Shown here: in pieces, positions 1 to 64,000 of the stretch
Layout of the letters: every line of letters begins with the position of its first letter
Position numbering within the stretch: position 1 is the stretch's first letter
From: Tremella fuciformis
Lineage: Eukaryota; Basidiomycota; Tremellomycetes; Tremellales; Tremellaceae
Length of the DNA: 64,000 nt
NCBI GenBank assembly: GCA_032768795.1
Contig: CP136499.1
Coordinates: 744,001 to 808,000, forward strand
Direction: 5' to 3'
Notes under the pieces: generated by a model
Database searches by the model: none
What the model saw: only the letters and a program-made list of their open reading frames with translations
Told to the model about the DNA's origin: nothing
Position numbers and translations under genes: made by a program

Positions 1-2299
1 TCGAAGTCAGGATTGAGAAGGAAGCGGTGTTGGAGGGCGGCTGCGATGCCGGCGTCGGTGAGGCGGAGGGCATGGGAGTATGGGATGGGAGACAGCCACT
101 GTCGCCCGACCTCGGAGGAGCCCTCCAGGACGGCCATGCACTCGTCGACGGACAGGGTTGTGAATAGACGGTTGCGATTGTCGAGGAACATCCCCGCGCA
201 GCGCTGCCGCTGGGAGACGAAAGTGGGAGGGGTATAGCTAGCAGGAGCTCAGAGAGGAGGGCCTGACGGACTTGTGGGCGTCGGCGCAGGCATGTGGGCT
301 ATTGGTGGTGAAGGCGAGGAAACCGAGGCCGCCGAGGCGGACGGGGAGCTGGAAAAGAGGAGTATCATGCAAGGCGTCGGTACGCCAGGCGCGGCGGATT
401 CGAGAGAGGGCGGTGGCGAACATATCATCGCCTGTAAAACAGGTGCCGGCGGTGGATGCGGGGTCGAGGGAACGAAGGAGATGGCGGGGTCTTGCGAAGA
501 TGGAGGAGCGGAGAGGGAGCCGGGCGCATGTGGTCGGGCGTTGTTGAGTGAGGTCGATGAGGGGTCGGAATCCAGACAGTTTGGAGGAAAGAGAGGCGGA
601 GCGGGGCTCGTCCGGGCCGACGAACGATCCCAAGAGATCGAGGTCGTCGGTCTGGATGTTGTCGACAGGGATGGTCTTTGACTTGCGCTGGTTGATGGGG
701 AGGAAGGAGAAGGGGCAGGCGAAGGAAGGCATGGCGGAGTCAAGGGTGGAGTCGCCGGGGGGGAAGACGAAGGTATCGTCTAGGTAGGAGATGACTAGTC
801 GTTCTGGTCCAAGGTCGGCTTGTAGGGATGCAAGGTGGGGCGATAGCCGATGAAGAAGAGCAGCGGGCCGATGAGGTCGCCTTGGCGGACGCCTTGCGAG
901 GACCAGAGGACTATTGGCTTGTCGTTGCGGACGATTAGGAGAGCTGTAGGCCCATCTGGCGAGGCGCATGAGAGCTGGGGCGAAGCGGGCGATGGCGCGT
1001 GCCATGTGGGCGCAGTCAAGGGTGCTGAAGGCATTGGAGACGTCGAGGAGAGTGAGGTGCGACTAAGAGTGGGAGAAGTCCCCGTCGCTGACGCGTTGGG
1101 CGTTGGGCCATGGGGACAATGGGCTCGACGCCGCAAGGGGACTGTACCGCGAGCTGGAAGGAGGCTTGAAAGCAGCACTTGCGGACGATCGCTTTCATGG
1201 AGAGGCGGAAGATCTTGTCCCCTACGGCAGTCGGACGGACGTCGGTATTGTTGTCTTTGGGCAGTGGGGTAAGGCGGGAGGCGCAGAGGAGGTTGTACCC
1301 GGGACATGTACCATCCAGCATTGAGGTAGCGACCGACTGGATGAAGTTCATGACTGTGCTGTCTTTGCAGAGGAGGGACAACAGGGAGACGGTCCACCGG
1401 GAGAGGCCGGGGGAGGTGTGGGGGCGGGAATTGGAAACGGTGTTGGAGATGACGGCAGCGTCAGGCGCTGTAGGGGATGAGTGGCGGAGGTGGTCGTGAG
1501 AGGCGGAGGAAGGGTCGTCAGGCCCAGTGGGGTGCTTGGCGCGTAGGGCATCAAGGACTGTGTGGTCGATGTCCGGGATGGCGGCACCTGTAGGGAGAGC
1601 GCTGACTGCGGCACCCAGCCGGCCGCTTTCGACCAGGGCTGTCACAGTGGCTACGGGCTGGCGGCGGATTCTCGAGGTCTGGTCGTGCTTGGGCCAGGGT
1701 AGGGTGGGGTAGTTGGCGAGGCGGATGGGCACGGTGCGACTGGGAAGCCCTGGCACGAGTCCCGCTTTCCGGACGGCGAGGAAGAGGAGGTCGCGAGAGG
1801 AGGGTCGAGAGAGGTGGGACATAGCCAAGCGGTTGGCGGCATTAACAAAGGCCACGGCGACGCCCGGGGCCAGTCGCTTGCATGTATGTCGTCGGGAGGG
1901 GGGTGGAGACGGAGGCGTGCCAGAAGGGCAAACTTTGATGTGGGCTGTGAAGAACACCCCACACAAGCAAAGGATGCACCCAGCGGCCTGGGCTTGGTCC
2001 GCGGATACATTCGCTCCAGGATGATCGGCTCGGAGGTGACAATCGACCGAGCCCTCCGGGTTGATCAGGCAGAGGGAGGGGGCAGCGATGTCTAGGGAAG
2101 GAGGGGCTGCGGCCAATGCGTCGTGGCGGGATGGGCCGGCTGCAGAGGAGCCGCCAAGGAGACGTATCTTGGGCGTCCAGCGGGTACTGGAGCTGGATGC
2201 GACAGGAGGGAGGGGTTCAGTGGAGAGGTTGGGATTCAGGCGGATGGTAGATATCGGAGGAGGAGCTGTCGGTGCCGGGAAGACGGCTTTCGCTGCCAT
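1..2299 (-). pseudogene. Non-LTR retrotransposon reverse transcriptase, frameshifted, runs off left edge
   Basis: Remnant of a LINE-type reverse transcriptase, which copies the element RNA into DNA at a nicked target. Reading leftwards from ATG at 2299, the first frame (to 1016) has a Cys/His cluster near residues 110-125 and RT palm blocks (RLTPLPKDNNTDVRPTAVGD). A second frame (1397-795) has the SSQGVRQGDLIGPLLF block. A third (1005-238) has the catalytic YLDD motif and the thumb-type ending with RLGGLGF. A fourth (about 230-1) has a typical LINE C-terminal segment (WLSPIPYSHALRLTDAG). At least three frameshifts separate these pieces, so it cannot make one protein. No endonuclease or poly(A) tail is visible inside the window. 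Seen: motif order and frames. Family knowledge: RT block order. The clade is not determined. Confidence 0.8.
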
Positions 2300-2309
2300 G
2301 GGGATCGGC

Positions 2310-2342
2310 GAGTACGAGTACAGTACTCAGCTACTCGTACTC
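2310..2342. repeat. Perfect 11-bp inverted repeat
   Basis: GAGTACGAGTA at 2310-2320 is the exact reverse complement of TACTCGTACTC at 2332-2342, with an 11-base loop. It lies just upstream of the RT remnant start. Function unknown; it could be a simple-sequence palindrome. Confidence 0.7.
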
Positions 2343-2604
2343 AGCGTTTCGTCCACTGTTACAAATGTCGGAGGTCGCCGCTAATGTTTCCATGCACGCG
2401 ACCATTAGAAGATTTCCTAATCCCGGACGAAAGGGCGTTGGAGGACGAAACGCTATGGATCACGAGTAGTTGATAGGAGGGACGGGGGACCGCCGACCAC
2501 CTGAGAGAGTAGATCGGGGAGAAGATGAGGACGGGGAGGACCTGGGGCTGGGTTGAGAGGAAACTGTTGCCGAGAGATGGGGTGGAGGGGTTGTCACGGA
2601 GCCT

Positions 2605-3492
2605 GTGTCGGCGTCGAGCTTGGCCGGAGGTGTCCGGGACTGCCTTCGAGCATCGCCATCGCGAGCAAACCCCAAAGAGTCTTTGGATCCGAGTCTTGAG
2701 CCGCTACGAATCCGTCAAGATTGTCTGCTGGACAAATTCAACTTCTCCTGCGGCTGCGCTTTTTGCACGCTGCCGGCGGAAGTCCAGGCCAAGTGCGACG
2801 GAAGACTACAACTGCTTCAGATGGTGGCGAAGAGTTGGGTCGTAATAGCAGAGAGGGTCCTCCCGTCAGCAGGTCTTTGTAGCTCAAAGGCCTATTGACT
2901 TAGGAGAGCGATCCAGACGGTAGAGTGACAACACACCCATGACGCCTTGCTCGCCTTCCTTCGGATTCCAGATCCACGACGCGTTTGAGGCACAGCCGTG
3001 GTTGACTCGAGAGATATACTCAAGAATGGGACGGGGGGAGGTGATCTATTCCTCGTCTCGTCCGCTTCAACAACTTCGGGATCTTGGTTTGGAAGCGGTG
3101 TTGGTCTCGACGATGTCAAGCACCCTATCCTTCTTGCCATACCTAGTGCCGACAGCGTTGAGGACATCTTTCTGCCCCCGTGTCCTCAAACCCATCACCT
3201 CGTGGATCCTGCGGGAGTAGAGCGGGTAGTCGAAGACATCCAGAGGGGGTTTGGCCATGATGAGTTCGCCTCGCTTCACCGGTTGATTGAGGACTAGGCC
3301 TTTCCCTCCGCCAGAACTTGAATCCGCAACGATGAACTTTAATGAGGGCGTGTGTTTGAGCGGGGGACGTCCCTCGACAATGGGCGTATTCGGTGGGGTG
3401 GGCACAGTGGAAGGACCGGGGCAAGGGCGGAAATCCGACGTCAAGTCGGGTGTCAGGTTTGGCGGTTTCGGCGGGGCGTATGGGTTGCGCAA
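2605..3492. pseudogene. SET-domain protein gene broken by an inversion
   Basis: SET-domain proteins are lysine methyltransferases. On the minus strand, an ORF from ATG 3492 carries the SET N-terminal region (GGGKGLVLNQPVKRGELIM) and ends at the VLDIVETNT block. After a frame change the minus strand continues near 3030-2890 with the signature SRVNHGCASNASW, matching the SET motif RxNHSCxPN. The Cys-rich segment that should follow is on the plus strand at about 2690-2800 (LLDKFNFSCGCAFCTLPAE), head-to-tail inverted relative to the first part. The junction is near 2885. The halves therefore cannot be joined by splicing. Seen: both halves and opposite strands. Inference: a local inversion destroyed one gene; two independent fragments would be the alternative. 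Confidence 0.6.
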
Positions 3493-3647
3493 TGGAGACT
3501 TCGTGGTACTGTATTCGAAAGCGACACGAAGCGTGACGATCCAGACGAAGCCCGGGATCCGACAAGCGTCTCAGATTAAGGCGTGACGTCCCCTGAGAGA
3601 GGTTCGAGCGAGCTTGAGGATCCTTCGGACGCGGATGGTGTTGGAAG

Positions 3648-3911
3648 GTGGACTGGGATGGTGGGCTGGACCGGAAGGGTGGGAAGCTGTATCATTTGCA
3701 CAATACGTCCATTCGTCGTGACTGGCAGACGGCGATGGAGCGGAAGAAACACGTCCCGCTGTCGGAGGCTCCGTCATGCCGGTATTGGCATGAGTACGAG
3801 ACACGACTGAAGGTTGAACGACAAGAGTTCGAGAAACGCCCCCAACTTAACGATACCTCCGAGCCAGCGTTTTCCTCCTTTGCTTATTCGCCCCCCGAGC
3901 ATGAGCCGTAG
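3648..3911 (+). CDS. Small hypothetical ORF
   Basis: An 87-codon frame whose second half (RKKHVPLSEAPSCRYWHEYE and a following Glu/Arg-rich stretch) looks like real protein, but no family is recognised. No upstream exon or obvious splice sites were settled. It sits beyond the broken SET gene and could be the remains of a neighbouring gene or chance. Confidence 0.2.
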   Translation: MDWDGGLDRKGGKLYHLHNTSIRRDWQTAMERKKHVPLSEAPSCRYWHEYETRLKVERQEFEKRPQLNDTSEPAFSSFAYSPPEHEP

Positions 3912-4688
3912 GAGGGGATCGCCCGGTCGAGGGCGCTCCCCCAACAAGAGCGTTCGCGTTCCGCCTGCGATACAGCACAGCTGTCAATTACCATGTCTGT
4001 CGTGTCCGCTCAACACGCTCAGACCTGGCCACTTGGCTCTTCGAACACCACACATGGGAGCGCCAAGCTGCATCCCCCTCCTGTATCAGCGACACTCTCT
4101 CTTGGCTTTGCGGAACCGCCAACTCCGGACACCCGCGACGCACAGCGGCTGCCCAGCCCCTCGATTAGGCACGACTCAGCCTTCAATAGATATATATCCA
4201 CGGGCTAGCGCACCTTACCCAAATCAATCAAGAGATGGTAAAGTTTTGACATGATGAATAATCGCAAGACTCGTCAGAGATATGTCAGCACCTGCGAACG
4301 ATTTGCAGTCCGGCTCTTGCAGACGATGTCCTGAAAGAAGACTTCGACATGACTGACCTGCCGTCGGAGCTGCTGCGGCCTGATGGCCAGGTACATCGCG
4401 CGATGGCGGTAATTGTTAAACAAAAGTGACCGGCCAGTCGAGTGTCAAGGCATTGATCGCCATCTTGTAACACCCCCCCTGGAGAGATGCTCTGGATACT
4501 CGGAACCCGGAAAGCCACGTGTTATACACCGTGCGCTCCCCCTGCAGGCGGCATCCCTAGAGGGTGTGAGGATTGCACCCGCGGCTGTAGGCCTGCGCCT
4601 TCGTCTGCCACGCCCAAGGCGGAGACTTGGGACTTTTAATCTGTTACAAAATGAGCGTGGTATGCATTCGCCCTCCTGTATAATGCAG
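3912..4688. other. No supported gene
   Basis: I see no convincing coding frame. A C-rich run at 4471-4480, read on the minus strand, gives a G7 tract followed by TGTTACAAG, which resembles a polypurine tract and LTR start, but no matching end was found. Confidence 0.4.
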
Positions 4689-6690
4689 TCAGACGGCCTG
4701 TGCACAGCAGCATGGCCGTCGTCCTATTGTTCTCCTCCGCATCCTACCCAAAGAAGCAATTCCGGCGGCTATGAGGCGTTCACGGTGCTTATTGTTCAAC
4801 ATTCCCCCTCGAAGTCGGGGGTCTGCAACTCTTCGAGCGTCTCTGCGACGGCGTCTGCGATAGCATGGGGCCACCTCTGGAGAGTCGTACAGCCTGTTGA
4901 TTATCGCACCATAGCGATAAAGCCCGAGAACGACTGATGCAGACGTTGCACGGTTCACCGCTCTGCCTTCTCCATGTAGATTGGAAGCGATCCTGCCGTT
5001 CTCCGTCGTTTGTCCACCAATCACAACGATCTTGGTGTCTGGCAATGGATCTGCTCCTCTTTGATGCTCTCCAGCTCCCCCTGCATGCATGCAGTCCCTC
5101 ATGTCCCGTGCGCATGCAGCAAAGCATTGCTGATGACGCTGATGAGGGGTCGGCTGACCGGCGGCGTTTCGGCGTTTCGGCTTGGACACGTGATGTGGCT
5201 CCACACCGTCCCCGTCTGCAGGACTTGACGTCGTCTGTGTGTCGTCGCTCGTCTCTTGATGGTCATTGATGGCTGACATGCGCATGTAGCCGTCTTCCTG
5301 CGCCGCGTACTGACTGTTATGACGTAGGGCTTTAAGACGGTGTGCGGTAACGGCGGTGGCGAGCGACTTGGTGAGCGGACCTTGACTTTGACCGGTCGGG
5401 CTGATCTCCAGCTCTGCAGCGGTGTCGGCTTGACGGTTCCCTGATGCCTCACCTCTCTCTGGCCCATATCGTATCCGCGGCGCTCTTCTCGTCACAGGCT
5501 CCCCCTCTCCCATCTGATCACCAAACCGCGCCGCCTTGCCCTCATAATCGCCGTGCGACTCTCCCGCGGCGGCGGCGGCGGCGATGTGGCCCAGGGCGGT
5601 CGGGCTGGTGGCGGCTTTAAGAGCGACGGTCCACAGGGATCCTCTCTTGCGCAGCGTGAGCCTTTCGTCCTCTCTCTGCAGCGTCCCGCCGCGGTCTCTG
5701 ATCTCCGCCTGCCAGCCTGGGGCAAGCAGTCTGGGTAGCGAGCACACGCTGACTCGAGCAGTCGGCACGAGATACACGTCTTGCAGGGTGAGGGGTCGTC
5801 CCGACAGCACAACGTCGATCTCGCCTACCTGCACGGTCTCGACGGTACCTCCCCCCGCCAGCCCGAAGACAACGGGCGTCTCGAGCACTCGCACGCTCTT
5901 GAGTATCGAGCGGTGCGGGGTCAAATGATGGGTGGCACCGCTGTCGATCACCCAATCCGTCTCGACGACGCTCTCGGCGGTCTCGACGACGTTCTCCATG
6001 TCCTCGACGGCCTCGCTGTTCTCGGCAACGGCCTCACAGGCGGTCTCACCGTCATCTGCGATCTCGGCGATGCTCTCGGCTGCGGCAACAACGGCCTTGC
6101 TCTCAGCTTATGGGTTGCCGAGCAGATCGGCCCACTCGTTGGTGCCGACGGTGAGGCCGATCCATGTGTCCATCACGCCGACTGCGAGCAGGCTGTCATG
6201 GGCCGGGATGGTGATGCGCTTGTCATTGTCTGCAACCGAGCACTCATCGTCAGCGCTTTCGTCGCTCTCATGTCGTCGTCGGTGTCGCCCTGCTCATCTC
6301 GATGTCTATTGGTCCCTGCGGTCTCTACGAGTCTTGCGCTGACTTGCAGCCGTGCAGTTGCGCTCCCAATGACCCATCTCGCCGCATCGCCAACACTCGT
6401 CATCCTCCCTAGCCTTGCGACGACGCTGACACTCTCGCTCCTTGGACGAGATACGACCTGGCTAGGACGATGTGGATCGTGAGGGGGAGCAAGTGGGAGC
6501 GATGCACGGCCACGAGTCATTTCGTCTCGTGGATACGCCCGCCCGCAAAGTAGCTCAAAATCTGCGAGTCCAAATCGATGGGCATCTAGGTATCCCGGAG
6601 TTCGTGTCGATCTTGAGAGTGGACGTGACTATGTACTCGTCTTCGCAATGCTCAATCCGAAGAGATGCGTATTGAGTTCTTCTTGATCGT
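4689..6690 (-). pseudogene. Ty1/Copia Gag-protease remnant (copy A1), no integrase or RT
   Basis: Reading leftwards, the Gag end carries a CCHC zinc knuckle (CWRCGEMGHWERNC, 6395-6354), which packages element RNA. The protease region follows with the aspartic motif DSGAT (WVIDSGATHHLTPH, near 5945) and the Copia-type downstream block LTLQDVYLVPTARVSVCSLPR. The 436-codon frame 5999-4689 then runs through an Ala run and low-complexity sequence without any integrase or RT motif. A purine tract (4810-4802) followed by TGTTGAAC at 4801 on the minus strand looks like the polypurine tract and 3' LTR start. Gag and protease are in different frames upstream of 5999. Copy A2 at 32656-34134 shares the same layout. 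Non-autonomous or decayed Copia; the left LTR end was not located. Confidence 0.75.
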
Positions 6691-6920
6691 CTCGCGCCAA
6701 GGCGAGAAGGCGAGAGGATTGTCATGAACTACGTCTTGACGGACACTAGCCTCGACGATTCTAGAGCGCGAGCCTCGTCGACGATGTTTGATGGATAGAG
6801 ACTGACGGCGCAGCCGTGTTGTTGACGCACGAGAGGCTGTAAGATACACCTTTTTGTGGAGAGAGCATAGATAGATCGACAGAGACAGCGTGTGAGAGGG
6901 CATATCAGTCGACGACCGGC

Positions 6921-8118
6921 TTGCCATCCTCTCCTTCCCGTCCCCAACTGGCATTGTCCCGCCTGTTTGTTTCAATCAACGGCTCACGCCTTGACCCATC
7001 CTATCCTATCCAGAAGCCGCCCAGGCTATGCAGCGCGATGCCTCGTCGAGATCAAATGAAAGATCAACACGGACCTCGAGTGCAAGGACCAAGGACCGGT
7101 CTCATACTTCCTTGGCATCAACATCTATCGAGACAGGCCAAACAAGAAGATGTACTTGTCACAAGAGCATACATTGAAGCTGTTATTCAACGCTTCGGTG
7201 AAACCGGTAAAGCCTGCAAGACAATCTTGCCTGATGCAAAGCTCGTCAAGGCTACACCAAAGCAGGTTGACGAGGCTCGAGACAAACCGTTTCCTGCACT
7301 TGCCGGTTCAATCCTCTACATTGCCACAATCACCCAACCCAACATTGCCTACACCACCTCACTACTTTGTCGCTTCATAAGCAAGTGGTCACTCACACAT
7401 TGGAGGGCCGCAAAGCACCTATTAAGGTACCTGCAAGGAACATCAGATCTCGCACTCACCTTTGATGAACATGCAGGAAGAAGAGCGCTGCTAGGCTGGG
7501 CAGACGCAGACTGGGGTGGATGTGTCAGGAAACTGACACAAGTCCAATATAAGCGGTGCGGATCCCTTAGAGTAAGGATCCATTAACATACCTTTTGGTA
7601 CAGTGTGAATGCACTGCAGGCTGTCTTATGACCGCTTACAAAAGTCTGTTCTGACAGGATGCCTCGACACACGCCAATCCACAAACGGCTATGTCTTCAA
7701 CACGTACGGAGGCATTGTGTCATGGAAAAGCAGGCAACAACCCACAGTCGCACTGTCGACAAGCCAAGCAGAACTCCTGGCATCAACAGAAGCGGGCAAG
7801 GAGGCAAAATGGCTCAGGCAACTATTGAGCGACCTCGACCTAGGTATAGATGGAGCAGTGCCCATCTACCACAACAACAATGGAGCCATTCAACTGGCCG
7901 AACATCAACACGGGTTCAAGTAGAACAAGGCTTTTGACATGCGAGCCCAGGGGATACAAGAGCATCAGGCTGGCGGACTGCTTGAACTCAAATACACACC
8001 CACAGACAGCAACCGAGCCAACATCCTGACCAAGAACCTTTCGGCCGAGAAGACAAGACAGCTCAGGCAGTTACTGGGTTTGGGAAGGCAAGGAGAAGCA
8101 GAGCAGCAGAGTCAATAG
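6921..8118 (+). pseudogene. Ty1/Copia RT end and RNase H remnant (element J)
   Basis: The C-terminal part of a Copia polyprotein. One frame gives the RT end (VSYFLGINIYRDRPNKKMYL, about 7090-7160); a frameshift near 7170 leads to the RNase H region with the Copia hallmark ADADWGGC at about 7500. The frame is then interrupted by a 134-bp insertion (7523-7656) and resumes with LDTRQSTNGYVF at 7662. It ends with the family-typical tail LLELKYTPTDSNRANILTKN near 8030. RNase H degrades the RNA strand during reverse transcription. Gag, protease and integrase are missing on the left. The sequence is clearly distinct from the Copia A pol at 19493-22897, so it is a separate family. Not functional. Confidence 0.85.
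7523..7656. mobile_element. 134-bp TG...CA insertion with 5-bp target duplication
   Basis: The Copia J RNase H reading frame is interrupted here by 134 bp that starts TGTCAG and ends CTGACA and is flanked on both sides by GGATG (7518-7522 and 7657-7661). Removing one GGATG and the insert restores the reading frame exactly (DWGGC then LDTRQ). The ends and 5-bp duplication are what a solo LTR leaves. The size suggests a miniature LTR element (TRIM or SMART type), although the inverted ends would also fit a short TIR element. Internal inverted pairs are AAGCGGT/ACCGCTT and GGATCC...GGATCC. Confidence 0.85.
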
Positions 8119-8139
8119 ACATGCTTGCGAGGGGAGGCA

Positions 8140-8440
8140 ACGGAAATAGGTAGTAAGCTCACATGAGCTTGACTCATCCTCGAGTAGCCTCGTCGAGGCA
8201 CACACATCCTTGACGAGCTTGTTCCTCAACGAGGTTCATCCTTGACAAGCTTGTTCCTTGACGAGGTTCATCCTCGACAAGGCAGGGAAGCTGCCACCAA
8301 CAATAACTCCGCTTATAACGCCGACACCCTCGACAACCTTGTAGAATGCCGCCGCCTGTTGCCCTCCTCATCACTCATAGCAAGTGCTGAGCGGGCAACA
8401 GGTGACCAGAATTCCATTGCCTCAGAGCTAAGATTCCGTC
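8140..8440 (-). mobile_element. TIR element (MITE-like), copy 1
   Basis: About 300 bp that is the reverse complement of 55157-55474. Ends are ACGGAA and TTCCGTC. It contains the hairpin CCTGTTGCC...GGCAACAGG (8355-8402) and several CTCGACGA-type repeats. No coding capacity is seen. The second copy has clearer ends and a 5-bp target duplication; here the duplication is not evident. Confidence 0.65.
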
Positions 8441-8465
8441 AAGACTCAGTGGCAAGAAGGTCGCT

Positions 8466-9037
8466 GTGCTGAAGGAAGTGCATGAGCTATGCAGACGGAA
8501 CATCGCCGAGGCAAACGAGAAGTACGCCAAGGGATTTAATAGGAGGAGAACAGAACCGCCGGAATTCAAGATCACAGACCTTGATATGCTTTCGTTGAGA
8601 AACATCAAGACTCGCCAAGTACGCCACGGAGGACCCTATCAAATTGTTGGGACTGCGGGTCACCAGGCCTTTTGCCTCGCCTTGCCAGACTCGCTGAACG
8701 TCCACGACACGTTCAACATCAAGCTCATCAAGCCGTTCCACCCGCCAATACGTTTGAAGGTCAGAGCTACGACCCGCCGCTGCCTGTCGAGTCCAACCCA
8801 GAGCGCGGCAACTTTTACGAGGTTGCGGCAATCCTTGATGCGCGTTGTCGAGGTCGCCAGATCGAGTACCTTGTCGCCTGGGAAGGCTATGAACACACGG
8901 ATGGGTCAACCACTTGGGAATCTGCAGAAAACTTGGACGGATGTCAAGAACCCATGGACGAGTTTCACGAGAGGCACCCCGCAAAGCCCAAGGTTGCCGA
9001 GTCTCGTCAAGTTTCGCCGAGGTCGAGACGTGCATGA
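8466..9037 (+). pseudogene. Gypsy chromovirus D2: pol C-terminus with chromodomain
   Basis: C-terminal end of a Ty3/Gypsy integrase. The first frame (8466 to about 8750) matches the region after the integrase core in Gypsy D (ELCRRNIAEANEKYAKGFN). A frameshift leads to the second frame (8672-9037) with a chromodomain: AAILDARCRGRQIEYLVAWE followed by WEYEH-type residues and TTWESAENL. Chromodomains direct integration of chromoviruses to particular chromatin. The element continues rightwards with an opposite-strand gene (9063-9918) and a 3' LTR starting at 9919. The 5' part of the element is missing; the left side abuts the TIR element. Decayed copy. Confidence 0.85.
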
Positions 9038-9062
9038 GCTGCGACTAGGCTACATACAACGA

Positions 9063-9918
9063 CTACGCCAAACCAGAAGGACCCGCCTCCGGGCTCGGGT
9101 CTGCCTGCAGACCAAAGGCTTCCGGGCCCAGCGCTGTCCTACGCCAAAGCTCAGCAACCAAGAACGAGTGTAGCCCGGGCTCGGTTGCTTCCCAAATATA
9201 GCCCACAAGGGCAAATATTGTTGGGAGCTCACTTGGCGCGAGCTCGCCAAGCGCGCAGGCCTCAGTAGCCCTCACCGATCCTCGCTCCCGCTCGGACTTG
9301 AAGCTGCAGGGGCCCAAAGTGCAGGTTCGACACCTTACTAGGCCCGGCAAAACCAAGCAAGTAAAACCGTCCATGTTGCATCTCTGGCATGGCTCTGCTG
9401 GCTCCTCAACGTCGGGGTACCGAGCCTGGCCGACATCAGTCATGCTCGCCAAAGCTCGCCAAATCACTCACTCGGATAAACGACTCCCGTCAAGTCTGGT
9501 TCCGCTTGTGACAAGGGGGTGTCACTTCATCAGAGTATGCTGATCAGCGACGCTTGCCAAACCCAACAAGACAAGCTCACCTTCGTCCTCCTCCCAACGA
9601 GAGCGACTGGCTTGGCGCACTTCGGCCTGGAGCGCCGCCACCTGCTCCTGAGGCTTGGCGACAATCGCCTTGTCGTTGCTGTCCTCGGCCCCGCCCTCCT
9701 AGTTCTTGTCGTCGACCTCATCGTTGACCGCACCCGCCTCGTCTGCCCCCTCCTCCTGGTCGGCCTCGCCGTCCTGCTCGCCGGCCTTGCCAGGCCCGGT
9801 CGCCTTGCCCAACGCGGCCACGATTGCCGCAGTTGCCTTGCCAACGCCAGCGTTGGCGTCCTCGACCGCCTCGACGTGCGCCGAGCTTGTTGAGCTCGCT
9901 GCGGCCCGGGCTGCAGCC
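9063..9918 (-). pseudogene. Antisense six-cysteine accessory gene of Gypsy D2 (decayed)
   Basis: Opposite in strand to D2 pol and placed between pol and the 3' LTR. Reading leftwards, an acidic/Ala-rich exon (about 9918-9600) ends at a GT site near 9590. A short exon follows (about 9549-9482, one in-frame TGA), then an intron starting GTGAGTGATTT and ending GGCCAG. The last exon, which closes at 9063, carries the cluster PCQRCNMDGFTC, then x8, then CRTCTLGPCSF. The spacing C-x2-C-x6-C-x8-C-x2-C-x4-C resembles fungal Zn2Cys6 clusters, which bind DNA through two zinc ions. The C-terminus is Glu/Ala/Leu-rich. Same position and cysteine plan as in elements D, C and D3. The stop and uncertain first exon indicate an old, inactive copy. 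Zinc and DNA binding are inferred. Confidence 0.6.
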
Positions 9919-10028
9919 TCTCGTAACGGCCACGCCCTCAACGACCGACGCACATGGCCGACACCTCTCACGTGGCCAACACGTGACCTACCTTGGGCTG
10001 GAGAACCTCGACAACGGAGTAGGTGTTG
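9919..10028 (+). repeat. 3' LTR of Gypsy D2, first 110 bp
   Basis: Matches the first 110 bp of the Gypsy D LTR (40183-40292) base for base in length, with a mutated start (TCTCGTAACGG in place of TGTCACGACGG). It stops exactly at TGTTG, where Copia A is inserted; the LTR resumes at 23289. Confidence 0.85.
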
Positions 10029-10152
10029 TGTTGATAGGTGCCCCGCCATCACTACGGCATTATAGGCTAGAGAAACTCCGTGGTTCAAAGGTAGAAAGCC
10101 GTTCCATAGCTAGGTAGACCTTTTGAACGCGACCTCTGACATCGTATCAACA
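10029..10152 (+). repeat. 5' LTR of Copia A
   Basis: Short 124-bp LTR beginning TGTTGATAGG and ending GTATCAACA. It matches 23165-23288, which begins TCCTGATAGG and ends GTGTCAACA. Followed by GATTTGGAATCAGAAG, a candidate primer-binding region I could not match to a tRNA. Confidence 0.85.
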
Positions 10153-10208
10153 GATTTGGAATCAGAAGCTATCTGTTTGTTGTCCTATTAGCCCAAAAAC
10201 CATCACAC

Positions 10209-11134
10209 ACATTGTCCGACAAGTACCAACGCTTTGAGTAGGCCAACGGCCGAGTCAAACCGGCACTCAGTGGCGACAACTTCTTTGGCTGGCACCAGGC
10301 AATCCTTGATGCTGCCTATGCCGGGGGATATGTGGATATCCTCCTGGGCACGTTCACCAGGCCTGTTGACCCATCCCAGAAACCCCACGTCCAAGTCAAG
10401 CAGGAGATAGCAATTGGGCTAGTCCCTGGAGTCCAAGAGATGGGCAGAGAGGACGGAAGAGAGGGTGAGGAGGGTGACGGAGCAGAAGGCACAAGTCATG
10501 GCACGGAAGAACGAGACATTGTGGAGGTGGATAGGTTTGGAAAGGATGTTAGCGCGGACTAGCGCAGGCGTGAAGTGCTGGACTGGGACAAGAAGGATAG
10601 GGAGGCTCTGTCTCTCCTTCTACGCTCAGTGGACCAGCAGTTTCACTGGCAAGTGGTACGAGAGAAGCATGCAGCAGACGCTTGGAAGCTCATCTGCGAT
10701 GCTCACCACTTCAAGCAGGAGTCATCAGTCAATAAACTTTGAGCAGAGATCACAGCATTCTATCTCCTCGACAACGGTGACATGCAAGAACGCTTGCGCA
10801 AGTTTGGCTCTCTGGTAGAGCGCGGCACAAAGTCAGGTCTGTCCAAATTTCAGACTGACGCCGGTATTTGCAACCTCTTCCTTCAGTCACTGCCGTACTC
10901 GCTCAAGGATATACGACGCGATTTTGAACGGCAGCCTAAAGACAAGCAGACATTTGGGACTCTGCATGGCATCTATTATGAGGAGATGCAAGGAAGGAAG
11001 ACGGACAGAGCAGGGGCTCAGATAGCTACGCAGCCTGGAGCCATAATGTATGCTGGCAGGGGCGAGCTGCATGGGCAAGGAGGTGGACGGGACAGAGGCA
11101 GAGGCCGTGGACAACAGAATGTTGGTCCTCCCCG
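10209..11134 (+). pseudogene. Copia A gag (UBN2-type), interrupted by stops
   Basis: Gag forms the particle that houses reverse transcription. The frame opens near 10209 and reads through a Copia-type Gag: GWHQAILDAAYAGGY near the start, LDWDKKDREALSLLLRSVD, and later FLQSLPYSLKDIRRDFE. It ends with an Arg/Gly-rich tail (GRDRGRGRGQQ). Three in-frame stops occur at 10239 (TAG), 10560 (TAG) and 10740 (TGA). The frame meets Gypsy B at 11135; the missing end, with the zinc knuckle, resumes at 17908 in the same frame. No full-length protein is possible without readthrough. Confidence 0.8.
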
Positions 11135-11941
11135 TGTCATGACCAGCCAAGCCAGCAACCAGCCAAAACGGCCTGTGCGCTCCGTGCGCTCCGTGTGCGC
11201 TCTTGTGCGCTCCAAGTGCGGTCCTGTGCGGTCCTGTGCGCTCCTCTGTGCGCTCCTGTGCGCTCCCATCTGTAACTTGGATTTCTGGTCGATCGACAAG
11301 ATCGACAAATATTCTCTGGCCAACCGACCCAATCGACAATGGGTCGACATGATCGACAAAGTGTCCCCACTCAATCGACAGAGTCGACAAAGCGTTCCCA
11401 CTCAATCGACAGGGTCGACAATGCACCACTTGGCAGTCGACATGATCGACAACTCTTCCTAGACCTGTCATTCAGGTCAACCACTTAGGTTTGATAGCGC
11501 ACACTTCACTTATTCTAGTTTCTCGTGTTCTCGTGTTCCCGTGATCTAGGTACATCAGAGTTAGGCTTCAAGCCATCTCAGATATACGAAGGTACTCAGA
11601 TATACGAAGGTACCAAACCAAGTATATACGGGATACACGCTCTTGTACCTCCACTTGCTTGATAAGCGATACTCTTTATTTAGTCCCTCCTGTAGTCATG
11701 TGAAGGGGATATAAACCCAGAGGTTTTGCCTCTGACCCCCTTCTTCTCTAGCGATGGATCTCTACTGTACTTTCTTCTACAGTTAAGTCACACAGTTGGT
11801 TTCGCCCAACACTCTCGTCCTAAGGCAGACTTCTAGGCTTTGCGAGCCAGAGACTAAGCCCCCGGGCAACCTCGTTGTACCTTCGCGTACATTCTCGCCA
11901 CACCGCTCTTCAGGTGTGGAACCCCCCGTGACACCGTGACA
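11135..11941 (+). repeat. 5' LTR of Gypsy B
   Basis: 807 bp carrying two short-repeat arrays. About 11175-11268 holds repeats of GTGCGCTCC/GTGCGGTCC. About 11288-11456 holds some ten copies of ATCGACAA/GTCGACAA. A TATA-like TATAAAC is at 11710, so transcription probably starts soon after. The arrays are candidate regulator-binding sites by inference. Confidence 0.9.
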
Positions 11942-11996
11942 GTATCCATCGCTACCCTTTAGTCCTTGCTCGCCATCCTCGACACTCTTGACACCA

Positions 11997-12081
11997 TCAT
12001 TTGCCACCCACTTTTTGCCACCCAACTTTTGCCACCCAAGGTCAAGATACTTCAAGCAAAAGGCAATACTTTGCCACCCAT
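11997..12081 (+). repeat. TTTGCCACCC repeats in the 5' leader of Gypsy B
   Basis: Four spaced copies of TTTGCCACCCA between the 5' LTR and gag. They could be RNA packaging or translation signals; no function is shown. Confidence 0.6.
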
Positions 12082-12178
12082 AGTATCGTTCCTTCTATTA
12101 TCATCTTGTGCCCTCTGTCCAGAACCTACCACCCTTTCTACCATATTTGTATTTCGCTGACTAACAGGTATACCCACA

Positions 12179-13195
12179 ATGTCTTCAGACAATTCCAACA
12201 ATGGTTCTCAGTTCACCGCTGAGGCAGCCTTCCAGCAGCAGCATGATATGATCCTGCAGCTTCAAGCTCAGATCAATGCTCTTCAGGCTCTCAGCACCAC
12301 TAGACCCGAGCACTACAAGGAGCCCAAGATCTCTCACCCTGCACCCTTCACTGGGCGCAAGGAGCAGACACTTGAGTTCCTAGCCAAGTGCAACACGGTC
12401 TTTGCGGTTCAGCCTTCAACCTATTCAACCGACATCACGCGCATTGCTTTTGCCACCAATCTGCTCAAGGAAGAGGCCTACCGATGGGTCTTACCTTACC
12501 TTGATCCAGAGGCAGAGCAGCCAATCTGGCTTCAGAATTGGGACGACTTCCAGATTGAATTCAAGAAGTTCTTTGGTGATTCCAACTTGGCAGAGACTTC
12601 CCGTTTTCGCCTCAAGGGTCTCCGGCAGACTGGATCAGCAAGCGCTTTTGCTACTGAGTTCCAGCGCCATGTTGCCTATGTCAACTGGAACGATGAGACA
12701 AAGAAGCAGAACTTCTTCGATGGCTTGAAGGACGATGTCAAGGACAGGCTTCTTGCCCCTGGCAAGTTCAGCACCTATGACAAGCTTGTCACTTCTGCCA
12801 TTGAGTATGATGACTTGCTCTACCAAAGGCGTCGAACACACAACAATCCTCGTATTCAAGTCCCCCAGCGCAATGTGCAGACCAACTCGGTGACTACCGC
12901 ACGGAACACCCTAGTCCCTAGGTTCAACAACTTTGTTCCAGGGACTTCAACCACAGTCACCCATACACCCATGGAAATTGATGCCACCCACATGCGGCAG
13001 CAGTACAAGCCTCTCACTCCTGCTGAGAGAGACTACCGCATGAAGAACAATCTTTGCAACTACTGTGGCCAACCTGGTCACAAGGCCTATGAGTGCACCA
13101 TTGCTCAGAAACGCCGTCAGCAGAGAGTCACAGCCCACGCTACAACTACTGCGACAGCAGCCAAGGACTCAAAAAATTTCAAGCCCCAGGCCTAA
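12179..13195 (+). CDS. gag: Gag polyprotein of Gypsy B
   Basis: 338 residues from ATG 12179. It makes the virus-like particle and binds genomic RNA. The N-terminus is Gln-rich and probably coiled coil (LQLQAQINALQAL). The central retrotransposon Gag domain spans about residues 60-220, with the typical block WDDFQIEFKKFFGD and RLKGLRQTGSASAFATEF. A single CCHC knuckle (CNYCGQPGHKAYEC) lies near residue 290. The last about 100 bp overlap pol in a different frame (13093-13195), so pol is likely made by programmed frameshifting (minus one) or from its own start. No stops or indels. Start chosen as the first ATG of the frame after the leader. Confidence 0.9.
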   Translation: MSSDNSNNGSQFTAEAAFQQQHDMILQLQAQINALQALSTTRPEHYKEPKISHPAPFTGRKEQTLEFLAKCNTVFAVQPSTYSTDITRIAFATNLLKEEAYRWVLPYLDPEAEQPIWLQNWDDFQIEFKKFFGDSNLAETSRFRLKGLRQTGSASAFATEFQRHVAYVNWNDETKKQNFFDGLKDDVKDRLLAPGKFSTYDKLVTSAIEYDDLLYQRRRTHNNPRIQVPQRNVQTNSVTTARNTLVPRFNNFVPGTSTTVTHTPMEIDATHMRQQYKPLTPAERDYRMKNNLCNYCGQPGHKAYECTIAQKRRQQRVTAHATTTATAAKDSKNFKPQA

Positions 13196-16100
13196 GCGTG
13201 CCCCCAACTCTGGGGCTCTCAGTGGGGCACAACAACTTGGCACACTCAAATCAACTACGGCTTACGGCAGCATCGCTACTACCATCGACAACATCGACAA
13301 CTTCTGGAAATCACTTGTGTCTCCCTATTACGCTGACCCATGGGGACACAATTTACAACACAATGGCAATGATTGACTCTGGTGCTACCGCCAGCTTTGT
13401 CAACACCAAATTTCTCGACTCTACTGCCATTCCAAGGCAGCTCAAGGACACCCCTCTCGAAGTTTCAGTGATTGATGGGCGACCTATCTCTTCTGGCGCC
13501 ATCACTCATCATACCGCACCTATTGGCATCAGCCTTCCGGACCATGAGGAGACAATCTCCCTGGAAATCACATCACTTGGTACCTATCCAGTGATTTTGG
13601 GCCTCCCATGGCTATCTCGACACAACCCAAGCATTGATTGGTCCCGTCACACCATCAATTTCTGCTCTCAGTACTGTCTGGAACAGTGCAGGCCTGACAA
13701 GCCTACAAGAGTGGAATCTGCTTCAAGGACACCTCGACATTCAAGGAAAATGAGCTCAGGTAACCTGCCCAGCAAGAATGCTGCGGGTACGCCAACATCA
13801 AGGACCGACACACTCGGTAATTCAAGGAACAATGAGGAATCAGCCTCAACCATCTCAGCTCCTGTCAAGATTGCTCTTGTCAGTGCAGCAGCTTTCAGGA
13901 CTGCCCTCAAGAAGGCAGCTATTTATGGGATCACCAGCTCGGCTCAAGTTTCAGGTCTCATTGATCCACCACCAGCAGAGGACAATGAAGATATCGCCGA
14001 CCTGGATATCAAGGAACTCAAGGATATCATTCCCGCAGACTTCCATTCTCATTTGGAAGTATTCAGAAAGTCCAACTCCGATAAGCTCCCAGAGCACGGG
14101 CCCTATGATCATGCCATCACGTTGGAAGGAGACGCCCAACCCAAATTTGGCCCAATCTATAGCCTCTCTGAAGTAGAGCTCAAGGCCTTGGACGACTACC
14201 TCAAGGAAAACCTCAGGAAAGGGTTCATACGACCTAGTTCTAGCCCCGCCGGTTCACCAATTCTCTTTGTCAAGAAATCCGACGGCACCCTCAGACTGTG
14301 TGTCGATTACCGACAACTAAACAGTATTACTCGAAAAAATCGCTATCCGTTACCACTTATTCAGGAATCTCTCGACAGACTCAAAGAGGCATCATGGTTC
14401 TCAAAAATTGACCTGCGCACCGCATACAACCTAGTCCGCATTGCCAAGGGTGATGAGTGGAAGACTGCATTCCGCACCCGGTATGGACTTTACGAGTATC
14501 TGGTAATGCCTTTTGGGCTTACCAATGCGCCAGCATCATTCCAGAACCTCATCAACGATGTTCTCAGAGACTTTTTGGATGTCTTCGTCATCGTGTACTT
14601 GGACGACATCCTTATTTTCAGCAAATCAAGGGACGAACATGTTGGCCATGTCAAACAAGTGCTTGATCGACTACAAGGACACCATCTATGGGCCAAAGCT
14701 GAGAAGTGCAGCTTCTTTCAACATGAGGTTGATTTCCTGGGCTATCTTGTCTCAGACAAGGGAGTCAGAATGGACCCTCAGAAAGTTGAGGCGGTCACTT
14801 CCTGGCCAGCACCCAAGACAGTTCATGATGTTCAAGTCTTTCTAGGCTTTGCCAACTTCTATCGTCGATTCATCAAGGCATACTCCAAGGTCACCGCACC
14901 ACTCACTCAGCTTCTACGCAAGGAAGTCAAATTTGAGTGGGGTGAAACTCAACAAAGCGCTTTTGACGCTCTCAAGAAATCATTCACTACGGCACCGGTA
15001 CTTCAACATTACCAACCGGGCAAACCTTTAGTTGTGGAAACAGACGCTTCAGACTTTGCTATTGCGGGCGTCCTGTCACATTCAGATGACAAAAGGCTAC
15101 ATCCAGTAGCATACTATTCTCGAAAACTACAACCGGCCGAACTCAATTATGAGATATACGACAAGGAAATGCTTGCTATTGTGGAAGCATTCAAACATTG
15201 GCGGCCTTACCTTGAAGGATCAAAGGAGATTACAGTCTTCACGGATCACAAGAACCTTGAATACTTCACAACCTCGAAAGTGCTCAACAGACGACAAGCT
15301 CGTTGGGCTGAACTTTTGGCGAATTTTGATTTCAAAATCCACTACCGACCTGGAGAGAAGATGGGCAAACCAGATGCCCTGACCAGGAGGTCAGATCTTC
15401 AAGGGGGGAGTAGAGCTGCAGAAGCACCTCCGCACACACTCCTCAAGCCAGGACAATTTGTCATTGGCGCGCTCAGTACCGCACCAGCTGGGGAAACACC
15501 AGTAAATTCCGACATTGTTGAAAGGATCAACAAACTTCAGGTTCACAACCCCACTCTCAAGGAACTGTTACCATTCTTGCGTAACACAAATCTTCAAGTA
15601 CCACTTCCACTTCAGGAGAAACTCAAGGACCTCAGTCTGAAAGACAACATTATCCTTCACAAAGGACGAGTTGTTGTTCCAGACAACCTTCAAGTCAAAA
15701 CGGATCTGCTCCAGCAGACACATAATGCTCCAACTTCTGGACACTATGGTCAATTCAAGACATACCACCTTCTTTCGCGCAATTACTACTGGCCTGGCAT
15801 GCGACAATTCACAAACACCTATGTGGATGGATGTCACACATGTGCACGCAACAAAAGTCCTCGACACAAACCCTATGGACCACTTCAGCCACTACCGATA
15901 CCATCCCAACCTTGGCAATCTATTTCTATGGATGCCATTGTTAAGCTACCAAAATCAGGCAACTATGACTGTATCATGGTCTTTGTGGATCGCTTCACCA
16001 AACAAGCCCACTTCATACCATTCAAGGAAGAAGGCTTTGATGCACCACAACTTGCAGTCATGTTCAGACAAAACATATGGCGACTACACGGTATCCCTCA

Positions 16101-17088
16101 AGACATTGTTTCAGACCGTGGACCCATCTTCAACTCTCAGTTCTGGAGAGCTTTTGTGAAAGGTTTGGGCATCACACCAAATTTCTCCACCGCATTTCAT
16201 CCGCAATCGGACGGACAAACAGAAAGGGTCAACCAAGTCTTGGAACATTACCTCAGGACCTTCTGCGACTATGATCAAGCCAACTGGTCATCACTTCTGG
16301 ACCTAGCAGAATTCAGTTACAACAATTCTGTACATGCGTCAACACAGCTATCGCCTTTCCAAGCAAACTATGGATTCCACCCAAACGACCCTTCAACACC
16401 TTCCACTGCGGTAATCTCGGTCCCTGCAGCAGAATCACACCTCCAGGCCCTACAGTCCTTACACCGGACTCTTGCTACCAACATCAAAGTAGCGCAGGAA
16501 CATTATACCAAATTCTTCAACCGAAAGGTTAAGGAGTCTCCTCAATTCAAGATAGGAGATTTAGTATTCCTCAATCGAAGGAACATTCAGACTCTCCGAC
16601 CCTCAGTGAAGCTCGATCAACGGATGCTTGGCCCATTCAAAATCATTGGGACAACGTCTTCACCTTTGGCTTTCAAACTGGATCTACCACCAACAATGAA
16701 CATTCACCCGGTCTTTCATGTCAACCTACTGGAACCAATGCGTAAAGGTCACCCTGATCAACCGCAAGACCCACCGCCACGCATCGAAGTTGATGGTCAA
16801 GAAGAATATGTCATTGATAGGATTCTTGACTCAAGAATCAGCTCAGACAACGGCTATGACTACCTTGTCAGCTGGAAAGATTACTCAGAGGCCCACAATT
16901 CATGGGAGCCCTGGGAAAACATCTGCGATACAGCAGCATATCAAAAATTCCATAAGGACCATTTCAAGGACAACAACCATTTCTTCCCACCTGCCAGGGG
17001 TCACCGACAAACCAAGTCTCCACACAACAATAATCAAAACAAAAGATCTCAGCGTAGATCACCAAGGCTCAGAGGACTTCGCCCTTAG
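13093..17088 (+). CDS. pol: Pol polyprotein of Gypsy B (PR-RT-RNH-IN-chromodomain)
   Basis: 1331 codons, uninterrupted. Aspartic protease with DSGATASF near residue 95. RT with VDYRQLN, VMPFGLTNAP and YLDD near residue 500. RNase H (ETDASDFAIAGVL, EIYDKEMLAIVEAF) around 650-770. Integrase zinc finger with two His near 876-886 and CHTCARNK near 915. Integrase catalytic Asp (SISMDAI, about 946), Asp (SDRGPIF, about 1006) and Glu (DGQTERVNQ, about 1042). A chromodomain closes the protein (RILDSRISS...YLVSWKDY...SWEPWENI, about 1240-1290). All catalytic residues are present, so the element may be active. The first about 30 codons overlap gag and are probably not the true N-terminus. Confidence 0.95.
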   Translation: MHHCSETPSAESHSPRYNYCDSSQGLKKFQAPGLSVPPTLGLSVGHNNLAHSNQLRLTAASLLPSTTSTTSGNHLCLPITLTHGDTIYNTMAMIDSGATASFVNTKFLDSTAIPRQLKDTPLEVSVIDGRPISSGAITHHTAPIGISLPDHEETISLEITSLGTYPVILGLPWLSRHNPSIDWSRHTINFCSQYCLEQCRPDKPTRVESASRTPRHSRKMSSGNLPSKNAAGTPTSRTDTLGNSRNNEESASTISAPVKIALVSAAAFRTALKKAAIYGITSSAQVSGLIDPPPAEDNEDIADLDIKELKDIIPADFHSHLEVFRKSNSDKLPEHGPYDHAITLEGDAQPKFGPIYSLSEVELKALDDYLKENLRKGFIRPSSSPAGSPILFVKKSDGTLRLCVDYRQLNSITRKNRYPLPLIQESLDRLKEASWFSKIDLRTAYNLVRIAKGDEWKTAFRTRYGLYEYLVMPFGLTNAPASFQNLINDVLRDFLDVFVIVYLDDILIFSKSRDEHVGHVKQVLDRLQGHHLWAKAEKCSFFQHEVDFLGYLVSDKGVRMDPQKVEAVTSWPAPKTVHDVQVFLGFANFYRRFIKAYSKVTAPLTQLLRKEVKFEWGETQQSAFDALKKSFTTAPVLQHYQPGKPLVVETDASDFAIAGVLSHSDDKRLHPVAYYSRKLQPAELNYEIYDKEMLAIVEAFKHWRPYLEGSKEITVFTDHKNLEYFTTSKVLNRRQARWAELLANFDFKIHYRPGEKMGKPDALTRRSDLQGGSRAAEAPPHTLLKPGQFVIGALSTAPAGETPVNSDIVERINKLQVHNPTLKELLPFLRNTNLQVPLPLQEKLKDLSLKDNIILHKGRVVVPDNLQVKTDLLQQTHNAPTSGHYGQFKTYHLLSRNYYWPGMRQFTNTYVDGCHTCARNKSPRHKPYGPLQPLPIPSQPWQSISMDAIVKLPKSGNYDCIMVFVDRFTKQAHFIPFKEEGFDAPQLAVMFRQNIWRLHGIPQDIVSDRGPIFNSQFWRAFVKGLGITPNFSTAFHPQSDGQTERVNQVLEHYLRTFCDYDQANWSSLLDLAEFSYNNSVHASTQLSPFQANYGFHPNDPSTPSTAVISVPAAESHLQALQSLHRTLATNIKVAQEHYTKFFNRKVKESPQFKIGDLVFLNRRNIQTLRPSVKLDQRMLGPFKIIGTTSSPLAFKLDLPPTMNIHPVFHVNLLEPMRKGHPDQPQDPPPRIEVDGQEEYVIDRILDSRISSDNGYDYLVSWKDYSEAHNSWEPWENICDTAAYQKFHKDHFKDNNHFFPPARGHRQTKSPHNNNQNKRSQRRSPRLRGLRP

Positions 17089-17100
17089 AGGGGGAGCTCC

Positions 17101-17907
17101 TGTCATGACCAGCCAAGCCAGCAACCAGCCAAAACGGCCTGTGCGCTCCGTGCGCTCCGTGTGCGCTCTTGTGCGCTCCAAGTGCGGTCCTGTGCGGTCC
17201 TGTGCGCTCCTCTGTGCGCTCCTGTGCGCTCCCATCTGTAACTTGGATTTCTGGTCGATCGACAAGATCGACAAATATTCTCTGGCCAACCGACCCAATC
17301 GACAATGGGTCGACATGATCGACAAAGTGTCCCCACTCAATCGACAGAGTCGACAAAGCGTTCCCACTCAATCGACAGGGTCGACAATGCACCACTTGGC
17401 AGTCGACATGATCGACAACTCTTCCTAGACCTGTCATTCAGGTCAACCACTTAGGTTTGATAGCGCACACTTCACTTATTCTAGTTTCTCGTGTTCTCGT
17501 GTTCCCGTGATCTAGGTACATCAGAGTTAGGCTTCAAGCCATCTCAGATATACGAAGGTACTCAGATATACGAAGGTACCAAACCAAGTATATACGGGAT
17601 ACACGCTCTTGTACCTCCACTTGCTTGATAAGCGATACTCTTTATTTAGTCCCTCCTGTAGTCATGTGAAGGGGATATAAACCCAGAGGTTTTGCCTCTG
17701 ACCCCCTTCTTCTCTAGCGATGGATCTCTACTGTACTTTCTTCTACAGTTAAGTCACACAGTTGGTTTCGCCCAACACTCTCGTCCTAAGGCAGACTTCT
17801 AGGCTTTGCGAGCCAGAGACTAAGCCCCCGGGCAACCTCGTTGTACCTTCGCGTACATTCTCGCCACACCGCTCTTCAGGTGTGGAACCCCCCGTGACAC
17901 CGTGACA
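17101..17907 (+). repeat. 3' LTR of Gypsy B
   Basis: 807 bp, identical by eye to the 5' LTR, including both short-repeat arrays. Followed by CCCCG, the right copy of the target duplication. A TATA-like motif is at about 17676. Confidence 0.95.
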
Positions 17908-18731
17908 CCCCGTCACCAAGACTATTCCCCTCGCAAGCAGAAGCAGGGTACGGGCGGAAAGGTTCCCCCGGGAGTCTGCTGGAACTGCAATAAGCCCGGT
18001 CATTGAAGAATTGATTGTGAGGAACCTCCCAAGGAGAAGGGAGCAACGGCAGCAGTTGCTGCACGTAAAGATGAGAGAGGGTTCACACTGGTTGCGGAAG
18101 CAGTCAAGAAGACTGGCTACCAGTTGCTGACTAAGAAGGAAGACAACATGGTCTCCTGGGTCCTAGACAGTGGTGCGACACATCACATCACATACGACAA
18201 GTCTCTTCTCTCAGACATCAAGACACTTGAAGAGCCTCTTCAGTTTGAGGGCTTCAACGACGACATGGAATTCTCTGCCAAGTCAGCTGGTACTTTCAAC
18301 ACATAAACCCCCAACGACACTCCATTCACAATCAGCAACGTCCATTACCTCCCCAACGGCCGCCTCAACCTCTTGTCGGGCAGCACAACCATGGAGAATG
18401 GATGGGAGATCAGTCTGAGAACTGATGGAGGAGATATTAAGGGATATGGACTCATACTCAAGCTGAGACGTGAGAAAGGATTCTGGATGCTGGATTTGCC
18501 CAAGCAGAAGGGCAAGATCCTGATGGCAGCTGCGGGTAGCGCTCTGTCCAAGACCTTGCAGGAGTGGCATGTTGACCTCGGTCACCTGGGTGTCAGTACA
18601 ATCAAGAAGCTGGAGAAGCTTCTCTAGTCACAATCACCAACAAAGATTCCACCTTCACGGGGGATCAGTGCAACACTTGCATGATCAGCAAGGCAACAAA
18701 GCTTTCCTTCACCGACATACCTGTGCGCGCC
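17908..18731 (+). pseudogene. Copia A zinc knuckle, protease and GAG-pre-integrase region, broken
   Basis: Continuation of Copia A gag-pol after Gypsy B. The zinc knuckle CWNCNKPGH is followed directly by a TGA stop (18004-18006) inside the motif, before its last Cys. The protease reads WVLDSGATHHITYDKSLLSD near 18160. A TAA stop lies at 18304, and the frame continues with ISNVHYLPNGRLNLLSG, the Copia post-protease block. The pre-integrase segment (EWHVDLGHLGVSTIKKLEKL) ends in TAG near 18625; a shift to another frame gives the integrase zinc-finger end (DQCNTCMISKATKLSF). The region then meets solo LTR E at 18732. Two stops and one frameshift make this part inactive. Confidence 0.85.
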
Positions 18732-19487
18732 TGTAAAGGTTCAGGTTAGCTGTGTAGAGAGACAGCCTACCTTCTCCTCACATATAATAATGCCAGCCTC
18801 TGTCTGTAAGACTGATAGCTGTGTTGGGTTCCTTCGCGATAGTCAATGTCACACAGAGCAACACTAGTAAGTAAGTCAGTTAGGAAAAGTAGAGGGCAGA
18901 GCCAAGACTCTGAGAGAGAGAGGAGTAGAGAGGAGTGGGGAGTCGGGAGTGTGAGGAATAGAAGAAGAGGAGGTGATGATGGGTTCTCTCTCTCAGGCCT
19001 GGTTTATATACATGAAAGTCAGGCTGAGGAATCTACGGAGTACGTACGGTGTACGTACGATATCGTGGCGCGGCTGATAAGTACGGAAGGAGAATCTACT
19101 ACAAGAGGAAACTATTCTACGGGAGACACGGGGAGGAAACGGGCGTGGCTTAAGGGTCTGCTACGGATTGTCCAGACATCAGCCGTATTAGTGTGAGTGG
19201 AGCACGATTGTCGAATGGTGCAGGATCAGGCATGAGAGCTGAGGATCCTAGGTCGGATGGTGTGTCGGGTAAGGTCGTATTGTATCGTAGGTGGGTCCGA
19301 GGTGAGCCAGGCTGTGGTTTGGGCATCAGGCCTGAGGATGGTGGGTCGGATACGGCGTCGGGTGTACTCGTGGGGATGTCGGTTGATGTCGGATTGAATG
19401 TCGGCTGAGGGGCAAAGGCAGAGGCCGTAGGGCTTTCTCCTAGTCATGTAGGGGACAGGCAGAGCGTCAGAGGGGCGGTCCACTACA
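18732..19487 (+). mobile_element. Solo LTR E in Copia A pol
   Basis: 756 bp with ends TGTAAAGG and CCACTACA, flanked by GCGCC on both sides (18727-18731 and 19488-19492). Deleting it joins the Copia codons for P-V-R-A to Q-R-Q-L-E in frame. A TATA-like TTTATATA is at about 19003. A truncated second copy is at 34375-34962. The internal part of its element is not present here. Confidence 0.9.
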
Positions 19488-19492
19488 GCGCC

Positions 19493-22400
19493 CAAAGACA
19501 GCTCGAGCTTCTGCACACCAATGTAGCAGGACCGCTCAAACCATCAGTCAGGGGCCACACATACTATCTCACTGTCATTGACGACTTCTCAAAGCTATTG
19601 GTCAGCGTGGCCATGCCAAACAAGTCAGCCTGGAACGACACAATCAAGATAGTGAATCTGCTAGAGACGCAGTTTGGAGGAAAAGTCAGGATCATCAGAT
19701 CTGACGGTGGTAAGGAGTACAGTGGGTACACCTGGGATAAGTTCCTGTACGACAAAGGAATTATCCATCGAACCACAACCGCACACACACCTCAACTCAA
19801 TGGAGTTGCAGAACGCATGAACCGCACAATCAAAGAGAGGACAGCGGCAATGATACGAGAAAGCAGCCTCGACATGCGCTTCTGGGATTGGGCCGTAGCT
19901 GATGCAACAATGGTCATCAACAGATGTCGGGTCAACAACAACGGAGTCACCGTATTTGAAAAGTTCTTTCGACACCAACCACACTTTGATGATGTTCAAC
20001 CTTTTGGCACCACTTGCTGGGTGGTCATACCATCAGCAGTACAACGCAAGGCAGACTTGACCTTGCCCAAGGCTTGGAAAGGACAGCTCCTCGGACTCCC
20101 CTATGGCAGCGCGGGTTATGTTGTCTGGAATCCAGAGAAAGAGGAAGCAGTCAACACAAGAGATGTCATCTTCCCTCGACAAGGAGCCAAGCCAGATGGG
20201 ATGCCAGAGATTCCCTCAGACAATGAGGATGAGGAGGATATGGGAGCAGTGGTGGAAACACCTGTCAACAGCACAGTGGACGAGCAAGCGGTGCCCGTCA
20301 GCACACCCATCACAGCCAACGCTCCCACACCAGAAATACCTCCCGCAGCGGCTCAACATCAGGAGGACGTCCCACCTGAACCTACAGCACCTGCTTCACC
20401 ACCTCCGACAAAAGTACAAGAACCTCCCCTTCCCATGCTCGAGCATGAGAAAGAGCACACAACACCACCTGTTACAGAGAAAGTACAAGAGACGGTGGAG
20501 GAGACTCCTGAGGAGATGGAGGAGGTCACAGCACTAGTGCCAGAAACTGTTGAGCCAAGGAAGTCTGCTCGCTTGCAAGCAAAGCAGCAGCAGGTCCCAA
20601 GGATCATGATCTTGGAAGGAGTCCAGATCAGGAGCAACGGTGGAGACCATGGATGGGCTCTCACCGTGGAGGAGTCATTGATTGACAATGGCCCAAAGAT
20701 GTATGCTCAAGCAATGAGCTTGCCTCTAGCCAAGGAATGGCAAAAGGCAATGGAGAAGGAATTGGAGAACGTCCAGAAGGCTGGAACATGGGTGGACGCA
20801 ACTGCGCCTGACGGCAGGACAGTTGTTGGAAGCAAGTGGGTCTACAAGACCAAGCAAGATCAGCACGGCAAGATCACCAAGTACAAAGCACGCATCGTTG
20901 CCAAAGGCTACTCGCAAGTTCCTGGTCAAGACTTTGACGAGACACACTCGCCTGTTACAAGACTCACCTCCCTACGCATATTTGTTGCCCTTGCAGCCCA
21001 CTACGACTTGGAGCTAGGTCAAATGGATGTTGTCTCCGCATTCCTTAATGGTCTTCTTGACAAACCCATCTACATGCAGTGCCCGGAAGGATACACCGTG
21101 GCAGCAGGCATGGACTGTGTCAAACTGCTCAAAGCGCTGTACGGCTTGAAGCAAGCAGGACGGACATGGTGGGAGGCACTGGACAAGTACCTCAAGGAAA
21201 TGGGGTTTGAGCGTATCTCCCAAGACTGGGGAGTATACCGCTACAAAGGAAAGAAAACAGTCTTTCTCATTGTCTATGTGGACGACCTGCTCATAGCAGC
21301 ACAAGACAAGGAGACTGTGCGGCGCACCAAGGAGGTGTTAGCCAGGAGATGGGAGATGACGGACGCTGGAGAGCCACAGTTCATGCTGGGACTGAAGATC
21401 ACTTGCAACCGCCAAAAGCATCAGATCATGCTCTCACAATCCGTGTACATCAATACCCTACTCCAACGGTCTGGCCAGGCAAAGGCTAGAACAGTCATCA
21501 CGCCCCTGGAGACGTCAAAGAAGCTCTCCACGGAAGGAGAACCCTGCCAAGAAGGCATCCAGCGCTATCAGCAGCTGGTGGGCGGGCTCATGTGGGCGTC
21601 CATCACAACAAGACCTGACCTTGCCTTTGCAGTCTGTGCGCTTGGACGACAGTGTGCCAGCCCGACACAGCAAGCCTGGTATGCAGGCCTGCACGTCCTC
21701 AAGGACCTCAATGGGACCCGTACACACGGTCTAGTGCTGGGAGGAAAAGGGGGACAATCACCCATGCTGGAGGCATGGAGTGATGCAGACTGGGCAGGAG
21801 ATGTGGAGGACAGGAAGTCCACGACAGGGTATATCCTCAAGGTTCTAGGATCTACGGTGAGCTGGGACACAGTCAAGCAGAAGAGTGTTGCCCTATCCAC
21901 AACGGAAGCCGAGTACATGGCTCTCACTGAGACAATCAAGGATGTGATCTGGGTATCAACAATTCTCAACAAGTTTGGACAGACAGTCCGACGCCCTGTC
22001 ACCATCCACTGCGACAACCAATCCGCCATAGCTCTCACAGAGAATCCAGGCCACCACCGTTCAACAAAGCACATTGAGCTCCGATACCACTTCATCCGTC
22101 AACAAGCTGAGGCTGGGATGAACAAGCTCGAGTATGTTGAAACGGCAAGACAACTGGCAGATGGATTCACCAAGGCAATTGGTGGACCGGCACACTGGCA
22201 GCACTTCAAGGAGATAGGAGTGTGCGCAGAAAGCACGGTGCTGGATATGGGAAAGAACATGGGGACAGGGGGGAAGACAATGATCCTCATGGCGCGGAGC
22301 AAGAAGCCTGACAGTGAGAAGGCATGCTGGAAGTGTGGACATACGGGTCACTTCAAGGTCAACTGCAAGCGGCCAGACACACCACCACCTCCGCCTGAAG

Positions 22401-22897
22401 TATTCCCTCCATCTCCCGTTCAAGAAAGAGCGCCACTGCCATCCATCAAACCACAAGCAAATGGACCAGAGACGTTGCAAGAAAGGATGGGTTGGACGGC
22501 AGAAGGAAGGAGGACGCTGGCGGAGAGACTGCAGCAAATGACTGCACATCAGCAGGGCTCAGAGCAGAGAGTGGACATGAAGGAGAAAGGAAATGTTCAC
22601 GGCAAACAACCACCAACGGCACCACTCCTCATGCACCTCTCCATGCCCGTCATCAAGCCTACACCCGTCATGAAAAGCAAGATCAAGAGTGCATCAAAGT
22701 ATCCGTCACTGGAAACCCGCATCACCAAGTCCCAACAGCTGGAGCAACGGATTGCAGCCAGTCAAGCCCTTGGATCCCCACACCGGGCAATTCCAGCAAG
22801 GAGGCTGCCACACGTGCAGAGAATGCCGGAGCAAAGGCCGCAAGGCCCTGCCCACTGGCTGTCCGGAGGCCTAAGGAGTTCCTGCCTCAAGCACTGA
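19493..22897 (+). CDS. pol: Copia A pol: integrase-RT-RNase H with C-terminal zinc knuckle
   Basis: More than 1100 stop-free codons. Integrase core with VIDDFSK, IRSDGGKEY and NGVAERMNRT (catalytic Asp, Asp and Glu regions). Then a Pro/Glu-rich linker (about 20220-20560). RT with WVYKTKQDQHGKITKYKARI, QMDVVSAFLNG, LYGLKQAGR and YVDDLL (about 21271). RNase H with DADWAGDVEDRKSTTGY and ALSTTEAEYMAL. After the usual Copia end (VETARQLADGFTKA) it continues for about 210 codons, including a second CCHC knuckle (CWKCGHTGHFKVNC, about 22327-22368) and a Pro/Lys/Gln-rich tail. A zinc knuckle after RNase H is not the usual Copia order. The upstream gag and protease have stops, so this protein could be made only from an internal start. 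Function beyond transposition is unknown. Confidence 0.85.
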   Translation, partial: QRQLELLHTNVAGPLKPSVRGHTYYLTVIDDFSKLLVSVAMPNKSAWNDTIKIVNLLETQFGGKVRIIRSDGGKEYSGYTWDKFLYDKGIIHRTTTAHTPQLNGVAERMNRTIKERTAAMIRESSLDMRFWDWAVADATMVINRCRVNNNGVTVFEKFFRHQPHFDDVQPFGTTCWVVIPSAVQRKADLTLPKAWKGQLLGLPYGSAGYVVWNPEKEEAVNTRDVIFPRQGAKPDGMPEIPSDNEDEEDMGAVVETPVNSTVDEQAVPVSTPITANAPTPEIPPAAAQHQEDVPPEPTAPASPPPTKVQEPPLPMLEHEKEHTTPPVTEKVQETVEETPEEMEEVTALVPETVEPRKSARLQAKQQQVPRIMILEGVQIRSNGGDHGWALTVEESLIDNGPKMYAQAMSLPLAKEWQKAMEKELENVQKAGTWVDATAPDGRTVVGSKWVYKTKQDQHGKITKYKARIVAKGYSQVPGQDFDETHSPVTRLTSLRIFVALAAHYDLELGQMDVVSAFLNGLLDKPIYMQCPEGYTVAAGMDCVKLLKALYGLKQAGRTWWEALDKYLKEMGFERISQDWGVYRYKGKKTVFLIVYVDDLLIAAQDKETVRRTKEVLARRWEMTDAGEPQFMLGLKITCNRQKHQIMLSQSVYINTLLQRSGQAKARTVITPLETSKKLSTEGEPCQEGIQRYQQLVGGLMWASITTRPDLAFAVCALGRQCASPTQQAWYAGLHVLKDLNGTRTHGLVLGGKGGQSPMLEAWSDADWAGDVEDRKSTTGYILKVLGSTVSWDTVKQKSVALSTTEAEYMALTETIKDVIWVSTILNKFGQTVRRPVTIHCDNQSAIALTENPGHHRSTKHIELRYHFIRQQAEAGMNKLEYVETARQLADGFTKAIGGPAHWQHFKEIGVCAESTVLDMGKNMGTGGKTMILMARSKKPDSEKACWKCGHTGHFKVNCKRPDTPPPPPEVFPPSPVQERAPLPSIKPQANGPETLQERMGWTAEGRRTLAERLQQMTAHQQGSEQRVDMKEKGNVHGKQPPTAPLLMHLSMPVIKPTPVMKSKIKSASKYPSLETRITKSQQLEQRIAASQALGSPHRAIPARRLPHVQRMPEQRPQGPAHWLSGGLRSSCLKH

Positions 22898-23164
22898 GCA
22901 ATGCCGGCAAGGCATGCCACACGTGCAAGAGGAGCACTGAGCAACCCCTGCAAAGGTGTGCCACATATGCAGGACAGGATGGCAGAGATGGACGGGAGAT
23001 GGATGTATGAAGGAGAAAGAGGCGGCGGCAACGACAAGTTGTGGAGCCGGGTGAAAAGTCCAGGGTCCAGAGTTCAGGGTCGGAATTACGGAGTCATGGA
23101 AAGGCGGCTGAATGTGGCACAGTGAGCACAGGGGTTTTGGTAGCGGTGAGCAGGTCAAGGGGGG

Positions 23165-23288
23165 TCCTGATAGGTGCCCCGCCACCACTACGGCATTTTA
23201 GGCTTGAGAAACTCTGTGGTGAAGAGGTAGAAAGCCATTCCATAGCTAGGTAGACCTTTTGAACGCGACCTCTGACATCGTGTCAACA
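23165..23288 (+). repeat. 3' LTR of Copia A
   Basis: 124 bp preceded directly by the polypurine tract AAGGGGGG (23157-23164). Its first three bases have mutated (TCCTGATAGG instead of TGTTGATAGG). Followed by CGTTG, the right target copy, and then by the rest of the D2 LTR. Confidence 0.85.
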
Positions 23289-24286
23289 CGTTGGATGAAC
23301 GGAGATGGCTGGAAACAGGCAGAGAGCCATATAGGCCGCCCAGGGCGCCCGTCGTAGTTCTTCAGCACTCTCTGATTGAGTCCCATGGAGTACCATTGAC
23401 GATCTCACTTTCTCCGTTGGCACGCAGCATGGCTGAGTCACACTCACGCTGTATCATCAACGACCTAGTTACCTTGACAACCTTGCAACCTCGACGAGGG
23501 TCCAATCTCAACGCGGATTCTACCTCGACACCTGTAACAACTCGAACCCGGCGGCCTTGAGGTCCAGCGACAAGTAGACGGCGGTAGTCGTAATGTGGCA
23601 AGCTTGGGTTGCACCGAAGGCAAAGGGGGTACAACCACTGAACCTGTGGCTTGGTCGGACGGCGTAGTAGAGTCGACAATCCACAACGGCCACGGTGTGG
23701 ATGTCGATGGTCGAAGTGCTCGAAGGATCCCACGGAGATAGGCGTCGTGGCGAGCGGAGGTAAAGACGAAGCGAGCAAAGAGGGGCTCGGTGCAAGGCTC
23801 TAAAACTAGGTGTAACTTGCAATAGATTGATCCTTGGGGAGAAGGATCAAGAAGTAGGCTCTTTATATATGTCTACAGGCTGGGTGGCAAATCCGTGTGC
23901 GCAACTCCTTCACCTGAAGTTGCCACTCACTCCACCTGACTCTGGGCTGGTGCCACCTTGGCGCCAGTACGGGCCGGCCTGGGTTCCTAGTTCCACTCGG
24001 GGTCACCTGGCGTCACCTGACTTCACCTGGCGTCACCTGGCGTTCCCTGATTCCCCCTGGCGTCACCTGGCGGTAGACCCTTCCAGTGTTCCAGCTTGGA
24101 GAGTGAACCCTTCCGGTATTCCAGCTTGGGGTGTTGCGATCCGGGTGGCGGACGGTCAAGGGCCTGTATGGGTGGCAACGGTGACCGGATCGTAACAACT
24201 CCCCCGTTACTACCTTCTATCCTTTATTCCTGGGTCTGATACCGTGCAAGAGCGCCTCTGCCAATGGGAGAGCGCAGCATCGTGAC
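23289..24286 (+). repeat. 3' LTR of Gypsy D2, remainder, split by solo LTR F
   Basis: 23289-23532 continues the D LTR from position 106 of its alignment (GATGAAC at 23294 corresponds to 40293). After solo LTR F the tail resumes at about 24198 and ends GCAGCATCGTGACA at 24286, as at the D LTR end. This gives the right boundary of D2. No 5' end of D2 is present. Confidence 0.85.
23533..24197 (+). mobile_element. Solo LTR F
   Basis: 665 bp beginning TGTAACAACTCG and ending GGATCGTAACA, flanked by ACACC (left) and ACTCC (right), a near-match target duplication. A TATA-like TTTATATAT is at about 23862. A run of CACCTGGCGT repeats lies near 24005-24070. A truncated second copy starts at 52883. Confidence 0.8.
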
Positions 24287-27200
24287 AGAAATCAAGCCAT
24301 CGAGCGGTGAATATTGGTGGTCCTCCAAGCAGATAGATGCCTATTTTGGATCAAGGCGAGGCCCAAAGTGGCCAGTGGTGAGCGTACCACCTCGTTGCTT
24401 AGAGTCAGAGTCAAATGTATCTCTAGCCTCCTCGCATACCCTACCTGGAAAGCCTACTCGTGCTCCCTGTGAGGCGACCTCAACTCCCACATGTATCATC
24501 TCAAGACTCGACAAGGGCGGTCATCATCGTATTGTCAAACATCTTGTCTGCCAGCTGAATCAAAGGTCTGTTCTCTGAGGGAAGCAGATCTGTTGCCGCA
24601 AATGATACCAAAGCAGCAGCAAGTCGGAGCCAAAGGCACATGGAGCCGCCCACTTGTTGGCACTTGCTGAGGCTTGCCGCGACTTGTCAAGACCAACCCA
24701 GATGATATTACCGCATCCGTTGGACCAAAGGTTACATCTCACACAAATAGGTCACATAGTCTCCGCAGCCCTCGCCAACGACAATGAACTCTTCAACGCT
24801 TGTCGCGCTTGCCATCCTTGCCATCAAAGAACAATAGGCCTCCTCAATGCTTACTCAGCGAGTTTGCCGCATCCGGCAAACTCGACAATAGGAGACGAGA
24901 GAACAATGAGCTCGACGTAGACGGACGGTGTAGCGGCGAGACCCCGTTGAAACCTGTCCGCTCACAGGTATGAGGGCTGACTATGAGGATAGCGTTGCGG
25001 TGGAGCCGCAACTCGCCTCCCCTTGCGGGAGCGGAAGTTGATATAGGTTGATCGCTTAATAGGTTGTTATAGACTGCAAAGGTCTAAGAAGGATAGCCTG
25101 CATTGGAGGTGGGGTGTATGTATGTCTGAATGTAGTAGTATGATTTGTATGACTTTGAAGAATTGCAAGAGTTGAGAGAATTGCGCTCTGCGCAAGTCAA
25201 AATCCTCCAACTCCATAACACATCCACGCCCCGGTGCGCTCCATATTTAACATGTGATCCTACTCTGTCAGTCTCCCACCTTCAGCACCACACCACCCAG
25301 GACAATACAACTGCAACGCCTTGTCAGTGCACCTTGGCATCGCCGCGTTCAGAACAGCAAGACTTGATACGCACAAAGAGCTCAACGGATGTAGACAGAA
25401 GGTGGAAAGGCAGAGAGAGATGCCGTACTGGAGAGAGAGGCCGCGGATTATCTAGACCCTCGTCAATAGACTGGTAGCCCCGCCAGTACTCTTGCAATTG
25501 TTGCATTGTGTTACAACTTGACTGACAGGCCGAGCCATACACTGGCTCAAGCTGAAATGGCATAAACCATTCAGCCAAAAGGCAATGATTGTGAACCTGT
25601 TTTATAGAGTACTGGTGGCATGACCCCAAGCAGGGTCATAATACATCGAGACATTTCTCTCACACACTCTCTCCTGCTCCGTCCTGCCTACTGTACGGCT
25701 GCCGAAGGTCTCTCTCCTTGTATGGCAGCCTTGCCTTATCACCTCTTGCCTTGCCTAGCCTCCCCTTGCTCTCACTGACCCTTGCTGATCAGTCCGGTCG
25801 TGACTATCTTTGGACAGAGACAGAGAGGTGACGTGACAACTGCGCGGTGCTCCCTGCTATCTGCATCCCATGCCTGCCTTCATGTTTCCGAGCCCCCGCC
25901 CCCGAACAATCTACTCCATTGCGACTTTGCCTGACCTGCGGGCAAGTAATATCAACGCGGCCGGGATGCAAATGGTTGCGTGTGACGGATTGTTGCCGCA
26001 CGCACGACCAGGGGTTGCTGATTTTGCGTTGCGGGACAAGGGTACAATGCCAAACATGGGATGAAGAGCAAGTCTCAGCGGGCTCAGAGTTCTGGATTCC
26101 AGAGTAGACGGGATCTGCTTCTTAAAGAAGAGGTCAAGGGGATCAAAGTTGTACACTGAATGCCAGCTCTATGCCTTGCAGTAATCTTTGGTGCGGCACG
26201 GCACGGCTGTCAGAGGACAGTCCTGCAGTCATGAGCTCGGTCGGCGGCTACAGATACGTATGTGCAAGCTGACAGTCGGCGCCCAATTGACCAAATCGTC
26301 CGTCACATGGAGAGATGCTGGAAAGCAGCTCACGACTATGACACTCAGATATGTATCTCTTGCTCTCTTCACCTTGCGCTTCCTGCGAATCGTCCTCCCT
26401 CCCGCCTACCCCCAGCGCGTTGACCGCCCCGACTGCCCCATTTGCCCAGACCGCACCAGCGCCTATCTCACATCTGGGTTGAGACTTGGAGCAGTATTGC
26501 CGGACGAGCGACGAGCGCCCGACCGCTCTCCAAGCCACAATCACCGCGAGGTGAATGTTCAAAGGATCGGGCAGACGCGTGCGTGCCTCCTGCCTATGAG
26601 GCGTCAACAAGCGACCTCACTGCTCTCTTGCGAGTCATCGACGGGCAGTCATGCAGCTAGAGATGAATAATCGTTCAGGTGACTCCTCGGCTGGCTGATA
26701 TTTCTTTCTGACCGTTCCATACTTTTCAAGCTGCGTCCATGACCAGCCGGGCTGACCTGCAAGGCTACTCACATGCCCACGCACCACTGCTACAGGGGCA
26801 GTCAGAGTCAGCTCTCAACTTGGTTCAATGGGATAATCTCGAGGACGATATCTATTGCCAGGTCGCCATATCTCTTTACCATCCATCCCTCACATGGCCG
26901 TCCTCATCAGCCACGACAACATAGGTGCAAGTCGTGATTTACGAGTACAGCTTCGAGTGCGCGGCTGGGGGCTTCATCACTCCCACATCTGCGCAGTCTG
27001 GGAAGGTGTGTGCAATGCGACACCCCATCAGGCCGTACAAGTCCATGTCCGCTCGTTTGCGGGCTTCAAGCTCATGCTATAGCTGAAGACTCCAGGTTGT
27101 GCTAGGTCCCGAGGACAAGTCGAGGATTAGCAATGCGAGTAGTTAAAGGTGAAGGACGGCTCGTCAGCGGGAATTCCGGTGTAGCTGACGCTCTTGACTT

Positions 27201-30101
27201 GATTTCGGGCGAAACATGACTGTGAGCGAGTATGCGGACGGCGGCTTGGCTGCAGACTACTGATTGTTACAGTATCAGCAAGCCCTCTCGGAAGGGGCAC
27301 GATGGGCGCCGCCGACTTTGCGGAGAATCTCTGAATGTCAACGGGAACTGCTAAGATCCAGATGTAGAGTAGCCCGCGAAGATACCTTGGCTTGGCTTCC
27401 TCTTCCTCATCTGGAATGGAACCAATGGACTCGGAGCAACTAACTTGCTGCTGCTGTCTTGTCTGCTTCAGCGGCGGCACGCAAAGCAAAAGCGTCAGAC
27501 GAGACAAGCACAACGCAACAGCAGGCGCAGCCATAGACACCCACTGGTGGTTATCCTTCACCTGCGAGAACCCCTGCGGCTACTGCTACTTTGAACGGGA
27601 GCCGACAGAGCAAGAGGGACAGACGGAGGAACAAGATTCGCTCGGAGATCGTGCCTCGCTTGGTGAGCTTCCCCTTGAGTGAGTACGTCGCGGGAGGCTG
27701 ATATATAGCTGGGGACAGCCAAGCTGCAGGCCGACGCGGAGCAGGAGAATCAATACTCCCGACACGACTCGTACCCAGACCAGACATGTGGGTCAACCCC
27801 GTGCACGATGGACAGACGGTGCAGGTCGAAAGTTCCGGGCTGCAGTCAGCTCGCCTTACAGTCCAGCGACGAGAGGAACACTCCTCACCGAGGTAGAGGC
27901 TGCAGTGCGTCCACTGGGTCTGCCTGTCTATCAGTCCGGCAGCAGCGCCGCGCCGCGCCATCCCAGACTGCCCACCCCACCAAACGATCTCACTGAACCA
28001 CAGGAGACAGAAGCGTCACTTGGGTTCTCATCCCACTCGTGCTGGGGAGGATGAACAGTACGCACATGGCCGTCGGTTGTTTGTTGATAGAAGAGGGAGG
28101 TGGGAGCTGCTGGTACAGACTGAGCGGTGCGATCGGCTTTGACTTTGCACGTTGCCGCTGCCGTTGCTTTGGCGCCGTGTAGCAGTACTCGACGAGGTCG
28201 TGGTTTTGGTACTGGTTGGTTATAAAAACACGTCTTGTTGGCCTCGCAGAGTGCCTTGTAATGGAAGGGTATCGGAGATCCGTCGTCGACATGTTGGGAC
28301 TGATGATCAGTAGGCGTAGGCGGTGTCGGGCACCAGTGATGCAGCATACATACTGTACATCCACGCATGTTCTTCTAACGCTCGTCTCTCGCATCAGCCC
28401 ATCGATAAGATTGGGCACAGTACAGTATGTTCGTCGGCCCAGTGCGCCTTCTCCTGCTCCTGCTGATGCTGATGCTGATCGACATAAGACAGATGTCGTC
28501 CAAGTGCAAGTGTGGTACGAGGAGTGGGGGCGGGCTTGGGCAGGGCACGGCCTGGATGTTCTGCTGGTGTGCGTGTCCGCGACGTCTTGGTTTCACTGGC
28601 GTGTTCGCCTGACGAGGTGACGGTGTTTGTAGGGATGGTGGAGATGGTGGAGATGGTGGAGATGGTGGAGAGAGAGAGAGTGTTAATACCTTTGAGATGA
28701 CTCGATTATAATACTGTATGGGCAGAGCATGGTTGCAAGTTCAACAGCGACGTCCCTTCTCACCTGTGTGTTGGCCTTGGAGCCTCAGTCAAGTCCCAAG
28801 TCGGCGTCATGCGCTCGCCCCTCCACTTCCCTCGGCACCTCGACCAGCCGCAACAAGATAATGAACATGTTTGACAGGCATGCACTCGGGACAGTCGCAA
28901 TCGACAAGTAGCCAAAGCCAAGCCCAGCCCCGGGGCCTGCCTCTTCAGCTTCAAGTGGGTACTCATACTGCATTGATCGAACTGGACTTGCTCGCAGCCG
29001 AGCCGACGTGCGGCGTGTTGCTGAGACGTCAACGAGCAACAGCAACAGCAACAGCAACAGCATGGCCGCTGGTCTGGTGTGAGATGTAAAGTCCGAGGTC
29101 TGTTGTCCTAATCTTCATGCTCGAGTCGGCATGGTCGCTCGGAGCGATCAAGATGTTGTCCAGCTTGCGTCGCTGACTGACTGATCCCGGTCGTGCTCCA
29201 CCAGCCGTACTGCCTTGATATCCTCTTCCTAGGGGCGGGGCTCGCACGGAAGCGAGGTGTGCATCCCGATTTCTTTCGTCTGAGAGCCAAGCTCGTACTC
29301 TAGTGCTTGTCAACCACGCCGACAGGACATCTACAGTACGTTGGGTTGATGCTTGTGATGTGCAGATGAGACGCCCTCCCCCTGAATATCGGTACTGTAG
29401 ATTGCCCCAAGCTGTTTCTGTCTCCATACCCTCGCGTTGGCCCCGAGATGATCGACGAGGTGTGGTGTGTTCCACTCAAATCGAGCTCCCGCAGTTGAGA
29501 CAGAAAGTCGCCCAGAGACCAGAGACCAGAGACCACTCTTGAACGGCTGTGGGGTCCGCACTCGATTGATGAACGGATTGGCCGCGAGGCCGTGTGTCTC
29601 AACGGGCTGGGCGCTAATCGTGCCGAGTGCAGGGCAGGACGTTTATCCAGCTCTGCGAGGTGACTGACTTGTCAGCCTGATGTGATGCAACAGCCAGCCA
29701 GCACTAACACAGCGGGTACATATGTGGATATTGTGCCCAGCAGGCCAAGCTGTGTATCGCCTCGGTCGTCCTGGTACACCTCGCCGTTTGGCCTGGCAGC
29801 CGAGCAACATGTCGATGCGACATACAGTAACATACACTGGGCTTGTTGCCTCATGACACCTGCCAGGCGTTGGCGTTGGTTTCTTTGTTGGTGCATGTTG
29901 TAGTTACTCGTTCGGTCAGTAGCCTGAGTGTTTCCGTTCGAGGGCGACGGAACACTGATATCAATATCACGGCAGACGGTCAACAGTTGCCAACGAGAGA
30001 TGTCTGCACGGTCACATGGCTCGCGAGGTAGGTGCAAGGAGGACTACATGTGGTGTCGTGCCGTGTCATGTCATGTCGTGTCGCATGGAGGAGATGGGCT
30101 G
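24287..30101. other. Long stretch without a supported gene
   Basis: Many short frames on both strands but none with a recognisable domain, sustained codon bias or a consistent splice model. The best small candidates are a plus-strand frame at 27392-27682 with a Cys-rich end (CENPCGYCYFE) and a plus-strand frame at 26188-26670; neither is convincing. Simple repeats occur at 28634-28680 and a CAACAG run near 29036-29060. Non-coding RNA cannot be excluded. Confidence 0.5.
28634..28680. repeat. GATGGTGGA microsatellite followed by (GA)n
   Basis: About four units of GATGGTGGA followed by a short GA run. No gene association seen. Confidence 0.9.
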
Positions 30102-32529
30102 TCATGTCGAAAACAACTGTCCGTGAGGGAGAGAGATCGTCCCGGGCGTCTTTCGCTTGGGGTCAAGCGCGCGCTCAGTGTGTCTGGCGTAGTTGCTGCC
30201 ATCATGGTCATGGTCATGGTCATCGTCGTTGTCGTCATGGTCATCCGCCCGCCCTGTCCCTGTCCCTGCTCGGTCGACGCCACGACCGTCGACCTGAGCC
30301 AAGCGTGCCTGCAAGCGCTCCTGCAGCTCGCGATCCGAGGTGGCGACGAGAGCGTCTATGACATCCGGATCAACGAGCATGACTCGTGCAGAGGGATGGG
30401 CGAGGCGTAATAGGTCGATCGCCGTAGGCCGAGCGGGATCGATGGGTGCGATGACTGGGATCAGCGCCTACAACCCTCATCCTCATCTACGTGCGCATGG
30501 CGAGACAGATGTGGGAGTGACAGACGTAACTTACGAGAGTCGAGGTAGACCTCCTTCCCTCCCCATTTTATCTCCAGCACCTTGTCAATGGTGGCCCGAT
30601 CGAGCCCCGGGCCCGAGCCAGAGCCAGGGCCAGGTGAAGGTGAAGGTGAAGGTGAGCCGTCTGCGTCTTGGCGCGAGTCTGCGCACGATCAGCTTCTGCC
30701 ATATCATAGAAGGGGAGAGAGGGATTTTGCTAACCTCGATCGCCACCGTCCTCGTCCTCATGAATGCTCCCACCGCCATCCGTCCCTGAGCCTCGACCAC
30801 CATCCTCGTCCTCATCCCCGCCATCGTGATCGTTATCGTTATCATTATCATGATCCTTGTCGGCATCATCATCCCCATCATCAGGAGGGTGACCATTGTC
30901 GCGATCGCTGTCGCTCCCGTTGCTCTCCCCATTGTCGACTGTCTCTGCGCGGCGTTGGGCGGCGGCATTCCTGAGCCTGGCCTGTTGACCCCGATATGCA
31001 GCGAATGCCAGGTCGTCCCATCCCCGCTCCCGCTCCCGCTCGTGGGAGGAGCCGCGGACCTCGACAGCCTGCTGGTCGAAGCGGAGACCGGCCAAGATGG
31101 GGTCCCACCCGGCGGGTCGGGCGAGGCGAGGGCACGATGTGGGGTGCTGCAGGACGAGAGCGAGACAGTGCATGAAGAGATCCCAAAGCGTCTGAATAGA
31201 TTGATCGTCGTTTTCACCAGTGTCAGAGTCCCACAGAGAATGCAGGCACATGTTGATCGCCCGTCGGTTGGTGAGAACGGCAAGAAGGTCGGAGAGCTGG
31301 ACCGAGGTCGCCCGTCCCTGCTGCCCCTGGTGGTCCTGGTTGAAAGACGAGGCAGCCGAGGCAGCCGAAGCAGCAGCAGCCGTGCGAATGTCCAGTCGAA
31401 CTGAAGCACTGCTCTCAATGACCAAAAGATCCTCGCTCGCCACGACGATGCGGACAAAGCGATTCTGGTACCAGTACAGCCCGAAAGGTGTGCCGTACAC
31501 GGAAGCGGCGGTGAGAGCGTAGGCGATGGCCTGAGCGAATCCCTCGGCGGCGTTGTTGGGGTTATCCTTTCTTTCGCACGTGAGTGAGACGAACGTGGGC
31601 GTCAGGACCCGGGTTTGGGTCGGGTTTGAGCTAGGGCTGAGGCTGGGGTCGGTGGTGGTGGCGATGGGGGGCGTTTGGCCGAGGATGACAAGATCGGGTT
31701 TGTTGAGACCGGCATGGGCCGAGGCCTGGGAGGCCTGGGATGCGGAAGAGAGAGTGGCAGAGACAACCGAGAGATGGTCGGTCGTGAGAGAAGACATCGG
31801 AGTGGGCGGCTGCGGCGGCGATTCTGCCTGTCCCGAATTGTTGATGTTGTCGTCGTTGTCGCTAACTCTGTTCCCATCGCCGCCAGCACGGTCACTGCTG
31901 GCATCCCGCTTCCGCTTGTGCACCTTGACTACCTTGAGGAGACCGGCTCGTAATCTCAGATCGAGCAGATGGCGCTGCAGGGGCGACTCGATCCAGCACG
32001 ACGGCCCGGTGGTGGCCGCGGGCGCGTCCGGACCCGCACCCGCACCCCCCCCACCCGGGCCCCAAGTATTGGCCATCTGATCCCCTACAGCGTTCACCAT
32101 CGCTTCCCCCGATGTCGCCTTGGCCACATTGCAGACCCAATCGACCGCGGACGAGTTGACAATCGACTCCTGGATGCCAGCACCCCACAATCCGGGATCG
32201 GTGATGTGTGATTGGATCCTGGCAAAGAGTCCAAGTGGTGCCGAGCGAGGACACTGACGCTTCCACCCGACGGCGTGAGCAAAAGTGCTGGGAAGACGGG
32301 CGAGTTCTGGTCCGGGAAACAGGAGGGCAATCGGGGTAAGGAGCGGAGGGGACTCGCAAGTCGTGGGCGAGGATGAGGATGCTCGGGCCGTGAAAGCAGA
32401 TTCCGATTCATTCGAGCGCCGAGGGAGAAGGCGAGAGCGGGAGCGAGAGTGGTCGTTGGGAGAGGGCGAGGGCGGAGGTTGAGACCTCGAGAAAGCCCTA
32501 GGGGGAGATGTAAATGCTTGTTCCACCAT
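30102..32529 (-). CDS. Three-exon hypothetical protein with acidic C-terminal region
   Basis: Gene model: exon 1 32529-30735 (starts MVEQAFTSPPRAFS), exon 2 30678-30535, exon 3 30454-30102. Introns begin GTTAGC and GTAAGT and end GCGCAG and CCCAG. Phases agree and the sum is 764 codons including the stop. Residues about 310-370 form the most protein-like block (LTCERKDNPNNAAEGFAQAI then GTPFGLYWYQNRFVRIVVA), with a second conserved-looking block VQLSDLLAVLTNRRAINMCL. An extremely Asp-rich stretch lies near residues 540-595. Exon 3 contributes IDLLRLAHPSARVMLVDPDV and another Asp/His run. The Glu-x-Lys-type block followed by Gln and an aromatic strand is reminiscent of the region before fungal FunK1 kinases or PD-(D/E)XK-like folds, but this is only a resemblance. 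No kinase motifs are visible. Possibly nuclear because of KRKR; inferred. Confidence 0.6.
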
Positions 32530-32655
32530 TTCATCAAACGACAACGAGAAGTAGAAGTAGATAATCAAGGAGGATTGTCAAGTGAGGGTACGTGCGTTTA
32601 CGTGGGGGGACGAGATAGATGGGTTTGGGAGACAAACCACGTGGTGATGATGGGC

Positions 32656-34134
32656 GGCGGATTGTCGGCGTTTCGGCGCTTTGGCTAAACCACGTGATGT
32701 GGCTTCACGTCGTCTCCGTCTGCAGCACGACTCGACGTCGTCTCTGTATCGCCGCTCGTCTCTTGATCGTCATGCAAGGCTGACATGCGCATGTAGCCGT
32801 CCTCCTGCGTTTGCGTACTGATCCTTTTGACCTAGGGCTTCAAGACGGTGTGTGGCAACGGCGGTGGCGGGCGACTTGGTGAGCGGAACTTCACTCTGAC
32901 CGATCGGGCTGATCCCCAGCGCTGCAGCGTTGTCGGTGTCGACGGTGTCGACGATTCCCTGACGTCTTGCCTCTCTCTGGCCCGTGTCCGCGGCCTCCTT
33001 CTCGTCACAGGCTCCCCCTGTTCCCCTCTGATCACCAAACGACGCCGCCTTGCCTTCATCGTCGCCCTGCGAGTTCTCAGAGCGATCAGCGACGATCTCG
33101 GCCTCGACGTCTCTCGCGGCGGTGTACCCCAGGGCGGTCGGGCTGGTGGTTGTCTTGAGAGCGACGGTCCACAGGGATCCCCTCTTCCTCATGGTGAGCG
33201 TCTCGTCTTCCCTCTTGAGCCTCCCGCCGCCGTCATTGATCTCCGCTTGCCAGCCTCGGGCAAGCAGCCTCAACAACAAGCACACGCTGACTCGAGCAGT
33301 CGGCACGAGATAGATGTCTTGCAGGGTGAGGCGTCGTCCCGAGACGAGCGTAACGTCTACCTCGCCTACCTCAGCGGCCTCAACGATCCCTCCGCTGGCC
33401 AGCCCGAAGGCGACGGGCGTCTCGAGCACTCGCACACTCTTGAGGATTGAGCGGTGCAAACGATGGGTGGCCCCGCTATCTATCACCCAGCCCGTCTCGA
33501 CGATCTCTGCATCCTCAGCGGTCCCCGCCTCACAGGCCGTCTTGCCGGCCTCTGCGATCTCGACGATCCTCTCGGCAGCGGCGGTGACGACGGCCTTGCT
33601 CTCAGCCCATGGGTTGCCGAGCAGATCGGCCCATTCGGTGGTGCCGACGGTGAGACCGATCCAGGCGTCGATCCCGCCAGCTGCGAGCAGGCTTCCTTCA
33701 GTCGGGATGGTGATGCGCTTGTCCTTGGTGGGCGGTTTGTCCTTGTCTGCGACCGAGCACTCATCATCAGAGCTCTCGTCGCTATCCTCGGTGCCGCTCT
33801 GCTTGTCGCGATGACGTCTCTGTCGGTCCCTGCGGTCCCCATGAGTCTTGCCCTAACGTGCAGACTTGCAGTCACGCTCCCAATGACCCATCTCACCGCA
33901 TCGCCAACACTTGTCATCCTTCCTAGCCTCGACACGACGACGCTCGGCTACCATGACGTCTCCGTGGTTTCTCTCTGTCCGGCCTTATTGATTGAATCGG
34001 CCATTTCGTCCGAGCGACGGCCTAGCCCGTCGTTGAGCGATCTCTGCGGTGTATTTGGAGAGCACGACAGACCAGGTCTGCTCACTCTTGGCGATCGCGG
34101 CCAGTTGCGCTTGACCGTCTTGGAGGGGCTTATG
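32656..34134 (-). pseudogene. Ty1/Copia Gag-protease remnant (copy A2)
   Basis: Second copy of the A1-type element. Reading leftwards from 34134: the Gag end (EQTWSVVLSKYTAEIAQRRA), a stop near 33985, and the zinc knuckle CWRCGEMGHWERDC (33909-33868). An acidic linker follows, then the protease (WVIDSGATHRLHRSILKSVR) and the block RLTLQDIYLVPTARVSVCLL in frame 33486-32770. The sequence then continues into the same non-coding segment seen left of A1, without integrase or RT. At 34135 it is cut by a Gypsy D LTR fragment. Shares an internal deletion with A1, so the family may be non-autonomous. Confidence 0.75.
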
Positions 34135-34374
34135 TGTCACGATGCTGCGCTCTCCCGTTGGCAGAGGCCCTCTCGCACAATATCAGAGTCAAGAATAAAG
34201 GATAAAGGGGTAGAAACGAGGATGTCGAGGTAGGATCCTCGTCAAGGTTGGGTCCTCGTCGAGGTTGCAAGGTCGTCGAGGTAACAAAGTTGTCAAGGAT
34301 ACAGCGTGAGTGCGACTCAGCCACGCTGCGTGCCACGGAGAGAGTGAGATCGTCAATGGTGATCCATGGGACTC
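34135..34374 (-). repeat. Gypsy D LTR fragment
   Basis: Reverse complement of the last about 240 bp of the D LTR, from TGTCACGATGCTGCG at 34135 to CATGGGACTC at 34374, where LTR E is inserted. Confidence 0.85.
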
Positions 34375-34553
34375 TGTAAAGGTTCAGGTTAGCTGTGTAG
34401 AGAAACAGTTTACCTTCTCCTCACATATAATAATGCCAGCCTCTGTCTGTAAGACTGATAGCTGTGTTGGGTTCCTTCGCGATAGTCAATGTCACACAGA
34501 GCAACACTAGTAAGTAAGTCAGTTAGGAAAAGTAGGAGGGCAGAGCCCAGACT

Positions 34554-34597
<44 letters not shown>

Positions 34598-34962
34598 TGA
34601 AGAAGAGTGGGGAGTTGGGAGTGAGAGGAATAGAAGAAGAGGAGGTGACGATGGGTTCTCTCTCTCAGGCCTGGTTTATATACATGAAAGTCAGGCTGAG
34701 GAATCTACGGAGTACGTAAGGTGTACGTACGATATCGTGGCGCGGCTGAGAAGTACGGAAGGAGAATCTACTACAAGAGGAAACTATTCTACGGGAGACA
34801 TGGGGAGGAAACGGGCGTGGCTTAAGGGTCTGCTACGGATTGTCCAGACATCAGCTGTATGAGTGTGAGTGGAGCACGATTGTCGAATGGTGCAGGATCA
34901 GGCATGAGAGCTGAGGATCCTAGGTCGGATGGTGTGTCGGGTAAGGTCGTATTGTATCATAG
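34375..34962 (+). repeat. LTR E, truncated second copy
   Basis: Matches 18732 to about 19292 from its start TGTAAAGG, but carries a long (GA)n run at 34556-34595. It ends at ATCATAG, where the Gypsy C LTR begins; the remaining about 195 bp of E are absent. It is inserted in the D LTR fragment after GACTC. Confidence 0.85.
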
Positions 34963-36100
34963 TGTCATGAACCGACCTATTCAGCAAGTTCCTCACACAA
35001 GAAACAACCCACAACAATCCGTGAGGCAAGGCGTGGCCTCACGTGGCCTCGATGTGCTCTAGAGGATACACAAAGCCGCATTGTGCTCTCGAGGCAACAC
35101 ACGGCCACAACGAGGAACTGAGGGTGCACAGAACCGCAATGTAGGAATGTGCTACAACAACACCTCAATGTGGGATTGTGGATGAGCACTTTGCAACAAT
35201 GTGGCGGTGTAGAACGGTCACAACGTGGGAGGCGCTTGGATATACAAAGCGGGGGTTTCCGGACCATTTCCCCAAGAACCAAAACTATCGTACTTCTCAT
35301 ATTCCTTCTCCTACCCCTACTTCACCTCTGTCAGACCTGTACCTGGTGACCTGTTTTAGATCCAACTAAAGCTCACCTAAATCAACCTATCGGTTCAAGC
35401 TGCTAACTATCAACGACTATTCGTAACAGATAGTAACGAACAAGAGTAGAATGGAACCAAGCTGGGTGAGGAGCGATCAAGACTCACTTCACTTATCTAT
35501 CTCTCGTCACTGGTACGGTCGATTCTCTAAGTAGACGTTCTATCTAGAGGACTAGTTAACTAGATCGCTGAGGAACTTCCTCTGCGATCTTCCTTCTTAA
35601 GTATCTGCTGACTCTCGCCCGCTCTCCCTCTGATCCTTCTAGCATCGTCCTTCATGGATCGTTCCATCGTTCTCCTAGTCGCTTCTACTCGTTCCCAATA
35701 CTCTCTAGTATTCTCTCGTCGTCTCTCTTCTCTTCTATCGTCTTCTCTCCGCGCTGGCTTGCATCTAATCTCCTTGCGTGCCCGTCGTCGTCCTTATCGT
35801 CCTCGGTCTCCGCCCTGTGGCCCTGACTGTGAGATAACTCTATCCTCCGTTATCGTGGACCTGACTCTTGTCCTTGCGTGCGTTCCTATCTCAACTCGGC
35901 CGATGGAAGACTGAGACGTATCCTTCTATCGTTCTCCAGGTTGTTCCAGCGCTTTCAAGAGCAAGTCGTAGTTATTCGTGACTAATAGTGACGGTTCTAT
36001 CGTACTCACGTTCTTCGGTTCGTAGGATCCTTTGGATGTTTCCGTTGGAAGTTGCCTCGTGGTAGTCTCGTGGTCAGGATGCCGTGTCGGTTTCCTGACA
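34963..36100 (-). repeat. 3' LTR of Gypsy C
   Basis: 1138 bp. On the minus strand it starts TGTCAGGAAACCG at 36100 and ends GGTTCATGACA at 34963. Directly before it on the minus strand lies a purine tract AAAGGAGGGAGGAG (36114-36101), the expected polypurine tract, which fixes this as the 3' LTR of a minus-strand element. Part of it (35584-36100) recurs at 57170-57686. Rich in CTCTC/CGTCGTC stretches. Confidence 0.85.
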
Positions 36101-36315
36101 CTCCTCCCTCCTTTACATCATGAGTCCCTTCATGATAAGATTAGTCGCGACTGATTTTTATTTGTTCCTGATACCGCCTATCGGTCGTCGCTTATCGTCC
36201 CGTTGCCTAGCAACGACTTTCTACATGTCGAGCATCTGCGAGTTGTCACCCTAGTTGCCTAGCAACCGCTCGCTCTTGCGACTGCCTCATACTCGTTTTT
36301 ACTCGTAACGCCGTT

Positions 36316-37037
36316 TTGCCGATAGACGCCCGCAGGATACATAAGGGCGTGACTGCGCCCTCTCGTTGTTCGATCGTACATCTACTTTCCACTCCGGAAT
36401 CAGTTGATCCCGAAGAGATCCTGGCCATTGTGAGTAGTTTCTATTCGTTACGAATAGAAACTAATTGTAGGACTATTCCACGTTCATGTCAGCCGCCCAC
36501 GCGAGTCAGACCCCGTCTAAGTTTGTTCCGAAGGCAAGTGATCTCGCACTGTTTGGGGTTAATAGTAACGAATAGTCCCACACTGTCGATGTCCCCCCGC
36601 CCTACAAACGGCCGTCCGAGCTTAAGGCCGGTGAGGCGCCGCCAAAGCGTGCTGCTCGCGGCACGCGCCCACTTTCAAATGAGAAGTTCGCCGAACAGCA
36701 AAAATATCCGGTTTCGGTTCCACCGTGCCGAGGTTGTCTCAAGGCCAAGCTTGTTTGTCGAGTCAAGCCAGGCTCAATTCGCTGTGCTGTGTGCACTTCG
36801 GCATGTTCTTTCTCAGACCCCGCGCCTTATCTTCAGGTTTTACGAGAGCATTTCCTTTCCCTCAAGGAAGGTTTGAAGGGACTCGAACGCGCTCGATTGA
36901 ATTCGTCTACCTCCGGGACAGTCACTATTCCTGCGGGCACTTTTGCGGACATACATTCGCGCATTTCCCAGATAGGTGAAGCCGAGGCAGCTGTTCGTAC
37001 TTTGGAGTCGCTGAAGAGGAAGAATAGGGAACTGTAG
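36316..37037 (+). CDS. Antisense six-cysteine accessory gene of Gypsy C
   Basis: Opposite in strand to C pol and between pol and the 3' LTR. Exon 1 ends at 36429 (LLSTPESVDPEEILAI). Intron 36430-36470 is 41 nt, GTGAGT...TTGTAG. Exon 2 is 36471-36533 (21 codons). Intron 36534-36575 is 42 nt with GC-AG borders. Exon 3 is 36576-37037. Phases are consistent. Exon 3 has a basic Lys/Pro/Arg segment, then VPPCRGCLKAKLVC, x8 and CAVCTSACSF, giving C-x2-C-x6-C-x8-C-x2-C-x3-C. It is followed by a probable coiled coil ending LKRKNREL. The cysteine spacing resembles Zn2Cys6 DNA-binding clusters, with the last gap shorter than usual. The true start is upstream; 36316 is only where a frame opens at a TTG. 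Exon plan and exon 1 end (PES) match the Gypsy D gene. Confidence 0.65.
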
Positions 37038-37104
37038 CATATAGTCATCTATCGTTGTACCTATGAAGTCCTCAATCGCACTGGATGCTATTTGGGACTA
37101 ATAG

Positions 37105-37484
37105 TTACTGACGACTTCTTAGATTATGCCTGTGCCCGGCCTCTTGCCTGACTGACTCTTGAGTTCGTTGTCGTTTGTTAGGTCGTATAGGCTCTTCTTT
37201 GTCGCTATTTGTCTTTATTCGTTTCGAATAGCTCCTATCTTTCTTGATTCCTCCGAATGTGTGACCAATGGGCTTGTCGGGGTGTCGCTCGTGGAATGTT
37301 CTTACAACCTCTGCCGCGTTTCTGACGTTCACCTCCGGCTCCCAGCCCACTTCATCGTCCCCGTAGCCTCTCCACTCCACTAGGTACTCGACCTTCCCAT
37401 TCCTTGTTCTCCTTGAGTCCAGAATCCTCTCGACTTCAAATTCAGCATCAGGCTCCACTATAGTTGGTAGTCCTTGTGGTTGCC
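37105..37484 (-). pseudogene. Gypsy C pol C-terminus with chromodomain, truncated
   Basis: About 126 codons of the Pol end: EFEVERILDSRRTRNGKVEY followed by LVEWRGYGDDEVGWEPEVNV, a chromodomain, then a Lys/Arg-rich tail. It ends 68 bp from the convergent six-cysteine gene. Upstream codons are lost at 37484, where the 1192-bp tandem array begins; the longer open frame to 37632 reads array sequence and is not pol. RT and integrase core are therefore missing from this copy. Confidence 0.85.
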
Positions 37485-40095
37485 CTAACAGTATAAAGGT
37501 TCGACCGGGGGGGCCGGGTCGAGGTCTCGACCGGGGGTTTCGCCTCTCGACCGGGGGGTACCACCCTCCCTCGCACACCTCGACCCACCCCTCTCGCCCA
37601 GCTCTCGCCTCGACCCGGCCCCCTTGACCCACTGCTTCGCCCTCGACCGGGGGTCAGGCGATTCGACCCTCGACTGGGGGTGCCCCCGACCTACTCCCTC
37701 GCCTCGACCGGGCCCCGTCCTATGGGTGATCCAAGCCGACAGGGCGCTTCTCTCTCCTCTCATTCTGCGGCCCCCATTTTCCGTGGGATCTGGCACCTTT
37801 CTTCCCGCGTTCCCGTGCCATTCTTTGTGCTGGTTGGCACCCTTCTTCCCGCGTTCCCGGTCTCCCGTGTCATTTTCGTCCGAGTTGGCACCCTTCTTCC
37901 CGCGTTCACGGTCTCCCGTGTCATTTTCGTCCGAGTTGGCACCCTTCTTCCCGCCTTCACGGTCTCCCGTGCCATTTGCCCTGCCGGTTCCCACCCTCCT
38001 GCCCTCATGCGTGCACCCGTACAAGAGAGGTCACAGTGTTCATCTCATCCTATCACTCACTCTTACCCGATCTCGAAAGTCGACCCCGGAAAGTCCTCCG
38101 ACCTAACAGTATGAAATCCTGGACCGGGGGGCCGGGTACATGATCCGACCGGGGGTTTCGTCATTTTACTGGGGGCTACCGAATTCTGGAACCGGGGTCT
38201 CGTCATTGTACTGGGGGGAGGCCCAAAAGTTCGACTGGGGGTCGAGGCCTCTGTACTTGGGGGGCAAATCTCGACCCAGATATGGGGGGTCCTAGACGAC
38301 GTGTTGACGTACGACGAACCGACGTAACGACGCAATGACGTGATGACGCTGGACGTGATGACGAGCCGACGGGACGACGCAACGACGGGACGACGTGATG
38401 ACGTGATGACGCAGCAACAAGCAGCCTCTGTATATAGGTCCCCAGCCTGACCGTTGGCTCTTGGCCGCAGAGCTACGTCTGCTTCTTTGTTCTCTCGACT
38501 CTACATCTGCGGCGGTCCCTTGCCTCTCCGGCCCAGAGCCTTCAACCCCAGAGCTATCTCCTGACCACCGCTCTGCTCTCCTCCCCTCCCGGCGGCCCTT
38601 ATGCTCACAACTCTACGGCCTCTCCTTGCGTCTCTACATCCTAATTCACGGCCAGGGCTTAGGGCCACCAGGGCGCCTAACAGTATAAAGGTTCGACTGG
38701 GGGGGCCGGGTCGAAGTCTCGACTGGGGGTTTCGCCTCTCGACTGGGGGGTACCACCCTCCCTCGCACACCTCGACCCACCCCTCTCGCCCAGCTCTCGC
38801 CTCGACCCGGCCCCCTTGACCCACTGCTTCGCCCTCGACCGGGGGTCAGGCGATTCGACCCTCGACTGGGGGTGCCCCCGACCTACTCCCTCGCCTCGAC
38901 CGGGCCCCGTCCTATGGGTGATCCAAGCCGACAGGGCGCTTCTCTCTCCTCTCATTCTGCGGCCCCCATTTTCCGTGGGATCTGGCACCTTTCTTCCCGC
39001 GTTCCCGTGCCATTCTTTGTGCTGGTTGGCACCCTTCTTCCCGCGTTCCCGGTCTCCCGTGTCATTTTCGTCCGAGTTGGCACCCTTCTTCCCGCGTTCA
39101 CGGTCTCCCGTGTCATTTTCGTCCGAGTTGGCACCCTTCTTCCCGCCTTCACGGTCTCCCGTGCCATTTGCCCTGCCGGTTCCCACCCTCCTGCCCTCAT
39201 GCGTGCACCCGTACAAGAGAGGTCACAGTGTTCATCTCATCCTATCACTCACTCTTACCCGATCTCGAAAGTCGACCCCGGAAAGTCCTCCGACCTAACA
39301 GTATGAAATCCTGGACCGGGGGGCCGGGTACATGATCCGACCGGGGGTTTCGTCATTTTACTGGGGGCTACCGAATTCTGGAACCGGGGTCTCGTCATTG
39401 TACTGGGGGGAGGCCCAAAAGTTCGACTGGGGGTCGAGGCCTCTGTACTTGGGGGGCAAATCTCGACCCAGATATGGGGGGTCCTAGACGACGTGTTGAC
39501 GTACGACGAACCGACGTAACGACGCAATGACGTGATGACGCTGGACGTGATGACGAGCCGACGGGACGACGCAACGACGGGACGACGTGATGACGTGATG
39601 ACGCAGCAACAAGCAGCCTCTGTATATAGGTCCCCAGCCTGACCGTTGGCTCTTGGCCGCAGAGCTACGTCTGCTTCTTTGTTCTCTCGACTCTACATCT
39701 GCGGCGGTCCCTTGCCTCTCCGGCCCAGAGCCTTCAACCCCAGAGCTATCTCCTGACCACCGCTCTGCTCTCCTCCCCTCCCGGCGGCCCTTATGCTCAC
39801 AACTCTACGGCCTCTCCTTGCGTCTCTACATCCTAATTCACGGCCAGGGCTTAGGGCCACCAGGGCGCCTAACAGTATAAAGGTTCGACTGGGGGGGCCG
39901 GGTCGAAGTCTCGACTGGGGGTTTCGCCTCTCGACTGGGGGGTACGCCCCTCTCTCGTAGCCCTTGACCCACCCCTCTCGCCCGACTGTCGCCTCGACTG
40001 GGCCCCCTCGACCAAGAGTTTCGCCCTCGACTGGGGGTCAGGCGATTCGACCCTCGACTGGGGGTACCCTCGACCCACTATCTCGCCTTGAACGG
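37485..40095. repeat. Tandem array of 1192-bp units with G-run and TGACG clusters
   Basis: Two full units and a partial third, in register: GTATAAAGG occurs at 37491, 38683 and 39875, exactly 1192 bp apart. The third copy diverges after about 39960. Each unit contains about a dozen CTCGACYGGGGG-type motifs (G5-G7 runs), four imperfect about 50-bp repeats with CCCTTCTTCCCGCGTTC, a second set of G5-G6 runs near 38120-38290, then a cluster of TGACG/CGACG motifs (about 38298-38412, again 1192 bp later). A TATA-like TATATAGG follows at about 38433. No real coding frame; the open frames repeat with the unit. It could be a duplicated LTR or a satellite. Confidence 0.9.
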
Positions 40096-40182
40096 GTCTC
40101 AATGTGTGGTTGATGGCCGTTTGAAGGGGACGGGAGGGGTATTGTGAGGCCGGGGTCTGCCTCCCTGCATCCACAGGCTCCT

Positions 40183-40617
40183 TGTCACGACGGCCACGCC
40201 CTCGACGACCTACGCACGTGACCGACACCTCTCACGTGGCCGACACGTGACCTACCTCGGGCTGGAGAACCTCGACGAGGGAGTAGACGTTGGATGAACG
40301 CGCGACGACGGGAAGCAGGCGCAGAGTCATATAGGATGCCCCGGGCGCCCGTCGTAGTTCTTCAGCACTCTCTGATTGAGTCTCATGGATCACCATTGAC
40401 GATCTCACTCTCTCCGTGGCACGCAGCGTGGCTGAGTCGCACTCACGCTGTATCCTCGACGACCTTGTTACCTCGACGACCTTGTAACCTCGACGAGGAT
40501 CCAACCTCGACGAGGATCCTACCTCGACATCCTCGTTTCTAGCCCTTTATCCTTTATTCTTGACTCTGATATTGTGCGAGAGGGCCTCTGCCAACGGGAG
40601 AGCGCAGCATCGTGACA
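40183..40617 (+). repeat. 5' LTR of Gypsy D
   Basis: 435 bp. Contains CACGTG-type sequences near 40211-40250, a TATA-like CATATAGG near 40329, and five or six CCTCGACGA repeats at about 40455-40535. Related fragments lie at 9919, 23289, 24198, 34135 and 47762. Confidence 0.95.
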
Positions 40618-40779
40618 GTATCAGAGAGTGCTATTACCTCTTCGCACAACCACGCACACCCGGGGCATATGCCCATCGAGACTCGACGTTCGACATCACT
40701 CAACCCGAACCACGAGCACCAAGCTTTACCACAGTCCCTTCGTCTTCCTCCTGCTAGCCGGTCTAGCACACCCAACAAC

Positions 40780-41748
40780 ATGGCGGATCAGGCTTCCCTC
40801 GCTCAGATCCTGCAACAACTCGTTGCCATCGAGGCTCGTCGAGCCAATTCACCCACTCCCTCGACCAACGCATCATCGAGCGAGCCCAAGGCCAACCCGC
40901 CCGACACTTTCGATGGCTCTAAGCCGGAGAAACTCGAAGGATTCCTCATGCAATGCAACATCGTCTTTCGCCTACAGCCTTCGAAGTTTACAGAGGAGTC
41001 CAAAGTCATCTACGCCATCTCCTTTCTTAGGGGCTTCGTTCAAGACGCTATCCAGCCTCTCGCGTCGGGAGAAGAACTCGACGAGAAGATCAGTAGCTTT
41101 CAGAGGCTATCGAGATACTTGAGGGACAACTTCGGGGATCCCGACATCAAGGGCACCGCTCAGAGGCGATACTTCGACTTGAAGCAGACCGGATCAGCGG
41201 CAGAGTACTTCGCGAAGCTTAGGGAGTACCTGGCGGTCTTGGGATGGGAAGCCAACGAGCAAGCTAGAGCTAGGGCGCTCGAAGGCCTCTCAGACAACCT
41301 TCGAGACGAGGTTGCTCGGACCACAGTGGAGCTGGAGACCTTCGGAGAGCTTCAGTCCTATGTCATCAAGTTGGACAACCGGCTCAGAGCAAGGGAGGCC
41401 GAGAAAAAGGCCGAGGTCAAGCGGTACGAAGAAGCTCGACGACGGCCAGCTACGACTACCCAGGGACAAGTTCCTCCCCCTGCCTCGTCGACCTACCGCC
41501 CTCTCCCGCCAATCCCGTCGGCGCGCCCTTCACCAGCCCCTAGTGGCCCGCTTGGTTACAGACCAACGCCTCCTGGAGGACTCGACCCAGCGAAACGCCA
41601 GAGGAGGAATGAGCAGCGCCTCTGCTTCCGATGCGGCGGGGTCGGTCATTTCGCCAACGCCTGTGTTCCCGGGCAACGACCTCCCGTTCCTCGAGGCAGC
41701 CCTGCACCCGGCCGACCTATCGTCAAGCAGGAGGACCCAAAAGCTTGA
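40780..41748 (+). CDS. gag: Gag polyprotein of Gypsy D
   Basis: 322 residues from ATG 40780 (MADQASLAQILQQLVAIEAR), chosen because earlier codons of the frame lie in the LTR and leader. A Gag domain follows about residue 50, with PDTFDGSKPEKLEGFLMQC, LRDNFGDPDIKGTAQRRYFD and LKQTGSAAEYFAKL. Then a charged coiled segment (RLRAREAEKKAEVKRYEEAR), a Pro-rich linker and one CCHC knuckle (CFRCGGVGHFANAC) near residue 285. The frame overlaps pol by about 118 bp in a different frame, suggesting frameshifting to make Gag-Pol. It has no stops. Confidence 0.9.
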   Translation: MADQASLAQILQQLVAIEARRANSPTPSTNASSSEPKANPPDTFDGSKPEKLEGFLMQCNIVFRLQPSKFTEESKVIYAISFLRGFVQDAIQPLASGEELDEKISSFQRLSRYLRDNFGDPDIKGTAQRRYFDLKQTGSAAEYFAKLREYLAVLGWEANEQARARALEGLSDNLRDEVARTTVELETFGELQSYVIKLDNRLRAREAEKKAEVKRYEEARRRPATTTQGQVPPPASSTYRPLPPIPSARPSPAPSGPLGYRPTPPGGLDPAKRQRRNEQRLCFRCGGVGHFANACVPGQRPPVPRGSPAPGRPIVKQEDPKA

Positions 41749-44700
41749 GGGACGCTGAGAACATACGAGAGGTCCAGCGGCCCCATCAAGACATCCTCTC
41801 GGCCACCTCCCCTCCCCATTCACCTCCCAACCCCCCTGTATCACAATCACCTTTAATCCCGAACCTCGACGAAGAAGCGAAAGATGAGAAGGCACTGGTT
41901 GCCACGGACGGAATAGCTAGTGATGAGGAGGCATGCATTCGTGGTGAGGTTTGCTGTTTAGGCAGAGAGCAGGCTGTCGTGTCAGGAAGCGTCAATCAAG
42001 TCGACGGGGTGAAGGTGCTGCTCGACACCGGGGCCACTGGTAACTTCGTCGACTCTGTGTTCGTTGAACGGCATCACATCCCCTGTTACCCACTCCCTCG
42101 ACCCCGGCAACTCCTCCTCTTTGACGGTAAACCAAGCTCAGCAGGACAAGTAGAAAAGGGAGTGACGGGAACAGTAAAAGTCCTAGGCGGTGAAGGAAGG
42201 GAAGAGTTAGGTGTGACAACATTGGCAGGAGCGGACGTGGTGTTGGGATATGACTGGATGAAGGAGAACGGTGTGATATTGGATGCTGGAAGGAAGAAGG
42301 CGACAAGGAAGAGGACAGGCGGGAAAGAGACGAACCAGGAGAACGGACCACAGAACCTCGACGAGGTCTCTCGACTATCAGGAACATTGGAGACCAAGGC
42401 GGAAAGGCGACAAGGTAGACGAAGGAGCAGGCGATCGAAGGCGAACAGCATTGAGCTCCCATTCAACCGATGGGAGCAGAACCAGGGAAATACAGTCGAG
42501 CTATGCGGCACAGTGACCGAGGAGTTGAGCAAGAAGGAGGCATATATCGACGTCCTACCCGACTATGACGAGTACGAACTCAGCCCAGAAGAGGAAGCAG
42601 CCGTGCAACATCTTGTCCCGGAGCGATATCACGAATACCTCGAGGTCTTCCATCCTCGACGAGGGGTAGAGACGCTTGCTCCAAGTAGAGAATACGACCT
42701 ACGCATCACGCTTAAACCTGGAGCCGACCTACGAGTGGCCCCGCTGTATAGCCTGAACCCAGATCAGATGGATGCGCTCGACAAGTTGCTGGATCGAGAG
42801 AGAAAGGCTGGAAGGATTCGACCCTCGAACTCGCCCTATGGGTCACCAAGCTTCTTCGTACCAAAGAAGGCCCAAGGAGAACTGAGAATGGTTGTCGACT
42901 ATCGCAAGCTCAACGAGATGACGGTGCCAGACGCGTATCCGCTACCCCTGATATCCCAAGTGACCGACGACCTAGCCAAGTCGAGATACTACACGAAGCT
43001 CGACTTGCCGGGAGCATACCAGCTGCTCCGGATGGCTCCTGGACATGAGAAGTTCACAGCATTCCGTACCCCTCGAGGAATGTTCGAGTCACTGGTGGTG
43101 CGAGACGGACTTCGGAACGCGCCGAGCGTGTTCCAACACTTCTTGAACGAAGTCCTGCACGAATTCCTGGGAAAAGGGGTCATCATCTACATCGACGACA
43201 TTCTCATCCATGCGGAGAACCTCGAGGAACTTAGGAGATTGACTAAGGCGGTGCTGGAGGCGTTGCGGAAGGCTGGACTGTTTGTGAAGGCGTCTAAGTC
43301 GGAGTTCGAGCAGACTAAGGTGAAGTTCTTGGGCTTCATCATCTCGCACGAGGGCGTCGAGGCTGACAGTGGGTATGTCGAGGGTGTTCGCAATTTCCCT
43401 ACCCCTCGAAACCTACACGAAACTCGACGGTTCCTCGGTCTTGCGAGCTATTACCGACGCTTCGTACCGCAATTCTCCAAGCTCGCTGGGCCTCTCTCGC
43501 ACCTCACAAGGAAGGATATCGACTTCCATTGGGGAGATGGACAGCAGTGGGCGTTCGAGGAGATCAAGAGGCGAATGAGCGAAGCACCAGTGATCGCTCA
43601 CTTCAACCCGACGTTCGAGACTATCATCCAGACAGACGCCTCGGTCTACGGATGGGGGTTCATCATCTCGCAGGTGAACTCCTCGACAGGACAAGAACAC
43701 CCTGTTGCAGTCGAGTCGGGTGCCTTCTCAGGAGCGGAGCTCAACTACACTACCACGGAGAAAGAGTTCCTCGCGATCGTCATGGCCTTCAAGCGGCGTC
43801 GGCATCTCCTTCTGCAGGTTACCTCGACGATCTTGACCGACCATCTCAACCTCACATACTGGATGGAGCCACAGAAACTCAGCCCTCGAGTTGCGAGATG
43901 GGTGGATACCCTAGCTGGCTTCTCATACAAGATCGTCTATCGACCAGGAACCAAGGCAGCCTACCCGGATGCATTATCGAGGAGGGCCGACTACATCCCA
44001 CAGGGCAAGGACGCAGAACCAGAGCTAGTTCAAGCCCTGCCAAGCTTCGACGAGGAGAGTACGGTCACATCCAGTCTGGGCTACATGTTGCGAGCGTTGG
44101 TGGAAGACGAAGAAGGAGGAGAAGACGAAGAAGAAGGAGAAGACGAGGAAGGAGAATTGAGGGGACTGTCTCGAGGAGAATTGAAGGAAGGGCAGGGCGG
44201 AGATGAGGACTTGAAGGATACATTGGAGGAGCTTGGGGAGCTAAGAGAGGAGAAGAGGATTACGAAGGAGGAGAACCCAAGGGCATGGTCACTGGCAAAA
44301 AGACTGGGCCTCGACGAGGCAAGCAAGATCAAGTTCGACGAGGATGGCCTACTCAGGATCAACGGGCGACTCTACATCCCGGACATCAAACAGGCAAGAG
44401 TAAAGGTCATGCGAGATCACCACGAGGGGCAATTGGCTGGACATCCTGGAGTTGCGAAGATGCTGGAGCTGGTTAGGAGGGAGTACTGTTGGTTGGGACT
44501 AAGACGGGATGTGGAGAAGTATGTGAGAGGGTGTGCAGTGTGTCAGCGGTGCAAACCGGTGCGTCAGCGTCCCCATGGACTGTTACACAGCCTGGAGATT
44601 GCTGACAGGCCATGGTCCTCGATATCCATGGACTTCATCGAGGAGCTTCCCGCCAGCTCGGGCTTCAACTCGATCCTTGTCGTCGTCGACCGGCTCACCA

Positions 44701-45713
44701 AATGGGCTATCTTCATCCCTACGACAACTCGGCTCAACACGGCAGGCTTGGTCGACCTTGTCCTCGACAATGTGGTAGCGCAGCATGGGCTACCCACGAG
44801 CATCATTTCGGATAGAGGAAGCAAGTTCACCAGCAAGCTTTGGGGTGCAATGTGCAGCACCCTCGGCATCAAGGTCAGCCTTTCGACGGCCTTCCACCCT
44901 CAGACGGATGGGCAGACAGAGAGGACAAATCAAGCCCTCGAGCAATACCTGAGGATCTTCTGCGACTACAAGCAGGACAACTGGGCTACCCTTCTCCAGC
45001 GGGCGGCGTTCGCGTACAACAACTCAATGCATTCGGCAATCATGATGACGCCGTTTGAAGCAAACTTCGGCTACGCCCCAAGGTGGGCAGAATCCATCGT
45101 CGTCGAGGGAGAAGCTCGAGAGATCCCATCAGTCGTCGAGAAATTTGCCTCGCTCGAGGAGGTGCACGCCTTGTGCAAGAAGAACATCGAGCTCGCCAAT
45201 GAGGCATATGCAAGAGGGTACAACGCCAAGCATCAGGAGGCCCCCGAGATGAAGGTAGGGGACCAAGTGATGCTGTCGATGGAGAACATACAAACTCGAC
45301 GACCTTCGAAGAAGCTCGACTTGAAATGGTGTGGACCCTATAGAATCATCGCAAAGGCGGGCAGCGCGTACAAGCTTGAGCTGCCCGACACGATGAAGGT
45401 CAATCCAGTCTTTTCGGTGGACCGACTCAAGGTATTCGAGCCTCCGACGCTCCCAGGACAAACATACGATCTGCCAGGGCCTGTGGAAGTCGACGAGGAA
45501 GGGGAATCATTCGAGGTGAAGAGGATCATTGACTCGAGGAAAAGGAGAGGACGATTGGAGTACAAGGTGGAGTGGCTTGGGTATGAGGGGACGGATGAGG
45601 CGACGACATGGGAACCAGCAGGGAATATTGATGGAGCCTGGGCGAGCATTGAGAAGTTCCACAAGGAGAACCCGGAGAAACCAGGAGGCCAAGCAGCAAC
45701 CAGGCCTAAGTGA
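41631..45713 (+). CDS. pol: Pol polyprotein of Gypsy D (PR-RT-RNH-IN-chromodomain)
   Basis: 1360 codons without stops. Protease DTGATGNF near residue 129. RT VDYRKLN and YIDDILIH near 519; the usual PFG box reads VVRDGLRNAP (about 488-497), an unusual change. RNase H QTDASVYGWGF near 665. A Glu/Asp-rich insert (EDEEGGEDEEEGEDEEGE, about 823-840) separates RNase H and integrase. Integrase zinc finger DHHEGQLAGH and CAVCQRCK. Catalytic Asp (SISMDFI, about 1000), Asp (SDRGSKF, about 1060) and Glu (DGQTERTNQ, about 1094). Chromodomain RIIDSRKRRGRLEYKVEWLG and TTWEPAGNI near 1300-1345. The first codons overlap gag. Convergent with the six-cysteine gene, 121 bp away. Confidence 0.95.
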   Translation: MRRGRSFRQRLCSRATTSRSSRQPCTRPTYRQAGGPKSLRDAENIREVQRPHQDILSATSPPHSPPNPPVSQSPLIPNLDEEAKDEKALVATDGIASDEEACIRGEVCCLGREQAVVSGSVNQVDGVKVLLDTGATGNFVDSVFVERHHIPCYPLPRPRQLLLFDGKPSSAGQVEKGVTGTVKVLGGEGREELGVTTLAGADVVLGYDWMKENGVILDAGRKKATRKRTGGKETNQENGPQNLDEVSRLSGTLETKAERRQGRRRSRRSKANSIELPFNRWEQNQGNTVELCGTVTEELSKKEAYIDVLPDYDEYELSPEEEAAVQHLVPERYHEYLEVFHPRRGVETLAPSREYDLRITLKPGADLRVAPLYSLNPDQMDALDKLLDRERKAGRIRPSNSPYGSPSFFVPKKAQGELRMVVDYRKLNEMTVPDAYPLPLISQVTDDLAKSRYYTKLDLPGAYQLLRMAPGHEKFTAFRTPRGMFESLVVRDGLRNAPSVFQHFLNEVLHEFLGKGVIIYIDDILIHAENLEELRRLTKAVLEALRKAGLFVKASKSEFEQTKVKFLGFIISHEGVEADSGYVEGVRNFPTPRNLHETRRFLGLASYYRRFVPQFSKLAGPLSHLTRKDIDFHWGDGQQWAFEEIKRRMSEAPVIAHFNPTFETIIQTDASVYGWGFIISQVNSSTGQEHPVAVESGAFSGAELNYTTTEKEFLAIVMAFKRRRHLLLQVTSTILTDHLNLTYWMEPQKLSPRVARWVDTLAGFSYKIVYRPGTKAAYPDALSRRADYIPQGKDAEPELVQALPSFDEESTVTSSLGYMLRALVEDEEGGEDEEEGEDEEGELRGLSRGELKEGQGGDEDLKDTLEELGELREEKRITKEENPRAWSLAKRLGLDEASKIKFDEDGLLRINGRLYIPDIKQARVKVMRDHHEGQLAGHPGVAKMLELVRREYCWLGLRRDVEKYVRGCAVCQRCKPVRQRPHGLLHSLEIADRPWSSISMDFIEELPASSGFNSILVVVDRLTKWAIFIPTTTRLNTAGLVDLVLDNVVAQHGLPTSIISDRGSKFTSKLWGAMCSTLGIKVSLSTAFHPQTDGQTERTNQALEQYLRIFCDYKQDNWATLLQRAAFAYNNSMHSAIMMTPFEANFGYAPRWAESIVVEGEAREIPSVVEKFASLEEVHALCKKNIELANEAYARGYNAKHQEAPEMKVGDQVMLSMENIQTRRPSKKLDLKWCGPYRIIAKAGSAYKLELPDTMKVNPVFSVDRLKVFEPPTLPGQTYDLPGPVEVDEEGESFEVKRIIDSRKRRGRLEYKVEWLGYEGTDEATTWEPAGNIDGAWASIEKFHKENPEKPGGQAATRPK

Positions 45714-45833
45714 AGTAGCTACAGAGCATAGGCTGAGAAGCAGTGAGCGGTGAGAAACATACATGCGGCAAGGTACAAGAGTCAAGACGGCAAGAAGCAA
45801 GAAGCAAGAAGTCAAAGACAAGACAAGCTACGG

Positions 45834-47427
45834 TCAAGATGTTCCCTCGAGAAACTCCCCAAGTGTCAACTCGTCGAAGTTAACACCCAAGTCACCTGCG
45901 ATGTCTCGCGCCCGTGAGATAAAGTAGGTACGCATCGGTGCTTGAGTCTCTCGGCGAGCGAAGTGACTCAATTGAAATAACTCTTGCCACCGGCGGTCTG
46001 GGGCAGAGGTCGAGGCCATTGGAGCGGGTGGTGGTGGTGTTGGCGGCGGTAGCTGCATCATGGGTGGGGGTGGAGACCAGTGAGAAGTCCTTGACGGTCC
46101 GGCTTGAGGTACAGGATCGAGTTCGCCATCCCCTAGCCAACCCGTGCCAGCGTCGCCCATCGGTTCCGGAGCAGGGGGAGGGAGCGGGCTCAGCCTACTC
46201 GTCGAGGTAGGATGCCCTGAGCGGAGTCTCTTGTGTGCCAACGGTGACGAGATGGGCGAGGACGAAGAGCGAGCCCGACGTCTCTCCCTTCCCTTTCCCT
46301 TCCCTTTCTTCCCAGAAGCCTTGACCGTGCCCGCTAAGTCGATGTTGGCGAGGCCGGCGGCCAAGGTCGTCGAGGTGGAGCGACCTGCGGCGAGCCTGCC
46401 GGAACGTCGGATGCCTGGGGTGACGGGCGAGGGAGACGTGCCGCGAGCGAAGGACACCTGACGGCGCCGTGCCGATGAAGAGGGGCCAGGAGTTACCGTG
46501 CCGAACGAGCAGGCCAGGGTGCCGCACGTTAGGCACTTCACTTTCTTGCCTTCCTCGACGATGCGACACGGGAGGTCGTCGGTGACACACGCCTCACATC
46601 GCTCATCCCCCTCTAGAACCCGGATCGGCCGTGAACCCGCTTGTTGCTGAATGTCAGAGGATACCAAGTAGCTGACAATACTCACCCGGGCCCATGTCAG
46701 AGATCTGTTGTATCCCCGTTGTCCTCGGTCGGGGTAGTGGGAGCCTACTGATCAGTTTGGGCGAAACTTGCAGACTTTACTTACCAAAGAACGAACGGTC
46801 CAATGGCTCTGACTCCGGGACCAGCAGTCCCCATCCTTTCTTCACATAGTATGCCTCCTCGGAGGCATTTCGCGGGTCAAATCGCCGGCTAGGAGGAATC
46901 TCCTCCTCGGACAAGCTCGACGATGCCGGAGTGTCGGGCGCTAGCTCGTCCACACCAGCGTCTACATCCAACTCCTCCTCCCCCTCTTCCTGTGGGACAT
47001 CCGCGGCAGGCGCATCGCTGGGTAGCTCCGCAGTCTGTTCGTTGGGCGGTGGGATGGCCCCGACGGCGGGGAGTGGTACAGCCTCGTTGACTGTAGGGAT
47101 GTCGGCAGTCGTGGCGGCTTGTGTGGGGGATGGGAAGGGGGTACCTTCGGGTTGGGCGGTGCCGGCACGAGATGGGGACGGGTTGGACATCGAGTCGACA
47201 CTGACAGTCTCAAATCGAGAATCGATTTCTGTGCAGAGTGTTACTGACCCGTCTGAGTCAGAAGATGCCTCGTCTATAGTTGCCGTAGGGGTTGTAGAAG
47301 AAGGATAGGACAGCGCGTTGTCTAGAGAACTGCTGTCGAAGAGGATGTAGGGAGATGGAGGGGGCGAGCTTGTGGTGAAGGTGGATGCGTCGAGTGTTCT
47401 TGGTCTTGAGAGGTGTAGCCAGGGCAT
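45834..47427 (-). CDS. Antisense six-cysteine accessory gene of Gypsy D
   Basis: Three exons, opposite to gag-pol and inside the element. Exon 1: 47427 (MPWLHLSRPRTLDAST) to about 46784, ending at PESEPLDRSFF and a GTAAGTAAAG donor. It is Pro/Ser/Glu-rich with an acidic part. Exon 2 is about 21 codons (SHYPDRGQRGYNRSLTWAR) between an acceptor near 46747 and a GTGAGTATTG donor. Exon 3 begins QQAGSRPIRVLEGD at about 46650 and carries CEACVTDDLPC, x10 and CLTCGTLACSF. It then has a long low-complexity region with basic runs (GKKGKGKGRERRRA) and ends with a helical segment (FISRARDIAGDLGVNFDELT). Frames are continuous through both splices. The cysteine plan suggests a Zn2Cys6-like DNA-binding module; nuclear action is inferred. 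Promoter probably in or near the 3' LTR. About 500 residues. Confidence 0.75.
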
Positions 47428-47761
47428 AAGGCGTGAGTTGAGGTTGATGGTGGGGATGAGAGCGCTGACGCCCTCTCCCCCCTCTGTTTATGTCGTTTTC
47501 GAGCATCCCGCGACATGGCGACGCCCTCGAGCAACACGAGGCTACCTCGACGACGGATTGGCAGTCCTTTCTCCGTTTCCTTGACGACCGCTCGACGACT
47601 TGTCGCCAGAGTTTCGCTTCCGTTACAAGCGACGTCATTCGACTGCTGTCTCGACTCCTGGATCGGCAATGCGGGTGTGTTCGACGAGGACGAGGGAGAA
47701 GGCTTGAGTGGATGGAGATAGCGCGTGTCTCGCAGGAGCTCGACTTCAAAGGTGGGCAGAG

Positions 47762-48196
47762 TGTCACGACGGCCACGCCCTCGACGACCTACGCACGTGA
47801 CCAACACCTCTCACGTGAGCGACACGTGACCTACCTCGGGCTGGAGAACCTCGACAAGGGAGTAGACGTTGAATGAACGCGCGACGGCGGGAAGCAGGCG
47901 CAGAGTCATATAGGATGCCCCGGGCGCCCGTCGTAGTTCTTCAGCACTCTCTGATTGAGTCTCATGGATCATCATTGACGATCTCACTCTCTCCGTGGCA
48001 CGCAGCGTGGCTGAGTCGCACTCACGCTGTATCCTCGACGACCTTGTCACCTCGACGACCTTGTAACCTCGACGAGGATCCAACCTCGACGAGGATCCTA
48101 CCTCAACAACCTCGTTTCTACCCCTTTATCCTTTATCCTTGACTCTGATATTGTGCGAGAGGGCCTCTGCCAACGGGAGAGCGCAGCATCGTGACA
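47762..48196 (+). repeat. 3' LTR of Gypsy D
   Basis: 435 bp, ends TGTCACGACGG...CATCGTGACA. Preceded by AAAGGTGGGCAGAG, a purine-rich stretch that could prime plus-strand synthesis; a similar sequence precedes the D3 LTR at 56657. Confidence 0.95.
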
Positions 48197-48781
48197 AAGA
48201 GGCCACTTGTGGCCAATCGCAACCGCACCCCATATCATGAGGGTCTCTCGACCTTGTTTAAAGGTTGGGACAAGGTGTTTGAGCAGGAATTCTTCGCCAG
48301 GGCGCCGGATAGTATAGGTCGGTCCAATCTTCCTCCCAATCTCACAGCTTGCCTCATCGGTGAAGATCACACGCCGCCAGTCCAGATCTGCCACCTCCTG
48401 AGCCCACCTTAGTCGCTGCTCCACCTGTGCTGCCGATAAGAAGGGCTTAGGACGAGCCTTTCGCTTGTGAAGGCCTTCGATATGCGCCATCCTAGCCACT
48501 GTCCTGCCTGACACATCTTCTTTGGCGCCTAGATCGTCCCAAGACTGCTGTGGGTTCAACTCAATGTCTCCGAGCACTCGGCGGCGTGCATGTTTATCGA
48601 GTTTGGGCGGTCGTTTGCCCCGTGGGCGTGAACTGGTTGAACCGGTCGCTTTGAAACGTCGCAGAGTGGTGGATACAGAGCCAGAAGGGATGTCGAGTTT
48701 TTTGGCGATTTCAGTTTGTGAAGCGCCTGCTTTCTGCATGCCAACTATCTCGCCTCGGACATGTTCACTCAAATCTTTCAT
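48197..48781 (-). pseudogene. Tc1-like transposase, C-terminus replaced by Gypsy D LTR
   Basis: About 195 codons from ATG 48781 (MKDLSEHVRGEIVGMQKAGA). An N-terminal helix-turn-helix pair (SQTEIAKKLDIPSGSVSTTL and SWDDLGAKEDVSGRTVARM) binds the transposon ends. The start of the DDE catalytic domain follows, with the first Asp in RRVIFTDEASCE and the block TLMIWGAVAIGHKWPL. The second Asp and last acidic residue are absent because the frame runs into the D LTR at 48196. The missing half is not found on the other side of D. Terminal inverted repeats were not recognised. Confidence 0.85.
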
Positions 48782-49130
48782 CTTGAGGCAATGTATGCAG
48801 AATTGATGGAGAAACAACAAATTTTTATCGACAGAAGAAGGGATGAAACAGTTGAATGATGGTCCGAGCCCGGTGCCACATTGCCACATTCATACCAATG
48901 TCGGTGACGAGTACATATCAAGAATACATACACCGTCCACCACGCCCCGCCCTATAACGACAGTCAGTCGATTGCTCGAGTGCCGGAGAACCGGGTCTGG
49001 ATGATGATGGCGCGACGACAATACACTTGACGCTGCTAGCGACGACTCAAGGTGGATCCTCGCTCATGGCATGCATATTCATGCATGTCTGTCCCCCAGC
49101 CAGTGGGCAACCAACCATCGTCATCATCAC
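48782..49130. other. Intergenic, nothing recognised
   Basis: Upstream of the transposase start and downstream of the kinase-like gene. No terminal inverted repeat of the Tc1-like element was recognised. Confidence 0.4.
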
Positions 49131-52100
49131 TCACCAATCGCCCCCGCCCCCCGCCAGAACACGACCCAGAGCCAACCGATCACTCTGTCTATCAGTGGCT
49201 TTGGTCGAAAAGGTGGCCGTTTCGAAATCGATCAGGTGGATCATCATCTTGTCGCCCTCGTTGTCGACGTTGACTAGAACATTGGAAGGTCTGATATCGT
49301 GGTGACAAATACCGACAGCATGCAATCTGTCCAGTGCCTTCCAAGCCGACTCGTGCAGCTTTGCCATCGTCTTCGAACCGACCACCAGCCCATCGCCCCG
49401 ACGGTCGAGGTATGTCTCCCAGTCCAGCCCGCAATCCTCGAGCAAGACACAGCGCACCTCAATCACCTGCCTGTCGGGGTCCTTGACCAGACCCTGATGA
49501 ATATCGTATATTCCCGTCCAGGATCCGTGAAACTTGGGGACGCATTGGCCCTGCAAGGCCGACAAGTTGGTGGTGTGATACATCCCAATCTCATTCTCGA
49601 GGGCGGCGTGTGCGTCCTCTGACCGATCGGCATAGGCAGATCCAACCGAGGGGTCGAGAAAGGTGTAGAGGTTGGTGAATTTCGCGACGATAGGGATGGC
49701 CGTGTCGTCGTCGGTCAACAGCACGCCGCGAAACACTGAGAACAGCCGTCCAGATCCAATGTAGGATATCAATTCCACCTTCTTCTTCGTCTTGTTCGTC
49801 TTGTTATCCTCCTCGAGAGCGACTTGGGCTCGTTCCCCCATTGCTATCCCCTTCTCCGGGGCCTGTGTGGATGAAGATTGCACCACTTGGTGCTCAGTGC
49901 GCCCAGAAGAGAGCTGGTCGATTCGGGTCAAAGACGGCTTCATGGTCGTGGTCGTCTCGGCGACTGCCTGGGCCTGGATTTGGGGCTGACGCGTTGCACC
50001 TTGCCAAGGGTGCTGCTTCTCGACCTCCATGTCGTTGCCGTTGTCGTTGTCGTGGTCCTCCTCACTACTAAAGTGCCGGTCATTGAGCGGCACGGAATCA
50101 TCATTGTCGTCCTCTTCGTCGCTCAGTAGCGACTCTTCGATCGGATCCGTGACGCCCGATCTGTCGGATATGAGCGAGGGAGGATCAGAGAGTTTGGCCT
50201 GACGTCCAAGCTGCCGCCGCCGTGGCGGTGCATCCATCGTCCATTGCATCTTGTTCAACATGTCTCGATCGATGTAATGAAGGTCGTCGCACAGTGTCGA
50301 GGTTGCTGGCGACAGAGCAGACGAAAACATGACCTCCAAACCGATATCGACGGGCTTTGTGCGCGGGTCGACACGATGATAGCGATAACGGTTCGAGAAG
50401 CGAAAGAGGCCGAGAGGATCGTCATCGTGCGAGGTATGGTTCGTCTCCTGATTGGCGGGGGCGGCGGCGACTTGAACTTGAACTGTGTCTGCGTGTTTCG
50501 TGTCACCAACGCCGCCTTGTCCGTCTTGGTCTTCTGCATGTCCGTCACCACGCGGCTGCGACTGATTGCCCATGGTATGGCTGGAACCTTGATTCCTCGA
50601 GCCGGTTGCCGCTCCCGCCCGAGCTCCCATCGAGGACTGTTGTTCGGCCAAAGTGGTGGACGACAGAGCAGGTCCCGGCATCCACGCAGCACGCCCAAGC
50701 ACGTCCTTATCCCCCAAAGGATCCGTCCGCACAGTAAGCGCCGCGAGCAGGACGAGTATATTCACATTTTCGACCGGTCTGAGCTTCTCCAAGATGATAT
50801 CGAGGAGAAACGCCGGAACTTTGGCTGCTCTGAGCATCTCGCGCCATTTGTCGGTCCACGGCACGTTGGCATCTCGGTGAATGACGGGATAGACGGTGAA
50901 ACGATGATAGTCGTCGAGACGGAGGAGGATGTACCGCTCGTAATTGCTGATGATGGCATAACGCGCCTTGTTCTTATGCATCTGCTCGACCACCTGACCA
51001 GCGTCAACGCAACTCGCCAACACACGACAGACGCACATGCACCAGTATATCCCTGATGGCCGCATGGGCTCCCAGCTCCTTGTCGGCAAAGTCGAAATGC
51101 ACCTTGGCCTTGTCCTCCTCGTCCATGCTCAACGTGATCCCCAGTCCGTCGTCCGACAGAAGCAGCTTGTACATCAACCACACAATGTCCGCCTCGGTCA
51201 AGTACGGTTTGTTCTCGACGATCGACTGTGTCCACTCGTCCGCCGGCTTGCCGCCATGCTTCAACCTCCACAGGCCCAAGTCGGGGATAGCAGTGTCCAA
51301 ATTATCGGGGTGGTCCCATTTCCCATTGATAGCGACGTGTGGCTTGAGATTGCCGACATGCCCTATCCATATGTTGCACAGGTGACAGAGGGAACTCTTG
51401 ATAAAGCTCGTATTGGGCAACTCACCCCCTCGGCGCTCGTGATATCGAAACCACCCCTCTTGCCGATCGGAATAGTCCTGGTAGACATGATACGACGGTG
51501 AGGCTTCCGCCAGTGCTTGCCTGAACGCGGCGGTCGGTTCGCACGCTTGGCTGTCGGCAGTCGTGAGGTGCATCCACCACGGCGTGGTCAAGGACGGATC
51601 CAGCCGGTCTTTCGCGCAACTGTTGTCGACAAAATCTTGACAGATCCTCACGAGACCTTCTTGATCCATCTTGAACCTGCGCGTCAGCATACTGCTTGGT
51701 TCACTTGGGCTCTGTCGCTCACCGAATATCCCTGGACTTGACCATGTAGTTCTTCCAAAACGCCTGATACGCCGTCCCATCCGGCTTGCGCGTGCTAGAT
51801 GACGGCGTCATCTTCTGATTCAGAGATTTCGGCGTCTTCCTCGACTTCAACGCCGAAGGTCCGCTGCCCGTCGGTGCCGAGCGCATCCTGCGCTTTGTCG
51901 ATGCTCCTGCTCCTGCTCCAGTGCGAGTGCCGGCGGACACGTCGCCCAAGGGCGACGGATCTGAAGGCGCAGTGGCGGCAGCGGCGGCGGTAGAGGCGTT
52001 CATACCGAAATACTCGACTTTGGTGACATACGTATCATCGTTCTCCGGATGCAGAGGCGCAATGGGCGGTGGTACATGCCGCTGCAAACACTTCATGACT

Positions 52101-52297
52101 GTATACGGTCGGCGCTGGGGGGGAAGGGACGATAGCTGATGATACTCCAACTGCGCACCGCCCCTATCCATCGCCGGCATCTTGGAGAAGACGTTGTATC
52201 GTTCGTACGGCAACGGATGGATGTCGAACTTGACCACGCCTTGGCATTGGCCTTGGCCTTGACCTTGGCCTTCAGCATCGACGATGTTGGTGGCCAT
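49131..52297 (-). CDS. Three-exon protein-kinase-like protein
   Basis: Exon 1 52297-51723 (ATG; MATNIVDAEGQGQG), exon 2 51676-51043, exon 3 50993-49131. Introns GTGAGC...GCGCAG (46 nt) and GTGCAT...GTCAG (49 nt). Phases are consistent, 1023 residues. Exons 1-2 include KNYMVKSRDIRFKMDQEG and a His/Cys segment CHLCNIWIGHVGNLKPH. After a long acidic, low-complexity middle, a kinase fold starts near residue 805: ISYIGSGRLFSVFRG, Lys in PIVAKFTN (about 841), catalytic loop CHHDIRPSNVLVN (about 965), metal-binding IDFETATF (DFE rather than DFG, about 991). The protein stops only about 30 residues later, so the C-lobe is short; a GTGAGT at the end hints at another exon. The sequence resembles fungus-specific (FunK1-type) kinases in its atypical DFx motif. 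Substrate unknown. Confidence 0.75.
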
Positions 52298-52882
52298 GGT
52301 GTGGTCGGGTGGAGAAAAGAAAATGGATAGATGGATGGATGGATGGATGAATGGCGAAATAGTACAGTGGTGGCGGATGATGAAACTGTTGGAAGAGAGA
52401 AATTCATCGTACTATCTCTATGAGTGATGGCTATATGTAGTTTCGTCTTTCTACGATTCCTATAACCCCGCAGTGGCGGCTAACCTCCAACACTCCCCTT
52501 TAGACGTCACTGCCCATCCAAGCATGCGTGCAGCTGTCAGAGTAGCCTTGCTCACTGTGCCACATTTGCCACCCATCTCATAACTCCTGATAACTCCAGT
52601 CCCTGACTGCCTCCGCCGGGGGTCAACATGCCCGACTCAACTCGGCGCCGCCGTCTCTCTTTCTCCTCTCTAACCTTCGGTGATCCCGGGGTGAGTCCAG
52701 TGAACTCCCGGTTCCCCGGGTGAGGAGCAGTGTCCTAGGCCTTCCCCGCCGGCCTGCAAGGTCCCTCAACAATCCGATGATCCCGAGTGGCGGCCAGTGA
52801 AGTATCGGTTGGCTTGGGGGAGTATGCCTCTATCCTCATCCCATATGCGTCCCAGTTTGGTCGGAACCTCTTGTTGCGGTTG
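52298..52882. other. Probable promoter region of the kinase-like gene and spacer
   Basis: Contains an ATGG-type microsatellite (about 52322-52348). No gene recognised. A GATCCCGGGG/TTCCCCGGG-rich stretch lies at 52680-52760. Confidence 0.4.
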
Positions 52883-53380
52883 TGTTACGACTCGAACCCG
52901 GCGGCCTTGAGGTCCGGCGACGAGTAGACGGCGGTAGTCGTAATGTGGCAAGCTCGGGTTGCACCAAAGGCGAAGGGGGTACAACCACTGAACCTGTGGC
53001 TTGGTCGGACGGCGTAGTAGGGTCGACAATCCACAAAGGCCACGGTGTGGATGTCGATGGTCGAAGTGCTCGAAGGATCCCACGGAGATAGGCGTCGTGG
53101 CGAGCGAAGGTAAAGACGAAGCGAGCGAAGGGAGGCTCGGTGCAAGGCTCTAAGACTAGGTGTAACTTGCGATAGATTGATCCTTGGGGAGAAGGATCAA
53201 GAAGTAGGCTCCTTATATATGTCTACGGGCTGGGTGGCAAATCCGTGTGCGCAACTCCTTCACCTGGAGTTGCCACTCACTCCACCTGACTCCGGGCTGA
53301 TGCCACCTTGGCGCCAGTACGGGCCGGCCTGGGTTCCTGGTTCCACTCGGGGTCACCTGGCGTCACCTGACTTCACCTGG
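52883..53380 (+). repeat. LTR F, truncated second copy
   Basis: Begins TGTTACGACTCG and follows 23533 onward for about 500 bp, including TTATATATGTCTACGGGC. It is cut at CTTCACCTGG by LTR G. Confidence 0.85.
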
Positions 53381-53889
53381 TGTCACGCCTGCGGGTAGTC
53401 TGCGGTAACGAGAGGTCTGCCTTGGGTACTGAAGGGGTTTAGTCTCTGGCTCGTAGAGCTTGATGACTGCCTTAGGTACTGAGGTGACTGAAGTGTTGGG
53501 TTAAGACCAACTGAGTGACTTTGTGTGAAGAGAAGACACAAGATCCATTGCTGAAGAAGAAGGGGGGAAGGGCCAGATGAGGCCTCCTTTTATACCCTTC
53601 ACATCTAAAAGGTAGGACTAATTAAAGAGGGGTCGTGAGGGATTTACTGACCAATCAGATAAATGCCTCACTTAGACCACCGTGGGAAACTACAAGCTAG
53701 CCAATAGGAAAAATGCCTCAAAGGTGGAGGCTGACTAAGCTCTTTCAACTAGCCAATAGGGAAAATGCCTCAGAGGTGGAGGCTTACTAAGCAAGGTGGA
53801 GGCTGACTAATCAACTGATAAACGTTCTTCTAATAACACATCATTCCATGAGTCATATTTTCTCCTTTTCCTTATCACGAGTCATGACA
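53381..53889 (-). mobile_element. Solo LTR G, diverged relative of the Gypsy B LTR
   Basis: 509 bp, plus-strand ends TGTCACGCC and GTCATGACA. It aligns in patches with the reverse complement of the B LTR: TTAGTCTCTGGCTCG, GACTGCCTTAGG and AGATCCATTGCT are shared. Contains about three imperfect repeats of an AAATGCCTCA...GGTGGAGGCT segment (53600-53790). Flanks CCTGG and CGTTG do not match, so one side has been altered. Confidence 0.75.
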
Positions 53890-54604
53890 CGTTGAGGCCG
53901 ATCTCGAATCGCCGGGAGAACAAGGGCAGAGGAGTCGAGTGAACGACCTGTGAGAAAGAGAGCATGGTGTTCTCCTCTTCATCATCACGAGGCCAGGGCG
54001 AGCACATTGTCGACGTGTGGCTCGCCAGGAGGTCGGCAGAGTCGTCGAGATGGCAGGGTAGCAGCCGAGTCACGTTGAGGTTGTGGAGCGCTGTCATGAA
54101 TGACACATCGCCAAGGTAGCCCTATATAATGAGTCAAGTCCGGAGGTGATTAACCCGAGCTTGGCCACAGATTTCCTTTTGGTTTAGTATGAATCAGAAG
54201 GATCCTTGTGTTATGTAATCACCTACGTGACAAGCGCAGTCGAGGTGGTGGGAGACGACGGACGCGCCGTGGCGAGAAGGGTGTGGGTGGTGGTGGTGGT
54301 GGTGGTAGGGGTGTCTGGAGGGGTCCCCGCGTGCAGGTCGATCTGGGTGACATTGCCCAGATGTGGTCGGGACATGATGGCGCGGGGCTGGATGTGGATG
54401 TGGATGTGGATGTGGCTGTGGGCGGTGGTGAGGGTGTAGAGGAGCATCGAGGACGAGGAGACGAGGCATGGACGTCGAGGGGAACGAGGAGGAGGAGCAA
54501 GGTGTGTGTGTCGTGTCGGTCAACCCTGCTCGCTCGCCCCCCTGCCCTGCCCTGTTTGATCCAAGGAAGGACAAGGACCGACGGGGCCGCGCCGGGGGGC
54601 CGGT
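53890..54604. other. No supported gene; low-complexity GT-rich stretch
   Basis: A minus-strand frame (54106-53882) looks mildly protein-like but is not recognised. 54280-54440 holds GGT and GATGTG simple repeats. This is where pol of element D3 would be expected, but no pol similarity is seen. Confidence 0.4.
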
Positions 54605-56130
54605 CTAACGTTCCAAGCTCTCGACCATGGCCTGGAGACTCTTGTGCATCGCTTTGAGCTTGTCCCGCTTGCTCTCCACCTCCTGCCCCGCCCTCTCGAG
54701 CGCCTCTTGAATGGCCAGACGTCTGAGGTGTCGCCGGGGGCTCGCCGCGCTGTGGCGTCCGGTCGGCGGTCGGCGAGCTGGACGGCGGCTCCCCATCTTT
54801 CAGAGTACATCGACCGGTTGTGCAGGTGAAGCACTTTCAGCCTATGGTACCCGGCGGGATGAGGCACCGACGTCCCTCCTGCCTACACCAACGACACGGC
54901 CGCTCGGCGTCTACTGCGTCCTTGTGGTCGTCCTGCTGATGAGTGTCTGCCTCGGTATGTGGTTGAGCACTGACGAGAAACTTCGCTGGGGTCCGATTCT
55001 TATGCCGTCCAGCTTGGCGCCGAATCGCCGGAGTTGCCGCCGCCGCAGGCGTCTGCGGCGCCGTCGGCCTTTGCGCCCCGTTCCCCTCCTCCCTCCCCTG
55101 CCCCTTCCAGCCCATCGCGGCCGGCAGTGCCTCCATAGAGGCCTCCATCATCTCGGCGACGGAATCGTAGCTCTGAGGCAATGGGATTCCGGTCACCTGT
55201 TGCCCGCTCAGCACTTGCTATGAGTGATGCATTCGGACTTACCTGTTGCCCGCTCAGCACTTGCTATGAGTGATGAGGAGGGCAACAGGCGGCGGCATTC
55301 TACAAGGTCGTCGAGGGTGTCGGCGTTATATGCGGAGTTATCGTTGTGGCAGCTTCCCCTGCCTCGTCGAGGATGAACCTCGTCGAGGCACAACCTCGTC
55401 GAGGATGTGTGTGCCTCGACGAGGCTACTCGAGGCTGAGTCAAGCTCATGTGAGCGTACTACCTATTTCCGTCGCTCGGCCGCCTCGTGCAGCGCAGCCT
55501 CAGCCGCCTCCTCTGCCTGCATGTCGACGTCGGCAATCTCGCTGACCCCCCTGACCGCGCTCACCTCGCCGCGCAAGCCGCTTGCTTCACCTCGCGGTTG
55601 GCAACTGCCTCGTGTGCGCGGTGGCGTGGGTAGTCGCTCGCCAAGGGGTAAGTCATGCACGACTTAATAGACAACGTCGCACATGGGGGCCTGTGAACCG
55701 GCTCTGTTGAAGGGGTTGAGGTAGGTGGTGGCCCCAGCCCACCAGTTTGCTGTTGGTTTGTTCAAGCCCTGCCCGTCAGTCTCGTTTCTTCTTGGTAGTG
55801 CCGCTGTGGCTTACGCCGGCGCCGCCCCGTCCGCTTGCCCTCTCCTTTGTCCACCGGCAGAGCAGGCTCAAGCTCAAGCCTCCCCGCGTCGACCTCGTCC
55901 ACCTCCATCCCTCTCCCCTCCTCGTCCCCACCCATCTCCTCATCCTCCTGCTCGAGCTGCGTCAGCGGCAAGCTGCCGCCGTCGCCCTCCTCCTCCTCCT
56001 CCTCCTTGCCATCCACCACTCCCGTCATCACCTCCCCGACAACCTCTCCCTCGCCGAGCTCCTCGATTTCGAGCTCCTTGTTTGCCCTGCTCTCTCGACG
56101 AGTGCCGCGCTCGTGACCAAAGGTCCGCTG
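54605..56130 (-). pseudogene. Antisense six-cysteine accessory gene of Gypsy D3 (disrupted)
   Basis: Fourth member of the family. Reading leftwards: an acidic frame (KELEIEELGEGEVVGEV through about 55762), then a frame 55660-55463 (GVSEIADVDMQAEEAAEAAL). The 318-bp TIR element at 55157-55474 interrupts, and the frame continues (EASMEALPAAMGWKG) at about 55150. If the insert and one CCGAG are removed the reading frame is continuous. The cluster follows near 54900-54830: CRWCRQEGRRC, x10 including an in-frame TGA, then CFTCTTGRC. A coiled-coil frame (AGQEVESKRDKLKAMHKSLQ) ends at 54605 after a frameshift. Upstream minus-strand sequence (about 56660-56370) resembles the region before the D gene. 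Placed just left of the D3 3' LTR, as in D. Inactive. Confidence 0.6.
55157..55474 (+). mobile_element. TIR element (MITE-like), copy 2, inside the D3 accessory gene
   Basis: 318 bp with 8-bp terminal inverted repeats CGACGGAA/TTCCGTCG and a 5-bp target duplication CTCGG (55152-55156 and 55475-55479). Homologous, inverted, to 8140-8440. Contains a 46-bp duplication of the segment CCTGTTGCCCGCTCAGCACT (55196 and 55242) and the hairpin closed by GGCAACAGG (55281-55289). No coding capacity, so it is non-autonomous. Confidence 0.8.
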
Positions 56131-56656
56131 GGTGCCGTCAAATAGTTCCCGTCAACACTGCATCTCACGCTTCACGGCCACTCACGTTGCCCCGGCTGCT
56201 CCTCTTGTCTCTCTCCCTCTCCTTGCTCCGCTCCCTGGCCCTGCACAACCAGGGCTACCCTCGACGGCACGACAAATCGCCCGCCCCACCCTTCGCGTCA
56301 GCCACCAGTTCGCTCGCTCGGCGCGCTGCGCGCGCCCACTCACTGGTCTGCCCCTCCGCCTGGGCTCGTCATCTCGCCGCGCTCGCCTTGCGCGTTGCCG
56401 CTGGTGTTGTTGGGGCCATGTTGTTGCTGGCCGAGTGATGAGATAACAGAGAATGGAAAAGCTGAGTCCTCTGTCCACTTGTCCTCGGCCGTGTGTTTGG
56501 TTGCCCAGCAACTAGCGCGTCTCGTCGCATCAACATTGTACCTGAAAGGACCTCGCTGACCGTCTCGCCGAGTCCCTCGTCGACCTCGCCGACTCCGCCG
56601 CCGACTTCCACCACCACGACTATCTCGCAGGAGCTCGATCGTAAGGTTGGGCAGAG

Positions 56657-57169
56657 TGTCACGACGGACGTAGGGAGAGCACATGGAAGCCACGTGGAGA
56701 GACGGAGCTCGGACGCGTTGATTCAACGCATCACTCGCCGAGCTCACCGAGGGACGACGGATACTTAGGAAGACTGGGCGCGCGATACGTTCCGTAGTCT
56801 TCTCCCAATTGTTGTTCTCTGCAGACACGTAGACCGCCTGCTCCGTCCCGTCGCTTGGCTTGCCAGCAACACCGAGTCCCCCGCCGAGTTCCCCGTCTAC
56901 CTCCCTCAACTCGCTCTCGCTCGTCGAGTTCACCTTCCTGCTCGCCGAGTTCAGCGAGTCCCTCGCCGCACTCTTCGCTCAACCCGTTCACCTCCTTGAG
57001 CTCAGCGAGTCCCTCGCCGAGCTCCTCATCCATCTCCTCGAGCTCAGCGAGTCCCTCGCCGAGCTCCTCGCCCAACTTGCTCGTACCTATCGACGTCAAC
57101 GACCCCCACGCCGACCGTTCGGAGTACGTGCCCGCCGGGCCCTGGACAGAGAAGGCGGGGGTCGTGACA
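56657..57169 (+). repeat. 3' LTR of Gypsy D3
   Basis: 513 bp, TGTCACGACGGACG...GGTCGTGACA, preceded by GGTTGGGCAGAG as at the D 3' LTR. It diverges from the D LTR after about 12 bp. Contains repeated CTCGCCGAGCTC-type units (56930-57090). Confidence 0.75.
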
Positions 57170-57686
57170 GCGATCTTCCTTCTTAAGTATCTGCTTACTC
57201 TCGCCTGCTCTCTCTCTGATCCTTCTAGCATCGTCCTTCGTGGATCGTTACATCGTTCTCCTAGTCGTTTCTACTCGTTCCCAATACTCTCCAGTATTCT
57301 CTCGCCGTCTCTCTTCTCTTCTATCGTCTTCTCTCCGCGCTGGCTTGCATCTAATCTCTTTGCGTGCCCGTCGTCGTCCTTATTGTCCTTGGTCTCCGTC
57401 CCGTGGCCCTGACTGTGAGATAACTCTATCCTCCGTTATCGTGGACCTGACTCTTGTCCTTGCGTGCGTTCCTATCTCAACTCGGCCGATGGAAGACTGA
57501 GGTGTATCCTTCTATCGTTCTCCAGGTTGTTCCAGCGCCTTCAAGAGCAAGTCGTAGTTGTTCGTGTCTAATAGTGACGATTCTACCGTACTCATGTTTG
57601 TCGGTTCGTAGGATCCTTTGGATGTTTCCGTCGGAAGTTGCCTCGTGGTAATCTCGTGGTCAGGATGCCGTGTCGGTGTCCTGACA
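57170..57686 (-). repeat. Gypsy C LTR fragment
   Basis: 517 bp matching 35584-36100 at the same length, ending GTGTCCTGACA. The rest of the C LTR is missing on the left. It lies between two copies of D3 LTR sequence. Confidence 0.85.
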
Positions 57687-58584
57687 GTAGACTGCCTGCT
57701 CCGTCCCGTCGCTTGGCTTGCCAGTGACACCGAGTCCCCCGCCAAGTTCCCCATCTACCTCCCTCAACTCGCTCTCGCTCGTCGAGTTCACCTTCCTGCT
57801 TGCCGAGTTCAGCAAGTCCCTCGCTGCACTCCTCGCTCAACCTGTCACGGGCCTGTCCCCACCAGACCTAGACTATACAAATGGAGACAGGGGCGAATAA
57901 GACGGTTTAACAAGAGGGACTTACCAGAAGAGATGAGTCGTGGGTGTTGATCAGTTGGACGGCAAGTGATAGCTTGGAAGGATCGAGAGCAAGCTATCCA
58001 AGATGGGCAGGTCTGTGGTGAAGTGACGAGAGCTTGATAGGGTATGTCAAGAGTAGTGCAAGGACTATATAAGATCCCACCAGCTGTAAGCTGTGTGGGG
58101 AAAAGGGAGGAGGGAGGGTACAATATCAAGCTATGGATATTTTTGATCCTTGGGAAGAATCAAATGAACTGCGAGAAGAAGGGGGTTTCTATAGACAAAG
58201 GGGGTCGTCCAATATCTGTGGTAACTCTGTCAGACACTTGTCTTTTCACTGTCCAGTCTCTGTTCATCTCCTACTAATCAATGTCTCTAAGCCACGGTGG
58301 ACAAGTGTCCTCCGTTGTGTCCGACATAGGGCACACCTATCAACTAGGGGCGTAGACGGGTGTCCGTCAGTATATTGACAGGTGTCAGTCATTATTGTCC
58401 TTTTAAAAGGGGGCGATCAAATAGGCAATGGTTGGTCCAGTATGATTCCGTCACGTGTATTTGTTCGGTTCATGACACAACCCGTTCACCTCCTTGAGCT
58501 CAGCGGTTCCCTCACGAACCCCACGCCGACCGTTTGGAGTACGCGCCCGCCAGGCCCTGGACAGAGAAGGCGTTCGCCGTGACA
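57687..58584 (+). repeat. Second, partial D3-type LTR, split by solo LTR H
   Basis: 57687-57842 matches 56829-56990, and 58478-58584 matches the LTR end (GGACAGAGAAGGCG...GTGACA) with an internal deletion. Solo LTR H occupies 57843-58477. Confidence 0.75.
57843..58477 (+). mobile_element. Solo LTR H
   Basis: 635 bp, ends TGTCACGGG and TTCATGACA, target duplication CAACC (57838-57842 and 58478-58482). TATA-like TATATAAG at about 58066. Its 3' end (GGTTCATGACA) is like that of the C LTR, so it may be a related Gypsy family. Confidence 0.9.
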
Positions 58585-58599
58585 CCTGACAGCCCTGCT

Positions 58600-58810
58600 C
58601 CTGCATGATGTCCTCTAGCTCCCCCTGTATGCATGCAGTCCCTCATATCCCATGCGCATGCAAGGCGTCATGATGCCGAGTTGCGAGCGCGGAGTTTCGG
58701 CATACTTGGACATGTGATGTGGCATCACGCCGTCTCCGACTCTGTCGTCTGCAGGACGACGAGTCGACATCGTCTCTGTATGGCCGCCAACGCTGACGTA
58801 ACGTCCATAA
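58600..58810 (-). repeat. Fragment of the A1/A2 Copia family 3' region
   Basis: Matches 5060-5270 (shared CTCCCCCTGTATGCATGCAG-like and ACATGTGATGTGGC segments), with indels. Non-coding. Confidence 0.7.
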
Positions 58811-58913
58811 GGGGGGGGGTGTCCATAAAGGGGCTGGGTGCAGTTACTGCTTGGTGTTGCGTCTCGTGCATATATACATATCGATAATCCCCAAGTTGGC
58901 CAACGAACCTACA

Positions 58914-61905
58914 ATGCTACCACCTCCACCGCCTGAGAACCGCGTCGTCACCGGCAAGGGCTCAAAAGATTCGACACTGTCTCGCTCCACCGTCACGACA
59001 GACGAGTCGGCACCTCTTCGTACACCCGGCTCGGATCGTCCAGCCGAACGTCTCCAACGGGTCTCGTTGCTCACTCCACCGCCGCCACAGCCTGAGATAC
59101 GAGTACCTTTCAGGTCATTTCTGCATCAACCAGATAGGCATATTGTCGTGTTCAGCCCGTCAGATGCCGCGCCGCGCGAGACGATCGCAGAGAATCGCAG
59201 CAAGTTCAATGACGACATCATGGACTGGTGGCGAACCCGGTCGAGCGAGAGTGGTTTCCATCACGAACTACTTTCGATCTGCAAATGCGTGCTAGGCGGG
59301 CGGCGGAACCGCTGGCTCAATCCTGACTCCACAGAGGGACTGGCGGTAGCGCCCCAGTTCCAGGTTGTGTCTGGGATGGACATGCGGCACTTCGGTACGT
59401 CGGACAAGAGGGTCTGTCAGACGCTGTTCTGGAAGACATTTGCCGATGCCCATACGCAACAAGGATGCGCAGCAGCCTTTGAAACGAGTGAGTCGTCTTG
59501 ACCAGATCTCAACACGAGCCTTCACAGCTTTGCCTCGCATGGATCGACCCTTTGCGCGGACATTGGAAGCCTGTCGATCCTTGCTGACAAGTAAAGATCC
59601 CCCCGACACGACCGCAACGACCATCACCTCTCACAACATCGTCGTAGCTCCATCGCCGCCGTCACAGTCGACATCATCCTCCATTGGTATCGACGACGGG
59701 ATCGCCTCGCTAAAGACAAACGCCAAACGCCTTACCGTTCCTGACATGATGCTCATCGTGACATCAGCTGACAAAGTCGCATATGACGAGTCCCGGAAAA
59801 GTCTGCGAAAGAGGCTGAAGAGACTCCGAGACACCAAGTCGACAAGTACGACGCAGGGCAGCAAGCTCGATCAGGAGGAGCGTCTACTCGCACACACACT
59901 TGACGATCACGGCTTCATACCCGATGATCTCGCCTCGGAGGCGGGCACCGCCCAAAGCAGCGTCTCAGGCTCGTCACATTCGTCAAACATCCGAAAGCGC
60001 AAGCTTGCCACCCGAGTGGCTGCAGAGCGGCTCGACCGTTGGTTTGCCATACCTGGCATCGTCGCCGAGTACAAAGTCGCGCAGTACTTTACCATGCTCT
60101 GTCAGCTTCTCGGCTATCTTGTGCAAGTCTACGAGGCGTGTGGGACGAGATTGGGCCTGCTAGTCAACAGAGGTGGATTCGCTCGCGTATTCGTCATCGA
60201 GCCGGATTCGGAGTGCGACCGGCGAGTCGCTATCGAGACTGCCCAGAAAGAATGGTGGGGCAAGGTGATGTCGATGGAGCAAGTCGACTCGTCTACGTTC
60301 GCCAACAAGCAATGGGTCCCGAACGACATCTGTACTCAAACGACCACCCCTCCGGACGACGGAGCCACGCCGCCGCCAGGGCAATTTGACCATACCGAGA
60401 ACCGCACGTACACCGTGCCCGATTGGCACGTCATCCAGCGCCTTGTCGATTTTGTCGAGCTTGGGAGGGACAATGTCAAATGTCTCGATTCGCAGCAGGC
60501 ACCAGGACGGGAAGAGCTATTCGTCAAGAACCGATCGGTCCGATTCGGCGAACCTTTCTCCTCGGCAGACCTCCCGGTTACGCAGACTTCGGATTCTGGA
60601 CAACACAGCGATAATGTCGCCACTGGATCTGCGCTGCCGCCCACCTTCGAGTTGGACCTTGGAGATTCACGGACTGATCCGTCCACCCGTCCGGCACTGT
60701 CCGAACAAGTCCGACCTGATCTCGTACGCTCGTACGAGCTGATTGCACGTGGAGCCAGGACGCTCAAGTCGATCCCGCCACCTGCGCAGGCTCCGACATC
60801 GGCCAAAATCAAGCCAAAAGGCAAACGCGATGCCGCACGAGAGCGAAAGCATGGGGACTCGGACACCGAAGAGGATGGTCAGCCACCATCTGGAGGTGAT
60901 GGTCGAGGAGCTGGTGGATCGGGACCGGGAGAGGGAGACGGAGACGGCAACCCCGACAGACCTCGGGACTCGCCAGACGATCAGGGCGAACGTCGTGAAC
61001 CTGGACAGGGCGATGGAGGGGCGGACCGCACGAGTGGACCAGATGATGCGGCGGAAGGCGATGGTCAACCGGAGCCTTTGGCGGGGCGCACAGGTGGACC
61101 GGGTGATGGTCACGGTGTGGACGACAAAGCCGTTCAGCTGAAAGCTGCTGCCAACGGCGGAGGTGTGATGGACCAAGGGGATTCAGGAGTTTACAAACAG
61201 CGTGAGTGCCCAGACCATGCTACTTCTCTCCTATCCTCCTTCATTGGGCTGTCTTTCACTTCGTACCCGTATCCGCGCCGCCCGGCCGAGCGCTTCAGAG
61301 TCGGGAAAATTCTGCTCTTCCGCGCTCCATGCCGAACTTGCGCTGAAGGTTCAGTGACCACCGCCGCGCTCCGACATCATAATCGAACCTCCGCTCCTTC
61401 AAGACGTCCTACCGGACGCGCACCGCTATTTTCACCGTCGTCATACGCACACAATATCGGCGAGGCTGGTAGCGGCTCCCAAGTGGCGGCCATCGAGCTC
61501 GAGATGGACTGTGACATCTCATCGCGCCCTTCCGAAGGAGACACTTCTGGCGACACCTGGAGCGACGAGAGTGACAGCGAAGAAGAAGAGGCATGGCAGG
61601 AGCCCTCTCCAGAACATGAAGCCTTGCGTCGGACGCTTGGCATGCTCGGTGTGACACTTCATTTCGTGTCGCCCCAAGATATGGACGGCATCGCGGCGGA
61701 CGCCCATGCCAAGGCGCACATACAAGGGCTGGTCCGGCCACCGGTACGCAGCGTCTACACCCTGCCCGAGTCCCCGTTACCCGGCCGGGCCAGACGCCCA
61801 GGATCCATGGGTCACACGAGTGGCGACGCGACAAGTAAGCATTCACCGCAGACCGCTCAGGACCACGACAGCGACATGTTCGAGACTGTGCCGGAGTGGT
61901 TATGA
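58914..61905 (+). CDS. Two-exon hypothetical protein
   Basis: Exon 1 58914-59487 from the first ATG (MLPPPPPENRVV), intron 59488-59527 (40 nt, GTGAGT...TCACAG), exon 2 59528-61905; phases agree, 983 residues. N-terminal about 100 residues are Pro/Ser-rich; then FNDDIMDWWRTRSSESGFHH. Residues about 365-415 form a conserved-looking block: IVAEYKVAQYFTMLCQLLGY, then GTRLGLLVNRGGFARVFVI, resembling the Glu-x-Lys/Gln block before fungal FunK1-type kinases and PD-(D/E)XK-like folds; this is only a resemblance. A Gly/Asp-rich region (about 650-750) precedes a GTGAGT near 61202, so a further intron there is possible. The C-terminus is acidic (SDESDSEEEEAWQEPSPEHE). No kinase motifs. No family assigned. 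Confidence 0.65.
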
Positions 61906-63621
61906 AACGGGTCCTGTAGAGTACCTGCCACACCATCGGGGTAGGTGCAGGTTGATATTCTACTGCGTAGGCGCAGGCAGGATACCGACCGTCATTTCAT
62001 GTCGACGCAGCTACCTGCTAAGGAGAATGAGATGGACCATTGGCTGCGCTTTCAGAAACGTCGCATGGTTCCCTGAGCGCTGACATTCGATTGCTGCGTA
62101 GCGGTGTCCCGCGGGTCTCAAACCGCTGCTGTTGCTCCGCGCGATCTGTCTGACCTATGTTTCCCGCATGCTCGACACCGCGTGATAAGCGCATCGGTCG
62201 ATCTTGGAAGTCTTCTCTAGCCGTGCCCGCCCCGGTCTCAGCTGCGCATGACAGGCCAACGCGCGGCTGGTTCTCGCACTCACACGCTGACAATTTGTGA
62301 CTAGCAAGGACACAACGGGACAAGGCAGTGCATTTCTCGTCGCATCATGCGTCTCACGCGGCGCTCGGCGAGATCTGATCAACAAGGCAGGCGATGGTCA
62401 TCAGGCGCGTCCGGGGCGTTTCACCTGCCAAGGGAAGTCAGCCGGTCATCGTTCCATCACCTCAACCCGGGGACTGCAGCGGCACCCGCGGTAGTGTGAT
62501 TGGCACAGATTGCAAGAGACATGGTTTGCTGGCACAATGTTCAAGATAGCCCCTGATGCTGACAACGCCGGCTGTTGGGCTGAATGGCATGATCGCGCAG
62601 CCCAATCGTTCCCTGTTCTCTCCGTGGTCAATTCGAGGGGGCCCTAGAGGCGACGGAGATCGACGCTCGGGTTAGCGAGGTCGACCGGCAGCCCTGTTGC
62701 GTGCTCAGCTCAGCACTGTAGAGAGTGATGAGAAAGGCAACAGGGCGTCGACGTGGCTAGCTTAGGCTCGTTGAGAGGCGGCGGCGCTGCGCGCCGTACA
62801 ACTCCTTCGGGACGAGACTCACCTAGTGGGCCGATCCGACTGATCTGCACACGAGGATGACTGATCGGTCGTGCGCGATGTAACCGGGGTCTTGACCGGC
62901 GGCGCAGGTCCTTCTACCATCTGCCATGTCTGCTGTGCACTCACGGGTGGTCCGGAACGCGGTCCTGACGCTGGAGGACAACATGCATTGTCAACGTAGG
63001 TCACGGTGGTAGATTCATCAGAATCTTCGCTTCGTCTCGAAGTGTCACTGCTTCCTCTGGTGGTGCTAATTTCGCCAAAAGCAGCTTTTAGGTCGCTTCC
63101 TCTTCCGAAACCCTTTCCGCTCTCCTCGCAAGGGTGCTGACAGCGTCTGTTGTTGCACGCAGTCTGTCGATTTCACTTACAGGACCGGTGTGATATGCTC
63201 TGTCTCTTCGCTTCTCCGCTCTTCGTAGCTTTCAGACGGCATGCATGTTGCCACGCAGGGGAACGGACGTCTCGTCCAATGTCGCCAGTCAAGCGCACCC
63301 GAGAGGCGCAGGAGAGCTGGCTCTCTTTAAGCGACTGGACGTGCGATCACGAAGGGAGGGAGCGAGTCTCGGGTCTTTGACCCTTGCGCTGGGGCTTGGC
63401 GGAGTGGGAGGTCATGAATCGCCTTGTTTGACGGCAATGGGCAGAAACGGGCTGTTGCGGTCATCGGTGGAGAAAATGGCTATACGTGTTACAGATGCAG
63501 GCGAAATTGTTTGCTTCGGTCGCTCAGCATTATCGATCAACTGCCGACACTGCTTCCTACAAGCACTGTGCTGCACTGATGAGGCCGGCGGTCGCTTGAG
63601 ACGTTCCTGCTCGAGCCGGGG
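61906..63621. other. No supported gene
   Basis: Short frames only; none has recognisable domains. A hairpin motif is at 62693-62743. Confidence 0.4.
62693..62743. repeat. Isolated CCTGTTGC...GCAACAGG hairpin
   Basis: 51-bp segment with CCTGTTGC at one end and GCAACAGG at the other and an internal GAGTGATGAG, closely resembling the hairpin inside the TIR elements at 8355-8402 and 55242-55289, but without their flanking sequence. Confidence 0.6.
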
Positions 63622-63987
63622 ATGATGGACCCTCTCCTCTCGCCGAAGTCCCCTACGGTGCTCACACTGCCCCGCCGGTCCAGCTCGCTACCCCGCCGAG
63701 ATGGACGCGCAGACGGGGCCATCTCCACATCCCCTTCCGCGTCAGCCCCTTGAACACCCAGACCGGCGCCAATCTGGGATCGCAGCACGCCCGCTGCGAC
63801 ATCCAAGCGATTGCAGAAAAGTGAACACGTAATCGAGAAATACCAAAAGAAGCTCAAAGAGTCCGCTGGGCACCCACCTTCGATCCTAGAGGTCGTTGTT
63901 GCGGGCAGCCCATTGCGGCAAGTTACTGTTGACAAACTTCCTGGTCCTCCATCCCTCTCCCTCTACCCCGATCCATATCCCTCTTGA
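63622..63987 (+). CDS. Possible terminal exons of a gene at the right edge
   Basis: An open frame (MMDPLLSPKSPTVLTLPRRS from 63622, open back to about 63590) runs to a donor at 63741. Removing 63741-63785 (45 nt, GTCAGC...CGCAG) bypasses an in-frame TGA and continues in phase with SKRLQKSEHVIEKYQKKLKE to a stop at 63985-63987. Ser/Pro/Arg-rich, then a probable helix. Upstream exons may exist. An opposite-strand frame (63935-63537) is the likely shadow. Product unknown. Confidence 0.3.
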
Positions 63988-64000
63988 CTTTTCCTCTTGT

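Follow-up and report, generated by a model that had tools for sequence, protein, structure and literature searches.

A six-cysteine, apparently spliced antisense gene in Gypsy D and related Gypsy families of a fungal genome

The window analysed here, a stretch of 64,000 nucleotides at C10:744001–808000, contains an LTR retrotransposon, Gypsy D, which almost certainly carries a gene on the strand opposite to gag and pol, between pol and the 3′ LTR. The protein encoded by this gene is shown to be under purifying selection, strongest in its middle part, which holds a cluster of six cysteines. Whilst the original prediction presented the gene as one of Gypsy D, antisense six-Cys genes are in fact found 3′ of pol in at least five Gypsy families of the genome (D, E, G, H, and A), with a further relic in F. 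Antisense genes in this position are known from plant elements (the aORF-3R class) and from brtn of the fungal element Boty, and the kind is therefore known; the new part, not found in the literature searched, is a six-Cys, apparently spliced antisense gene common to several fungal Gypsy families.

Gypsy D and the model of its antisense gene

Gypsy D is bounded by forward-strand LTRs at 40183–40617 and 47762–48196, with BLASTN of the pair giving 423 of 435 positions identical and ends of TGTCAC...GTGACA, in agreement with the boundaries of 40183–48196 claimed originally; a target-site duplication of 4–8 bp was looked for at the flanks, and none was found. The gag ORF (40570–41748, stop to stop, forward strand) matches Pfam Retrotrans_gag and contains a CCHC-like zinc knuckle (E 0.0007) which, at 20.0 bits, lies just below the Pfam cut-off of 20.8. 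The pol ORF (41613–45713, forward strand), a frame of 1366 aa, carries reverse transcriptase (RT), RNase H, integrase, and chromodomain matches in Pfam, with protease models scoring below their cut-offs. The RT-RNaseH-INT order and the chromodomain in pol identify the element as a Ty3/Gypsy chromovirus, with a gap of 2048 bp separating the pol stop (45713) from the 3′ LTR.

A Tc1/mariner-type transposase frame (HTH_Tnp_Tc3_2; 48098–48889, reverse strand) extends into the 3′ LTR, so D is located in or against a Tc1/mariner copy. Directly to the left of D (37484–40167) are three copies of a 300-bp direct repeat with a spacing of 1192 bp; identity to the first copy is 99% in the second and 74% in the third. 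The D LTR also contains 17-bp direct repeats with ACCTCGACGA, at 40449–40528 and 48028–48104; this sequence has 16 exact matches in the window against 0.23 expected, and, as it is also found within coding DNA, it remains only a lead as a candidate binding site.

The gene between pol and the 3′ LTR lies on the minus strand, convergent with pol as predicted, with a coding sequence of 504 aa (47427–46785, 46744–46686, and 46646–45834) divided by two GT..AG introns (46784–46745 and 46685–46647), also as predicted; the claimed extent of 45714–47762 proved too wide, the coding sequence occupying only 47427–45834. Exon 1 begins at ATG 47427, encodes an acidic N-terminus rich in Pro, Ser, and Thr, and may contain an additional intron of 48 nt (GTCAGT...GTCAG). 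In the 19 intact copies of the gene described below, intron 1 (40 nt) has the ends GTRAGT..TAG, its donor reading GTAAGT or GTGAGT, and intron 2 (39 nt), with a CTGAC branch-like site, has the ends GTGAGT..CAG. Between them lies exon 2, of 59 nt (56 nt in family E), and exon 3 encodes the six-Cys cluster, a basic linker, and a C-terminal part common to family E, ending at the stop. The cluster reads C-x2-C-x6-C-x10-C-x2-C-x4-C, just as the original prediction described it. The pI of the protein is 4.1 over residues 1–180 and 12.0 over residues 300–400.

A TATA-like CATAAA hexamer (47487–47492, minus strand) lies 65 nt upstream of the antisense ATG in the window copy, and is present in 21/21 aligned D copies, at a distance of 65 nt in 17 and of 66–67 nt in two; in the other two (L011 and L016) the box and the ATG are likewise both present. 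ATG 47427 is likewise kept in all 21 copies, and is preferred as the start for this reason and because the indels of two diverged copies, L022 and L029, between this ATG and a downstream ATG at 47190 are all multiples of three. ATG 47190, the start of a 425-aa model, is lost in L022 and was dropped, with the 425-aa model being the basis of the per-part pN/pS values and of the Pfam scan of the D antisense protein given below.

Purifying selection on the D antisense protein

Searching the genome (28.1 Mb, 11 contigs) with the D antisense interval returned 34 matching places, some of which are pieces of one copy. Thirty loci were fetched, of which 21, including the window copy, span the whole interval, with the nine partial loci excluded from the counts; the "four copies" of the original prediction are untraceable, the whole interval being present at least 21 times. 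Of these 21, 19 preserve the ATG, the GT/AG splice sites, the frame, and the stop, giving 504 or 505 aa, and the remaining two are broken by a single stop (L022) or a frameshift (L029). Across the intact copies the pooled pN/pS of the gene is 0.17 (bootstrap 0.11–0.24; 171 pairs, 19 copies), compared with 0.03 in the last 1.2 kb of pol. Of the check proposed with the original prediction, the genomic part asks whether other D copies lack the ORF or lack purifying selection on it, and the gene survived it; as in the aORF-3R class, the gene is kept in most copies with coding conservation.

Constraint is unevenly distributed along the protein. In the 425-aa model, pN/pS is 0.67 over residues 1–100, 0.03 over residues 100–170, and 0.04 over residues 165–215, which contain the Cys cluster, with values of 0.19, 0.18, and 0.11 in the three remaining parts. 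By reading frame, the values for exon 3 are 0.12 in the coding frame, 2.2–2.7 in four other frames, and 0.19 in the sense frame which shares its wobble positions; this sense frame is interrupted by stops, with the longest sense ORF there being 117 aa. Exon 1 follows this pattern with smaller differences (coding frame 0.33, mirror frame 0.45, others 1.0–2.4). Indels in the coding sequence among the D copies are all multiples of three, with a single exception that belongs to a decayed copy. Nonsynonymous changes make up 54 of the 144 distinct substitutions, where 98.2 would be expected and none of 2000 simulations gave fewer than 80; no stops are seen against 3.3 expected, however 73 of the 2000 simulations are likewise free of stops, making the lack of stops alone weak evidence for coding. 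Taken together, the intact copies, the low pN/pS confined to the coding frame and its wobble mirror, and the indels in threes show selection at the level of the protein.

This selection is far weaker than that on pol, and the antisense gene evolves faster. Compared with the two broken copies, L022 and L029, the gene has a corrected dN/dS of 0.25, at dS values of 0.47 and 0.84 respectively (uncorrected pN/pS bootstrap medians of 0.32 and 0.37), with the pol of L022 giving 0.04. The LTR of L022 is 97.5% identical whilst its protein is much diverged (dN 0.118), a contrast that does not suggest tight co-evolution of protein and LTR. The window copy itself looks mosaic: over 41613–47427, comparison with L002–L004 gives a pS of 0.007–0.009 in pol and of 0.044–0.069 in the antisense gene, 6–8 times more, a mismatch pointing to template switching or conversion close to where pol ends.

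Related antisense genes and their cysteine clusters

The sister family E, with an RT at ~82% to that of D, carries a homologous antisense gene. In the single E copy examined (L061; C1:17000–19000), four exons are modelled, encoding 533 or 556 aa depending on the ATG, with the last three exons joined by introns matching the two of D, exon 2 also corresponding, and a TATAAA lying 66 nt upstream of the first ATG. The Cys core of this copy is 56% identical to that of D in the genome search and 51% identical in the aligned core. The antisense gene of E is offset from RT by 2493 bp, against 2494 bp in the window D copy. Among the 33 E-type matches listed (of 64), a set which includes the F relic and two matches at C7 that are one copy in pieces, 29 are antisense and no more than 3.5 kb 3′ of an RT match, 20 at exactly 2493 bp; among the 27 D-type matches listed (of 64), 21 are antisense and 3′ of RT, at 2488–2595 bp. 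The RT positions behind these offsets are 62 of 150 RT matches for D and E, and 35 of 150 for G, H, and A. The F relic (L062) retains the Cys cluster and the LDRAFFG exon end.

The window holds three more six-Cys antisense genes besides that of D, from A, G, and a broken H-like copy. In family G, with RT matches mostly at 64%, the 901 bp of L063 contain five intron-like stretches of the gene, of which one has a GC donor, and a single frame of 228 codons is open through all five; this 901-bp stretch has 18 full-length matches at 97–100% and one at 83%. The G fragment of the window (36388–37037, plus strand) comprises an exon end, introns at 36430–36470 and 36534–36575, the latter with a GC donor, and the six-Cys exon (36576–37037), and adjoins a pol chromodomain at 37105–37653 on the minus strand. 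Of the 22 G matches listed (of 24), 17 lie 2576–2628 bp 3′ of an RT match. The six-Cys exon of Gypsy A (9063–9425, minus strand) is preceded by an intron-like stretch (9471–9426), with the end of the A pol (SH3_Tf2-1) at 8406–9173 on the plus strand, and one of the six A matches listed has an RT match in the expected place. Family H, with RT at 64–66%, has nine of 14 listed matches (of 15) at 2775–2814 bp 3′ of RT, and is represented in the window by a broken antisense gene of an H-like family (54219–55217, minus strand) with a stop inside the cluster. The H copies and most G copies are known from the positions and frames of matches rather than from their DNA. Position antisense to gag-pol and between pol and the 3′ LTR is thus observed directly in D, and for E, G, and H it follows from strand and distance to RT alone. 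Four families (D, E, G, and A) have modelled introns, with the frame open across them in D, one E copy, and one G stretch. In Gypsy B (11135–17400), with a chromodomain pol, the 3′ LTR begins no more than 12 bp after pol, so that this element has no antisense gene and provides a natural contrast within the same window. Two further long frames of the window, at 59350–61905 (plus strand, 851 aa) and 30730–32577 (minus strand, 615 aa), have no Pfam match up to E 0.01.

Relationship between the distant families is supported by profile comparison, with a D/E/F profile aligning to the A core with an hhalign E of 8.4e-6 (probability 83%) and to the G core with an E of 2.1e-5 (probability 77%); shuffles with the cysteines held fixed reach the true score in 0/1000 cases for A and 9/1000 for G. 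Genome searches with the single D, E, or F proteins did not reach G, H, or A. Position, orientation, and a CSF ending agree among the families, and an intron lies 12–16 residues ahead of the first Cys in D, E, and A, the G exon beginning 50 residues ahead.

Outside this genome, the full-length D antisense protein and its core found nothing in a set of 5.8 billion proteins, in one search scoring 8000 candidates sharing most words with E up to 0.01, and another scoring 50 candidates with E up to 10; a scan of viral contigs likewise found no relative. An exon-3 profile retrieved only one entry from the protein set. This entry (P0001) is a public 214-aa protein from a 3922-base contig, 100% identical to the E six-Cys exon of L061 over their overlap, with its first 19 residues corresponding to the end of E exon 2 and an unspliced intron 2, and is probably from the same or a close species.

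The spacing of the six cysteines varies between families, being x2-x6-x10-x2-x4 in D, x2-x6-x11-x2-x5 in E and F, x2-x6-x8-x2-x3 in G, and x2-x6-x8-x2-x4 in A. The canonical fungal Zn2Cys6 domain (PF00172) follows C-x2-C-x6-C-x5-12-C-x2-C-x6-8-C. The original description of the cluster as close to Zn2Cys6 holds for the C-x2-C-x6-C start and the near spacing, however membership of the class fails on the last loop, which has 4 (D), 5 (E and F), 3 (G), and 4 (A) residues rather than 6–8, and Pfam Zn_clus gives no match up to E 10 for any of the D, E, F, G, and A cores. No Pfam family scores above its cut-off for the 425-aa D model or these five cores, with weak matches of the D core to zf-HIT (E 0.17) and Zn_ribbon_5 (E 2.9), and SBDS_C (E 0.024) as the sole match of the G exon. 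Against a small profile built from known Zn2Cys6 domains, E scores 14.1 bits (reached by 0/500 Cys-fixed shuffles) and D 11.1 bits (9/500), whereas the scores of F, A, and G are reached by 172/500, 98/1000, and 230/1000 shuffles respectively. A GATA zinc finger was tried because of the outer C-x2-C-x17/18-C-x2-C spacing of D and E, and rejected, with the core absent and the scores against a profile of GATA domains reached by 49/500 (D), 121/500 (E), 356/500 (F), 605/1000 (A), and 494/1000 (G) shuffles. In the PDB, the D core has two irrelevant weak matches (E 0.74 and 1.5), and the G core, searched up to E 10, matches only LAC9 (E 0.58, not significant). Given the non-canonical spacing and the lack of a Pfam match, we refer to a six-Cys module, which probably binds zinc, and do not file it under Zn2Cys6.

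Candidate functions and comparison with known systems

We infer that a dedicated promoter just inside the 3′ LTR, marked by the TATA-like box 65–66 nt upstream of the ATG, would drive a minus-strand mRNA, to be spliced and then translated. The product would be a nuclear protein, acidic at its N-terminus and helical at its C-terminus, with a zinc-binding six-Cys module followed by a basic tract. The antisense introns would be invisible to the sense genomic RNA and so be transmitted through reverse transcription, a point of the original prediction which we uphold as sound. The protein may bind nucleic acid or chromatin at the DNA of its own family, keeping the element expressed through LTR activation or anti-silencing, which we favour because the copies that spread keep the gene intact. 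A nuclear, element-encoded regulator of its own element is, tentatively, the likeliest role, with some support by analogy from the antisense proteins of Grande, which is nuclear, and Retand, which is predicted to bind DNA (PMC7264820, PMC11963269). Against it stand the lack of a Pfam family, P0001 as the sole homologue found outside this genome in the protein set searched, the divergence of L022, the far weaker constraint than on pol, and the weak constraint on the N-terminus, and the sequence does not discriminate between an activator, a repressor, and a cofactor. More speculatively, a fungal chromovirus clade might already have had its own zinc-cluster-like factor, acting in transcription or against silencing and encoded by a multi-intron antisense gene, when the lineages of at least five families parted, each factor diverging to serve its own element, with antisense splicing keeping the introns through each retrotransposition cycle.

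Nucleic-acid chaperones, too, make use of basic tracts and of Cys clusters resembling zinc knuckles, and the protein could instead be a replication cofactor, such as an RNA or cDNA chaperone, or a partner in nuclear import or integration targeting. For the plant antisense proteins, a part in nuclear entry has been considered (PMC7264820), however a promoter-like start and spliced mRNA of its own would decouple the protein from Gag-Pol, and gag already has the near-threshold CCHC-like knuckle and pol the chromodomain, leaving this role rather unlikely. Less probable again is a self-limiting repressor, which would damp sense transcription and so limit the number of copies: a protein of this sort could act in trans on all of them, and the start of the gene near the 3′ LTR resembles that of HTLV-1 HBZ, a nuclear protein (PMC11963269), yet the gene is kept by all five families, and selection on single copies would disfavour a pure repressor unless the host or the element lineage were also protected.

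Transcripts antisense to LTR elements can enter siRNA pathways (PMC7264820), which would allow the RNA to be the functional product through dsRNA or siRNA control, but selection on the amino-acid sequence, as seen in the frame comparison and the indels, rejects RNA as the sole function and makes this reading very improbable, although an RNA function may coexist. As for origin, capture of a host Zn2Cys6 transcription-factor gene in reverse orientation would be compatible with a regulator, and draws on the mini-profile scores of E and D, the non-significant LAC9 match, and the multi-intron structure; we think it unlikely, with the F, A, and G scores reached by shuffles, Zn_clus unmatched, and no recognisable host gene among the genome matches inspected. 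Although 51 stop-to-stop frames of at least 80 aa occur in and around D, a chance ORF or annotation artefact is refuted by the selection, splice-site, and multi-family evidence, and its probability is negligible.

The antisense genes treated in the papers cited here are those of plant elements and of Boty. The present genome is compact, at 28 Mb, and combines numerous intact copies with five or more families that have the gene, selection that can be quantified, and a well-defined Cys domain. Two ideas can be put to the test in it: that mobile elements bring nuclear regulators of their own, and that a retroelement can stably retain a spliced gene when its introns are antisense. There is also a caution for annotation, in that genes of this type, where they are annotated, could pass for zinc-cluster genes of the host.

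Antisense ORFs between pol and the 3′ LTR are described in Grande, RIRE2, Retand, and PvRetro13, and outside plants in Boty (PMC7264820), the antisense gene of which, in Botrytis cinerea and Sclerotinia, is credited there to Zhao et al. 2011. The brtn gene of Boty is confirmed in PMC8365987 and PMC4227169, the latter also giving a chromodomain in a Boty-like element. The passages of PMC10971195 on Boty contain nothing on brtn, and the word "antisense" is absent from the text examined of PMC3248453 and PMC2864245, which deal with LTR elements of fungi. The novelty claimed originally, that of such a gene with this cysteine cluster in a fungus, is narrowed as regards position by brtn (PMC7264820), and stands as regards the cluster, no fungal six-Cys antisense gene having been found in the literature searched, which covers Zhao et al. 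2011 through citing papers.

In comparison with fungal Zn2Cys6 proteins of the GAL4 type, the module shares six cysteines starting C-x2-C-x6-C and, in D, a basic region after the cluster, but differs in its shorter last loop and, in D, E, and A, in having little that is basic between the second and third Cys. HTLV-1 HBZ is spliced and repressive and has a bZIP fold rather than a Cys cluster. It is a nuclear antisense protein (PMC11963269) that likewise starts near the 3′ LTR, the likeness being one of possible working rather than of sequence. The plant aORF-3R genes (Grande gene23, RIRE2, and Retand ORF4 with TRP28) share the antisense orientation, the position between pol and the 3′ LTR, and retention in most copies, with 97% of Retand clusters carrying antisense ORFs with TRP28, which may bind DNA, and with an own upstream promoter reported for Grande and a nuclear or DNA-binding product suggested (PMC7264820, PMC11963269). 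The present genes differ in encoding a six-Cys protein, in the introns modelled in four families, and in their fungal host, with TRP28 (PF04195) absent from Pfam scans of the 425-aa D model, E exon 3, the F piece, and the G and A exons; Retand, moreover, belongs to a non-chromovirus lineage, whereas Gypsy D carries a chromodomain. The brtn gene of Boty/BcGypsy1 is likewise antisense and located between pol and the 3′ LTR, again in a fungal chromodomain Gypsy element; in a comparison by published description, the gene reported here differs from it in being common to several families of one genome.
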